From Pisolithus tinctorius (lineage: Eukaryota > Basidiomycota > Agaricomycetes > Boletales > Pisolithaceae): a stretch of DNA of 64,000 bases. The position numbers were made by a program, and so were the translations under genes. This document shows positions 1-64,000 of this stretch, in pieces; position 1 is the stretch's first letter; each line of letters opens with the position of its first letter. The stretch is taken from contig JANFAH010000006.1 of assembly GCA_024663395.1 (NCBI GenBank), positions 496,001 to 560,000 of the forward strand, given 5' to 3'. The notes under the pieces were generated by a model. That model saw only the letters and a program-made list of their open reading frames with translations. It was not told the origin of the DNA and did not search any database.

Positions 1-1513
1 AGACTCGTGCGGACTGGGATATAGTTCTGTACGAGAAACGTGGGGACGTCGGGGGAATATGGTACGGTCTGTTCCTGCTTATTATTCCCCTACACGAAAT
101 TTAGTGTGCGCTGAAAACTGGAATAGGTTGCCAGACACATCACCCTCTCCTCCGCCCGCAGTACCCGAAACTCCACTGTATCCGCTGCTGCACGCCAATA
201 CTCCTGTTCCCATGATGACTTACCCTGGCTTTCCGTTCCCGCCTGGCACGCCCCTTTTCCCCTTACACGAATATATAGAGCAGTATCACCGGGATTACGC
301 GACAAACTATGGTCTCTGGCCATATATCAAGTTCAACCATACTGTGTTGTCATCATCATGGGCGGGAACGCCGCAGACAGGACATTGGGAGATTATTGTT
401 GAAGATGGCAATGGTAACCGGGTGCAAAGATCATTTGATCATCTCGTCGTTGCGAATGGGCATAACCACGCGCCCCATATCATAGTATTTCCAGGACAAG
501 AAGCGTGGCTAGAGAACGCTAAAGGCGGACCAGAACGTGAAATTCTGCACTCTGTATGGTACCGCGACCCTAATCAGTATGCCAACCGAACTGTCATAGT
601 GGTGGGCGGCGGAGCAAGTGGAGTCGACATCGCGTCTCAGGTGTCGCAGTATGCCCACAAAGTGAGTCCTATCTGTGATGATGGTTCGTCAGTTGATGCT
701 TGAATTTTCTAGGTTTATCTCAGTGTCCGCAGTTCGCCGCTGGAGAATCCAACAGGACCTGTGGAAATGAAGCCTGGGATTTCACATTTTACACCGGAAG
801 CCGTCGTCTTTACGGATGGGTCCGTGGCACAAGACATTGATACGGTCCTACTGGGTACCGGTTATGACCTACGGATGCCTTTCCTAGAAGAAGGCGGGGA
901 AGTGATCGTGAAACCAGGATCTAACAAGTCAGACGGACGCAAGCTGACCACCAACCTGCGTTACCTGTTCCCGCTCCATAAACATATATTTTCCCTGTCG
1001 GAATCTTACCCGACGAACGCACTGGCTTTCATCGGCCTCCCGATATTTAGCTTCAGCTGTTCCTTGGATACCGCGCAGAGTATCTACGCCTCGTCGATCA
1101 TTGCGAACGGCAGCCTGCTCGAATCCCGAGCTGAATTGTTGAAGCAACTTGCGGACAGCGAAGAAGACCTTCGAAGCAGGGGGTATGACCCGTATTACAT
1201 TGGACATAGGATGGTCGAATTTTCCACCTTCGATTATCAAGAGAACCTCATCGACACTCTACGATCGAAGGGAGGATTACCAGACCAAACTACCAGTTTC
1301 GTCGATCCCTGGAGAAGGGAATGCGTCCCATACTGGAGCAATGTCAAACGAGGATGGAAAAGGCTGGAGGCACTTGGATTAGCTGAGGAATGGCTAGAGG
1401 GGATTAAGAGTGAAGAGGAGTGGGTTGAGCTTATGAGACGAGTGAATGCGTGGCAGAAAGATTGGGAGACGGTGCACCAGGTAGAAATTCCAGATGACAA
1501 GCTCGTGTATTGA
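1..1513 (+). CDS. Flavin-containing monooxygenase-like gene, copy A (5' end outside window)
   Basis: Seen: exons <1-61, 127-661 and 713-1513, joined by GT-AG introns at the same places as in the complete copies further right. The first exon is cut by the window edge, so the N-terminus and first dinucleotide-binding motif are missing. Exon 2 ends in a GxGxxG motif (VVGGGASG) that would hold NADPH; before it stands an FMO-like signature (FPGQ...HSVWYR). Exon 3 carries LLGTGYDL, the counterpart of the FMO (L)ATGY motif. Known: class B flavin monooxygenases oxygenate soft N or S atoms or Baeyer-Villiger substrates using FAD, NADPH and O2. The substrate here is unknown. The 3' end is intact (stop at 1511-1513) and a permease gene converges from the right. 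Apparently functional as far as visible. Confidence 0.85.
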
Positions 1514-1761
1514 TGGATACATCATATTCTATCTGGTACTATGTAATTAACGATAATAGAAGTGTTATGGACGACGTTGCGACCGAAGGTCTTATGATAC
1601 GAGTGAGCACGTGGCAGAGTTTGGGAAACGGCACACCAACTGGTACTTCCGGATGACGTGCTCATACAAGTATTAATGATATGGTTCAACTATCAGCGAG
1701 CATTCGAACCCAGCAGATCATGTTTATCGGAGCCCGCCGCTTGAATCCATTACACCATGAG

Positions 1762-3882
1762 TTACAGGGTGTAGATGAACCATGCACTGCGATCCCCCAA
1801 ATGTTCGGGCTCCTCGCCTTTCACCATGGAAAGTCTTGTCTCCGCCTTCGCACGGTTCTGATGTGAAAGATAAAACAGATTCAGAGATGCAAGCACGACT
1901 ATACCAATGGACATGACCATCAGTATGATTGTGGCTGTCGTGTAATTTGGGCCAGGTGACAAGGAGCCAAGCAACCAGATGGCAAGAATGCCACCTACAG
2001 TGCTTGTAACGGACGCGAAGGCAACGCTACTTGCCCGTCGGATGTGAGGTGCACTGTTATTGACAATCCAAGTGACCCCAGCTGGAGCGATGGCGTATGT
2101 GCCAGTCACAGAGAAGAAAAGTGAAGCATAGCGGACGTGTTGGGAAGTGCTCGCTGAAGTGTCAAATCAGTATATAAACGGGAGTAGTAAGGAATATTTG
2201 ACTATACCATAGAACATGGAAAACCCTATTAAGCACCAGAGCGAGAAAAATATCATCGTAAGGCCGCGGCAGCCATATCGATCAGAAACAAATGCAGAAA
2301 TCACAGAGGCTGCGGGTTGACAGTAAATCAGCGATGTACCATACACTAATCTATTCTTACCCAAAAATGCAAGGACGAAGGGGGGAACGCTCATAAGTTG
2401 TGCCTTATTGCCAGTGTACCCCAGGCCAGCAACGATTGTTGGTTCAAAGCTGCAAATTCAAAGTCAACCAAATAGACACCCGACAAACGTACGGACTGAC
2501 ACTGCAAGACCAAGTAGTTGTGTTCCTGGTTCTGATATGTAACACGTAAGGAGACAAGATGATAATTGACACACCATTGAAAAATGTGATCACACTGAGC
2601 AGCAAAACTTGCGGGGATTTAAATGCTCGCAATACTTCTATCCAGCTGAAGTCATCCTTCCTTTCATCCTCAGAGATAGCCTTGCTGCTCTTGAGCTTTG
2701 AGACCACGTAACGTCTTTCCTCCGAGGATAAAAAACCCGCAGTCTCTGGAGACCGAGGAAGGACGAAAAATGAGACGATACCAAATAGGAAGGTGAACAT
2801 CCCCTCCTGAAAACTCCATGAGTATCCTGTGCCATGAAATGGAAGGGGACAGCATACAACGAAGAATATCCAAGTCCACCCTGGCTTCCCACCTATTCCG
2901 TCCATATGCGTTATGGCAGCAGCTAGCAATCCACTGAAGGCCCCCGTCAACGAAGCTGCGGCAAAGAATGTAGTTATCCTGGAAAGGAACGTCATGGGCA
3001 AAGGGATCGAAGTGTTGTAATCCATAGTCTAACCTGATCTGCAATCTTTCTCTTGGGTAGAAGGAAGAAAGGTAAAGAACAAGCCCTGGAAAAAGGCCAC
3101 CTGTTCATCAGACGTGGCAGTGCGTCAGAGACTTTATATTTGATACGTTTCTCATGCTACCTTGTGTCAATCCCAGGACCAATCTACATAAAATCAGTCC
3201 AGTGTAACTGGTGACGAGTCCTAGATGGAATCATGATTAATCTCAGCACGTCAATTATCTGAAAGTACCGCATACCTTGCATTCCGGCAATTATGCCCCA
3301 CATTGTGACCATAGCAGGTAGCATGCGATCTGGTCCGACACGCTACAAAATATAGAAGTCAGAACAACACAACGTCAAAGGTATGGACTAACTTTCAAGA
3401 TCAGGTTTGAAGGTAACTCCATAACGATGAAGGGGCTACAACGTTTCAACAAAAACTGTGCAGCTGCCCATGAAGTTGCTTACACAAAAGTGAGCGTTAA
3501 AGCCACGGTGAACTGCAAAGGGTCAAAAAGAGAAATCACTCAACGTCAAAGCTTACCTGGTAGTCTGAAATTTTCAGCGCTGTCTGCATACCAGCGACAA
3601 GCGCATTTCCGATGTTATTCGTGTCCTGATTGTCGGGGATGCTAAACTGAGCGGGGTGTCGAACCGGACGACACGCATCACGAGACGTACGAAGAACGAA
3701 ATCAAGTAAAACGCGGTGCACATGGGGAGAACCCGTGTATCAAACTTCCTCCAGACAACATCCTCCAAGACAGCGGAGTCCTGTTCAGAGGGGTCATCCC
3801 GGTCGGGTTTGTTGAGCGCATTCATGTACGTTGGGAATGAGAAAGAGAGGTCTCCCAGCTTCGTCTCGAAGCCGCCCATCAT
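1762..3882 (-). CDS. MFS permease of the allantoate/nicotinate (Dal5/Tna1-like) family, copy 1
   Basis: Seen on the minus strand: a multi-exon gene. Exon 1 (3882-3691) ends ...LISFF; an intron at 3690-3626 is followed by exon 2 (3625-3557, DTNNIGNALVAGMQ), together giving the LISFFDxxNIGNA signature of anion:cation symporters. Later exons read PFIVMELPSNLILK, then RVGPDRMLPAMVTMWG, GGKPGWTWIFF, LPRSPETAGFLSSEER and SDRYGCRGLTMIFF, and end with the hydrophobic C-terminal half and stop at 1762. The intron at 3690-3626 resolves what otherwise looks like a 2-nt frameshift against copy 2. Known: this family imports small organic anions such as allantoate, nicotinate or pantothenate across the plasma membrane. 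Here it faces the FMO gene tail to tail, 248 bp away, and the pair is duplicated elsewhere in the window. Substrate unknown; the middle exon borders are approximate. Confidence 0.8.
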
Positions 3883-4900
3883 GATGAAAAGAAGCTTTCC
3901 TTCCACACGTACATGTCAATACAGTCCAATATATAGGTTAGAACGCTTTGCGCCGCCATCTCCGGAAGCATTGGACCCTCAATTGCTGTAAGCTTTGATC
4001 AAAAAATGTTCGCCACGCGTACGTACCCTAGGGCTAACCATGTCCTCAGGGTAAGAAACGTTAGTGGAAAAGCTTGCGTTTATTAGTACCGAGGATGCAA
4101 CAATTCATTCACCTTCCATCTATGATTCGGTCCGCGGGACGCCGCGGAAGACCTGACATTCGCTGCTTAGTGTCATGCGGTACAGGTCCGTAAACAATGC
4201 ACAGTTTTCAGGAACTAACAAAACTTCTTGCCCAGGATTTATGTAATGAACGCTCCCTACAAACCCTAAGTGACTAGTGAATGATGAAACATGTCGTGTA
4301 TCGGTGACCGATGATGAATTTGTGGACGTGGTCTGCGTGGACATCGGCCCGAGAAGCCGTTCGGCCCGGAAGGTGTTCCTGCATGTTTTGATTTTGTCAT
4401 CTTGACTGCCAGACACTAGCTTGACGCACCGAACTTACCGGATACCAGCTTGTCTATGGGGCTTGAGTGTACCTCATTGGGCAGATCTGGTATCCAGATT
4501 ACAACAGACTACTACGTATGTGCCGAAGATCGGACAGCGTTGTGCTTTGCAAGTGCTTCTGATGTGGCAGTAGTGCAGGACCTTTCAGTAACCATGGTCG
4601 AACGGTGCACTCTGGAACGATACAATATGGATCAACCTTCGTTCAATTCCCCGAGGCGGTTGCCTCGTGCCAGCGACGTGGCACAATACCATGTTCTTAG
4701 GATCATTCAACGTGCGTACCTCAGCCTTCTTGAAGCAGGTGTGATTAAACTTTCATGTTCCATGATATATCATTATATGATACTCGTACCTTCTCCTGGG
4801 ATACCCAGGCTTTGTACTCCGTAACAATTAGAACTTCGAAATGGAAGAGATAGGAAAAGTACGATCACGATAAAACGAGGACTTCCGAGTTTACACTTGC
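3883..4900. other. Intergenic, no recognised gene
   Basis: Upstream region of permease copy 1. Open frames of about 100-120 codons exist on both strands (4120-4416 minus, 4450-4824 plus), but I recognise no family, motif or matching copy elsewhere in the window. Its CpG content is normal, unlike the transposon-rich middle of the window. Confidence 0.5.
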
Positions 4901-4903
4901 TGT

Positions 4904-5735
4904 ATGGTCATTTTTGGGCCCTTGATCGCGCCTGGCTATCCTTGTATCCTTGGATACCATCAACATCATGACCTACGATTTCCAAAAAGTGAGAAGGTTC
5001 AATGGTGTTCTGCTCTGAAGGGTTATAAAGACTGCAGCGCAGTTCTGACCTCAAACCCTCTCTGCGGGCGCCATGTTCAAAGTAGCCTCCCGTCGGCAGA
5101 CCAAGGGACAATACAGGTGGGCGACACTGATTAACATGCTTGATCAAAGTTGGTAACTTATATATATTATACATTTCCAGGTTATCCCCGGATTTGGAGG
5201 AAGACCACCCTTACGACCGTTCACGCCGACTCCAGTGTCCATTATGTCGATCGTAATGCATCACTCATGGGGCATCGTTCCCGTCTCATAGCCATATTTG
5301 CTGCTGTCGACGCACTACATGACGACTTCCAGTATCGTGACCTAGATCTTATGACAGACAGGAAAGACTTGCGCAAATTGCTACGTTGCATCAACCGACA
5401 ACATGACAAGACCTTTCGCATTGACGTCGACTTGTTAGGGAAGACGGGCCACGCCGATCAGTAAAGCTAAGCGTTAAAAAGCCCACGTTTTCGACCGCTT
5501 AACGTTTGCCAGGTTGTGTAACAGTGCTTGCCGAGCTCTCAAAAAACTCAAAAACTGTCTAATGTGCATGCTGTAATTTGGCTGCCATAGTGATGGCCTC
5601 TGTCTCCTTACACGTCGTGAAGAAACCCTAGCGAAGACTATCGGACGATTCCGTGAATTCAGTCACGAGTATGAATTCGCCGCAACTAAACCACGGATCA
5701 TAGTCTGGTGGAAAAGGGGGCGTCAAATGAACACG
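4904..5735 (+). pseudogene. Degraded copy 1 of an uncharacterised fungal protein family
   Basis: Seen: pieces of one protein lie in shifting frames. 4904-5134 parallels the leader of the second copy. Exon-like sequence from 5180 reads a VIPGFGGR-type start and then, in another frame, VHYVDRNASLMG, AVDALHDDF and MTDRKDLRKLLRCI up to a stop at 5462-5464. A further fragment at 5608-5735 continues the family with changed frame. Known: the TDRxxLRKLLR and HHRII motifs recall an uncharacterised protein family common in filamentous fungi; I do not know its function. The frame changes and the missing middle make this a pseudogene. The better-preserved copy is at 7968-9242. Both stand directly upstream of an FMO copy and appear to have been duplicated with it. 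Confidence 0.6.
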
Positions 5736-5908
5736 GACACAAACAACACCAGCGATTCTACGACGCCTTGTGTCTCAGCTAACTTAGAACGCCATAAATT
5801 GATGCTCGGTCCCGAACAAGGCATTGTTGACACTGACAAGGAGTTCACAAAACGTACATGAGCAGTCAGATCACGTTTGAGTCTCCTTCACAATCGATTT
5901 TGGTGACC

Positions 5909-7556
5909 ATGGTCGACTTTCCACAATTGGCGTGCTCACTCTTGAGCTTTTTGCTCTTTCGATCACCACTGCTGGGGTGTCACCACGGTTTTGAACAAGG
6001 TGCCTCCAAGTCAGTCGCTATCGTGGGAGCAGGGAGCGCCGGACTGGCCATGTTGCAAATCCTATTGGATCTGCCAGTTGAGACTCGCACGAACTGGGAT
6101 ATTGTTCTGTACGAGCGACGCAGAGATGTCGGGGGAATATGGTGCGCACTGTTTTATTGCTTATACCCCCAGGAAACTCAAACCGCTGGGTGCTGGATGG
6201 CAGGCTGCCAGATCCATCACCCCCTCCTCCACCAAAACTACCTGAAACTCCACTATATCCTCTGCTGGACACTAATAGTCCTGTTCCTATCATGACTTAT
6301 CCTCGCTTTCCGTTCCCACCTGGCACCCCTCTTTTCCCTACACACGAATACATAGAGCGCTATCACCAGGATTATGCGACACATTATGGCCTCTGGCCAT
6401 ACATCAAGTTAAACCACACTGTGCTGTCATCGTCATGGGTAGGAACACCACATGCAGGACATTGGGAGATGGTTGTTGAGGATCCTAATGGTGACCGGAT
6501 ACGAAGATCATTCGACCATCTCGTCGTTGCGGTTGGACGATACCACGAGCCACATATGGTGATATTTCCAGGACAAGAAGCCTGGTTACAGAACACCAAG
6601 GGTGGACTGCGACGTGAAATCCTGCATTCGATGTGGTACCGCAATCCTAGTTGGTATGTCAACCGAACCGTCGTAGTGGTCGGCGGAGGACCAAGCGGAG
6701 TCGGCATTGCGTCTCAGGTGTTACAGTACGCTCACAGAGTGAGTTCCATCCATTCGTAGTGGTCCTCGATCGATGCTTGAATCGAGGTCTGTTTTCCTTG
6801 GTAAAGGTTCACCTTTCCGTTCGTAGTCCGCCACGGGAGATGCCAGTGGGACACGTGGAAATGAAGCCGGAGATCTCACATTTTACATCGGACGACATCG
6901 TTTTCACGGATGGGTCGACAGCACAAGACGTCGATATGGTCTTACTGGCCACGGGCTATGATCTACGCCTGCCTTTTCTAGAGGAAGGAGGGGAAGTGAT
7001 CGTGAAACCAGGGTCTAACGAGACAGATGGGCACAGTCTTACCACCAACCTGTGTTATCTGTTCCCGCTCCATAAACATATATTTTCCCTGTCGGCGTCT
7101 TACCCGACGAACGCACTGGCTTTCATTGGCCTCCCAAACACGGTCGTTATCCGTTCCTCGGATACTGCACAGAGTATCTACGCGACCTCGATCATTCGGA
7201 ATGGAAGTTTGCTCGCGCCGCGAGAAGAGTTGCTGAGTGAGCTTGCAGACAGCGAAGAAGACCTTCGGAGGAAAGGGTATGATCCTTATATCGGGTATAA
7301 GATGGTGGATTATTCCACGTTCGATTATCAAGACGGCCTTATCGAGAGCTTGCAATCGAAGGGAGCATTGCCAAAACGCAATACCAGTTTTGTTGAACCC
7401 TGGAGAAGAGAAAGCGTCAATTACCTGGGGGATAGCCTGAAACGACGGTGGAGAAGGCTGGAGGCGCTTGGACTTGCAAAGGAATGGCTAAAGGGGGTTG
7501 AGAGTGAGGAAGAGTGGGTTGATCTTATGAGACGAGTGAACGCATGGGCAGAGTGA
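5909..7556 (+). CDS. Flavin-containing monooxygenase-like gene, copy B, C-terminally frameshifted
   Basis: Exons 5909-6141, 6204-6738 and 6807-7556. The ATG at 5909 is chosen because all copies share an exon 1 that begins MVDFxQLACSLL. A hydrophobic N-terminus (residues about 5-23) suggests an ER signal or anchor. GAGSAGLAML is the FAD-binding GxGxxG, followed by YERRRDVGGIW. Exon 2 has an FMO-like FPGQ...HSMWYR and the NADPH motif VVGGGPSG. Exon 3 has LLATGYDL. Odd: near the 3' end one extra G (in the run ATGGGCAGAG) changes the frame that other copies read as NAWQRDW, so the protein stops at 7556 after NAWAE and lacks about 20 C-terminal residues. It may still be active. The conserved upstream GATA-type box is altered here (TGACAA). 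Confidence 0.85.
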
Positions 7557-7967
7557 TTGGGAGATTGAGCACCAGTTGGTATTTCCAGAAGACACGGTCA
7601 TATATTGATGAATGACATGACATGACATCTTTTACTATCTGATCAAAAAATAACAGGTGTGATGGACGAGGTTGAGAACAACGAAAGCTCGGGTTAATCA
7701 TGTGATACGAGCAGATACATGACATGGTCGCAAGATAGTACAGCAACTAGCATCGAGAATACGAGGGCTTGCTAGTCCCCACCTGCTGCATGGTCATCTT
7801 GGGGCCTTTGATTGCGTCCATCTATTCTTGTTTCCTAGGATACCAGCAACGTTATGATCTGAAATGTTCAAAAAGTGACGGAGGTTCAGCGCTTAGCGGC
7901 GTTCTGCTCTGAAGGGGTTATAAAGGTTGTAGCGCAGTTCCAACCTCAAACCCTCTCTGTGGGCGAC
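7557..7967. other. Intergenic, no gene seen
   Basis: Spacer between FMO copy B and the second broken copy of the uncharacterised family. From about 7770 it resembles 4895-5080, so it is the duplicated 5' flank of that family. No RNA gene or repeat array seen. Confidence 0.5.
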
Positions 7968-9242
7968 ATGTTTAGAGTAGCCTCCCGTCGGCAAACCTTT
8001 ATGTTTAGAGCGACAGTTGCCTCCTACATGTCTCTTACTAATGACAATTTCCTCCTGAAAGGCCTGGAAGTGCCTTTTGAGGCACTTTCTCCTGGCGCAG
8101 TAGCCCGTCCTTTTAGTAGGGCGCAGTTACGCAATGTCAAGACGATTGCCTCCTACCCGTGGGTCAAGGGGACAATACCGATCACAGTTAATAACTTACA
8201 TATATTATACGTTATGAGGTTATCCCCAAATTTGGAGGAAGATCACCGTTACGACCGTTCCTGCCAACTCCGGTGTTCATTATGTCGATAGTAACGCATC
8301 GTTCATGGGGAATCGTTCCCTCTCATACCCATATTGGCTGCTGTTGACTCACTGCATTACGACTTCCAGTACCATAACCTAGATATTATGACAGACAGGA
8401 AAGACTTGCACAAATTGTTACGTTGCATCAACCAACAATGTGGAAAGACCTTTCGCATTGGTGTCGACTTGATAGGGAAGACATGTCTCCTTACACGTCG
8501 TGAAGAAACCTTCGTGGAGACTATCGAAGAATTCTGCGGATATGGTCGCGAGTATGAACTCGCCGCAACTAAACCACATCATGGCTTCGAAGACGAGATA
8601 AGCCATCATCGCATCATCAGCGATGTAAGTCACTGTGAAGATGACCAGTTGAGACTCGTACTCAGCGCTGTGCTGGGAATTCGGGGGACTTGAAATATTA
8701 CTTCGTTACGAGGTCGATGCCTGTACGAAGCCGGAAAGCGAGGATGATTATTTCCTCGCCTCCTCCTCCGTACTAAGCATCGGGACAAGAAGAGCAGCAG
8801 CACTATCTGATGACTCAGCTTACTCCAGCCGATTCGAGATGAAAGTAAAGATGACATCACCTCGTTCGGTCGTTCCTCAGTCAAGGATGATCGAAATCAC
8901 GACCAGAGCTGCGCGCAAGGGACTGGACTGGAAAGAAGTTTATCCCCAGTTATACCTGTCACAAACACCTTCCTTGTACTGGCAAAACACACACGTGGCA
9001 CATTTGGTTGAGTGGAGAAGATGCAGATCAATAGCCAGGGGATGGCAGTCCGTGCAAGAGAGGCTGAAGCCACGATGACTAAATTCCAGGCACTTCTAAG
9101 GTACATTTTGACGGCCGTACGAAAACATGGTCAGGGAGTGCCCCTATGCTTGGTAAATCGCGCAGGGAAGTTGCAGTTGTATAGGCGCAGAAAAGGGACC
9201 AGACAGCCTTTCCGGAAGGACATTTTGAGTAAGTTCCACTGA
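7968..9242 (+). pseudogene. Second copy of the uncharacterised fungal family, frameshifted
   Basis: Seen in order: MFRVASRRQTFMFR from the ATG at 7968, a segment ending YPWVKGTIPI near 8180, an intron-like gap, VHYVDSNASFMG, then after a frame change AVDSLHYDFQYHNLDIMTDR, a middle ending SHHRIIS, an apparent intron from 8621 (GTAAGT), GLEILLRYEVDAC, TSPRSVVPQS, LDWKEVYPQLYLSQ, and a final frame from about 9012 ending LSKFH at 9242. Relative to copy 1, a G is missing in the CGTTCCCTCTC run near 8320, which breaks the frame; a second frame change lies near 9000. Known: the MTDR...LHKLLR, HHRII and LRYEVDA blocks recall a fungal protein family whose function I cannot state. Called a pseudogene because at least two frame changes cannot be explained by obvious introns. 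It could be a low-quality gene model if undetected introns exist. Confidence 0.6.
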
Positions 9243-10504
9243 CATGCAGCCACAATCTGATGAATTTGCTGAAGCGAGATGAAAGAGCAGTTTGGTGGGG
9301 GCGTTATGGTGGCCCGTGGGTGGAGGTGGGCACCTTGTTCACCACGCAGTATGTATAAGTAGGCTTTCATCTACGCCTGGAGATTGTCGGCTCAAGGACA
9401 AGGGGCAGGGAAGAGGCTAGTGGTGTAGTGCTACAATAGTGATCATGCAGATACAGGTCATGTGACTAAGAGTTGAGTTCGTTCTCTTTGCACCCGCCAT
9501 CAATGCATCAGCATCAGATCCGAGCGCTCGGCCACCCTCAGCCCTCTAACCCCCATCCCTTCACCCGCCCAACGCGTTTGCCACTTCCATTAGTGGCTTG
9601 GCTTCCCGCTGACCTGTTCGGCTCCTAGCCCACCCTCGCAGCTCACGCTTGGCTCTCGAGTCTCGACAGCAATCGTCTCTTGATTGTCGAAGGGCCCGAT
9701 TGCGTCGTTCTTCATTATCCATGGAGTGAGGAGTTAATGGGGTCGCCAACTAAACACTAACCTCCGCCATGAAATGAGAACCCTCAGGTACAGACATGTA
9801 CCTGCATATGGCAGCGTGGAATCCAAATGCCCTCACAATGCAGGTGACGCGGGATGACTGACACGATAGATATACTTCACAGTGACTCAACTAAGTGGAT
9901 CCATAATCGACAGGACCTTAGAAGCAGAGGCAACGAGTGGTGCATGCCTAGGGCAATTGGGTCTTGGGGCAAGGGTGATCTCCGATAGCTTCACTGATGC
10001 GTAAGACACGTACTTATCCCAGGTGAGAATTCAATTCTTTTATACTGTGCTTTCTAACTTGTATGTAGTAGTGGATACTACCAGAACAGTCTGATATGTT
10101 TAATGCAAGCGTATTGCATGATCTACACCGAGGAACTGCGTAGAAGCGGTTGACATCTTCTGGTGCCATGGGACGAAATGATCTATGCAGAGCAAAGCAA
10201 TACGTATGTACGTCGGACGTCATATCGTCTTCCGGCGAGGTAGCGAACAGGACGTAGTGATTGCAAGCTTCATCAACAGTCGAGTGATGAAAAGTTGATG
10301 GACGACCAGACTGACCCTGAGATAGCGGTTGGCTATTGCTCTGATGAGTGCTTTGTAGCATCACAAGTGTGTGTACTGCTGATCATAGTTAATGGTGGAA
10401 GAAGAGGGGGCGTCAAACGAGCACAACGCCAGCGATTCAACGACGCTTCGTAACTTGGAGCGCCATAAATTGATGTTCGGATCCGAACAAGACGTCGTTG
10501 GCAC
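9243..10504. repeat. Duplicated non-coding block upstream of FMO copy C
   Basis: No convincing gene. About 9590-9990 is a diverged copy of blocks at about 12700-13040, 51640-52400 and 57200-57560; shared landmarks are GCTGACCTGTTCGGCTC-like sequence, GATTGCGTCGTTCTT and TGAAGCGAGGGGTTAATGG-like sequence. 10370-10504 is the start of the FMO promoter block. Ordinary CpG content. Confidence 0.55.
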
Positions 10505-10510
10505 TGATAA
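10505..10510 (+). promoter_or_regulatory. Conserved GATA-type box upstream of FMO copy C
   Basis: TGATAA lies inside GGCACTGATAAAGAG, 71 bp before the ATG. The same box stands before copies D (13586-13591) and F (58044-58049), and is altered before B (TGACAA) and E (TGGTAA). The surrounding block, with CCATAAAT further upstream, is the most similar promoter segment among copies. HGATAR motifs bind fungal GATA factors of nitrogen control; that this one does so is inference. Confidence 0.45.
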
Positions 10511-10580
10511 AGAGCTCACAAAACAAACAGGAGCAGTTAGACCATCAGTTGGGTCCCCTTCATAATCGACTTTGGTGACC

Positions 10581-12281
10581 ATGGTCGACTTTCCACAATT
10601 GGTGTGCTCACTCTTGAGCTTTTCGCTCTTTCGACTACCACTGCCGGGGTGTCGCTACGGCTTCGATCAAGGTGCCTCCAAATCAGTCGCTATCGTGGGA
10701 GCAGGGAGCGCCGGACTGGCTATGTTGCAAACCCTATTGGATCTGCCCGTTGAGACTCGCACGAACTGGGATATTGTTCTGTACGAGCGACGCAGAGATG
10801 TCGGGGGAGTATGGTGCGGTCTCTTTTTATACTTAAACCCCTCCACGAAACTCAAACCGCCGTGTGCTGGATGGCAGGCTGCCGGATCCTTCGCCCCCTC
10901 CTCCACCTAAACTACCCGAAACTCCACTGTATCCTCAGTTGTACACTAATAATCCTGTTCCCGCCATGGCTTACCCCCACTTTCCGTTCCCACCTGGCAC
11001 CCCTCTTTTCCCTACACACGAATACATAGAACGCTATCACCAGGATTATGCGACACATTATGGCCTCTGGCCGTATATTAAGTTAAACCACACCGTGCTG
11101 TCATCGTCATGGGTTGGAACACCCCATGCAGGGCATTGGGAGATGGTTGTTGAGGATCATAATGGTGACCGGATACGAAGATCATTCGATCATCTCGTCG
11201 TTGCAGTTGGGCGATACCACGAGCCACATATGGTGGTATTTCCAGGACAAGAAGCATGGTTAGAGAATACCAAGGGTGGACTGCAACGTGAAATCTTGCA
11301 TTCGATGTGGTACCGTAATCCTATTTGGTATGTCAACCGAACCGTCGTAGTGGTCGGCGGAGGACCAAGCGGAGTCGGCATTGCGTCTCAGGTGTTACAG
11401 TACGCTCATAGAGTGAGTTCCATCCATTCGTAGTGGTCTTCGGTCGATGCTTGAATCGAGGTCTGTTTTCCTTGGTAAAGGTTTACCTTTCCGTTCGTAG
11501 TCCGCCACGGGAGATGCCAGTGGGACATGTGGAAATGAAGCCCGAGATCTCACATTTTACATCGGACGACGTCGTTTTCACGGATGGGTCGACAGTACAA
11601 GACGTCGATATGGTCTTACTGGCCACGGGCTATGATCTACGCCTGCCTTTTCTAGAAGAAGGTGGGGAAGTGATCGTGAAACCAGGGTCTAATGAGACAG
11701 ATGGACATAGTCTTACCACCAACCTGTGTTATCTGTTCCCGCTCCATAAACATATATTTTCCCTGTCGGCGTCTTACCCGACGAACGCACTGGCTTTCAT
11801 CGGCCTCCCAAACACGGTCTTCATCCGCTCCTCGGATACTGCACAGAGTATCTACGCGACCTCGATCATTCGGAATGGAAGTTTGCTCGCGCCACGAGCG
11901 GAGTTGCTGAGTGAGCTTGCCGACAGTGAAGAAGGCCTTCGGAGGAGAGGGTATGATCCTTATATCGGGTATAAGATGGTGGATTATTCCACCCTTGAAT
12001 ATCAAGACGACCTCATCGACAGCCTGCGATCGAAGGGAGGATTGCCGGAAAGCAATACCAGTTTTGTCGAGCCCTGGAGAAGAGAAAGTGTCAATTACCT
12101 GGGGGGTAGCCTGAGGCGAGGGTGGAAAAGACTAAAGGCGCTTGGACTTGCAGAGGAATGGCTAAAGGGGGTCGAGAGTGAAGAAGAGTGGGTTGATCTT
12201 ATGAGACAAGTGAACACATGGCAGAGAGATTGGGAGACAGCACACCAGCTGACATTTCCAGATGACACGTTCATATATTGA
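10581..12281 (+). CDS. Flavin-containing monooxygenase-like gene, copy C, intact
   Basis: Exons 10581-10813, 10878-11412 and 11481-12281 give 522 residues without a break. N-terminal hydrophobic stretch (about residues 5-23), then the FAD-binding GAGSAGLAML and YERRRDVGGVW. A proline-rich linker (PDPSPPPPPKLPE) opens exon 2, an unusual insertion straight after the first FAD motif that all copies share. Middle: an FMO-like FPGQ...HSMWYR, and the NADPH motif VVVGGGPSGVG at the end of exon 2. C-terminal part: LLATGYDL and a tryptophan-rich tail ending DDTFIY. It lies closest to copy B in sequence, consistent with a recent tandem duplication together with the preceding flank. No partner permease follows; only a scrap of one remains just downstream. 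Confidence 0.9.
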
Positions 12282-12302
12282 TGGATGACATGACATTCCA
12301 TC

Positions 12303-12703
12303 TCTATCGCCATACAGAGCCTTGTCTCCCCCTCCACACAGTTCAACCGTGAAAGATAGAACGAGGTTATAGATGAGATCGTGACTATGCCAACGGACAT
12401 GACAACGAGCATGATCGTGGTTGTCGTGTAATTTGGGTAGGGTAACAAGGAGATGAAACCTGAGACGATGCTGTCTTCACAGATGAGTCGACAGTGCAAG
12501 ACGTTGGTACGGTTTTACTGGCTACGGGCTATGATCTACGCGTGCCCTTAGAAGGCGGAGAAGTGATCGTGAAACCGGGGTCTAACGAGACAGACAAACG
12601 CAGGCTCACTACCAATTTGCGTTACCTGTTCCCGATCCATAAACATATGTTTTCCCTGGGAGTCGGCCTGGCTCCTCGATCTGGAGGTTCTTCATGGTTA
12701 TAG
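12303..12703. pseudogene. Chimeric scrap: permease 3' end joined to FMO exon 3 piece
   Basis: About 12303-12455 matches the 3' end of the minus-strand permease genes (compare 1850-1975 and 54890-55010; shared TTGTCGTGTAATTTGGG). At about 12456 it switches to FMO exon 3 on the plus strand (compare 53822-54040: GTCGACAGTGCAAGACGTTG, TGATCGTGAAACC) and stops matching near 12660. The junction deletes the FMO start and most of the permease, so nothing functional remains. Confidence 0.7.
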
Positions 12704-13585
12704 TCTTCTGATTGTTAGGGTGGTGCGATTGCGTCATTCTTCATTATGTGTTAAGTGAAGGGTTAATCATATGATGGGGTCGCTAACTGGTAACCACTGA
12801 CCCCACCATGAAGTGCTGTTCTGCAGTACCTACATATTTCTTAGTTCGCAGCATGAAACCCGAACGACCGCGAGATGCAGCCTAATGCAGGATGACACGA
12901 TCGACATGCTCCACCATGAACCAAGTCGATCTACAATTGTGGAAGCAAAAGCAACCCGGTTGCACACGGCTAGCCGAATTGGGTCAGACCTTTGGCACGA
13001 TCGATCTCCGATAACACTACTACTCATAATAAGATACTATGTGCCTATGCCAGGTGCCGGTGAGCACCGAATCCTCCACGCTGTATTCTCAACGTTCTAT
13101 GTAGTAGTGGATACTACCCGAACAGTGTAGCGGATCAAAGCATTGCTCAAACGTACGTCAGTCATTAGATCGTCTCCGAGTGAGAGAGCGAACAGGACGC
13201 CGTCATTGCCAGCCTCCTCAACAGTCAGGAGACGAAAGCTAAAGATAGACTGGGTCACCCTCACCGACTCTTCGAGGTGAAAGCTTGATACCCGATGCAT
13301 AATTGGCACTACCAAAATGGTGATTAGCGATTGCTCTGATGAGGATTCTTCAGCCATGACGAGTTGGCTTGCTGCTCAATGGTGGAAGAAGAGGGGGTGT
13401 CGAATACGCTCGGACAAAGACTCGCCTTGCTGTAGGTCGGCCACAGGATTCTTTGTAGTACTATCATACCGCCGCCTTGCCTGCAGTACTCAATTCGTAG
13501 AATGAATTCTATGTACTACGGCGTGCCTTGGCTAAGTTAGAACGCCATAAATGATGCTTGCTCCTGAGCCACGCGTCGTTGGCAC
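12704..13585. repeat. Duplicated non-coding flank upstream of FMO copy D
   Basis: 12704-13040 is another copy of the block seen at 9590-9990. 13120-13520 matches 52400-52700 and 57620-57990 (shared AGATCGTCTCCGA, TAGGTCGGCCACAGG). No gene seen. Confidence 0.55.
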
Positions 13586-13657
13586 TGATAAAGAGTTCAT
13601 GTGAAGGAATAAGTCCCCACATTGTTTGGGTTCCATCCATAATCGACTTTGGTGACC

Positions 13658-14306
13658 ATGGTCGGCTTCCGACAATTGGCGTGCTCACTCCTTGGCTATT
13701 TGTTCTTTCGACTATCACCGCCAGGGTGCTACCACGACTTCAAGCGAGATGTCTCCAAGTCAGTCGTTATCGTTGGAGCGGGGAGCGCCAGGCTGGCTAT
13801 GTTGAAAACCCTGTTAGATCTGCCGGTCGAGACTCGCGCGGAGTGGGATATAGTTCTATACGAGCGACGCAGGGACGTAGGGGGAATATGGTGCGGTCTG
13901 TTTCACTACTCGTTATGACCACCACACCAAACTCAATCCACTGGATGCTGGACGGCAGGCTGCCAGATCCATTTCCTCCTTCTCCACCTAAACTACCCGA
14001 AACTCCATTGTATCCCCTGCTGCATGCTGATACCCCCGTCCCCATCATGACTTACCCCCACCTTCCGTTCCCACCTAGCACCTCTCTTTTCCCCTCACAC
14101 GAGTATATAGAACGCTATCACCAGGATTATGTGACCCACTATGACCTCTGGCCATATATCAAGTTTAACCATTCTGTGCTGTCATCATCATGGGTGGGAG
14201 CACCACATGCAGGGCATGGGGAAATCGTCATCGAGGATCATAATGGTGACTAGATACAAAAATCATTCGATCATCTCGTTGCTGCAGTTGGGCTAAGCTA
14301 TGTGCC
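13658..14306 (+). pseudogene. FMO copy D, 5' part, interrupted by the KDZ transposon
   Basis: Exon 1 13658-13890 (FAD motif reads GAGSARLAML, so a Gly of the family motif is Arg) and exon 2 from 13959. A TAG at 14251-14253 replaces the Arg codon seen in other copies (CGG, both bases of a CpG changed). At 14306 the gene is cut by the 23.4-kb KDZ element; it resumes at 37740. The second half also has a stop, so this copy is dead. Sequence similarity places it nearest copies E and F. Confidence 0.9.
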
Positions 14307-14396
14307 CAGACCCTTCAGTCACATGTAATCCAGAAAGTGGGTCATCTGACATGCACATTTGGTCCTGAAAGTGGGACTAACCGACATCGGCCTATA
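14307..14396 (+). repeat. Left terminal inverted repeat of the KDZ element
   Basis: Begins CAGACCCTTCAGTCAC and aligns, with scattered mismatches, to the reverse complement of 37650-37739. Most mismatches are C/T or G/A transitions. It runs straight into the 45-bp array. Confidence 0.8.
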
Positions 14397-14403
14397 GACC
14401 CTG

Positions 14404-15040
14404 ATGGTGGATAGGCCGACATGTTGGAGGGAGGTCGGCCAACCTCACTGGGCGATGGATCCACACCCTGGAAGTGGTGTTGGCCAACCTCACTGGGCGA
14501 TGGACCCACACCCTGGAAGTGGTGTCGGCCGACCTCACTGGGCGATGGATCCACACCCTGGAAGTGGTGTCGGCCGACCTCACTGGGCGATGGATCCACA
14601 CCCTGGAAGTGGTGTCGGCCGACCTCACTGGGTGATGGATCCACACCCTGGAAGTGGTGTCGGCCGACCTCACTGGGGGATGGACCCACACCCTGGAAGT
14701 GGTGTCGGCCGACCTCACTGGGGGATGGACCCACACCCTGGAAGTGGTGTTGGCTGACCTCACTGGGGGATGGACCCACACCCTGGAAGTGGTGCTGGCC
14801 AACCTCACTGGGGGATGGACCCACACCCTGGAAGTGGTGTTGGCCGACCTCACTGGGCGATGGACCCACACCCTGGAAGTGGTGTCGGCCGACCTCACTG
14901 GGCGATGGACCCTGGACCCACACCCTGGAAGTGGTGTCGGCCTACCTCACTGGGCGATGGACTCACACCCTGGAAGTGGTGTCAGCCGATTTCACTGGGG
15001 GATGGACACAGACCTCACCACCTGGAAGTAGGGTTGGCCA
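14404..15040 (+). repeat. Left subterminal array, about 13 copies of a 45-bp repeat
   Basis: Unit of 45 bp with core CCTGGAAGTGGTGTCGGCC and CTCACTGGGCGATGG. Cores recur every 45 bp from about 14467 to 14872, then with spacings of 54, 45 and 50. Because 45 is a multiple of 3, both strands stay open and make false 15-residue repeat ORFs. The unit is related, in inverted orientation, to the array at the right end. A degenerate copy is at 15140-15180. Confidence 0.85.
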
Positions 15041-15302
15041 AACCCTGAAAATTCCCTTGGCATAATCAATTGCTTGTCAATTTAGATGTTACCAGAAGTA
15101 TTGACTCTGATGACACTTCCAGATGGACATACCCCCTGAGACCAGTGTTGGCCAACCTCACTGGGGGGTGGCCTTACCCCCTGAATCCATGGCCATTCTT
15201 CACCTCCAGATGATGTCAGTGATCTCACAGGGTTTGAAACTTGCAATGAGCATGGGTAGCCATATATAGGGATCCTTTTGATTCACACCATCTACAGTTT
15301 AT
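15041..15302. other. Spacer between left array and first KDZ cargo gene
   Basis: Contains one decayed array unit (15140-15180) and otherwise unique CpG-poor sequence; probably the 3' flank of the minus-strand gene that ends at 15303. Confidence 0.4.
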
Positions 15303-17681
15303 TTATAGACCAAGACCCAGAGCTCTCTTGGTTGGTTGACGAGCTCTAGTTGATTTCTTGCTTGCCTCTTCACCCTCCTTTGCCATCTTCTGATCAACAT
15401 CCCCACTGCCTCCCCTTTTTCTTTTCCTCACATCCTTTCTTGTATTCCGGGATTCCTTCATGCCACCCCCCTGGGTGGGACAGGAATCCCCTGCACTGAC
15501 CCCAGTTGTTTCCTGTGCACCAATCCCTCTGCTTGAGCCACCAGAATTCTGCTGCAGTCTTGCAACTACCAGCCCCACTGCACCCATAACATCTTCCCCT
15601 TTGTGGATATCAAGACCTGAGCCTAGCAAAAAGCCCAGATTAGCAGCTTCAGGGTCATCTGATTCTATGTCCTGTGCTCTTTTGCACTCCCTCCACAACA
15701 AACCAAATCCCAGTACAATGGTAAGACCTTTTTGGGTGGATGCAAACTTTTCACTTTGCAATTGATACAGTGCCTTCCAGAAGGAATCCCCATTGCCATG
15801 CATCTCCTGGGGCAAATACTGGGCACTCCAGGCCCAAGATGCCCAGACAGGCAGGTTGACTGGTCCAGCATCAGGTTCCTGTACAAAATGTTTGTTAACC
15901 TGGTATTTGAAGAAAGTTTATCACTTACTGTCTCTGGCAAGCCATCTACAAGCTCAACAAGTTCCTGGTACCTGGGCATGATGCAAAGGGACTTTAAATA
16001 TTTCACCCTGTCCCCATTTGCATGACAAGCAGGGCTGGATTCATGAGGGGTATCTTCAGATGGGGCCCTCCCAGAGTCAAGGATATCCTGGGCCCCTGAT
16101 GAAGTTGCTATAGGGGTCATACCAGCCCCACCAATTTCTTCCCCTAAATCTGAGGGCTTGGCCTCCACCCCAGCTTCACTGTCCTCCCCAGGGCTCATCC
16201 ACTCTCTCTTTTTGGATGGGGTTTTCCTGTTCCAGGGCCTTCCCAATGGCTCGTCCTCCTTTTTGCACTTGATGAATGAAACAATCACCTTATCCTCCTC
16301 CTCTTGGGAATTCCAATGATTCCAAAGCATCCACATGTTGGCCTTGGTCCATTTTGAAGGATCTTTCATCATGAATCCTTCTGGGATGGAATCAGAACTC
16401 AGATACTCCAAATGGGACTTGATAAGCAGGCCCCAGGGAACCTTGGCCTTGGGCTTCCCTGTAAACTTTGCTATGTTTCCAACTTCCATCAACAACTGTA
16501 GATGCACTTGACAATCAAGAACATACCATAGGCAGCCTGGAAGACCATTCTTGCCAAACTCTGCTGGACCTTGAGTTTCTGACCAGTCCAAGCTGGTACC
16601 TCTGGGTTTCCTTCATCATCCAAGGCTATCTCCACCTTTGGATTCTCATCATTCAAATCTTCCTCAGCTGAGTATGGAATCAACCTAGGTACACATATTA
16701 CATTGATCACCAATGTTTATCACTTACCAGCTTCAGTCAAAAGATAATTGGTTAACATTTGCTCTCCCTTTAGAACCCAATCCTTGGTGGGCTCTGAAGA
16801 CTCTGAGAAGGCCTTCTTCCAATCAGGGGGTTGTGTTTCAAAGCTAGGTTTCTTCATTAGCATTGGATAGACAAGGTAAAGGGGAACCTACACTGCCATC
16901 TTGATCTGAGAATCAGTAGTCTCATGAGCCAGAAACATCACTATATTTGACCCCATGGTCCTCCTGACTGTTTCAATAAAGTCTCTGGCCATGTTGGGAA
17001 AATTTTTTCTCCTGTACCTGAATTATTGCATGATTAGTATAAGACATTTGAAGTAGACCAGCACTGACAATTCATGAGTTTCTTTTGGAGCTCCCAACTT
17101 ATTCCACTTGGAAGCAGCCCTCCCTGCTTCAGCCTTCTTGTCATCTGCAAGAGACTCCCACCACTGTTGGATGATTTTGGTCCTCTGACCTATGGTCTTG
17201 GGGTCCTTGGTGTCCCTCCTCTCCCTATCATAGGCATCCATGTCCTCTTTGAAGAGCTGCTGGGAGGCAGTAAAATCAGTGAAGGGTTTTCTGTAATTTC
17301 CAGCCTTGGTAGGTCTGGTCCTCTCCTCTCTGCCATCCTCATCCTCACCAGTCCCAGGCTGCTCCTTCCTCTTGTCTGTTGCAGCCAGGATGCTCTCAAT
17401 GATGTGTTCCTCATCATCCTGGTCTTCAGGGTCTAGTTCTGGCAAAAACACCCTTCTGATGGCCTAAATACACTTGAGATATGTGAAACTTGATGAAAAA
17501 GATACCCTACCACTCTCAAGTTCTGGGGCAATTCCACAGATCCTGAAGATGCTTGCTGAAGGATCTGGGATTTCACATCAGCCAGGATCTGGGCCCTAAG
17601 GTCAGGATTCCCTCAGGCATCTGTGTACTGCTCCACATAGGAGGACAGCAGATCAGAGTAGACTTCAGACCAATCAGCCAT
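15303..17681 (-). CDS. KDZ cargo gene of unknown function, possibly inactivated
   Basis: Seen on the minus strand: first exon from the ATG at 17681 (MADWSEVYSDLLSSYVEQY), with an in-frame TGA at 17615-17613 where the frame otherwise continues cleanly (GNPDLRAQILADV) to a GT donor near 17510. Next come an exon with AIRRVFLPELDPEDQDDEEH, an acidic stretch and a helical block (QWWESLADDKKAEAG) that resembles the last helices of an HMG box, then exons with PGCLWYVLDCQVHLQLL, KVPWGLLIKSHLEYLS and WTKANMWMLWNHWN, a Pro/Ser/Glu-rich linker, and a basic C-terminus ending RALGLGL at 15303. Exon borders are approximate. I do not know the function; proteins of this style accompany KDZ transposases in mushroom genomes. 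The single TGA could be a CGA-to-TGA decay. Confidence 0.55.
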
Positions 17682-17914
17682 GAGAGAATAAAATCAGGGG
17701 GATAATTAGCAGCACAGATGATGGAGGTTGGAAGCAAGGTGAAAATTTTTCAGCCTTTCCCAATTTAGGCAGGAGGTTGAAGTTTTCGGCCATCACTCTT
17801 TTAGGAAAGGTACCATTATGGTATGATTGTTTTGATGTATTTGCTATTCACTTTGATTCAGATACCAAGTGCAAAGCAAGGGTAATTGGAAAACTATACA
17901 CATATACCCATGTT

Positions 17915-20900
17915 CTAAATACAATCCATTTGTTTACCTTGGAACATCAATTGGGCCTTTTTGGAAAAGTCAGTCCACAACACTATCTGCTTATGAGCAT
18001 AAGCCTTTTTCCCTGGTTCCAACAATTGTAGAGCCCTTTTCTCCCATATGTCCTTCTGGAACTCAAACCATAAGATGGCCCAAACCATCTCATGCCTCAC
18101 CAATGACAATTCTTCTTTCCACCTGTCCCTTCTTGCCCTTGCTTTGAGCCAGTTGATCCTGTAAACTGCCCCACAATTTATTGGTGAGATTTTTTTGAGT
18201 AGTATTAACACTTACACTCCTCCATTAAACCCCCCTTCTCAGCATTCAGTTGACCCTGTTCACCATCCATCATCCAAAACCATGCCATTTTGCTGGTTCC
18301 CTGCCCAAACCGGTTCTCCTCTGTAACATCCTTACTCACTGCCAGGTCCTGGGGCTGAATAGCCTGATATTTTTGTCCAATCTCTTGATTGGGTTCCAAC
18401 TGGAGAATGGCCTGCCTTGCCCTCTGATAACTTCTGACCTGCTTGTTTATCCGAGCCACCACTTTTTGGATGTCCTGCTTGGTTCTTGTACCTTCCCTAG
18501 TTGATTGTGCACTGCGGAAGTTCTGTCTGTATAACATTGCCTTGTGTCCAAGGTTGGTTCGGAGCTGGTCTAGACAATCATTAGCTTGCCCAATCCTGAG
18601 TTCCATTTCTTCTTTGAGGAGGTCATGAAGGCCAAGCTCCATCAGTTTGGTTGCTCCAATGGATGAGGGCATCCATATACTCATGAGCTCAGCAGGTAGC
18701 TCCTCTCCTTCTTCTGTAGCCTCCCAATCCTCATCATCTTCCCAGTACTCTCCATTGTCATCAATTTCTTCACCTTGCCCAAGGAATGCTGGATCATCCT
18801 GGGGTATGAAGACATCGTCCACCTCCAAACCTTTGAGAAATGCCTGGCTGGTGCCATGGAATTTGTCAATCCTGGCAGAAAGTCTTTTTCTTTTCTCTGA
18901 GACTTTGATTTCTTGTCTGGTAGACATGTGGCTCTGTCTAAGCTCAGATCTTAGCTGGTCCCTGCAGGTCTGGTTAGCAACCTATTGCTTCTGGAAACCA
19001 CAGACCATACTGTGCATCCTCTATGCTAATTCCTTCCACAAGCCAAGCCACAGAACCATGGCTCCCTGGGGACACAGGTGGATTTTTCATGAGCTTTAAC
19101 TGCACTTCACCCATGGTAGGGGCTACAGGCCATCAGACATGCCCAGGGTTTCTTAGGAACATACTGACCTTTTTCCCCTTTCAACAAATAAATGTCTAGG
19201 GAATCACCTCGATTTGCTTCTGCCTCAAGAACATCCAACTCCCATTGGGCAAGTTGGCCAGGGTCTAGAACAGCTGTCAACTGCTCATATGCCTGATTCA
19301 TTTCTTCTAGGCACTTGTGTGAGGTCTTGTATTTTTTCAACAGTGCAGGAACTGAGATGTACAGGGTAAATTAACTTCTCTTTGAAGAAAAGGTCTCTCA
19401 CCCATGTTGACAATTTTTTTCCAGTTAGAATCTCTCATATGGTCATCATACACTTCTTGTCTGTGGGCCTGAGTCATAGACCTTGCAGTGGGAGAGATCT
19501 TATTGAATGGAGCCCACAATGTCTCCAAAATTTCACCATCCAGATGACCAGCACCCTTGATAAAGTTGAGGCTATATCTTGGAAAGCAAGAGAGTTTGTG
19601 GGCAGCAAGATGAAACTTCCCCACAGCAGGAATGATTTCCAGGGAGGGAGGGAGATGGAGAGAGCAGCTGGATTTTACCTGACTCTGGAAGTTAATACTC
19701 CACTGGCACCCAACATCATAAATGACAAGGGCCTTTGTGATGCTTTCTGAATGATAATCAAGAGCACTGCAGATGGAGTAATCTGTGTTCATGTACCTAG
19801 CACAAAATGAGTTCCAAAGGCTTCCAGTACATCCATCAGGTCCACTCACTTTTCCCCTTTCTGAAAGTCCACCACAGAATGGGGAACAAAGCAACCATGC
19901 CAAGCACAGGCTGTGGCACCAATCCCAGTGGACTGGAGATTGGACTTGTTAATATTAGCAGCATTGATTGCCCTGTGATTGCTGCAGGTGGATCTCTACC
20001 AGTACAGTGGGTCATTTAAACTCCATGACCTTGGGACAACTCACCTCCTTGTTATCCAAAGACTGCTCAAGATGGGCCTGGTAGGGCTTTTCAGCAACCA
20101 TGTAACCAGTTCCATCTGATAATGACACATCCAACTCAGGCTTGTTCATTTTCATATGCTGAGCAGTGAAGTTGCCATCCATGACATATTGCCTCATTAT
20201 GGTATCACTAAGGGGGGAGGGGAGTTAGAAATCAAAACCCTACAGATTATCACTCCATACCTGTCATATCGGGTTTTCCAATCTGGAGGTAAATTAATAC
20301 CTGGTTGTGGGCAGGCAGGACAAAAGAGTGCAAGTTCTCCTTGTCTAGGATCTTGTTCTTTATCATGACCAAAGCCAAACCATTTCCTATGTTTCAAATC
20401 CCTCCACAGTCTGGAAACCCTCATCAGCTCTCGGTACCTGTCCTAATTGGAAATGAATGCATTAATAGAACCCCCTAAGAGCAAATAGTGAATGGCACTC
20501 AACTGGTATACAGTCAGGAAATGCATTGTTGGTGAACCTCTTCAGCTTCTGATAGAAACTCATAGCTGAAGTCTTGCATTCCAGGGCATCAATGAGAAAG
20601 TGATTAAGAACATCAAAGGTGAAAGCAGTCTTGGGCTTTGTTATACTGGCTGGAAAGAGTCTTTCCCTGAGTAAATCAAGGTGCCAGTCCATTGGATCTG
20701 ACCCAGGGCAATTGCACCAAGAAATCTCATGAGTGAAAATTCCTTCTGTGTGCACTATGGTCATTTTTGATCTGAAGGATCTCCTGCTACCAGAGGTTAA
20801 CATGGAGGCTACAGGATATGACTGCCATTGACCTGTAATTGGGAGGCCCTTCCCCAGAAGTATAGCCCAACTCCTCTGAGTCTGGATCCTGATTCTGTCT

Positions 20901-21515
20901 GTTTTGAGGGCAAGGACGACCCCCATGGCCAATGTGCCAAAGGAACCCAAGTGCCATCAAAGAGGTAGCCTGGTAATGAGTAGCATTCCATCTTTGTACC
21001 TTGTGGAATGGAAGATTTTGATGCACTTTCACAGCACAAGGACCACACCAGGCATGCACACCAATGCAGGACATGCATCTGATACTTCCTTCTGCCTGAC
21101 AGCACTGCTCACATATCCCCCCCTTAGCCAGCTGCTCTCCCTCGAGAATGACTTTGAGATATTCTGCTCTCCAAGGCAGCCATTCTCTGATGAAATCATT
21201 TTGACTCTAGGGGATAATTTAGCCAATGCAGTATCAGGCAAAACTTCCCACCTTGGTAACCCTCCTAGTATTTGGGGTATCTTCCTCATCATTCCAGTCC
21301 AAGGTAGGCATGTCAAAGGAGTCTGGGACAACATTTTGGGAGCCTATTGTCCTGGGGGTCCTTGGAGTTGAAGGTTGACTCTGAGATGGGAGGTAGAGGT
21401 GTCTAGCATCCACCTCCTTGTAGGTGTCCTTTCCTCTCCGGGTTTTAGTGACTTCAAATTTATACAAACCTCCTGCAGAGCTTTTGCCAAGGACTGTGGT
21501 TCTACGACGACGCAT
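17915..21515 (-). CDS. KDZ transposase with N-terminal CxC2-type cysteine cluster
   Basis: Seen on the minus strand, multi-exon. Exon 1 starts at 21515 (MRRRRTTVLGKSSAGG). The next exon carries the cysteine cluster CEQCCQ, CMSCIG, CGPC and HQNLPFHKVQRW, typical of the CxC2 domain of KDZ transposases. Further on come GELALFCPACPQPGINLPP, then MDGNF (first catalytic Asp), NHRAINAAN, GCFVPHSVVDFQKGE, YDVGCQW (second Asp), GKFHLAAH and GHLDGEILETLWAPFN (candidate Glu), DDHMRDSNWKK, and a long helical C-terminus with ANDCLDQLRTNLGHK and VVEENRFGQGTSKMAWFWMM ending at 17915. The introns I followed (for example around 20010-19940 and 19850-19800) join in frame and I found no certain stop, so it may be intact. 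It should catalyse cut-and-paste movement of the element in the nucleus. Arginine is almost only AGA/AGG except three CGT codons at the start. Confidence 0.8.
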
Positions 21516-21659
21516 GATTGAGCACAGGAAGAGTCAAAAGCAAGGTTTTCAGCTGTATTGAAAATTTTTCATCCCCAAAACAACACCACACAAGTCCAGA
21601 ACAAGGTTATCAAATGTATTTAAAATATTTGTACCCAAAAATTGCCACTAAAATGTGTT

Positions 21660-23005
21660 TTAAGTGTATCTGACAGCCAACCCAAGAATGTCCTTTTGGG
21701 TAGTCCATGCTGGTCTTGTGACCTTGAGTCGGTCATGTACTTTGTCCTTCATATAATGCACCAATGCAATTCTTTCTCCCTTCTCCCACTTTGGCACAGA
21801 ATGTTGAAGGATTTTTCCTGATAGGAAAATCATGGTGCCTGGGGAATAAGCCAGTTCAGCCCCCAGATCTGGAATAAGGAATTTAGCATTGTGAGAACCC
21901 AGGCTCACTAATGAATCCAGAAGGGTTGGGGTGGATGTGACATCTCGGTGAGAGGGAGTTTCCTGATTGACAATAATATCAATGTTGGTATAGACTGATG
22001 GCCAATCCAGGGATATCTCATTCTCCACCCTGCCAGCCTTGGCCAACATTGCTTGATCACCAGCCCTGGCCATATCTGGCAATGAGACCTTTGCTATATT
22101 GCTCCAGAAGTGTTCCACATAAGAAATCTTGAGCAGCCATTCCCTATTGGCTTTCTGTTTGAGGGATGTGCTTTGATAGAGTGTATCAACCAACCTCTTT
22201 AAATTTGTCAGCCCCTACCATGGAAATCACAGCACCTGGACAAACCTCATGGGCCTGTTGGAATGTGGCAGGAGACATGGAAATCCTGCCATGTCCATAC
22301 ATGACTTGGTCAACAGGCTGATGCTTATGGCCATATCATTTGTTAAGCTTGCTTTTGTCTTTTGGCTTGTTCTTGGGCTCAGTCTGAAGATTGTCTTTTA
22401 TGGAAAGGAGAAGGGAATTGAGAAGTTCCTATGATATAAAAGCTGTAGTGAAGGGTTGTCAGAGAATGAAAACACTCACTATCCGTGCATCTGGGACAAT
22501 ACCAGGCAGATACCATACTATCACCCTGCCATGCACATCCAGAACTGTGGCAGGAGCATTGATATACCCAATTTTTGGGTTTTCAAAATGGATGGTCCTG
22601 TCCTTGGCATGCACCAATGGTTCAGAAAACCTGTCTGCATCCCAATGCAACACATCTATTAAGGGTCAGACTTGGATCACTTGGAATTGTTGTGGAAATC
22701 ACCTACAGGGATTGAGGATGGCATGTGTAATGACTGCGGATGCCAGCCTAACTTCCAAAGATGTAATAGCATCTGAAGTTAGACCAGATTCCCCTTGCAA
22801 TGTTGCCCTGACTTGGGTTAACTCAGCCAAGGATCGAAGTCTATTATCCAACTAAATACATAGCAAGTGTAGCATCACTGCTTATGGCTTACCTTGGCTT
22901 CCTGAGCTGGTGATTTGAGAAAATAGAGCTGGAAGAGATCATAGGGACTGTTCCAAAGGCAGCCTTCAGCATTCCAACCACCATTGTATGCAGGGAATCA
23001 TCCAT
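21660..23005 (-). CDS. TET/JBP-family 2-oxoglutarate/Fe(II) dioxygenase, possibly inactivated
   Basis: Seen on the minus strand: exons read MDDSLHTMVVGMLKAAFGT (start about 23005), LDNRLRSLAELTQVRATLQ, VLHWDADRFSEPL, IVWYLPGIVPDARI, HGRISMSPATFQQAHE, then the core with NQETPSHRDVTSTP (iron ligands His and Asp), ELAYSPGTMIFLSGKILQH (distal His in LQHSVP) and GERIALVHYMKD (Arg for 2-oxoglutarate), ending at 21660. These are the family's expected landmarks in the right order. Known: TET/JBP enzymes oxidise 5-methylcytosine or thymine in DNA, and fungal members are expanded beside KDZ transposons. Odd: an in-frame TGA at 22338-22336 (after KSKLNK) and a frame change near 22190 need unrecognised introns or mean inactivation. 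Ends 145 bp from the transposase start, same strand. Confidence 0.72.
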
Positions 23006-23009
23006 GATG

Positions 23010-24270
23010 ATGTGGGGGGTGTTGGAAAAGTCAAAGGAAAATTTTTCAACTGCAAGAAAAATAGTTAAAAATCACTCAGTACATAAGTTGGAAGTTATTC
23101 TCCACAAGGGACCTTGCTTGACTTGGGGGAAGATCCAGAATCCAGAAACCCAACTTAGTCTACTAGATACACCATGTTTCTTGAAACATCTAGTCATGTA
23201 AGCAGGGGCCTGGAATGGTGCAATCAAACTCAGCAGCAGTTGAACTCCAAGTCAATCCAGTCCAGCAATCTCTTGAGCATCATGGGAAACCATGGAACAC
23301 CAATACTAATCTAGCAATCTAGCAACATCCAACAGCTAGGAACACATCCAGTCAGCATTTGAAGGGAAGATGTTGGGTTGCTAGTAATGCCATTGGCAAG
23401 CTCTTGAGCATCAAAGGGAAACCTTGCTTAAGAAGATCAGCCATGGAACACCAGTGCTAATCTAGCACCATCCACCAGCCAGGCAGACTGACATGAAACA
23501 ATACACCAAGTCATTTGCTAAGGTTAGGGTTAGAAGGAGACTTGCATGAAAAAATACACCAAGTCTTATGCTAGGGTTAGGGTTAGCACATGCTTCATTC
23601 AAAAAAAGAAGCATAGATTCCCTCACAGCATTCAAATCCAATCAAAGCAGTGGCATTTACAAGGTCATACATAAATTCAACTACAGTTACAATTTCAACT
23701 ACAAAGGTATAATGGTTTCATAAGAAACCAAGGCTTGCCTGCATTCCAGAGGGGGCCCTCCTCCAGAAGTACAGTTGGGCCAATAAAAACTGTCCTCAAT
23801 TCAACCAAGTTCCCAAAAAAGCGCACAAAAGCTGATAACAAAGATCCTAAAAACACATTAGCATCAACACAACTTTGCAAAGTTCACATACCTGAGGTGC
23901 ACTATTTATTCACCAGGAGTCAAAGACAAACAGCTCTAGAAAGTTTATGTCAGTACAACATAGATTATACAGAAGTTGAATACTCACTACACCAAAGCCT
24001 GACCAACTAGCTACTACCAATATATACCAACACATACCACACAAAAAAATGTCATAGGCTGACCCACACAGGTGGGTACAGACCAAATAAAACATCATAA
24101 GCTGACCTACAATGTAGGTACAGACTAGCCCCCAGATCCCATGAGCTGGCCTACAATGTAGGCACAGACTATTCCCCCAGACCCAACATATTACCCAACA
24201 ACCAAAAATTGCACTGGCCAAGCACAATCTAAGGTCAAGGGTAGCCCCTCCCTACATCCTGTAGCTGCAG
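23010..24270. other. CpG-poor KDZ interior with short repeats, no gene recognised
   Basis: Holds two diverged copies of a block with CTCTTGAGCATCA and ATGGAACACCA (about 23260-23340 and 23400-23470), two copies of a block ending in telomere-like GGTTAGGGTTAG (23523-23594), and about three copies of a unit with a small inverted repeat CCTACAATGTAGG (24040-24190). Probably a long 5' leader or intron region of the leftward transcripts; I see no open frame of note. Confidence 0.45.
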
Positions 24271-24289
24271 ACTACAGTCAATAGTGAGG

Positions 24290-25100
24290 CGCCAAGGATG
24301 CTGCAAAGTAACAGTAATCAAGTAATGTGAAAATTCTTGGATCAGAGGTGCCACTTACCTTATGACAGCCAAGACAACGGGCTGAGATAAAAACGAAGAT
24401 GATGTAGCACAGAAAACGAGAAAGAGAGAGGGGGAAAGGGAGATGGAGATGGAGGGAGAGGGAGGACGGCGGAGGGGAAGTGTCACATCGCAGAGAAACG
24501 CAGTAAGGGAAAAAACATGCCACTGACTGGGGGGGATTTATATACTTGAGTCTTATGTACCGTTGTTTGGCCACAGTCCAACTAGCGAGGTCGCCGTCAA
24601 TGTCACGTTCTCGGCCTCAGTGTGTGTTCAGTTGCCGTGAGTGCCGGCAACTTCCTCTGAGTCAGTACCACATGTTGTACTATACATCGCAAATAGCAAT
24701 GTCACATGACTCCACTGTCACCGGATTCGGCTTCTATATACTAAATACTAAATGTTCACTTGACATTCTTGTAATTGCATTGTCGAGCCAAGCAAGCACT
24801 CCCTCGTGCCGTTGGCTGAGCGGTAGTGGTGGCTTACCCTTGGGATTTCACAGAAAATGTATTGTAGTAGCACTACCGGATCATTTAATACATGTAGTCA
24901 CTTATTGAAACCGGAAATCGGCCTAGCGGTGATGGACCACTCCGTATATAGTCCTACGTAATGTTCCAGAGATGCATCCGAAGTACAGGTAGACACGTGT
25001 GATAATCATGACAGCCATGATGTTGTTCATGTCACAATTAAGGTTGTGTCCAAGATTATCATAGGTCTCACTACATGACCTGTCCAAAATCGAGATCTGT
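24290..25100. promoter_or_regulatory. Divergent promoter region of the KDZ element (CpG-containing)
   Basis: Leftward: a TATA-like box (TATAAATCC on minus, about 24545-24535), then a pyrimidine-rich leader (minus of 24417-24480) and a perfect donor ATAAG|GTAAGT near 24360. Rightward: TATATA near 24735, then a CT-rich leader from about 25120 and a series of GTACGT/GTATGT donors. CpG is frequent here, while the flanking cargo genes almost lack it. Transcription from either side is inferred, not shown. Confidence 0.45.
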
Positions 25101-25229
25101 GCATCCGAGTATCCGGATTGACACGGTCTTTTGCTCCTCTCCTCTTGCCACACAGTGTCTCCCTCACCGACTGTCATTGTGTTATCCCACTCTCTGGCCC
25201 CGCTGCGTCTCAGCAAAATTTTTGGTACG

Positions 25230-25717
25230 TCATTGTCCTCTGGATCTCTCGCACCTCTCCCTCTCTAAACACAAAATAGGTACGTCATGCCGCGTCTCCC
25301 TTCAAAAAAAAAACAAAAAAGGTATGTTGTCGAACCTCTCATGGCTTCAACACTCACATCACACACCAGGACGCTGCCATCCTTCTCAGTCTATTGCGCG
25401 TTGTTCAGTGTCCCATACTACTCACAAAGCCCATTCATTCAAAAAGAAGGTAAGTAGCTCGCAGCGTCCCTCTACAACTCACAAAACACCCCCCCCCTCT
25501 CGCCTTGTCTCATCCACAAAACAGGTATGTCGTCCTACTTCCCGGCGTCCCTCTACCACTCACAAAACACCCCCTTGCCATGCTTATCCAAAAAAAAGGT
25601 ATGTCGTCCCAACTTCACGGCGTCCCTCTACAACTCACAGAACACCCCCTCGCCGTGCCTTATCAAAAAAACAAAAGGTAAGTCATCCCAGGTCGCAGTG
25701 TCCCTCTACCACTCACA
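25230..25717 (+). repeat. Left part of the 76-bp exon/intron-like repeat array
   Basis: About five to six diverged units with AG|GTATGT or AG|GTAAGT-like donors near 25279, 25320, 25449, 25525, 25601 and 25678, CTCTACNACTCACA-type 3' sites and A-rich tracts. Interrupted at 25722 by the chromovirus and continuing from 33326. Confidence 0.7.
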
Positions 25718-25722
25718 GAACA

Positions 25723-26250
25723 TGTCATAGTCGTGCCTCGACTCCGGCCGGACTCGGCCTCGCACTCACTCAGTCCGGCCTCGGCCTCGCTTGTCCCATG
25801 TCTCCAGTTGGTCTAGCACGGTAGACACTGCTTTGCAGTGTCTGTCATTTCGGTTAAGTCCTGTCCCCGGTCCTGTCCCCGGTCTACCTGTCCCGGTCTC
25901 CGTTACCTTAGTCATGCATTACTAATACTTGCCTTACCAATCTTCTTAGCAATCTTTGCGAGACCGGCATTACCGGTCTCCGTACTATAGTTACTTCTGG
26001 TATATAAACTCGTAGTTACTCGGCCTGTACTCCTCAGTCTGAAATCAACTAAGTATCTCCTGATAACCCCGCCTCGGCCTCGGACTCGGACTGAGACCCA
26101 CGCAAGGGAATAGCACTGTACCCTCAGTCGCTAAGTCCAACCAGTCCACTCATCTGTATCTTCGACTTCACCCCTGACCCCGACCCCTCGGCTTCGCGCC
26201 CGCTTCGGTCTCCGGTCTGGTCTCAACCCGGACAATCCTCGTACTTGACA
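25723..26250 (+). repeat. 5' LTR of the chromovirus
   Basis: 528 bp, TGTCATAGTC to ...ACTTGACA. Contains TATATAAACTC about 70% along as a likely TATA box for the element. Confidence 0.92.
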
Positions 26251-26288
26251 GTATTTCAGACTCGCCACTTGTGTGGGTCTAATACATC

Positions 26289-27671
26289 ATGGCAACCAAG
26301 ACTCACTTCCAACCTCCCCGTGGCCGTTCTGCCACCAATCCCGACTCCGCTTCAGCCAGTGGGGCCCGCCGCGAAACAGCACTAGCTGCTTTGGGCACCA
26401 CTAGGCGCTCCCCAGGTCCTGTCAGCCCTTTCAGGGGCTTCTCAGCCCGCACATCCAATACCCCCACTCCACGTCGTCCCACTGCTCCCATCCCCGAGGG
26501 TGACCCTGGCGATGATGGGCCGGGCGACGATGATGATAACCACCCAGAAGATAATGACCCCGATGATAATGGTCCCGGTGATGATAATCCAGATGAGGAT
26601 GATCCGGAGGACGAACCAGACTTCCCAGACCCGGACACCGAACCCGCGGTCGCGGTCTTCGACAGTCTCGCAAAGGCCATCAAGCTGTTGGCTCGCAACA
26701 CCCGTACTAGTCCTGAGTCCTCAAGCAGGACCAAGTTATGTGAGCCTGACACCTTTGATGGTACCGACCCCAAGAAGCTTCGCGCGTTCTTCATCCAGTG
26801 CGAGCTTAACTTCCAAGACCGACCTCGGGCTTTCAGGACTGATCGCGCCAAGGTCATCTTCGCCCAGTCGTACCTCAAAGGTATGGCTCTTGAATGGTTC
26901 GAGCCGGACTTACTCGGGCTCGACGACCCCAATGACCGGCCTCTCTGGATGGACTCCTGGAGGGAGTTCGTCTTAGAGTTGCAAACCACCTTCGGACCCC
27001 ATGACCCGGTTGCTGACACCGAAAGTCAACTCGACCACTTGCACATGAAAGATAGCCAGCGCATCAATAAATATGTAGTCGACTTCAATCGGCTTGCTTC
27101 GCAAGTCCGAGGCTACGGAGATGGTGCGCTGCGCCACCACTTCTACTCCGGACTCCCAGACCGGATTAAGGACGAAGTTTGTTGAGTTGGCAAACCCCGG
27201 ACACTTCACGAGCTCCGCCACCTCGCCCAGGAGATAGATGCGCGCTATTGGGAGCGCAAGGAGGAAGTCCAGCGGGCGAGTAAGCACCAAGGCTCGTCCA
27301 ACTCTAGTAACAACAAGTCTGGCGGTTCCAGCAACAACAACCAGCCTAAGACCGGTCAAGATAAATCCAAGACCGGCAACAACAATAACAACTCCGGTTC
27401 TTCCCCCAAGCCGGCTTCATCAAAGCCAGGCAATAGTAATAACAGCAATTCGTCCAAGCCCGAGCCTAGCAAACTCGGCAAAGATGGAAAGCTTACCCCC
27501 AAGGAACGCAAGCGTCGCATAGACGGAAACCTCTGCATGTTCTGCGGAGGGACCAGTCACTTCGCTGACAAATGCCCCAAGAAGACCGGAAAGGCCAAGG
27601 CTCGCGCTGCAGCCACCACCAAGGCCGCACCGGCCTCGGGCTCGGGTTCTACCCCCGAGACAAAAAAATAG
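26289..27671 (+). pseudogene. Chromovirus gag (capsid and zinc knuckle) with one internal stop
   Basis: ATG at 26289. An acidic N-terminal region is followed by a capsid-like core (CEPDTFDGTDPKKLRAFF, LEWFEPDLL, HMKDSQRINKYVVDFN) and, near the end, a CCHC zinc knuckle (CMFCGGTSHFADKC, about 27534-27575). A TGA at 27182-27184 interrupts the frame after KDEVC; the frame then continues without break to the TAG at 27669-27671. The TGA stands where related gag proteins have Arg, consistent with CGA to TGA. Gag would form the cytoplasmic particle. The terminal TAG sits directly after a slippery heptamer that would feed pol. Confidence 0.85.
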
Positions 27672-27706
27672 GTAGCGGCTCCCAGGACTCCGCACAATCT
27701 GGGAGC
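27662..27706 (+). promoter_or_regulatory. -1 programmed ribosomal frameshift signal between gag and pol
   Basis: Slippery heptamer A AAA AAA at 27662-27668, in the gag frame, immediately followed by the gag stop TAG (27669-27671). Nine nt after the heptamer a perfect 8-bp stem (27678-27685 GCTCCCAG with 27699-27706 CTGGGAGC, 13-nt loop) begins. Pol continues in the -1 frame. This is the textbook layout. Confidence 0.75.
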
Positions 27707-30700
27707 TGCGTTGACTCCAGTTGTGCAAACTTGGAGGCTCGTCTCAACGCGTCCGCTCTTTCCAGTCCAAATTCTTTAACCCCCTATGTCACATTAGAAA
27801 ACCCAGATTTACCTCAGCTTCGTACTTTAGTGGACTCCGGTTCCACTCACTGTTTCATAGATAATCATTTTGCTAATCAACATTCATTTACCCCTTACTC
27901 GGTCTCACCAATCCGACTCCGGCTCTTCGATGGAACGTCCACCTTCACTATAACCCAGGCAGTAGATGTCATTATCCGCTTCGCATCCGGCGATGTCACC
28001 CCAGTAACCCTGTTTTTAGCCCCATTGGATTCTGAGTGTAAGATAGTCCTCGGACATGACTGGCTCACCCACTACAATCCGTTGATTGACTGGGTACTGA
28101 GCAGTCTAACATTCCGGACTCCTGCACAAGGAATGCCAACCCCGTCGACACCCCCTGTAAGCCCGGTCTCCACTGGTCTTCCTGACTCCGGTCCTAGCGA
28201 CCAACCCGGCCTCGCGCCATCTGTACCGGTCTCCGACTCCCCGGCTCGCACCCCTCTGAAAGCCCCTCTTGTTTCCCTGATCAACACAGCCGCCTTTGTG
28301 TGCGCCTGCAAACTAGAAGGGTCCGTCCAATTCCAACTTCAGCTCCACCCCTCGGACTCAGCTCAAGCCCGATCGGCCTCGGCTTCCCCTTCTCCGGCCT
28401 TACCCAATGTACCGGAGGAGTACCACAACTTCGCTGATGTATTCAGCAAGGCCAAGGCCTCGGCACTCCCACCACACCGGGAGTATGACCTGAAGATAGA
28501 GCTCGAAGAAGGAACAACCCCGCCATTAGGCACCATCTACTCGCTTTCCCCGGTTGAGCTCCAAGCTCTCCGGACTTTCATCGACGAAAACCTTACTACC
28601 GGATTCATTCGGCCTACTTCCTCCCCTTATGCTGCACCGGTCCTCTTTGTCAAAAAGAAGGACGGCTCCCTCCGACTCTGTGTAGACTTCCGCGGCCTCA
28701 ACAAAATCACTAAGAAGGATCGCTACCCACTCCCGCTCATCTCCAACCTGTTAGATTCACCAAGCCAAGCCAAGATCTACACCAAGATTGATCTTCGGCA
28801 TGCCTACCATCTCGTCCGGATTGCTCCGGGCGATGAATGGAAGACCACATTCCGGACTCGGTATGGATCTTACGAGTGGTTAGTAATGCCCTTCGGCCTC
28901 ACCAATGCCCCGGCCGCCTTCCAACGCTTCATGAATACCATTTTCACGGATATGTTGGATGTCTGCGTAGTCGTCTACTTAGATGACATCTTAATCTACT
29001 CTGGAGATAAGGAGTCTCACAAGCAGCATGTCCGAGAAGTCCTCCGCCGGCTTCGGCTTCACGGCCTGTATGCGAAGCCGGAGAAATGTGAGTTCCACTC
29101 GGACTCGGTCGAATACCTCGGATTTCACCTTTCCCCTGCCGGCCTCATGATGTCGAAGGAGAAAGTCCAGACCATCTGCGATTGGCCCAAGCCTCGCAAG
29201 GTCAAAGACATTCAATCTTTCCTTGGCTTCGCGAACTTCTACCGCCGTTTTATCTTTAATTACTCGGACATTGTCGTACCACTGACTCGGCTTACCCGCA
29301 AGGGGGCTCCTTGGAACTTCTCTGAGGAGTGCCACCGATCATTTAATAACCTCAAGGCTGCCTTCACTACCGTGCCGGTCTTAACTCATTTCATCCCCGG
29401 GGTTCCTATCACCGTCGAGACCGATGCTTCGGACTATGCCATCGCCGGCATCCTATCTATCACCTGCGGCGACGGCCAGATTCATCCAGTCGCCTTCTAC
29501 TCCCGAACCCTAACCGCCCCGGAGTTGAATTATGATACTCACGACAAGGAATTGCTTGCTATATTCGAAGCATTCCGGACCTGGCGCCACTACCTTGAGG
29601 GCTCGGCCTCACCGGTCGACGTTGTTACCGACCACAAGAACCTCGAGTACTTCTCCACCTCTAAAGTACTCACCCGCCGCCAAGCTCGCTGGTCAGAATT
29701 CCTGTCTCAATTCAATATGATCATCAGATTCAGACCCGGTAAGCTAGGGGCTAAGCCCGACGCCCTAACTAGACGATGGGACGTCTACCCCAAAGAGGGG
29801 GATAGCGGCTACGCCTGAGTGAACCCGCAAAACCTGAGACCGGTATTCACCCAAGAGCAACTAGCGGTTTCCCTTCGCGCAACGTACCTAGAGTACCTGG
29901 TCTTACGAGCAGTTGCCTTAATGGACGTCGAGAAACTTCATAATGACATCCTGACCGCACTGCCGGACGACCCGGTCTCACAAATCTGCCTGTCCGACAT
30001 GTCTGATCCCCAGTGGTCAGTAGATGACACCGGCTTCCTTCGTCTTGATGGAAGGATCTACATCCCGGACTCAAATGATCTCCGTCTTAGGGTCTTGCGG
30101 CTTAAGCATGACCACCCTCTATCCGGCCACTTCGGCCAAAACTGAACCCTAGAACTCATTCGGCGTGAATACACCTGGCCCGGCCTCAGGACCTTCGTCA
30201 AAGACTATGTCCGGTCTTGCACGGCCTGCGCTCGGGCTAAGGTTCCCCGCCATCGGCCTTACGGCCTCCTCAAGCAACTCCCGGTGCCAGAGAAGCCGTG
30301 GAACTCCATCTCTATGGATTTCATCGAGCAGCTTCCGGCCTCAACCGGCTTCACGGCCATCCTCGTTGTAGTTGACCGGCTCTCCAAGCAGGCTGTATTC
30401 ATCCCAACCCACGACACTATTACAGCCCCAGAACTCGCCAAGTTATTCCTACTCCATGTCTTTTCGAAGCACGGAGTGCCGGCCCATGTAACCTCAGACC
30501 GAGGCTTGGAGTTCGTCTCTCATTTCTTCCGGTCGCTCGGTAACGCTTTAGACATGCGCTTACACTTCACCTCGGGCTACCACCCCGAAGGCGATGGCCA
30601 GACCGAAAGGACCAACCAGACTCTAGAACAATATCTCCGAGTGTACTGCAACTACCAGCAGGACAACTGGGCCGACCTATTACCTCTGGCCGAGTTCGCA

Positions 30701-31387
30701 TACAATAACGCCCCTAGCGCTACTACCGGTGTTTCCCCTTTCTTCGCTAATAAGGGATACCATCCTAATATCTCGGTGTACCCGGAGCGCGATCTTACCT
30801 CCGCTCGGGCTCGTGACTATGCAGTCGACTTAGACTCACTGCATCAGTACCTACGGGAAGAAATGACCTTGGCACAGCAGCGCTATCAAGGACCGGCCGA
30901 TGCTAAACGCATGCCGGCTCCGGACTTCAAAGTCGGCGACCAAGTATATGTCAAAGCCAAGTACTTCCGGTCTACCCGGCCTTCCAAGAAGCTCTCGGAG
31001 AAAAACCTTGGGCCATATCCGGTCATAGCTCAGGCCGGTACCCACTCGTTCACACTGCGCCTGCCGGACTCAATGCGCGCGGTACATCCGGTCTTCCACG
31101 TTTCCCAACTCGAGCCAGCCATCCCTAATACCATCCCGAACCGGACTCAACCACCACCCCCACCAGTTGAAGTCGACAGTGATCTAGAGTTCGAGGTAGC
31201 GGAAATCCTCGACTCTAAGGTCGACCGGCGTCGCCGGTGTTGGCTTCAGTACTTAGTCCGGTGGACCGGCTACGAAGGGACAGATGAAGAAACTACTTGG
31301 GTACTCGCCACTGAACTAGAAAACGCCTCTGAACTCGTACAAGAGTTCCATTCCCGCTATCCCAACAAACCCGGCCCATACCAATAA
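27669..31387 (+). pseudogene. Chromovirus pol: protease, RT, RNase H, integrase, chromodomain; two internal stops
   Basis: Read in the -1 frame relative to gag. Order: aspartic protease (LVDSGSTHCFIDNHF near 27835), reverse transcriptase (LCVDFRGLNKIT, then YLDDILIYS with the catalytic DD near 28990), RNase H (TDASDYAIAGIL, YDTHDKELLAI), integrase with an HHCC zinc module (H..H near 30110, CTAC near 30220) and DDE core (SMDFIEQ, TSDRGLEF, GQTERTNQTLEQ), and a C-terminal chromodomain (FEVAEILDSKV...YLVRWTGYEGTDEETTW). TGA codons at 29816-29818 and 30143-30145 split it; apart from these the frame runs unbroken to 31387. The chromodomain would direct integration to marked heterochromatin. Confidence 0.9.
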
Positions 31388-31574
31388 GGACCGGTCTCAC
31401 CGGCCTCAGCTGCTGTTTTCTGTTTTCTATCGGTATCTAGTTTTCTCTGATCTCTTACTTACTTTGTTTTCTTTTCTTGTTTGTTCTCAATAACTATACG
31501 AGACCGGAACCGGACACCGGACACCGGACACATGACATTCGCAGGGGGTTAACAAAAGTGCTACGCTATGTACC

Positions 31575-32660
31575 CTACTCGGCCATATCCTCATCTTCCC
31601 CTTCGGCCTCCTCCTCCTCGTCTTCGCCGTGGTTCTTCAACCAGTCAGCTTCCTCGCGCAACTCATCAGAGTCGAGCTCAGATGAGCCCGAGTCCGAGGG
31701 AGAGACCGCCATACCGAAGCCATACGACTCATCGAGCATGGCCTCGAGCGCATCGGCAATCCGGCCCAAGTTTTCGACCACGGCCTCTTGGAGTTCGAAG
31801 AGCCCCACCAGGTTATTGGCAATAAGCCCCGCGACATCAATGAGCCGCTCGAGCTTGTCCTCTAAGCCTGAGGGTCCCCCTGCGTGGGCCTTCCTCACCC
31901 CGCTCCCACCGGCTTCGGGCTCGTCGATTTCCAGTACCTCGGTCAGTTTCGACTTTGCCCACTTCTTCTGGCTCGGCCCGGGCTCAGGAGTTTCGTCGTC
32001 GGCCCTCCTCTTTTTTCCTTTGTCAACCTTGGGACCGGCCTTAGGACTGGCCTCGGCGTCCTTCCCGTCCCCCGGCCATCGGCACTTGCCTTTCGACAGG
32101 TTGCAGCGCATGCAGGCAACCTGTTTCTTGTTGCCATCTACGAGGAACTCGCAGACGACCTGTGCCCGGGTGCAACGGGTACAGCTAGAGGATGTTAGAT
32201 GAAGAGAGCGCAGGTAGTAGGAAAATACTCACCCAGGGTCCATTACCACCCTCTTAACTTCGCCCGCGGCCTCACCACTAGCGCCCCCAGCGCCGGCCTC
32301 ATCACTCTTGCCGGCCTCGGCCTTGCGCTTGCGCTCGGCCTCCCGCCTCTCCTCCTCTTTGCGTACTCTCCTCTCCTCGGCCTCCCGCGCTGCCTTCTCG
32401 GCCTCGGCCTTCTCCCTCTCAGCCCTCTCGGTCTCAATCCGCTCCCTCTCCACTCTCTTGGCCTCCAGTCGCGCCTGCTCTTCCCGCCGGGCTTGTTCAG
32501 CCGCCTTTCGTCGCTTCCTCTCCTTCGCCTTGGCCCTCATCGTCTCTTCCTCGTCGTCGGTGTCGTACTTGATGGTGTCTTCCGACACCTGGGACCAGTC
32601 GATCACGACTCGGCCTTTGTTGTTGTTGTCGGCGGCGTCGATCGGTCTGGAGTCGGACAT
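31575..32660 (-). CDS. Antisense accessory gene of the chromovirus: coiled coil plus Zn2Cys6 cluster
   Basis: Seen: join of 32660-32233 and 32184-31575 on the minus strand; the 48-nt GT-AG intron keeps the frame and gives 345 residues. Start MSDSRPIDAADNN. Residues about 50-130 are a highly charged Glu/Arg/Lys/Ala coiled coil. Directly after the splice point comes C144-x2-C147-x6-C154-x12-C167-x2-C170-x6-C177, which fits the fungal binuclear zinc cluster pattern exactly. Then a basic patch (KKRRADDETPEPG), a leucine-rich helix and a very acidic tail. Known: Zn2Cys6 clusters bind DNA in fungal transcription factors. Inference: an element-encoded DNA-binding regulator transcribed opposite to gag-pol. 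No stop or frameshift, unlike gag and pol. It is a convergent overlap with nothing else; its promoter must lie between 32661 and the 3' LTR or in the LTR. Confidence 0.72.
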
Positions 32661-32784
32661 GATGAAAAGGATGAGAATGAAAGACGCGAAAGGCTTAGCG
32701 AGCCACAAGTATCAATTTTTCGAACTCAGCCAACTTTCGGACTCAGCCTACCACTCTCGCAGGGGTCTCATGGGTTCGACCCCT

Positions 32785-32794
32785 AAGAGGGGGA
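32785..32794 (+). other. Polypurine tract of the chromovirus
   Basis: AAGAGGGGGA, three bases before the 3' LTR; the usual primer site for plus-strand synthesis. Confidence 0.65.
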
Positions 32795-32797
32795 TAC

Positions 32798-33325
32798 TGT
32801 CATAGTCGTGCCTCGACTCCGGCCGGACTCGGCCTCGCACTCACTCAGTCCGGCCTCGGCCTCGCTTGTCCTGTGTCTCCAGTTGGTCTAGCACGGTAGA
32901 CACTGCTTTGCAGTGTCTGTCATTTCGGTTAAGTCCTGTCCCCGGTCCTGTCCCCGGTCTACCTGTCCCGGTCTCCGTTACCTTAGTCATGCATTACTAA
33001 TACTTGCCTTACCAATCTTCTTAGCAATCTTTGCGAGACCGGCATTACCGGTCTCCGTACTATAGTTACTTCTGGTATATAAACTCGTAGTTACTCGGCC
33101 TGTACTCCTCAGTCTGAAATCAACTAAGTATCTCCTGATAACCCCGCCTCGGCCTCGGACTCGGACTGAGACCCACGCAAGGGAATAGCACTGTACCCTC
33201 AGTCGCTAAGTCCAACCAGTCCACTCATCTGTATCTTCGACTTCACCCCTGACCCCGACCCCTCGGCTTCGCGCCCGCTTCGGTCTCCGGTCCGGTCTCA
33301 ACCCGGACAATCCTCATACTTGACA
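32798..33325 (+). repeat. 3' LTR of the chromovirus
   Basis: 528 bp, nearly identical to the 5' LTR; differences seen are transitions such as CCCATG/CCTGTG and CTCGTAC/CTCATAC. Confidence 0.92.
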
Positions 33326-34130
33326 GAACACCCCCTCGCCATGCTCATCCAAAAAAAAAGGTATGTCGTCCCAGCTTTGCGGTGTCCCTCTACAACTCAC
33401 AGAACACCCCCTCGCCGTGCTCATCCAAAAAAAAAGGTATGTCGTCCCAGCTTTGCGGCGTCCCTCTACAACTCACAAAACACCCACAGAACACCCCCTT
33501 GCCATGCTCATCCAAAAAAAAAGGTGTGTTGTCCCAGCTTCGCAGCATCCCTCTACAACTCACAGAACACTCCCTCGCTGTGCTCATCCAAAAAAAAAGG
33601 TATGTCATCCCAGCTTTGCGGTGTCCCTCTACAACTCACAGAACACCCCCTCGCCGTGCTCATCCAAAAAAAAAGTACATCGTCCCAGCTCGCACAGCGT
33701 CCCTCTACAACTCACAAAACACCCACAGAACACCCCCTTGCCGTGCTCATCCAAAAAAAAAGGTGTGTTGTCCCAGCTTCGCGGTGTCCCTCTACAACTC
33801 ACAGAACACTCCCTCGCTGTGCTCATCCAAAAAAAAAGGTATGTCGTCCCAGCTTCGCGGCGTCCCTCTACAACTCACAGAACACCCCCTCGCCGTGCCT
33901 TATCAAAAAAAAAAAGGTATGTCGTCCCAGGTCGTGGCATCCCTCTACCACTCACAGAACACCCCCTTGCTGTGTCTCATCCTACAAAAGGTATGTTGTC
34001 CCAGTTCCTGGTGTCCCTGTACCACTCACAAAACACACTAGTAGGCTATCAATTCATATCTCCCTCCTGCCACACTGCATCTCCCTTGCTGTGTCTCATC
34101 CAATAAGGTATGTTGTTGGACTTCTACTTC
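33326..34130 (+). repeat. Right part of the 76-bp exon/intron-like repeat array
   Basis: About ten units. Typical unit: 34-nt exon-like part (AACACCCCCTCGCC ... CATCC, A-run, G) and 42-nt intron-like part (GTATGTCGTCCCAGC ... CTACAACTCACAG). Donors recur at 33361, 33437, 33524, 33600 and so on; some spacings are 87 because of an 11-bp internal duplication (ACAAAACACCC). The last, most diverged units run to the leader intron of the H3-tail gene. Frame-shifting ORFs of over 200 codons here are artefacts of the repeat. Confidence 0.8.
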
Positions 34131-34335
34131 ATGGTGTCCAGATGATACTTACATATCACCCTCTTTGGTCTGCTTATCCAGTGCCCAGTGTTGTGTAGTT
34201 GCATACATTGGCTTGTCTTTTCCATAAATATGTAGATATCTATCCCTGCTGCATGATATATGTACTAAACTAAATGCATTTATTGTTATCTTACTGCTTG
34301 TCCCCTACACCTTCTGTGTCTTGTAAAGATAATAA

Positions 34336-34401
34336 GGTATGCTACTGTTCCCTTCTGTGTCATGTTGCTGCCACTCACTAATGTTGGCATAATACACTCA
34401 G
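34336..34401 (+). promoter_or_regulatory. Leader intron directly before the H3-tail gene's ATG
   Basis: AATAAG|GTATGC at the 5' side and ACACTCAG|ATGGTG at the 3' side. It fits the series of donor/acceptor pairs in the upstream 76-bp array, so the start codon would be the first three bases of an exon. Confidence 0.55.
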
Positions 34402-35989
34402 ATGGTGAAGACCAAGCAGACAGCTAAGAAGACCACTGGGGGTAGAGCTCCCAGGGTATCTCTTGCTGGTCTGAAAGCTAGGGAAAAACATGCTACCAAG
34501 TCAAGCAAGGCCCATGCTAGGAAGGCCCCTGTTGCCAAGAAGAGAAGGATGAGGAACTTGGCAAGTCTCTTTTTATATTCCATCCATCTTTCTAACATTC
34601 TATGCAGTTCTGTGTGATGTGCAGGGATGGAGGGACATTGTGGCCTTGTGATCAGGCAGGATGCAGAAGGGTAGTGTGTAACAAGTGTGTTGTAGTACCT
34701 GAGGATTGCCTTGCAGAGGTCACCCAGCTTCCTGTGACCTTCAGGTGTGTTAACCTCCCTTTTATGAATTAATTCCATTGACTCAAACTCTGGATGAACT
34801 TCAGGTGTGTTGCCTGTCATTGGAAAATGACAAGATTTGAAAGTCCTCAGCCCTATTTTGTAAGTGCATATTGCCACCCCAATCACTTCTAACTCCAAGT
34901 ACAGGGCTTCTACTTGTCAGGCAAGCCAGTCCTGAAACACCCTCTTGTGGTCATTGGGGGGTTTGAGCATGCCACCACCTCTGAAGTGGCTGGTAACTCT
35001 ACTGCCATTATCCACCTCCACCTTGAGTCTCTAGAGCTTGGCCATGCCCCTGTGCATATCCTTCACACCATGTTGCAGGGATATTTCAGACAAGACACCT
35101 ACCACTTCTCACAACTGTCCTTCAACTTTGCCACTGAGGAGTCCAGAGCTGCCTATGACACTGCAGCATCAAAGCTAGCTTCAAGTCTGACTACCTTTGC
35201 TAAGGTAGTCATTTTCCTTACTACCCATACTGATGAAGACAGGGGGGATCTGTTCTCTGGAATGGAGAATAAGGTTCCAATAGCCACAGAGGTCTTTGAG
35301 GTAAGTCACCATTGTTTGACTGTCACTCCCATCTGACCAGTTGCAGTTTCTGCAAGGCCTTCTGTTACCCCTCTCCAACATTGTCAAGGGTGGAGACCTC
35401 ATCTTCTTTGTATGTGGTTCTACTGTAAGGAAGGAGCAGAGCTTCCAAGGACTGAAGGCAGCTGTGCAACAGTAGGTTTTCTTTCAATGTTGGTGGTTAT
35501 GGCTGACACCATATCAGTTTCAAGCCAAGGTCCATGTTGCTTTTTGATGCTGAGAGACTTCAACTAGTCACCACCATTCCCTTCCTCATGAGTGTCCTTG
35601 ACTCCACCCTTGTTCAAGGCTTCCATGTCCAAAGTGCAGTCAGGTATGCCCTGAATGACTGTGGTATGTTGGGTAGGCACTCCAACATCATCCTGATGTT
35701 GTGGCAGGAGAAGGTAGTGGTGGAGAAATTTGTCTGGACTGACAAGTTCATCAGGCCTTGGGGACAACAATTGCCTGCCCAGTGCCCTCAGTGTTATAGC
35801 ATTCAGAAGTGGGAAGCTGGTTGTTCAGGGCAGACTTATTCCTATGAGTGCAAGAATCCTGGCTGTGGGAAGGACACACAAGGCACATCTCAGCCTCCCC
35901 AAACCTATACTATCTGCATGTCCAAAGGGGCTACCAAACTGACACAGGGAAAGGGGCAAACATCATCCTGGCTGTTGGAATCTTTGTAA
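34402..35989 (+). CDS. Histone-H3-tail mimic fused to PHD-like finger, alpha/beta domain and zinc ribbon
   Basis: Seen: exons 34402-34560, 34608-34744, 34805-34859, 34905-35300, 35347-35471 and 35518-35989 join in frame to 447 residues with no stop. Intron 1 is GC-AG (TTG|GCAAGT); the others are GT-AG. Residues 1-18 read MVKTKQTAKKTTGGRAPR, matching the H3 N-terminus (ARTKQTARKSTGGKAPR) at 12 of 17 positions with four conservative changes; the K4, K9 and R17 counterparts are kept. A Lys/Arg/Ala-rich stretch to residue 53 is also tail-like. Then a PHD-type cluster: C55, C58, C67, C72, C77, C80 and C100, C103, with Cys77 at the usual His position. Then a strand-helix domain (LVVIGGFEH; IFLTTHTDED; LIFFVCGS) and a C-terminal zinc ribbon (CPQC ... 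CKNPGCGK). The ATG starts directly after a leader-intron acceptor. Not one CpG occurs in the gene. Function unknown; chromatin binding or mimicry is inferred. Confidence 0.75.
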
Positions 35990-36390
35990 AATACCCTACC
36001 TTGATACATATGATATGCATGTACTACAATCAAAAATAGCTGCTTTGTGTTTTCAAATTTCATATGACATTGAATGTTCAGAAAAAAAAGTAATTTCCTG
36101 CAGGACAATTCCTCCTTAAGTACTGATACACAACTGAGTAAATTTGCCCAATGTTAATTCCAATACAATGGCCAGATTGGTAGAGTTAACTTCAATACCA
36201 CAGGATAAGGATAGGATATAGGATTTTTCCACAACCATGTGGGTTCAGCCAGCTAACTACCAAGGAAGTAGTGTACTGAGTAATAAGATTGGCCAGCCCC
36301 ACTAACCCACTAGCAAGATATTGGTCTTTCTTGCAAAGTGTCTGCCCAACCACAACTCCAGGTCATGGTTCATTCCCCCCAGCCACATCA
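35990..36390. other. 3' flank of the H3-tail gene
   Basis: AT-rich, CpG-free, no gene seen; grades into the right subterminal array. Confidence 0.4.
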
Positions 36391-37630
36391 GCTGACCCCA
36401 CTGCCAGGACATCATCCCTTCCCCCAGCCATGTCAGCTGGCCCCACTTCCAGGTCACTAATCTATCCCATAGCTGGTTTGGCCAACCCCACTTCCAGGTC
36501 ACTAACCTATCCCATAGCTGTGTCAGCTGACACCACTTCCAGGTCACTAATTCATCCCATAGCTGTGTTGGCCAACCCCACTTCCAGGTCACTAATCTAT
36601 CCCATAGCTGTGTTGGCTGACCCCACTTCCAGGTCACTAATTCATCCCATAGCTGTGTTGGCCAACCCCACTTCCAGGTCACTAATCTATCCCATAGCTG
36701 TGTTGGCTGACCCCACTTCTAGGTCACTAATTCATCTCATAGCTGGGTCAGCCGACCCCACTTCTAGGACACTAATCTATCCCATAGCTGTGTCAGCTGA
36801 CCCCACTTCCAGGACACTAACCTATCCCATAGCTGCATCGGCCGACCCCACTTCTAGGACACGAATCTATCTCATAGCTGTGTCGGCCGACCCCACTTCT
36901 AGGACACTAATCTATCTCATAGCTGCATCGGCCAACCCCACTTCTAGGACACTAATTCATCCCATAGCTGTGTTGGCTGACCCCACTTCCAGGTCACTAA
37001 TTCATCCCATAGCTGTGTTGGCCAACCCCACTTCCAGGTCACTAATCTATCCCATAGCTGTGTTGGCTGACCCCACTTCTAGGTCACTAATTCATCTCAT
37101 AGCTGGGTCAGCCGACCCCACTTCTAGGACACTAATCTATCCCATAGCTGTGTCAGCTGACCCCACTTCCAGGACACTAACCTATCCCATAGCTGCATCG
37201 GCCGACCCCACTTCTAGGACACGAATCTATCTCATAGCTGTGTCGGCCGACCCCACTTCTAGGACACTAATCTATCTCATAGCTGCATCGGCCAACCCCA
37301 CTTCTAGGACACTAATTCATCCCATAGCTGTGTTGGCTGACCCCACTTCCAGGACACTAACCTATCCCATAGCTGCATCGGCCGACCCCACTTCTAGGAC
37401 ACTAATCTATCTCATAGCTGTGTCGGCCAACCCCACTTCTAGGACACTAATTCATCCCATAGCTGTGTCGGCCGACCCCACTTCCAGGACACTAATTCAT
37501 CCCATAGCTGCATCAGCCAACCTCACTTCCAGGTCATCAATCCATCCTATAGTCATGTCAGCCGACCCCACTTCCAGGGAAGTTGATCCATCATCCTGTG
37601 ACATAGGCCAACCCCACCTTCACAGTCCAG
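36390..37630 (+). repeat. Right subterminal array, about 26 copies of a 45-bp repeat
   Basis: Unit CCCCACTTCCAGGTCACTAA ... CATAGCTGTGTTGGCCAAC, period 45. Its reverse complement shares CCTGGAAGTGG-GTTGGCCAAC with the left array, so the two are inverted subterminal repeats. A block of eight units (360 bp, 36616-36975) is repeated at once (36976-37335). A 456-codon open frame across it is an artefact of the 3n period. Confidence 0.85.
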
Positions 37631-37649
37631 CCTACCCAACCCTAGGGAC

Positions 37650-37739
37650 CACCGGCTGATGTTGGTTAGTCCCAGTTTCAGGACGAAATGTACATGTCGG
37701 ATGACCCACTTTTAGGACTACAAGTGACTGAATCATGTG
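37650..37739 (-). repeat. Right terminal inverted repeat of the KDZ element
   Basis: Reverse complement begins CACATGATTCAGTCAC and then follows the left repeat. ATGTGCC (37740-37746) immediately outside repeats 14300-14306. Confidence 0.8.
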
Positions 37740-38811
37740 ATGTGCCACATATGGTGATATTTCCGGGACAAGAAACATGGCTAGAGAACACCAAAGGTAT
37801 ACCGCAATGAGAAATCATGCACTCGATGTGGTATCGCAATCCTAGTTGGTATGTCAACCAGACCGTCATAGTGGTTGGCGGAGGAGCAAGTGGAGTCAAC
37901 GTCTCTTCTCAGGTGTCGCCATATGCCTGTAAAGTGAGTACCATCCATTTGTAATGGTTCTCAGTCGATGCCTCAATCCAGGTTGGTTTTCCTTGGTAAA
38001 GGTTTACCTTTCCATTCGCAGTTCACTATGGGGAGGGATGCCAATGGGACCTGTGGAAATGAAACCTGAAATTTCACATTTTATGTCAGATGATGTTATC
38101 TTCACAGATGGGTTGACAGTGCAAGACGTTAATACAATCATACTGGCTACAGGCTATGATTTGCGTGTGCCTTTCTTAGAAGAAGGTGGGGAAGTGATCG
38201 TGAAGCCAGGGTCTAACGAAACAGACAAACAAAGGCTTACCACCAACTTGTGTTATCTGTTCCCACTCCATAAACATATGTTTTCCCTGTTGGCATCCTA
38301 TCCAACGAACGCACTGGCGTTCATCGGCCTCCTGGGATCGCCCTTCTGTCGTCCCTCAGATATTGCACAGAGTATCTACGTGACCTCGATCATTATCAAT
38401 GGCAGCCTACTTGCGCCCCGAGCAGAGTTACTGAGCGAGCTTGCAGACAGCAAAGAAGACCTTCGGAGGCGAGGGTATGATCTGTATTATATCGGACATA
38501 AGATGGTCGACAATTCTGCATTCGATTATCAAGAAGGTCTCATCAAGACGTTGCGATCAAAGGAGGGATTGCCGAAGCAGAATATCACTTTCATTGAGCC
38601 CTGGAGAAGAGAAAGCCTTGATTATCTGAGTGGTAGCCTGAAGCGAGGGTGGAAAAGGTTGGAGGCACTTGGACTAGCAGAGGAATGGCTAGCAGGGGTT
38701 GAGAGTGAAGACAAGTGGGCTGATCTTATGAGACGAGTGAACGCATGGCAGAGAGATTGGGAGACGGTGCACCATTTGGTATTTCCAGATGACATACTCG
38801 TATATTCATGA
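37740..38811 (+). pseudogene. FMO copy D, 3' part
   Basis: Continuation of exon 2 from the KDZ insertion site: CCACATATGGTGATATTTCC, then a TGA at 37808-37810 where copy F has CGA. The NADPH motif VVGGGASG survives. Exon 3 is 38002-38811 and open over its full length (MGPVEMKPEISHF, ATGYDL, ending DDILVYS). With the TAG in the first half and the transposon, the gene is dead, but exon 3 has not yet broken. Closest relatives are copies E and F. Confidence 0.9.
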
Positions 38812-39027
38812 ATGTCATATCACTTTGTCCTTTGCTATCTGATCAAAAATAAGAAGTGTGATGGACAGGGTTGAGGACAACAAAAGCTCAGATTGATCTT
38901 ATGATACAAGTAAACAAATGGCAGACAACTGACATTTCCAGATCACATACTCATCCATATAGGAATCATTTCTACCAAGCAGATGATGTTCATCGGAGCC
39001 TGGCTGCTTGAATTCTTGTCCTTCATA

Positions 39028-39672
39028 TCATGAGCCATGAGGTGTAGATGAACCATGCACTGTGATCCCCAAATGTTCGGGTTCGTCGTCTTTTGCCATA
39101 TGGGTCCTCATCTCCGCCTTCATACAGTTCTGTCGTGAAAGATAGAACAAGGTTAGAGATGAAATCACGACTATGAGTGTGCACCAACTTTTTAAGATCA
39201 GGTTTGAAGGTAACTCCATAGTGATGAAGGGACTATCCAATTTGATTAAAAAAAAATTCTGCAATGGCCAATGGAGATGGTTACATGAAATTGAGTGTTA
39301 AGGCCATGGTGTACTGCGATGGGTCAAGAAGGGAAATAACGCAATGTCAAAGCTTACTTGGTGGTTTGTAATCTTCAATGCTGTCTGCATACTGGTGACA
39401 CATGCATTTGCAATGTTGTTTGAGTCCTGATTGTCTAGGATGCCAAACTGAGCAGGATGTTCCCAGAGAACATGCATTGCAAGACATACAAAGAATGAAA
39501 TCAGGTAAAATGCAGTGCATATGGAGAGAACCCATTCACCAAACTTCATCCAGACAACATAATCCTGTTTAGAGGGGGCATCATGGTCAGCTTTATTGTG
39601 TGTGTCCATGTACACTGGCAATGAGATAATGAGAAAGAAAGAGAAGCCCTTCAGTTTTGTCCTGGAACTGCC
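39028..39672 (-). pseudogene. MFS permease copy 3 with large internal deletion
   Basis: The 5' exon (MGSSRTKLKGFSFF to AFYLISFF and NNIANACVTSMQTALK) and the PFITMELPSNLILK exon are present. At about 39175-39182 the sequence jumps from that exon directly into the 3' end (VVISSLTLFYLSRQN), so about 1.4-1.5 kb present in copy 2 (roughly 54945-56430) is missing, including most transmembrane helices. It keeps its tail-to-tail position after FMO copy D. Confidence 0.85.
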
Positions 39673-39903
39673 CATTAGGGTGTGAGGGAGAGAAGCATCC
39701 CATGGTGGTCAAATTGCACATGCACATTCCAGTGGAGGGCGATATTTAGAACGATTTGCACCACCTTCTTCAGAAGCATTTCATGCTCTAAACTGGATCT
39801 AAAGGTATTTGCTGCTCAAATCAAGGCCTAACTGGGAATGGAGAAGCCTGCATATTGCACATCTGTAGCCCTGGGGTTGTAAAAACCCACAGTACCTTGC
39901 ATC

Positions 39904-41481
39904 TACAGTGAGGGACAAAAGTGTTGCAATGTTTGTGAGGTGTGACTTGCTGCTGATGTAGCTAAGGCTATTCTGCACAGATAATCATGATACCTATACC
40001 ATTGGAAAGGGGTTACTCTAAGCTTTCCAGAGTACTAAGGTGCAGTCCAAACAAAGCAATACATGCCAAGATACACCCTATTCTTTCTGAAAAGTGCATT
40101 GCAATGCTTTTGTCCCTGGCTGGTGAAATAGTGAAAAGTGACCTTTTGATGGGATTAAGGGCATGAAGGATGGGAAAATATGATTACATAATAAACCACA
40201 TGATCTTCCAGATGATTTGTCAGCATGTAAACAATGAGAAACAATGAATTTGCACCATTAAACCTCCCCCTTTTATCACAACTCATGAAATCATCTCTCT
40301 GGTTCACATGGTCATTTTCTTGGGGAAATCTTATCAAATACTGGTGGCCACTACTGTACCATCAGTATAACATGCTCTCAGGACTGTCAGTCCCTTAAAA
40401 AACCTGCTGTCAGTCATTCCCTGGACTGTTTCCCCCCCCCATGCCTGATGTGTTTTGGGACTAATCAGTACTTGGAAGGCTGAGATTGTTTTGGAGGTCA
40501 ATCTGGCACTTCAGAACATGATGGACAAACCAGTCCCCTCTTAACCAATGCATTTCTGGCACAGGAACACTGGTATGGAAGTTAGGGCAAGACAAAATCC
40601 TCTTTACCACTGGGTGTCATCATAAGGATATGCTACTGAACTGCCATGGAGCAGAATCCTGTGCTTCCATCTGACCCTAAATATTTCCTTTGGTCACATA
40701 TGACCAAATAATCCTTCCCCAGTCATCTACAGTTCAGATCAGTGCAAGATCAAGTGAACCCTCTTATGGTGCTCACAGCACAAGGAGGTTTTGTCTCACC
40801 CCAACTTCCATACCAGTGTTCCTGTGCCAGAAATGCATTGGTTAAGAGGGGACTGGTTTGTCCATCATGTTCTGAAGTGCCAGATTGACCTCCAAAACAA
40901 TCTCAGCCTTCCAAGTACTGATTAGTCCCAAAACACATCAGGCATGGGGGGGGAAACAGTCCAGGGAATGACTGACAGCAGGTTTTTTAAGGGACTGACA
41001 GTCCTGAGAGCATGTTATACTGATGGTACAGTAGTGGCCACCAGTATTTGATAAGATTTCCCCAAGAAAATGACCATGTGAACCAGAGAGATGATTTCAT
41101 GAGTTGTGATAAAAGGGGGAGGTTTAATGGTGCAAATTCATTGTTTCTCATTGTTTACATGCTGACAAATCATCTGGAAGATCATGTGGTTTATTATGTA
41201 ATCATATTTTCCCATCCTTCATGCCCTTAATCCCATCAAAAGGTCACTTTTCACTATTTCACCAGCCAGGGACAAAAGCATTGCAATGCACTTTTCAGAA
41301 AGAATAGGGTGTATCTTGGCATGTATTGCTTTGTTTGGACTGCACCTTAGTACTCTGGAAAGCTTAGAGTAACCCCTTTCCAATGGTATAGGTATCATGA
41401 TTATCTGTGCAGAATAGCCTTAGCTACATCAGCAGCAAGTCACACCTCACAAACATTGCAACACTTTTGTCCCTCACTGTA
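39904..41481. mobile_element. Foldback (hairpin) element with Tc1/mariner-like ends, about 1.58 kb
   Basis: Two arms of about 690 bp, inverted and nearly identical, meet around a loop near 40600-40790. One visible indel is a 9 C versus 8 G run (40432-40440, 40948-40955). Ends are TA|CAGTGAGGGACAAAAG and its complement. The matching empty site is 57155-57162 (GCATCTATAATTT), which shows a TA duplication. No transposase inside; a small open frame is duplicated in both arms. Confidence 0.85.
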
Positions 41482-41713
41482 TAATTTCATGCACAGGTGG
41501 CAGAAGACTTGACATTTGCCTGCTGACTATCATGTGACAGGTCAGTATAGTATTCATAAAACCACATAGCAACAAATTTCTTGCACTGGGCCTTTGAGGA
41601 TCTCATCATCACTCAAGTTGCTCAAGTTGTAGTTGTGGCACAAAAAAATGTAACTATCAGCAACTGGGAACCCAGTGAACCCTGAGAATCTCACATTATG
41701 GAGGTGCTGCAGG

Positions 41714-44700
41714 CTGCATGTGACTGCCATGTAAGGGCATGAGCATTGTTATTGCATTTAATATTACAAAATAAAACAAAGAAACTCATTACAGCCTACA
41801 ATGTGTAGGGCATGAGACTGCAGGTGAGTCCTGAGTTGAGCTCAAGAGGGCTCTTGCTGTTTGTTCATTCTCCCCCACTCATTTTCCAGCTGCCAGCCAG
41901 CCCTCCCCTGCATTAAACTGTCTTAAGTTATTTTGGGACCTATTGCCATGACTGCAAAGAAGTCAAAGGTCCCACTGCCCAAAATTCCTCAGAGCAAGAA
42001 TAACCATGCTCATTCATGGAGTCTCATTGCAGAAATCAGTAAGCCAGTAAATTACAAGGTGCTCCATGGTAAAAAGGACAAAAATGAGGTATGTTTTACC
42101 ATTTAATTTGGGTATCTGCCTTGTAACCTTGCCAGAACACATCTGGCAAGTTGAAGGCAAGTGTCCACAAGTGGATTTGTGCCATTGTGCTGCCAGAGTT
42201 CCATGCCATGGATGCTACTGCTACTGGTGATCATATCAAGAGTAAACTGGAGACATAAGTGTTGGAGATTGGATGTTATGCAGAACAGTGAGAACTTCTT
42301 ACTTACATAATCACCCCTTGTTATGGGCAGGACAATTTTTCCTTTGCACCTCAGTCTTTGTCCAACTTGAAGCCTGAGGTATGTCTGTTGGAAATACCAG
42401 TTACAGTATTCCTTATAGCCAGTTCTAGACTTGCTTACTAGATGAGTTTTACTCATATGATGTCATGCTTGCTAAGTACTCCACTTAGCTCCACTTTATT
42501 CTATAACATTCCATGACATTCATTACTATACATAGTATGTACTTTCTCTTTATGGTTATACTTACCATATGCATGACATGGTCTGTGTGCAGTCATACAT
42601 GTATATAAACCCAGGGGATTCTACTGTATCCCTTAAGTGAATTCACATTCATCTTATCCTGACAATGAGCCCCACTCTAGTCAGAACTACTACCCTTCAA
42701 TGTTTACTTCAACTGCTCTATCCAATACTAAAGGCAAGTGCTCACCTCCACTCTTGCCCTTTCCCCTTCCTCTGCCAATAATGTCTTCTCTTCATATCTT
42801 AGTACTAGACCATACTAATTCTATTTAGTTACCTTACTCTCTTCTAGGCTTGTACTATACCCCAGTCTTTGTCCAACTCAAAGCCTGAGTTACCTTACTC
42901 TCTTTTAGCAATATACTTGTCATTTGTAACCTTTAAAGATAAGTACACAGTTTGAATATCTGATCTTCTTGCCTGATGTCTGCAGTCTCACAAAAACATA
43001 CAAGTGCCATTTTATGAAGGGACTGAGGTTGCAGGGTGAACTAAAGAGTGTGAAAACTTGGTCTTTGAAGTAGGACAAAATTTGAGGTACAAGGAAAAAT
43101 GAAGTGGCTAAGATGTATGGAAGTATTACATAAGTGGTACTTGCTGTACAGAACAGCAGTATGTTCCAACATGCCATGCCCTCAAGCTTCATACCACTGG
43201 GAATGGTGTCAGAGAAGACAATGATGGGTCTGACTCTGAGGAGTACTGTAATTTTTATATTGGTGCAGATGGTCCCAATGACAGCACATCAGAAGAGGCC
43301 AAAAATATTTGGGGTATGTTATCCACTGGTACTAATGCCTTGAACCTCCCATTACTAACCTTGGTGTAGATCAGATCACCAGGGAGTTCCCCCTTTTCCC
43401 TGAGCTCCACAGGATTTTTGTTGCTCATTCCAATGTCACTCCAATTGCTGTGACTACTGGAGTTGGTCCTCATGGCAAGAAGACACTTCACCTCCAGCCT
43501 GTTGACAAGCCTCAGGTGGAGTTTACTGCCTCACAGTCAGCTCAGATTCAAACCCTGCAGGATGCTCTGAATCATGCCCAGGCTCAGACCACTATGGAGG
43601 GTGATACTTTAGGCTTATCCCAGGATCCCTTGGGGTGTGAGAAATTTTTCTCAAACCTCTAGACTCCAGTTGCTGAGAAGGGTCCCAAGCCTTCCTCAAT
43701 CACTCAGGAAAATCTTGCCAAGGCCAAAGAACACATTCAGAAAGTGTCAAAGAAGCATACCATTGAAGACACTCTACTTGACATCCAGAAGCGTCTGTTA
43801 CTGACCTTATTGATTAGAACCAACCTTGAGGCTGTGAATGCTCATGCTCATCAAGAAATGAATCTCAAGACTTGTGAGATTCTTCTGGCAGAATTCAAGG
43901 AAGGGATCTGAATAGTGGCAGAGTATCATGAGTAGATTGCCCTTCTTAGTGGTGGTAGTAACAGTTTTCCTGCCAAAAAAGCTTGTCAGTACTCTCCTGA
44001 ATGGGATGAGGATTTGGGCCTTTAACTTTCATTCCATCTTTTGTTACTCTTCCTGATTCTCAAGTCACTCCTTACACTGACCACAGTCACTCTTTAAATC
44101 ACCTTTCTTTTAAATCACATTCATTGATAGTCAGTCATTTAATAGTAGCCAGTTAGATGTAACTGAATTACATATTTTTGAATGCCAGTAATTCTTCAAT
44201 GAGCCTTTGCCTTTTTCCCTCTCCACCTTGTTCAAAAATCCTTCCCTGTGGTATACCATCATTCTCTAGCTCCTCTGGCACACCACAGTATTCCTCCTCC
44301 TCTACATGAGTATGGATAGATTCAAGTTATTCTCCCTGCTTGGCTCCTTCCACTTCAATGGCAATGTTGTGCAAGATTATTGCAATAGTCATCCACTGAC
44401 ATGCTGCAATATGTTGCCAGTTTGAGTTGATTGAAACTCAAAGCCCACAAAGGCATTGAAATCTTCCTTTCAATCCCCCCATACAATGTTCTGATCAAAC
44501 ATGCAGGTTGGCAACTGCATAATCAAATGCAGCATTATGTGGAAACAGTGAGGCTGGCTTCTTGTGGACAGTAATGGTTTGGGATGTGAGGGGGTAGGCA
44601 GAGTCAACCCAGGCAAACTCTTCACCCTTGAAGGCCCCCTCAGGATATTTTGCTGCTGCTGTACTCTCAAATGCCCAAGTATCATGAGCAGATCCTGTCA

Positions 44701-45343
44701 GCCCATGAGAGTAATCCACAATTTGCAGGTTTGAAGGTAAATTCCCAATCTAGCAATGAAATCTTGAATACAGATTTTTCAATAAAGAAAAATATACATG
44801 CCTGCAGATTAAGACCATAGTTTTACTTCCTAGTAAAGTATGAATCACCATTGAGAGCAGGTTTTGCATATAGAACCACAGTGGTTCCATCATACATGAC
44901 CCAGCCTTCTCTCCATGTCCCCTTAAATTCAAGATGTTGATCCATCCAACACTTCTCCTCCTCCTTCTCCTTGTCAGTGTACAGGCACACAAAGTCATTG
45001 TGGAGGGACTCAATGGCAGTGAAGCACCATGTTGTGTACAGCTCAATTGCACCTTCTGAGCACCCTGCAAAGCATGCAATATCCTCCAGAGAAGCCCCAT
45101 TCCCATATTGACCCATATGATACAGAGTAACACCCAACTGGACCTCAACAGACTCCTGACAATGGTTTAATTGATTGTAGAAGATTGGGTGATCTTCAAT
45201 CAGTGATAAGATGACTTGGAATACTTCAGGAGAAACATATAGCATATTGACAAAGTGATGGTGATCAGATAGGCTCTGAGCATGTTCCCAAGCCAGGTGG
45301 AGGCTGCCAGACTTGGCAACAGGGGACCAGGACTGCTGATACT
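41714..45343. repeat. Left arm of a 3.63-kb inverted repeat
   Basis: Reads as the reverse complement of 47457-51086; every position pair adds to 92800 and I found no mismatch at the points I compared. Carries one partner gene (plus) and one Harbinger-like transposase (minus), both broken. Confidence 0.9.
41949..44025 (+). pseudogene. Harbinger-partner-like gene remnant, left arm
   Basis: Exon-like pieces: MTAKKSKVPLPKIPQSK from 41949, a GT donor near 42090, KLKASVHKWICAIVLPEFHAMD, then FYIGADGPNDSTSEEAKNIWG near 43255 and AVTTGVGPHGKKTLHLQPVD near 43450, a helical region and PAKKACQYSPEWDEDLGL. Stops occur after FSNL (43660) and after EFKEGI (about 43909). Known: PIF/Harbinger elements usually encode a second, Myb-like protein; this one stands convergent with the transposase, but I see no clear Myb domain. 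Confidence 0.5.
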
Positions 45344-45380
45344 GAGTTTGATGAATAGCCAGGATGGAGCTGATATCCAC
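44300..45380 (-). pseudogene. PIF/Harbinger-like transposase, left arm copy
   Basis: Minus strand: VQLGVTLYHMGQYGNGASLE, SEGAIELYTTWCF, WREGWVMYDGTTVV (first Asp), a stop just after YFTRK (44825), then after an intron DYSHGLTGSAHDTWAFES, FAWVDSAYPLT (second Asp) and SEHCMGGLKGRFQ. Two further TGA codons replace Arg before SEHCMG and after CLCGL. The gene is dead, and the right-arm copy has the same lesions. Confidence 0.8.
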
Positions 45381-47456
45381 ATTGGGATCTCATGCCAGGT
45401 CTTCCAGAGTCTTATAAATCATGATAATCTGAGCAATGCACAATTTCATAAAATTTGCTAAGGTGAATGGTGAAATGACATATACCATTAAAACCCTTTG
45501 TTTCCTGAACAATCAAACTCATCCACTCAAGCTGCTCAACTTGTCAAAGCCATGCAAAGCACCATAAAATGCAAGAATGCTATTCCACTTAGCAGTCCCA
45601 TGCATTGCCAAATTGATGGCATTCACTTGGTGTATCATACTTCCGGGCCTGGTGCAAGGTCTCTGTAAACTCCAGACTGCATGAATTTCAGAGTGTGGCA
45701 GGTGCTGTGGTTCTGGAGTGGGGAATTATCAAAGAGTATAGGCAGCAGTTACTCAATACTGAGGGGTCTGGTGCTCACTATCTCCATTCTCAATTGTCCA
45801 AGCTCCTCCATCCATCCCTTAAATTAGCCTTTTTCTCTGGAAAACAGAAAAAAAGCAGAGTTCTCCTTCACAGATCAAGTCCCCCATTCACCCATTGGTG
45901 ATGAAGACTTTCCAAAGCAGATCAGTGATGTCCTCCTGATCCTGCAAAACAGTCTGACCTTGAAGGCTGATGCTCTTGCATTACAAAACTTGGTGAAGGT
46001 GGTGGAATGCTGCCCACTGGCATGGAATAACCCTGATTGAATGAGGGTGATGCTAAATATCCACCCCTTGGGCCAGATGTAGAGAAAGCCCTCTTGTCAA
46101 GGTGCATTGACTACCAGTTTAGTTCTGATTGTATTTGACACCATTATCCTGCAGGGTCTAGAAGCCAATGCTTTCAGACAGTGAGGTCACACTGATGGTG
46201 ATCAGGAGCATTCTTTGCATATATTTTTTCATGGCACTAGAGAAATGTCAATAATTCCAAAGAGCAAGAATGAGACAAAGTGGCTGCTACAATAGGCACA
46301 TTGACAGGCTGAGGATTTGTCAGAGATGGATGTTGATAAAGGGCTCACTGATAAGGAGCATGTTAATGAAGAGCACATTGATGAAGGGCATGTTAGTGAA
46401 GGGCACCAAAGGTCACAGAGTGGCCAAGGTGGTGATGCTGACATCAGAAATGCAGAAGATGAACAGGCAGGTGTAACTACCTCCAGCATGAAATCAAACA
46501 TTGTCAACTCTACCATCAACCCAGTTGCTTCACCCACAGCCACTTCCATCCCAGCACAACATCCCCAGATGGGGATGTGAGGTGCCCAATACTGGGGGAG
46601 GCATGGAGCTGAATCCCCCAAAGTTTCACCAGCAATTAGAGGTAACTAATCATTTATGCTCTCTTTGGTTAAGTCACTGACTTGTCTGATGTCCTGGTAT
46701 TGTTGATAAGGTATCCCACTTCACAGTACATGTAAGAGACATTTTGAAGGTGGTGTTCCTAGTGAGTGTCACCTGTTCAAACTGATTGATCATAACATCT
46801 GACATATCTATGATGAGATAATTTGAAGAAGGCAAGACATGAAGCAATATCTGGTGCAGCAGGCAGTGGAGGGTCTGGCCCTGCACACAAATGAATGGTT
46901 TTTTTGCAGTCATGACTTTGATTGTTCAGGGAACATGAGGTTTTTTGGGTATATGTCATTTCACCATACGCCTTAGTGAATTTTATCAAATTATGTGCAT
47001 TGCCCAGATTATAATGCTTTATAAGACTCTGGAAGACCTGGCATGAGATCTCAATGTGGATATTGGCTCCATCCTGACTATTCATCAAACTCAGTATTGT
47101 TGAAACAATTACCTGCTTCTAGACTTGTCCATGATTATGATTACTCATGATCAGTCATCAGTGCTCCACCATGACATCATTACTCCACTTGTTCCATAGT
47201 GTTCTGTGGTATTCTATACTATACATAGTAGTAGTTTCCATATATGCTACTTGGTCCATGCACAGCTCTACATGTATATATACTCAGGGTTTTCTCCCCT
47301 AGACTACAGTGAACAACAGTTCACTCTTACTCTCATATCAAGCCTCATACTACTCAGTACTACTCTTCAAGATTACTTCAAATCAACACTCCATCTGAAT
47401 ATTAAAGGCAAGTGCTCTTGTCTGCTCATTTTCCCTTTCCCATTCCTCTGCCAATG
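45344..47456. repeat. Spacer of the large inverted repeat, with diverged inner arms
   Basis: 45344-45530 and 46918-47097 continue the inverted repeat but differ at perhaps one base in seven. Between them 45531-46917 is unique and CpG-poor, with only short open frames (45695-45901 plus, 46317-46580 plus) that I do not recognise. Confidence 0.65.
47098..47456 (+). mobile_element. Solo-LTR-like 359-bp insertion
   Basis: Begins TGTTGAAACAATT, has a TATA-like GTATATATACTCAGG and a terminal CTCTGCCAATG. Flanked by AGTAT on both sides (47093-47097, 47457-47461). The left arm near 45339-45343 has AGTAT once, i.e. the empty site. A related stretch lies at about 42430-42790 in the left arm and its mirror in the right arm. 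It does not end in the usual CA. Confidence 0.6.
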
Positions 47457-48500
47457 AGTATCAGCAGTCCTGGTCCCCTGTTGCCAAGTCTGGCAGCCTC
47501 CACCTGGCTTGGGAACATGCTCAGAGCCTATCTGATCACCATCACTTTGTCAATATGCTATATGTTTCTCCTGAAGTATTCCAAGTCATCTTATCACTGA
47601 TTGAAGATCACCCAATCTTCTACAATCAATTAAACCATTGTCAGGAGTCTGTTGAGGTCCAGTTGGGTGTTACTCTGTATCATATGGGTCAATATGGGAA
47701 TGGGGCTTCTCTGGAGGATATTGCATGCTTTGCAGGGTGCTCAGAAGGTGCAATTGAGCTGTACACAACATGGTGCTTCACTGCCATTGAGTCCCTCCAC
47801 AATGACTTTGTGTGCCTGTACACTGACAAGGAGAAGGAGGAGGAGAAGTGTTGGATGGATCAACATCTTGAATTTAAGGGGACATGGAGAGAAGGCTGGG
47901 TCATGTATGATGGAACCACTGTGGTTCTATATGCAAAACCTGCTCTCAATGGTGATTCATACTTTACTAGGAAGTAAAACTATGGTCTTAATCTGCAGGC
48001 ATGTATATTTTTCTTTATTGAAAAATCTGTATTCAAGATTTCATTGCTAGATTGGGAATTTACCTTCAAACCTGCAAATTGTGGATTACTCTCATGGGCT
48101 GACAGGATCTGCTCATGATACTTGGGCATTTGAGAGTACAGCAGCAGCAAAATATCCTGAGGGGGCCTTCAAGGGTGAAGAGTTTGCCTGGGTTGACTCT
48201 GCCTACCCCCTCACATCCCAAACCATTACTGTCCACAAGAAGCCAGCCTCACTGTTTCCACATAATGCTGCATTTGATTATGCAGTTGCCAACCTGCATG
48301 TTTGATCAGAACATTGTATGGGGGGATTGAAAGGAAGATTTCAATGCCTTTGTGGGCTTTGAGTTTCAATCAACTCAAACTGGCAACATATTGCAGCATG
48401 TCAGTGGATGACTATTGCAATAATCTTGCACAACATTGCCATTGAAGTGGAAGGAGCCAAGCAGGGAGAATAACTTGAATCTATCCATACTCATGTAGAG
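47457..48500 (+). pseudogene. PIF/Harbinger-like transposase, right arm copy
   Basis: Same protein pieces and stop codons as the left-arm copy, including TAA after YFTRK (47975-47977) and the TGA codons before SEHCMG (48303-48305) and after CLCGL. The start is further damaged by the 359-bp insertion just upstream. Confidence 0.8.
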
Positions 48501-48774
48501 GAGGAGGAATACTGTGGTGTGCCAGAGGAGCTAGAGAATGATGGTATACCACAGGGAAGGATTTTTGAACAAGGTGGAGAGGGAAAAAGGCAAAGGCTCA
48601 TTGAAGAATTACTGGCATTCAAAAATATGTAATTCAGTTACATCTAACTGGCTACTATTAAATGACTGACTATCAATGAATGTGATTTAAAAGAAAGGTG
48701 ATTTAAAGAGTGACTGTGGTCAGTGTAAGGAGTGACTTGAGAATCAGGAAGAGTAACAAAAGATGGAATGAAAG

Positions 48775-50851
48775 TTAAAGGCCCAAATCCTCATCCCATT
48801 CAGGAGAGTACTGACAAGCTTTTTTGGCAGGAAAACTGTTACTACCACCACTAAGAAGGGCAATCTACTCATGATACTCTGCCACTATTCAGATCCCTTC
48901 CTTGAATTCTGCCAGAAGAATCTCACAAGTCTTGAGATTCATTTCTTGATGAGCATGAGCATTCACAGCCTCAAGGTTGGTTCTAATCAATAAGGTCAGT
49001 AACAGACGCTTCTGGATGTCAAGTAGAGTGTCTTCAATGGTATGCTTCTTTGACACTTTCTGAATGTGTTCTTTGGCCTTGGCAAGATTTTCCTGAGTGA
49101 TTGAGGAAGGCTTGGGACCCTTCTCAGCAACTGGAGTCTAGAGGTTTGAGAAAAATTTCTCACACCCCAAGGGATCCTGGGATAAGCCTAAAGTATCACC
49201 CTCCATAGTGGTCTGAGCCTGGGCATGATTCAGAGCATCCTGCAGGGTTTGAATCTGAGCTGACTGTGAGGCAGTAAACTCCACCTGAGGCTTGTCAACA
49301 GGCTGGAGGTGAAGTGTCTTCTTGCCATGAGGACCAACTCCAGTAGTCACAGCAATTGGAGTGACATTGGAATGAGCAACAAAAATCCTGTGGAGCTCAG
49401 GGAAAAGGGGGAACTCCCTGGTGATCTGATCTACACCAAGGTTAGTAATGGGAGGTTCAAGGCATTAGTACCAGTGGATAACATACCCCAAATATTTTTG
49501 GCCTCTTCTGATGTGCTGTCATTGGGACCATCTGCACCAATATAAAAATTACAGTACTCCTCAGAGTCAGACCCATCATTGTCTTCTCTGACACCATTCC
49601 CAGTGGTATGAAGCTTGAGGGCATGGCATGTTGGAACATACTGCTGTTCTGTACAGCAAGTACCACTTATGTAATACTTCCATACATCTTAGCCACTTCA
49701 TTTTTCCTTGTACCTCAAATTTTGTCCTACTTCAAAGACCAAGTTTTCACACTCTTTAGTTCACCCTGCAACCTCAGTCCCTTCATAAAATGGCACTTGT
49801 ATGTTTTTGTGAGACTGCAGACATCAGGCAAGAAGATCAGATATTCAAACTGTGTACTTATCTTTAAAGGTTACAAATGACAAGTATATTGCTAAAAGAG
49901 AGTAAGGTAACTCAGGCTTTGAGTTGGACAAAGACTGGGGTATAGTACAAGCCTAGAAGAGAGTAAGGTAACTAAATAGAATTAGTATGGTCTAGTACTA
50001 AGATATGAAGAGAAGACATTATTGGCAGAGGAAGGGGAAAGGGCAAGAGTGGAGGTGAGCACTTGCCTTTAGTATTGGATAGAGCAGTTGAAGTAAACAT
50101 TGAAGGGTAGTAGTTCTGACTAGAGTGGGGCTCATTGTCAGGATAAGATGAATGTGAATTCACTTAAGGGATACAGTAGAATCCCCTGGGTTTATATACA
50201 TGTATGACTGCACACAGACCATGTCATGCATATGGTAAGTATAACCATAAAGAGAAAGTACATACTATGTATAGTAATGAATGTCATGGAATGTTATAGA
50301 ATAAAGTGGAGCTAAGTGGAGTACTTAGCAAGCATGACATCATATGAGTAAAACTCATCTAGTAAGCAAGTCTAGAACTGGCTATAAGGAATACTGTAAC
50401 TGGTATTTCCAACAGACATACCTCAGGCTTCAAGTTGGACAAAGACTGAGGTGCAAAGGAAAAATTGTCCTGCCCATAACAAGGGGTGATTATGTAAGTA
50501 AGAAGTTCTCACTGTTCTGCATAACATCCAATCTCCAACACTTATGTCTCCAGTTTACTCTTGATATGATCACCAGTAGCAGTAGCATCCATGGCATGGA
50601 ACTCTGGCAGCACAATGGCACAAATCCACTTGTGGACACTTGCCTTCAACTTGCCAGATGTGTTCTGGCAAGGTTACAAGGCAGATACCCAAATTAAATG
50701 GTAAAACATACCTCATTTTTGTCCTTTTTACCATGGAGCACCTTGTAATTTACTGGCTTACTGATTTCTGCAATGAGACTCCATGAATGAGCATGGTTAT
50801 TCTTGCTCTGAGGAATTTTGGGCAGTGGGACCTTTGACTTCTTTGCAGTCA
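48775..50851 (-). pseudogene. Harbinger-partner-like gene remnant, right arm
   Basis: Mirror image of 41949-44025 with the same open segments and stops. Confidence 0.5.
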
Positions 50852-51086
50852 TGGCAATAGGTCCCAAAATAACTTAAGACAGTTTAATGCAGGGGAGGGC
50901 TGGCTGGCAGCTGGAAAATGAGTGGGGGAGAATGAACAAACAGCAAGAGCCCTCTTGAGCTCAACTCAGGACTCACCTGCAGTCTCATGCCCTACACATT
51001 GTAGGCTGTAATGAGTTTCTTTGTTTTATTTTGTAATATTAAATGCAATAACAATGCTCATGCCCTTACATGGCAGTCACATGCAG

Positions 51087-52640
51087 CTGTGACTCCACCC
51101 ATGGCCTACTCTGAGCCTCCCCATTGGTAATGTGGTAATACACAACTTTGTCACCCACCACAGTTGTACTCCACTCCCACTCTCAGATCTGAGCACTCAG
51201 GCAAGGCAGGTTGAAGTGAGATGAGCACAATCAAGGTGCATGTTGCCTGATGGTAACTTACTTACCACTCAGGAAAAATGACACTTTGCCATAGGTGGTT
51301 TTTTGCTTTTTTTTTTGGCCCTTTTTTTGCCATTTTTCAGTTATAAAGTGACAAAGGATGACAGAAAATGCGGAAAGACAATAAAATGCAACAAAAAACA
51401 CCTATAGCAAAGGCCCCTTTTCCTGATGCCATGACAATCTATCACTTCAGTGATCAACTGTTCCCACCTATTGCCCCCAACAAATTCCAGCAGGGGGGGA
51501 CCAGATTTTCAGCAAAAATCAGAAGCCTAATGCCACACTCCTAGTCAGTGAATTGATGTGACAAAGTTGTGTATTGCCCTCTGCCCTTTAACTCTCAACA
51601 TTCTCCCACCTAGTGATGTGTTTTGGCCTTCCATTAGTGTTGTAGTTTCCTGCTGACCTGTCCAGCTCCCAGCCTACCCTCATAGCTCATGCCTGGCCCC
51701 TCAGTTTCAATGTTTTCCATGGCAATAGTCTTTTGTCTGTCAGAATGTCTGGAGGGTGTGATTGCACCATTCTTCATTGTGCAATGAGTGAAGGGTTAAT
51801 GTGGTCACTAACTAGTAACCACTAACCCCACCATCCCCTCCATGAAATCTGGTTCTAACAGTAGACATATGTAGTTGGCAGCATGAAACCCAAAAAACTG
51901 TGAGATGCAGGCAGATGCAGGATGACATGCTCTACTGTGAGATGTCAGAACAACTGAAAGCCCATTGCAATGCTCATGCTTTGTCATTTTTTTACTATAT
52001 CTGGTAGAGCTTGCTGATTGCAATTCACTGCAACACTGAAAATCCACTTGAAATCTGTGCAAAATTTGCCAAACTGTTGCAATAAATTTGTGACCATTGC
52101 ATGACTGTCACAACTATGTCACACTCTCATTGCAGTATTTTTGAAAATTGCAACACAGATTGTGATGGGTGTCAAAGGACAAGCTTCCCCCATAAAGTAA
52201 ACAGATGACAAAAGTGTGACATCAAAATGGATTGCAATGAGTTTTACTTTTTTCTGACATTAGCCAAGCTGATCTACAATTGTGGAAGTAGAAGCAACAA
52301 GTTGCACATGCCTAGCCCAATTGGGTCTCCAGCAAGATTGGTCACCCATAACCACTCCCAATGTCCTATGGAGTAGTGGATGCTACCCAAACAGTGTGGT
52401 GGATCAAAGCAATGCTCAAATGCATGTCAGACATTAGATCGTCTCCGAGTGGGATAGCGAGATGCCGTCATCGCCAGCCTTGTCAACGTCAGGAGATGAA
52501 AGTTAATAGATAGACTGAATCACCCTCACGGAGGTATTGTGGCGATTTGCGATTGCTCTGATAAGGACTCCAGTGGTGACAAACTGCTCGATGGTGGAAG
52601 AAGACGGGTCAAATAAGCTCGGACAAAGACTTGCCCTGCT
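51087..52640. other. CpG-poor intergenic region, then FMO flank
   Basis: 51087-51640 unique, no gene; includes a T-rich run near 51300-51330. 51640-52400 is a CpG-depleted copy of the duplicated flank block seen at 57200-57560. CpG returns abruptly near 52437, where the FMO promoter block begins. Confidence 0.5.
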
Positions 52641-52860
52641 GTAGGTCGGCCACAGGTTTCTTTGTGGTTTGTACTATCATTCCGCTGCCTTGCCTACTCA
52701 ATTCTTAGAATAAATTCTGCATACTACGATGCGCTGTTCGCTCCCGAGCCGCGCGTCGTTGGCACTGGTAAAAGAGTTCAAGAAACGTGCATGGCCCTTC
52801 AAGTGAAGGAATAATTCCCCACGTTGTTCGGGTTCCCTTCATAAATTGACTTTGGTGGCC

Positions 52861-54565
52861 ATGGTCGACTTCCGACAATTGGCGTGCTCACTCCTGGGCT
52901 CTTTGCTCTTCCGACTATCACCACCAGGGTGCTACTACGACTTCCGCCGAGATGTATCCAAGTCAGTCGTTATCGTTGGAGCGGGGAGCGCTGGACTGGC
53001 TATGTTGAAAACCCTGTTAGATCTCCCAGTCGAGACTCGCGCGGAGTGGAATATAGTTTTATACGAGCAACGCAGGGACATCGGGGGAATATGGTGCGGT
53101 CTGTTTCACTACTCGTTATGCCCACCACACAAAACTCAACCCACCGGATACTGGACGGCAGGCTGCCAGATCCATCTCCTCCTCCTCCACCTAAGCTACC
53201 CGAAACTCCATTGTATCCCCTGCTGCACACTGATACCCCCGTCCCCATCATGACTTACCCCCACTTTCCGTTCCCACCTGGCACCCCTCTTTTCCCTACA
53301 CACGGATACATAGAGCGCTATCACCAGGATTATGCGACCCATTACGGCCTCTGGCCATATATCAAGTTAAACCATTCTGTGGTGTTGTCGTCGTGGGTAG
53401 GAACACCACATGCAGGACATTGGGAGTTGGTTGTTGAGGATCGTAATGGTGACCGGATACAAAAATCGTTCGACCATCTCGTCGTTGCAGCTGGGCGATA
53501 CCATGAGCCACATATGGTGATATTTCCGGGACAAGACACATGGTTAGAGAACAACAGGGGTGGACTGCAACGTGAAATCCTGCATTCGATGTGGTACCGC
53601 AATCCTAGTTGGTATGCGAACCGAACCGTCGTAGTGGTCGGCGGAGGACCAAGCGGAGTCGGCATTGCGTCTCAGGTGCTGCAGTTCGCCCATAGAGTGA
53701 GTCCTTCGTAGTGGTTCTCGTTCGATACCTGAATCCAGGTCTGTTTTCCTTGGTATAGGTTTACCTTTCCGTTCGCAGTCCGCCACGGGAGGTGCCATTG
53801 GGACATGTGGAATTGAAGCCCGAGATTTTACATTTTACGTCGGATGGTGCTGTCTTCACGGATGGGTCGACAGTGCAAGACGTTGATACGGTCCTACTGG
53901 CTACGGGCTATGATTTACGCGTTCCTTTCTTAGAAGAAGGCGGGGAAGTGATCGTGAAACCAGGGTCTAACGAGACAGATGGACACAAGCTTGCCACTAA
54001 CCTGCGTTATCTGTTCCCGCTCCATCAACATATATTTTCCCTGTCGGCATCTTACCCAACGAACGCGCTGGCTTTTATTGGCCTCCCGAGATCGCCCTAC
54101 ATCCGTTCCTCGAATACTGCGCAGAGTATCTACGCGACCTCAATCATTGCCAATGGCAGCCTACTCGCGCCCCGAGCGGAGTTGCTGAGCGAGCTTGCAG
54201 ACAGCGAAGAAGACCTTTGGAGGCGAGGGTACGATCCCTATTATATCGGACATAAGATGGTCAACAATTCCACGTTCGATTATCAAGAAGGTCTCATCAA
54301 GACGTTGCGATCAAAGGAGGGATTGCCGGAGCAGAATATCCCTTTTATCGAGCCCTGGAGAAGAGAAAGCCTTGATTATCTGAGTGGTAGCCTGAAGCGA
54401 GGGTGGAAAAGGTTAGAGGTACTTGGACTAGCAGAGGAATGGCTAGAAGGGGTTGAGAGTGAAGACGAGTGGGCTGATCTTATGAGACGAGTGAACGCAT
54501 GGCAGAGAGATTGGGAGGCGGTGCATCATTTGGTATTTCCAGATGACATACTCGTATATTCATGA
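52861..54565 (+). CDS. Flavin-containing monooxygenase-like gene, copy E, intact
   Basis: Exons 52861-53093, 53162-53696 and 53759-54565 join to 524 residues without a stop. N-terminal hydrophobic segment, the FAD motif GAGSAGLAML, YEQRRDIGGIW (YERRRDVGGIW in others), a proline-rich linker at the start of exon 2, an FMO-like FPGQ...HSMWYR, VVGGGPSG for NADPH and LLATGYDL. It is followed tail to tail, 241 bp on, by permease copy 2, the best-preserved FMO/permease pair in the window. Its upstream GATA-type box is changed to TGGTAA, which might alter regulation. Confidence 0.9.
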
Positions 54566-54806
54566 ATGTCATATCATTATGTCCTTTACTATGTGATCAA
54601 AAATAACAAGTGTGATAGACAGGGTTGAGAACAACGAAAGCTCGGGTCGATCTCACGATACGAGTCAACACACGGCAGAGATTGCGGGACGGTACAGTAA
54701 TTGGCATTTCTAGATCACATACTCGTACACATAGCAAGCATTTCTGCCAAGTCGATGATGTTCATCGGAGCCCGGCCGCTTGAATTCTCATCCTTCTCAT
54801 CATGAG

Positions 54807-56866
54807 CTACAGGGTGTACACGAACCACGCACTGCGATCTCCCAAATGTTCAGGTTCATCGTTTTTAGCCATGCAGACCCTCGTCTCCGCCTTCATACGG
54901 TTCTGTCGCGAAAGATAAAACAAGGTTAGAGATGAAATCGCGACTATGCAAATGGACATGATAATGAGCGTGATTGTGGCTGTCGTGTAATTTGGGCCGG
55001 GTGACAGGGAGCCAAGCAACCAGATGGCAAGAATACCACCCAATGTGCTCGTAACTGAGGCGAAGGCAACGCTACTTGCTCGCCGAATATGGGGTGTGCT
55101 GTTATTGACAATCCAAGTAACGCTAGCCGGAGCAATAGCGTATGCACCAGTCACAGAGAAGAATAGTGAAACATATTGGACGTGTTGGGAAGTGGTCGCT
55201 GAATTATCAAATCAGTATACCAAGGGGAGTCATGGAGCATTTGACTATACCATAGAACATGGAGAATCCGATGATGCACCAGAACGAGAAAAATATAACT
55301 GTAAGGCCACGGCAGCCATACCGATCGGAAACGAATGCAGAAATCATAGAGGCTGTATGTGGCAATAAATAGGCAGCGTACATCACAATACGCTAATCCA
55401 TGCTTACCAAAGAATGCAAGTACGAAGGGGGGAACACTCATAAGCTGTGCCTGATTGCCAGTGTACCCCAGGCCAGCAACGATCGTTGGTTCGAAACTGC
55501 ACATTCAAAGTCAGGCAGGTAGACACGCAAAAAAGTGAGGACTGACAATGCAAGGCCAAACAGCTGTGTTCCTGGTTCTGATATGTAACACCGGAGGAGA
55601 CAAGATGACCAGCGACATACCATTGAAAAAAGGGATAATACTAAGCAGTAAAACATGCGGGGATTTAAACGCTCTTGATACTTCAATCCAGCTGAAGTCA
55701 TCCTCCCTGTCATCTTCGGAGATAGCCTTGCTGCTCTTGAGTTTCGAAACAACGTAGCGTTTCTCCTCCGAAGATAAAAAGCGTGCAGTCTCTGGAGACC
55801 GAGATAGGATGAAAAATGAGATGACACCAAATACGAAGGTGAACAATCCTTCCTAAAAACTCCATGAATGTCACGTGCCATGAAATAGAAGGGGGAAACA
55901 TACAATGAAAAATATCCAAGCCCATCCTGGTTTCCCACCTATTCCGTCCATATGCGTTATGGCAGCAGCTAGCAGGCCACTGAAGGCCCCTGTGAGTGAA
56001 GCTGAAACGAAGAGAGTAGTTACCCTGGAAAGATATGTCATGAGCAAGGCATTGAGAAGTTATGATCCCTAGTCTAACCTGATCTGCAATCTTTCTCTGG
56101 GATAGAAGCAGGAAAGATAAAGAACGAGTCCTGGAAAAAGACCACCTGTCAACGGACACGACAATTCATCAGAGCCCCTATATCGTGTACGTCCTCATTC
56201 TACCTTGTGTCAAACCCAGAAACAATCGACATAACACTAGTCCAGTGTAACTAGTGACGAGTCCTAAAGAGAATTGTGACCACATATAGTACGCCAAGTA
56301 TCTGGAAGTGCCCGCGTACCTTGCATTCCAGCAACTATGCCCCACATGATGACCATTGCAGGTAACATACGATCTGGTCCGACACGCTACAATTACAAAG
56401 GTCAGAACAACACAATGTCAAGACCGTGGACCAACTTTCAAGATCAGGTTTGAAGGTAACTCCGTAGCGATGAAGGGGCTATCCAACCTGAACAAAAACT
56501 CTTCAACCGCCCACAGAGATGCTTACACGAAAGTGAGCGTTAAGGCCACGGTGTACTGCGACGGGTCAAAAAGGGAAATAACGCAACGTCAAAGCTTACT
56601 TGATAGTTTGTAATCTTCAACGCTGTCTGCATACCGGCAACACGTGCATTTCCAATGTTGTTCGAGTCCTGATTGCCCAGGATGCTAAACTGAACGGAGC
56701 GTTCCCGGAGGACGTGCATTGCGAGACGTACAAAGAACGAAATCAGGTAAAACGCGGCGCACATGGGGAGAACCCATTTATCGAACTTCGTCCAGACAAC
56801 AGCCTCTAAGACAGCAAAGTCCTGTTCAGACGGGTCGTCGCGGTCAGGTTTGCTGTGTACGTTCAT
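54807..56866 (-). CDS. MFS permease of the allantoate/nicotinate (Dal5/Tna1-like) family, copy 2
   Basis: Minus strand, multi-exon, parallel to copy 1: SKPDRDDPSEQDFAV at the N-terminus, AFYLISFF, an intron starting GTACGTCTCGC, then DSNNIGNARVAGMQTALK, MELPSNLILK-type and GPDRMLPAMV-type exons, FTFVFGVISFFILSRSPET, EERYVV-like cytoplasmic loop, DFSWIEVSRAFKSPHVLLLS, a helix-rich C-terminal half and the end RSAWFVYTL at 54807. The start is uncertain: compared with copy 3 the stretch just upstream of 56866 has lost the frame (a 4-nt difference), so translation may begin at the ATG at 56866 and lack about 20 residues. Likely a plasma-membrane importer of a small organic anion, paired with FMO copy E. 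Confidence 0.78.
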
Positions 56867-56930
56867 GTATATTGGGAATGAGGGAGAAAGAGAAGTCTTT
56901 CATCTTTGCCCTGGAGCCACCCATTAAGGT

Positions 56931-57990
56931 GTGAGGGAGAGAAGCTTTCCACGGCGGTCAAATCCCGCACACGCATTCCAGCGTAGTGCGACATATAGGT
57001 TAGAACGTTTTTCACCACCTTCTTCGGAAGCCCTTCATGCTCTAAACCCGATCTAAAGGTGTTCGCCGCTCAAACCAACCCCTAACTGGGAATGGAAAAG
57101 CCTGCGTTTTGCACATACGTAGTACTGCCGTTGTAAAAAATCCACGTCACCTTGCATCTATAATTTGGCGCACTGGCAGCAGAAGACTTGACGTTTGCCG
57201 GCTCTCGGCCCACCCTCACAGCTTATGCCTGGCTCCTCAGTCTCGACGTTCTTCATGGTAATAGTCTTTTGATTGTCGAAGTGTCTGGAGGGTGCGATTG
57301 CGTCGTTCTTTATTGTGCGTGAAGCGAGGGGTTAATGGCCGCTAACTAGTAACCACTAACCCCTCCATGAAATGTGGCTCTAAAGGTAGGAGGCAGCACG
57401 AAACCCATACGACCACGAGATGTCGACCGATGCAGGCTGACACGATCGAAATGCTCCACTGTGAACAAAGTGGATCAATAACCGTGGAACTAGAAGCAAC
57501 GAGTGGTACATGCCTAGCCCCATTAGGTCTTTCTGATCTCTGATAACCCTGCTGATGGTAAGATACGTACCGATGCCAGGTGAATGCTTGAGTACTAAAT
57601 ACTTTATGGCACTACCCGAACGGTGTGGCGGATCAAAGCAATGCTCAAATGTACGTCAGACATCAGATCGTCTCCGAATTGGATAGCGAGCAGGACGGGG
57701 TCATTGCCAGCCTCATCAACAGTCAGGAGATGAAAATCAATAGATAGACTGCATCACCCTCACGAACGTATTGAGGTGAATGTTTGATGCTCGATGCATA
57801 ATTGGCACCACCAAAATGGTTATTAGCCATCTCTCTGATAAGGGCTCTCTAACGGCGACGAACCGCTCGATGGTGGAAGAAGAGGGGAGATCAGGTAAGC
57901 TTGGACAAAGACTTGCCCCGCTGTAGGTCGGCCACAGGTTTCTTTGTGGTACTGTCATACCGCTGCCTTGCCTACTCAATTCTTAGAATA
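56931..57990. repeat. Duplicated non-coding block between permease copy 2 and FMO copy F
   Basis: 57150-57165 preserves the empty site of the foldback element. 57200-57560 and 57600-57990 are the flank and promoter blocks shared with the other FMO copies. No gene seen. Confidence 0.55.
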
Positions 57991-58043
57991 AATTCTGCAT
58001 ACTACGGCGCTCTGTTCGCTCCCGAGCCACGCGTCGTTGGCAC

Positions 58044-58049
58044 TGATAA
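58044..58049 (+). promoter_or_regulatory. Conserved GATA-type box upstream of FMO copy F
   Basis: TGATAA in GGCACTGATAAAGAG, 93 bp before the ATG; see the copy C entry for the comparison between copies. Confidence 0.4.
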
Positions 58050-58136
58050 AGAGTTCAGGAAACGTGCATGGGCGTTCTAGTGAAGGAATAAGTCCCCACG
58101 TTGTTCGGCTTCCCTTCGTAATTGACTTTGGTGGCC

Positions 58137-59847
58137 ATGGTCGACTTCCGACAATTGGCGTGCTCACTCCTGGGTTCTTTGCTCTTCCGACTATCACCGC
58201 TAGGGTGCTACTACGACTTCCAGCAAGATGTCTCCAAGTCAGTCGCTATCATTGGAGCGGGGAGCGCCGGACTGGCTATGTTGAAAACCCTGTTAGATCT
58301 CCCAGTCGAGACTCGCTCGGAATGGGATATAGTTCTATACGAGCGACGCAGGGACGTTGGGGGAATATGGTGCGGTCTGTTTCACTACTCGTTATGCCCA
58401 CCACACGAAACTCAATCTACTGGATGTTGGACGGCAGGCTGCCAGATCCATCACCCCCTCCTCCACCCGAGCTACCCGAAACTCCATTGTATCCCTTGCT
58501 GCGTACTGGCACTCCCATCCCCATCATGACTTACCCCCACTTTCCGTTTCCACCTGGCACCCCTCTTTTCCCTACACACGAATACATAGAACGCTATCAC
58601 CAGGATTATGCGACACATTATGGCCTCTGGCCATATATAAAGTTAAACCATTCTGTGGTGTCGTCGTCATGGGTGGGAACACCACATGCAGGGCATTGGG
58701 AGATGGTTGTTGAGGATCATAACGGTGACCGGATACAAAAATCGTTCGACCATCTCGTTGTTGCAGTTGGAATAAGTTACGCGCCACATGTAGTGATATT
58801 TCCGGGACAAGAAACATGGATAGAGAACGCCAGGGGTGGACTGCAACGAGAAATCTTTCATTCGATGTGGTATCGCCACCCCAGTTGGTATGCCAACCAG
58901 ACCGTTGTAGTAGTTGGCGGAGGAGCAAGTGGAATCGACGTCTCGTCTCAGGTGTCGCAATACGCCCGTAAAGTGAGTACCATCCATTTATAATGGTTCT
59001 CAGTCGATGCCTGAATCCAGGTTGGTTTTCCTTGGTATAGGTTTACCTTTCCATTCGCAGTTCGCCACGGCGAGGGATGCCAACGGGACCTGTGGAAATG
59101 AAGCCCGGGATTTCACATCTTACATCGGATGACGTCATCTTCACGGATGGGTCGACAGTGCAAGACGTTGATACAATCATACTGGCTACAGGCTATGATT
59201 TACGCATGCCTTTCTTAGAAGAAGGCGGAGAAGTGATCGTGAAACCGGGGTCCAACGAAACGGACGAACACAGGCTTACCACCAACCTGCGTTATCTATT
59301 CCCGCTTCATAAACATATATTTTCCCTGTCGGCATCTTACCCAACGAACGCGCTGGCTTTTATCGGTCTCCCGGGATCGCCCTTCGGCCGTCCCTCAGAT
59401 ATTGCAGAGAGTATCTACGCGACCTCGATCATTGTGAATAGCAGCCTGCTCGCGCCCCGAGCAGAGTTGCTGAGCGAGCTAGCAAACAGCGAAGAAGACC
59501 TTCGGAGGCGAGGGTATGATCCCTATTATATCGGACATAAGATGATCAAGAATTCCACGTTCGATTATCAAGAAGGTCTCATCAAGACGTTGCGATTGAA
59601 GGAGGGTTTGCCGGAGCAGAATACCACTTTCGTCGAGCCCTGGAGAAGAGAAAGCCTTGATTATCTGAGGGGTAGTCTGAAGCGAGGGTGGAGCAGGTTG
59701 GAGGCACTCGGACTAGCAGCGGAGTGGCTAGATGGGGTTGAGAGTGAAGAGGAGTGGGCTGATCTTATGAGACGAGTGGACGCGTGGCAGAGAGATTGGG
59801 AGACGGCGCACCACCTGGTATTTCCAGACGAGGCGCTCTTATACTGA
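58137..59847 (+). CDS. Flavin-containing monooxygenase-like gene, copy F, intact
   Basis: Exons 58137-58369, 58438-58972 and 59041-59847 give 524 residues. All family features are present: hydrophobic N-terminus, GAGSAGLAML, YERRRDVGGIW, an FMO-like FPGQ...HSMWYR, VVGGGASG (as in copies A and D, where B, C and E have GGGPSG), ATGYDL and a C-terminus ending DEALLY. The sequence around 58783 (TACGCGCCACAT) shows what the KDZ target in copy D looked like before insertion. This is the last duplicated module; the sequence to the right is single-copy within the window. Confidence 0.9.
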
Positions 59848-60089
59848 TGGCATGTCTTTTTGTCTTTTAATACGTCGAAAAAGTGTTGATGGAGGGGGTT
59901 GGATGTGATGAGACGGGTGAACACATTGGAGACGACAAAGCAGTTTGTAGAATCTTGGCGAACGGAGAATGCAGAAGACGGGAGAGTCTGTTGCAACGAA
60001 AACCAATATCAATTAGGATTTGATACAGATTTCCTTCCATCGGCCAAACCGATATCTTTCACTATCTCATCAAAAATGACAAAAAGGTG
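59848..60089. other. Intergenic, no gene seen
   Basis: Carries a short scrap resembling FMO exon 3 ends (GATGAGACGGGTGAACAC near 59908). Nothing else recognised. Confidence 0.45.
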
Positions 60090-60195
60090 TGATGAGAGTG
60101 GGATTCGAACCCACGCCCTTTCGGACCAGATACCCTGTGGTCATCTTATGACCTAGTCCTTAGTCTGGCGCCTTAGACCGCTCGGCCATCTCACC
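60090..60195 (-). tRNA. tRNA-Leu, anticodon AAG, with an intron of about 26 nt
   Basis: Minus strand: acceptor GGTGAGA pairs with TCTCATC (one G-U), discriminator A. D-arm TGGCCGAGCGGTC (A box), anticodon stem CCAGA/TCTGG with loop CTAAGG..A, so the anticodon is AAG (60161-60159). The intron follows the base after the anticodon. A type II variable arm (TCCGAAAGGGC) and T-arm GTGGGTTCGAATCCCAC (B box) complete the fold. Confidence 0.93.
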
Positions 60196-60976
60196 ATGTC
60201 TTCTTGAGAGATGAAGGCCCTGGAATCCAGACCTCCTGTGATGGGTGAACCACAGTACCTTCCGCTTGCGGACTCTCCACCCGGTGGTATTTTCCCCTTT
60301 TGTGTTTCTCTTATGGTTCATTGTGCGGTGGGAGGCTGTGAGTGCCACATAACATAATGGACGTTGCGGGGCAGTTCTGTATTCCCTCGGGTCCGGCGGG
60401 TGTTGCCCACCGGCGATTATCGCCCCCCGTTGTATAATAAGAGATCGTCTCTACGGGCAGAACAGCCCACACATAACACAACCGTTCCTCTAACTTTTCG
60501 CTGGTCGTCGTCTGACCACTCGCCTGCTCTTGCTGCACGACCAGTATGAAGCTGTCGCATATATTTTTCACTCCCAAGAATATAAAGATGCCGGGGGAAA
60601 AGGCGATCAGGCGACGGGCGACTAGAGATTTGTGCGTTGAAGCCATCCTAGAGACTGGAGGCATGTTCTGACACATTACGTTCAGCACGGGGATCATTAA
60701 CATTCCATCCCCCTGGCGCAACCGTCTATCGGATATAAAGAAAGCGCTCGAAGACTCCCAGCGGTTGGGAGCCACTCCCTGAACATGCAACTACCAATGT
60801 AGGACATTCAACTGAACCATTAAAGCGAACGACCACCTCTATGACCATTATGAACTTATGCCTATATGTGTTGTTGCAATGATTGGGTGTGTATAGATTA
60901 TATCCTGTAACTTTAGAGTCAGAGTGTCCATATGTAATGCCAATTGGGGGGGAGCAGTACACTCGTGGTTAGGGGC
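60196..60976. other. Intergenic, no gene recognised
   Basis: Open frames here (for example 60311-60790 minus) have no recognisable domain. Two TATAAA-like sites (near 60586 and 60734) are noted without further support. Confidence 0.4.
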
Positions 60977-61918
60977 CTACGATTTGACCTTCTCCGACAA
61001 GATCTGCTTCCCCGCTGCACGTTTCTCCGCGATCTCAGCCTTTATCCCTTCAATCTCCATTCTCGTAATCATCCTCCGTCTAGCAACAGCCTGCAATATC
61101 TTGTCCCTCCGCAGGTGACCAGTAAAACGCCAACCTTTGCTCCCCGACTGGGTCGAACGGACAAGCTCGTATCTTCGCCAACGAACGAGAGCCTTGAGAG
61201 CGAACTTCTCCTCTAACCATGCCTCACGTTCCTTCCTTGCAGCTCTGTCCATGTCCTCCAAATCCAGCGGGTAATAAAATGGATTAACGAGGCCGACGAC
61301 GGCTCGCTTGTATGTTCGATACCTTCCGACAGGCCGCAGGCCCATGCGGGTACGCCGTAGTGGGGAAATGTAGTTGGCTGTACGTATGTACGTAGTCTCT
61401 ACGCCGTATACCGCAGAGAGGTACGAACGAATGTCGGTTTTGGTGATGGACTGGGGGATGCGGAACGTTGCTTCGTACGGATTATACGGTTTTCCTTTCG
61501 GCGTGTGATTCCTGACCATACGGAATATAACATTTGGGAGGTAAATCTTTTGACCGACGACCTCCACCTGTTTTTGGTTGCCCTTGGCGACGACTTTAAC
61601 ACCGCGAAGACGCGACCGCTTCTCGTTCAGTGCATCCAGCCATTCAGCTTCGGTAAGGTCCCTCCCCTGCTCGGTCATGAGCTCCCCCTTGGCAAGTTGC
61701 CGTCTGTAGCTGGAGTACTCTGATGGAGTGAGGTCACTGCCGGGTGGGGGTAAGAGGTCGGGTTGTTTGCGTGCGCGACGCTCGAGAACGGCCATTGGAG
61801 TCGATGCCTCCCGTGCTTCCGCTGCATGCTTGGGTAGCGCAGTTGCAGCCCGCTGGGTGGGCGGTTGGGGCAGCTTCGTTGAGTACAGCCGCCTGAAGAC
61901 GCGTCCGAATGACTGCAT
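60977..61918 (-). CDS. Mitochondrial large-subunit ribosomal protein uL23m
   Basis: Single exon, minus strand. An upstream in-frame ATG at 61972 exists, but the ATG at 61918 gives MQSFGRVFRRLYSTKLPQ, a good mitochondrial presequence with an arginine-rich amphipathic start and RRLYS cleavage context, so I prefer 61918 (313 residues). The uL23 domain is VYLPNVIFRMVRN-like (about residues 130-210: KIYLPNVIFRM, YNPYEATFRIPQSITKTDI, YLSAVYGVETTYIRT), followed by a long basic extension typical of fungal mitochondrial L23 (yeast Mrp20, mammalian MRPL23 family). It sits near the exit of the mitoribosomal tunnel. Divergent from the phosphatase gene, sharing a 240-bp promoter region. Confidence 0.85.
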   Translation of the reverse strand: MQSFGRVFRRLYSTKLPQPPTQRAATALPKHAAEAREASTPMAVLERRARKQPDLLPPPGSDLTPSEYSSYRRQLAKGELMTEQGRDLTEAEWLDALNEKRSRLRGVKVVAKGNQKQVEVVGQKIYLPNVIFRMVRNHTPKGKPYNPYEATFRIPQSITKTDIRSYLSAVYGVETTYIRTANYISPLRRTRMGLRPVGRYRTYKRAVVGLVNPFYYPLDLEDMDRAARKEREAWLEEKFALKALVRWRRYELVRSTQSGSKGWRFTGHLRRDKILQAVARRRMITRMEIEGIKAEIAEKRAAGKQILSEKVKS

Positions 61919-62158
61919 GGCCAGTTGGGAGGACTCAAAAAATTCCCAAATGGTATGGGTGGTACTGGTCACGTGGTACCCGGAATCTCACGTGACCCGA
62001 CACACCGTCAGCTTTCCCGCAGTGGGCGCATTCCCGTCAACTGATGTGCACGCCGTAGCAGGCGTTCAAGAAACGCTGACCAGTATTGTGTTGTCGTCGA
62101 CCTTGGGTTCACTCGTTACTAGGCTCTTTTTTTCTCTTTACTAGGTGTAATCGCCGAT
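61919..62158. promoter_or_regulatory. Divergent promoter between uL23m and the phosphatase gene
   Basis: Contains several GTCACGTG/TCACGTGAC-type palindromes (61969-61975 and 61988-61996, CACGTG and CACGTGA), typical E-box sites, and a pyrimidine-rich stretch (62126-62142) just before the phosphatase ATG. No clear TATA box. Confidence 0.45.
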
Positions 62159-63971
62159 ATGGCTCTGTCTTGTTCTCGCTTCTTCCGCTTTCTTCGATCC
62201 ATTGCTGAACCGGTGCTCGCTATCGTCGGTTTCTCCTGCCTCCTCACTTTCATATTCATACTCTATCAACCCACGCCAGGTCCAGGAATCTCTCAGAAAG
62301 TCGGATGGCAATCATGGGATTCTGTCAGTTCGGTGGGCAACAGCACGACACCGGAGGATGTCAGCGTCGATACCAATTGGTGGAACGTGTCGTACCCTGG
62401 AGATGAGCCTTCTGACACCTCAAGTTACCCTCTGGACTACTGGGCACCTTTCCTACCGCATGATACTGGCTGTGCGTCCTGTGTAGACAAGGGTTCTCAC
62501 TGCTTGGCTCACATTTCGTCTAGTGTCGGAAATCACCATCGAGCGATGCATGTTTTCCCCTGAGTTTGCCGGCATCGACCTGTGCGCACCTGACACGACA
62601 GTAGAGAAGGACGCCGTTAAAGGTAAATGGGTGCGCGTCGAACGGGATCTTAATATGCAGTCCGGGCTCTGGTCTTTAGTGAGGCTATGCACTCCGAGTT
62701 TATGATATGTTTTCTGATGTAGGCTTTTCAGAATATGTACTACAGACGGACGCGTCGGCTTGATGTTCCCCTTATCACCGAGTTCAAGCTGCTTCCTTCG
62801 GGAGAAGAGCCCGGCACCGGAACAGACATGTGGTTCAAAGTCAAACGTTCCATCCGAGACGGTGTCATGCGCGAAAAGCCTCTCTACCTCTGGTATAAGA
62901 TTGGAAAAGCGATGAACGAGATGACAACCCAGGAAAAGCAACAAATTATTACCGAGGTCGATGTCTTGTTTGGGGAAGATCGTCCGTGGTATGGATTTGA
63001 GAAGGTCGAACCTGCTGTCACACCAGAGAAAGACGGCGTTATCCAGAGTGTGTATGTGACTTATCGACGCGGTGTCAAGCGTGAGTGTAATGACCTGCGT
63101 TGATGATGTGGATGGCTTGACGTCTTGTCCAGCTGTGCCTCGCGCTCCACCTCTTCACTTTTCGCAAGATGGTAAATTCAAGATCCTCCAAGTGGCCGAT
63201 TTACATTTCTCGGTTTCCCGTGGTGAATGCAGAGACACCGACATTTCTCCCTGTTATGCTTCGGACAACCTGACGAGCACATTGCTTGGTCATGTACTCG
63301 ATGCAGAGAAGCCAGACATGGTGGTCTTTACAGGAGATCAGCTCAACGGTCAGGGAACGTCTTGGGATCCCAAGTCTGTGTTAGCCAAGTTTGCATCGGA
63401 GGTCATTGATCGGAGCATCCCATGGGCAGCGGTATTTGGCAACCATGATGACGAGAACGGGGCTGTTAGAGCAGAACAGTTGAAGATGATGCAAGCTTTA
63501 CCATACTCGCTTGTTGAGCGAGGTCCAAAGGATATCCATGGTGTTGGAAACTACGTTTTGAAAGTCAGGAGTGGAGACAGGTGAGTGGAACTGACCGACT
63601 TCTATGACTTGGTGGTTCACGAAAAAGGTCAGTTCGGCAACGCATCTACTCACTCTCTACTTTATCGACTCGGGGGCGTACTCTCAAGGTTACTTTGATT
63701 GGTTTGGGTATTTCTTCCCGACCGAATATGACTGGATTCACCAAGCAGGTTTTATCTTTGCCTTTGCTACGTTCTTGCTAATATGCCGATTGTAGGACCA
63801 AATTGACTGGTTCCTGGGTGAATCGGCACTGATATATCCTATTGAACGCCCATACACTCCTCAGACTACCTCGGATCTCGGAGACATCTGGCGAAGGCAA
63901 TCAGATCAACTTCCGCCAACGACTCGGAAGCTTGCCAAGCCCAACGCGTTGATGTTTTTCCATATCCCGCT
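62159..63971 (+). CDS. Dcr2-like calcineurin-type metallophosphoesterase (3' end outside window)
   Basis: Exons 62159-62471, 62524-62678, 62723-63080, 63133-63580, 63633-63744 and 63796-63971 (donor at 63972, gene continues). Residues about 20-38 form a membrane anchor (VLAIVGFSCLLTFIFILY), so probably type II in the secretory pathway. The catalytic domain has ILQVADLHFS (first D-x-H), VVFTGDQLNG (GDxxN in shifted form), WAAVFGNHDDE (GNHD) and, further on, FFPTEYDWIHQ and DWFLGES. Known: yeast Dcr2 dephosphorylates targets such as Ire1 and Sic1 and is a metallophosphoesterase. Odd: the frame from WIHQ into DQIDWF only works if the fifth intron begins with GC (CAA|GCAGGT) at 63745. Confidence 0.85.
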
Positions 63972-64000
63972 GTACGTCTCGCGAAATCTTAATTGTTGAT

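Follow-up and report, generated by a model that had tools for sequence, protein, structure and literature searches.

We describe a gene, carried by a KDZ transposon of the mushroom Pisolithus tinctorius, whose product begins with a near-copy of the N-terminal tail of histone H3. At the level of sequence, the mimic itself, its conservation and, in P. tinctorius, its linkage with KDZ transposase and TET genes are firmly established. A near-exact H3 tail has been kept in two mushroom orders as the protein core drifted to ~25% identity, and this conservation suggests that the tail serves as a histone decoy directed at the host gene-silencing machinery. A single mobile element would then combine such a decoy and a caspase-like domain with a TET enzyme, and the question of how fungal transposons defeat H3K9 and 5-methylcytosine silencing becomes testable.

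The KDZ element and its H3-like gene

The window (the whole stretch of DNA analysed, 64,000 nucleotides in length) contains an entire KDZ element of 23.4 kb at 14307..37739, with the ends 5'-CAGACCCTTCAGTCAC ... GTGACTGAATCATGTG-3'. It is bordered on the left (14300..14306) and on the right (37740..37746) by the target-site duplication ATGTGCC; the CA..TG termini with this 7-bp duplication were read at both ends in the window copy only. The two ends form imperfect inverted repeats of 151 nt with 75% identity. A KDZ transposase domain is present but the inverted arms are unlike the description of two Laccaria Kyakuja families, so the element is named Kyakuja-type, its assignment to KDZ being certain. 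On the minus strand lie the KDZ transposase exon (PF18758, E 4e-28; 19337..19948), a KDZ-transposase-associated CxC2 cysteine-cluster exon (PF18803, E 5e-24; 20462..20956) and a TET/JBP dioxygenase exon (PF12851, 36.7 bits against a cut-off of 34.9; 21660..22214). A Gypsy-type LTR retrotransposon with gag, RT and RNase H domains is nested on the plus strand (25723..33097) and stands outside the proposed function; its terminal repeats, 25723-26022 and 32798-33097, are 99% identical.

The right end of the element is present in 16 of the 18 copies displayed, with an internal place displayed for L026 and L028, and the flanks differ except in L018-L020, which share one. In the window, the insertion interrupts a gene named by eye as flavin-monooxygenase-like; when the flanks are joined with one copy of the duplication, frame 2 is restored across the site, a frame with its own stops on both sides. 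Many copies and fragments of flavin-monooxygenase-like genes, together with major-facilitator-like pieces, are recognizable by eye at 713-14253 and 37933-59847, the element lying inside one of them. Two near-identical Harbinger-like transposase pieces, also named by eye, lie in opposite orientation ~2 kb apart at 44750-45389 (minus strand) and 47399-48050 (plus strand).

Tandem repeats common to other copies are found upstream of the gene (approximately 33323..34060), and right subterminal tandem repeats in ~45-bp units extend over approximately 36400..37580. In copies L009-L028, the arrays that flank the gene have a left spacing of 76/87 bp and right units of ~45 bp, their extent depending on the copy. 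A block common to the copies had suggested that the gene is a stand-alone element of 4.4 kb. This candidate was rejected: some copies continue into the sequence beyond the nested Gypsy of the window, and terminal repeats and a duplication were found.

The gene occupies 34402-35989 on the plus strand. Its six exons, which the first-pass annotation had joined in frame to 447 residues, do give 447 residues and a stop. Exon 1 (34402..34560), assigned by translation, encodes the H3-tail mimic (codons 1-18) and a basic linker; in-frame joins add most of a PHD/ADD-like zinc cluster in exon 2 (34608..34744) and the end of that cluster (CVACHW) in exon 3 (34805..34859). From the joins and a structure model, exon 4 (34905..35300) is predicted to hold the first half of a CHAT/caspase-like domain, with His225 (TTHTDED), and exon 5 (35347..35471) its Cys272 (FVCGS). 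Exon 6 (35518..35989) carries the end of the domain, C-terminal cysteines named by eye as zinc-ribbon-like (CPQC...CKNPGC) and the stop. Exon 1 is followed by a GC donor (GCAAGT); the donors of the next four introns are GT. In order, the product would comprise the H3 mimic (1-17), a linker of variable length, the PHD/ADD-like zinc cluster, the CHAT/caspase-like domain and a C-terminal zinc ribbon.

The product starts MVKTKQTAKKTTGGRAPR, and translation from the exon at 34402-34560 reads MVKTKQTAKKTTGGRAPRVSL... Compared with canonical H3, whose N-terminus we take to be ARTKQTARKSTGGKAPR, five of 17 positions are unlike, the number given in the first-pass annotation. The likeness to host H3, which begins MARTKQTARKTTGGKAPR at the two loci read (L048 and L050), is closer, with 13 of 17 positions identical and the changes A1V, R2K, R8K and K14R. 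Position 10 in these two canonical host H3 genes is Thr, not Ser. With the basic composition of the exon itself, 2.1 matches to H3 1-17 are expected by chance at a single place, and the probability of at least 13 is 5e-10 on the same composition-matched, single-place basis, before any correction for proteome size. Searched against the sequences of solved structures, the 53-aa exon gave 133 matches at E<=1 (top E 7.8e-5), and the best 60 of these 133 all belong to H3, as histones, peptides or variants; one carries the name Cse4.

Of the marks of a histone H3 gene, the H3-like N-terminus is found here; the histone fold (PF00125) had zero matches among 20 family proteins in a Pfam search, and the protein is therefore not an H3 variant. 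Recent capture of a host H3 exon was considered and rejected. The window tail differs from L050 by 0.66 differences per synonymous site, and the two host H3 genes read are interrupted by introns inside the tail-coding part (L048) or shortly behind it (L050), where the transposon exon has none. An old capture of a host H3 exon may have taken place.

Copies, relatives and conservation of the tail

The tail exon is found at 49 places in the P. tinctorius genome at E<=0.001 (50 rows). A TET exon lies upstream in divergent orientation within 40 kb at 40 of these places, 33 of them within 9 kb, and a KDZ exon lies upstream and divergent within 45 kb at 38, the distance being 6.4-8.6 kb at 30; nine places have no TET row within 40 kb and 11 have no KDZ row within 45 kb. 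For this pairing, 43 of 150 TET rows and 39 of 150 KDZ rows were used (close subfamilies), second fragments being omitted (two TET, five KDZ). One KDZ row and three TET rows stayed unpaired, two of the latter being second fragments at places already paired, and the real leftovers of both kinds are on contig C13. Since TET and KDZ exons pair with most tail places, the gene is a regular part of the element. The first-pass annotation had asked whether the H3-like start is conserved and always next to KDZ or TET genes; in the P. tinctorius genome it is usually but not always beside them, and the start is indeed kept across species, as described below.

A degenerate DNA pattern for M-x-x-TKQTA-x-K has 56 sites genome-wide and none in a reversed control; 51 of them lie within 1.5 kb upstream of a family domain exon, four at host H3 loci and one elsewhere. 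A MPRTKQTARK start was seen at C2:4630070-4630099 (minus strand), outside the four H3 loci and with no matched domain exon downstream. Diverged copies keep the start as the sequence behind it changes: L046 and L047 begin MARTKQTAKKVTGGHAPR, L064 begins MPRTKQTAKKSNGGVAPR, L062 begins MARTKQTAKKSACGTATR and L063, with R at position 4 (MARTRQNAKK), begins MARTRQNAKKTTSGTAPR. Compared with five copies from three other subfamilies, the window tail shows synonymous differences of 0.73-0.83, which is near saturation, and nonsynonymous differences of 0.16-0.23. Copies L022 and L023 (on C17) and L018-L020 have common flanks or form pairs, so that part of the copy number may reflect segmental duplication or the presence of both dikaryon nuclei.

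Relatives were collected in three database searches, the second of which gave 120 of 129 proteins and the third of which scored the 7989 candidates sharing most words. At least 172 homologous proteins, five of them without a species name, were found in Pisolithus species, many Suillus, Rhizopogon vesiculosus (P0163) and Mycena sanguinolenta (P0171, Agaricales). The tail segment, counted as present when at least 8 of 17 residues are identical to host H3, occurs in 139 of the 172 proteins listed and directly follows Met in 127 of the 139. The other 33 have no tail of at least 8/17, and several of them, judged from the protein sequences alone, begin partway through the tail, or within or beyond the zinc exon. 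Homologues lacking the segment had been named beforehand as evidence against the mimic; retention in 139 of 172 largely answers this, with a true loss in L060, where the zinc exon is present without the tail, and decay in L061 (MVRTRSSTKN, R at position 4). The Mycena protein P0171 starts MARTKQTARKSNGGSAPK, and among the Pisolithus members P0052 starts MARTKQTARKATGGKAPR and P0028 MARTKQTARKTTGDRAPR. Many tails are MARTKQTARK exactly, and the closest among the relatives are up to 16/17 identical to host H3.

Identities were compared among 17 sequences (6 Pisolithus, 10 Suillus and 1 Mycena) picked from members with a tail. For Pisolithus-Suillus, Pisolithus-Mycena and Suillus-Mycena, respectively, they are 62%, 64% and 72% in the tail, 8%, 15% and 5% in the linker, 41%, 37% and 39% in the zinc cluster, and 26%, 25% and 24% in the domain core. 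Sequence comparison thus establishes the tail as the best conserved part of the protein among the relatives compared. Conservation as an artefact of young copies is ruled out by its extension between Pisolithus, Suillus and Mycena. Of the 87 distinct tails, 85 have K9 and 85 have G12; K4 is kept in 82, T6 in 77, A15 in 76, T3 in 74 and T11 in 65. Positions 10 and 14 are free, R8 is replaced by K in 46, and 18 tails have N or M at position 5. Because the rule of at least 8/17 itself selects for likeness, the contrast between positions (4, 9 and 12 as against 10 and 14) is the safer evidence. In 81 of the 87 the first residue is A, V, T or P, before which the initiator Met is normally removed, so that the mimicry would extend to the free N-terminus of H3. 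The variation among tails can be read as a natural mutagenesis experiment on the H3 residues required by a partner.

The zinc cluster and the predicted peptidase fold

A PHD-type cysteine cluster had been claimed within 40 residues of the tail. The cluster and its position hold, the first Cys being residue 55, 37 past R18, but it is not a canonical PHD: Cys replaces the His of C4HC3, and PHD Pfam models had no match in the family proteins at E<=1 or, in one search, at E<=0.1. It is best described as PHD/ADD-like. The DNMT3 ADD model PF21255 reached E 0.03-0.045 in two of nine proteins, at 14.3-14.8 bits against a cut-off of 27, and the cluster is weakly similar to the H3-reading PHDs of SP140 (E 0.02) and AIRE (E 0.15). 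Pfam matches to casein kinase II beta, below cut-off (best E 0.00046 in P0088; 0.0011 in P0076), were rejected; they are confined to zinc-cluster residues and are read as shared cysteine spacing.

The largest part of the protein, overlooked in the first-pass annotation, has a predicted clan-CD peptidase fold of the CHAT/caspase kind, and the presence of this domain changes the mechanistic reading. An earlier model from 15 sequences (pLDDT 59), which had no fold match at E<=0.001, was replaced by one from a 38-sequence alignment. The fold matches of the latter, covering mostly residues 36-350, are SAVED-CHAT proteins, C11 peptidases and caspases (PDB 8tl0, 6n9j, 6ns7), with the exceptions of a type VI secretion effector chain in row 2 and an anti-sigma factor in row 12; the Foldseek E-values are modest, and unrelated folds (taste receptors) start at 3e-3. 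In clan CD peptidases, His and Cys follow successive strands of the sheet, and the candidate catalytic His and Cys are so placed in the predicted model. They are H220 and C267 of P0027, each in 36 of 38 rows, and H225 and C272 of the protein encoded in the window. The His-Gly motif is absent from the domain, which has TTHTD instead. Pfam peptidase families had no match in 12 domain pieces at E<=1, and the domain profile had none among PDB sequences at E<=10. The domain is possibly a dead peptidase. The pLDDT of the tail is 28 for residues 1-10 and 60-64 for residues 11-30.

Proposed function and known systems

The sequences show a copy of the H3 tail maintained by selection at or near the start of a regular transposon protein. 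We consider it about an even chance (roughly 0.5) that this mimic engages H3-tail-binding silencing proteins, the protein's own zinc cluster or both, beside a putative peptidase. The tail would act as bait for readers and modifiers of H3 in the K4 and K9 region; candidate partners are an H3K9 methyltransferase of the SUV39/DIM-5 type, HP1, LSD1-type factors and possibly the protein's own zinc cluster. Bound partners would be titrated away from the element and might also be cut by the tethered peptidase. Together with the TET/JBP enzyme of the element, the tail would strike silencing at two levels, H3K9 methylation and 5-methylcytosine. Among the residues on which the fungal H3K9 methyltransferase DIM-5 chiefly depends are T11 and G12, both mostly kept here. 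Against this reading, some H3K9 enzymes require R8, which is exchanged for K in 46 of the 87 tails. The constraint on the tail spans T3/K4 to R17, and the usual PHD footprint is narrower than this. With R at position 4 in L061 and L063, and N or M at position 5 in 18 of 87 tails, reading of K4 cannot be universal; the two copies with R offer a natural experiment on the reader that counts. More tentatively, the product may be a histone-baited protease, whose free H3 tail would lure H3K4/K9 readers and writers to be inactivated by cleavage as TET removes 5-methylcytosine. If this were true, it would to our knowledge be the first transposon histone mimic and the first enzyme bearing the ligand of its victims as bait.

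Several other readings have to be weighed against engagement of silencing proteins. The tail may instead dock in the PHD/ADD-like cluster of its own protein and so keep the peptidase, or chromatin binding, switched off until nucleosomal H3 with unmodified K4 displaces it, much as H3 relieves the ADD domain of DNMT3A. We hold such autoinhibition in cis to be possible, at odds well short of even. In members from Pisolithus, Suillus, Rhizopogon and Mycena alike, the protein has a reader-like zinc cluster after its tail, with weak similarity to SP140/AIRE PHDs and, below cut-off, to DNMT3 ADD; the variable linker fits a tethered ligand, and residue 1 is small. Conservation, however, extends to K9, G12 and A15-R17, past the PHD footprint, and some copies have K4R (L061, L063). 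AIRE reads K4 through acidic residues ahead of the first Cys, and such residues are absent in the window copy; the low pLDDT of the tail (28 for 1-10; 60-64 for 11-30) also counts against docking. It is unlikely that the tail is instead the peptidase's own substrate or pseudosubstrate, a propeptide whose real counterpart would be nucleosomal H3 tails clipped near the element. A predicted clan-CD fold, conserved His and Cys, and an H3 tail do occur in one chain, and the basic residues of the tail could serve as P1 sites; yet a pure substrate has no obvious need for conserved K4 and K9 with an exchangeable R8, and the peptidase may be dead.

The most improbable of the accounts considered is that the tail is a basic stretch for nuclear localization or DNA binding, similar to H3 by ancestry or chance only. 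Both the tail and the Pisolithus linker are basic, but the uncharged T3, T6, A7, G12, G13, A15 and P16 are kept in 67-85 of 87 tails and the linker is unconserved, the Suillus linkers compared appear less basic by eye, and the composition-matched chance of 5e-10 tells against coincidence. The main threat to an N-terminal position of the tail in the window subfamily comes from upstream, where a possible leader exon (34274..34336, plus strand), recognized from copies of the recent subfamily, has an in-frame ATG (MHLLLSYCLSPTPSVSCKDNK). Translation from there would make the H3-like segment internal and without function as a mimic in this subfamily. A leader intron directly before the tail ATG is plausible from the sequence, and if it is spliced the upstream ATG stands 21 codons before the tail with the leader open in 30 of the 32 copies evaluated out of 34; several public gene models, P0006 and P0010 among them, also join upstream exons. 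In unspliced form, all 32 have a stop just two or three codons ahead of the tail ATG. Unspliced sequences of other subfamilies (L045-L047, L062 and L063) likewise have an in-frame stop and no ATG ahead of the tail start, and the upstream sequence of L045-L047 and L062 looks unlike the window leader by eye. L043/L044 count against the mimic, having ARTKQTAKK with no preceding ATG and an in-frame stop three codons further up. The in-frame stops just upstream, here and in other subfamilies, speak for a start at the tail, as do the Met before the tail in 127 of 139 proteins and the small residue 1, and we judge the upstream start to be improbable.

Viruses and a few host regulators are known to use histone mimicry, examples being the influenza NS1 tail, the self-methylation site of G9a and the SNAG domain of SNAIL, which is bound by LSD1. 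Like these, the present protein has a short H3-like sequence in a non-histone context, able in principle to engage H3 readers or writers. It differs in that up to 16/17 residues are imitated, at or near the extreme N-terminus and in two mushroom orders, and in that a transposon gene joins the mimic to a zinc cluster and a peptidase-like domain. The zinc cluster resembles the DNMT3A ADD domain, which is autoinhibitory, and AIRE PHD1 in part of its cysteine spacing and DGG-x-L motif, and H3-tail reading is a possible shared function; unlike them, it falls below every family cut-off, has its ligand in the same polypeptide and comes with no methyltransferase. To SAVED-CHAT, C11 peptidases and caspases (8tl0, 6n9j, 6ns7) the likeness lies in the predicted fold and in the topological place of His and Cys; here there is no sequence-profile match and no HG motif, and H3-tail and zinc modules replace SAVED, TPR or CARD.

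The open-access papers searched (supplements excluded) contained no report of a transposon-encoded H3-tail mimic, whether alone or combined with a zinc cluster and a caspase-like domain; the first-pass annotation, too, knew of no such family in a KDZ element. Histone mimicry as a strategy and TET-bearing KDZ elements are already known. In the main text of PMC12730594, the terms PHD, zinc finger, protease, Pisolithus and Suillus are all absent; its accessible part does not mention an H3-like protein, and that of PMC10066745 has no such protein. As far as its accessible part goes, PMC12730594 describes TET-bearing Kyakuja elements of Agaricomycotina that share with the present one a KDZ transposase, a TET/JBP gene, CA..TG ends and 7-bp duplications; two Laccaria Kyakuja families described there have no terminal inverted repeats, in contrast to the imperfect inverted ends (151 nt, 75%) seen here. 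Transposon anti-silencing proteins cited in the same part, the plant VANDAL regulator and the SET domains in HarbingerS, are likewise products of transposon genes aimed at epigenetic silencing. The protein described here would act, if at all, by imitating a histone and not by modifying chromatin directly.
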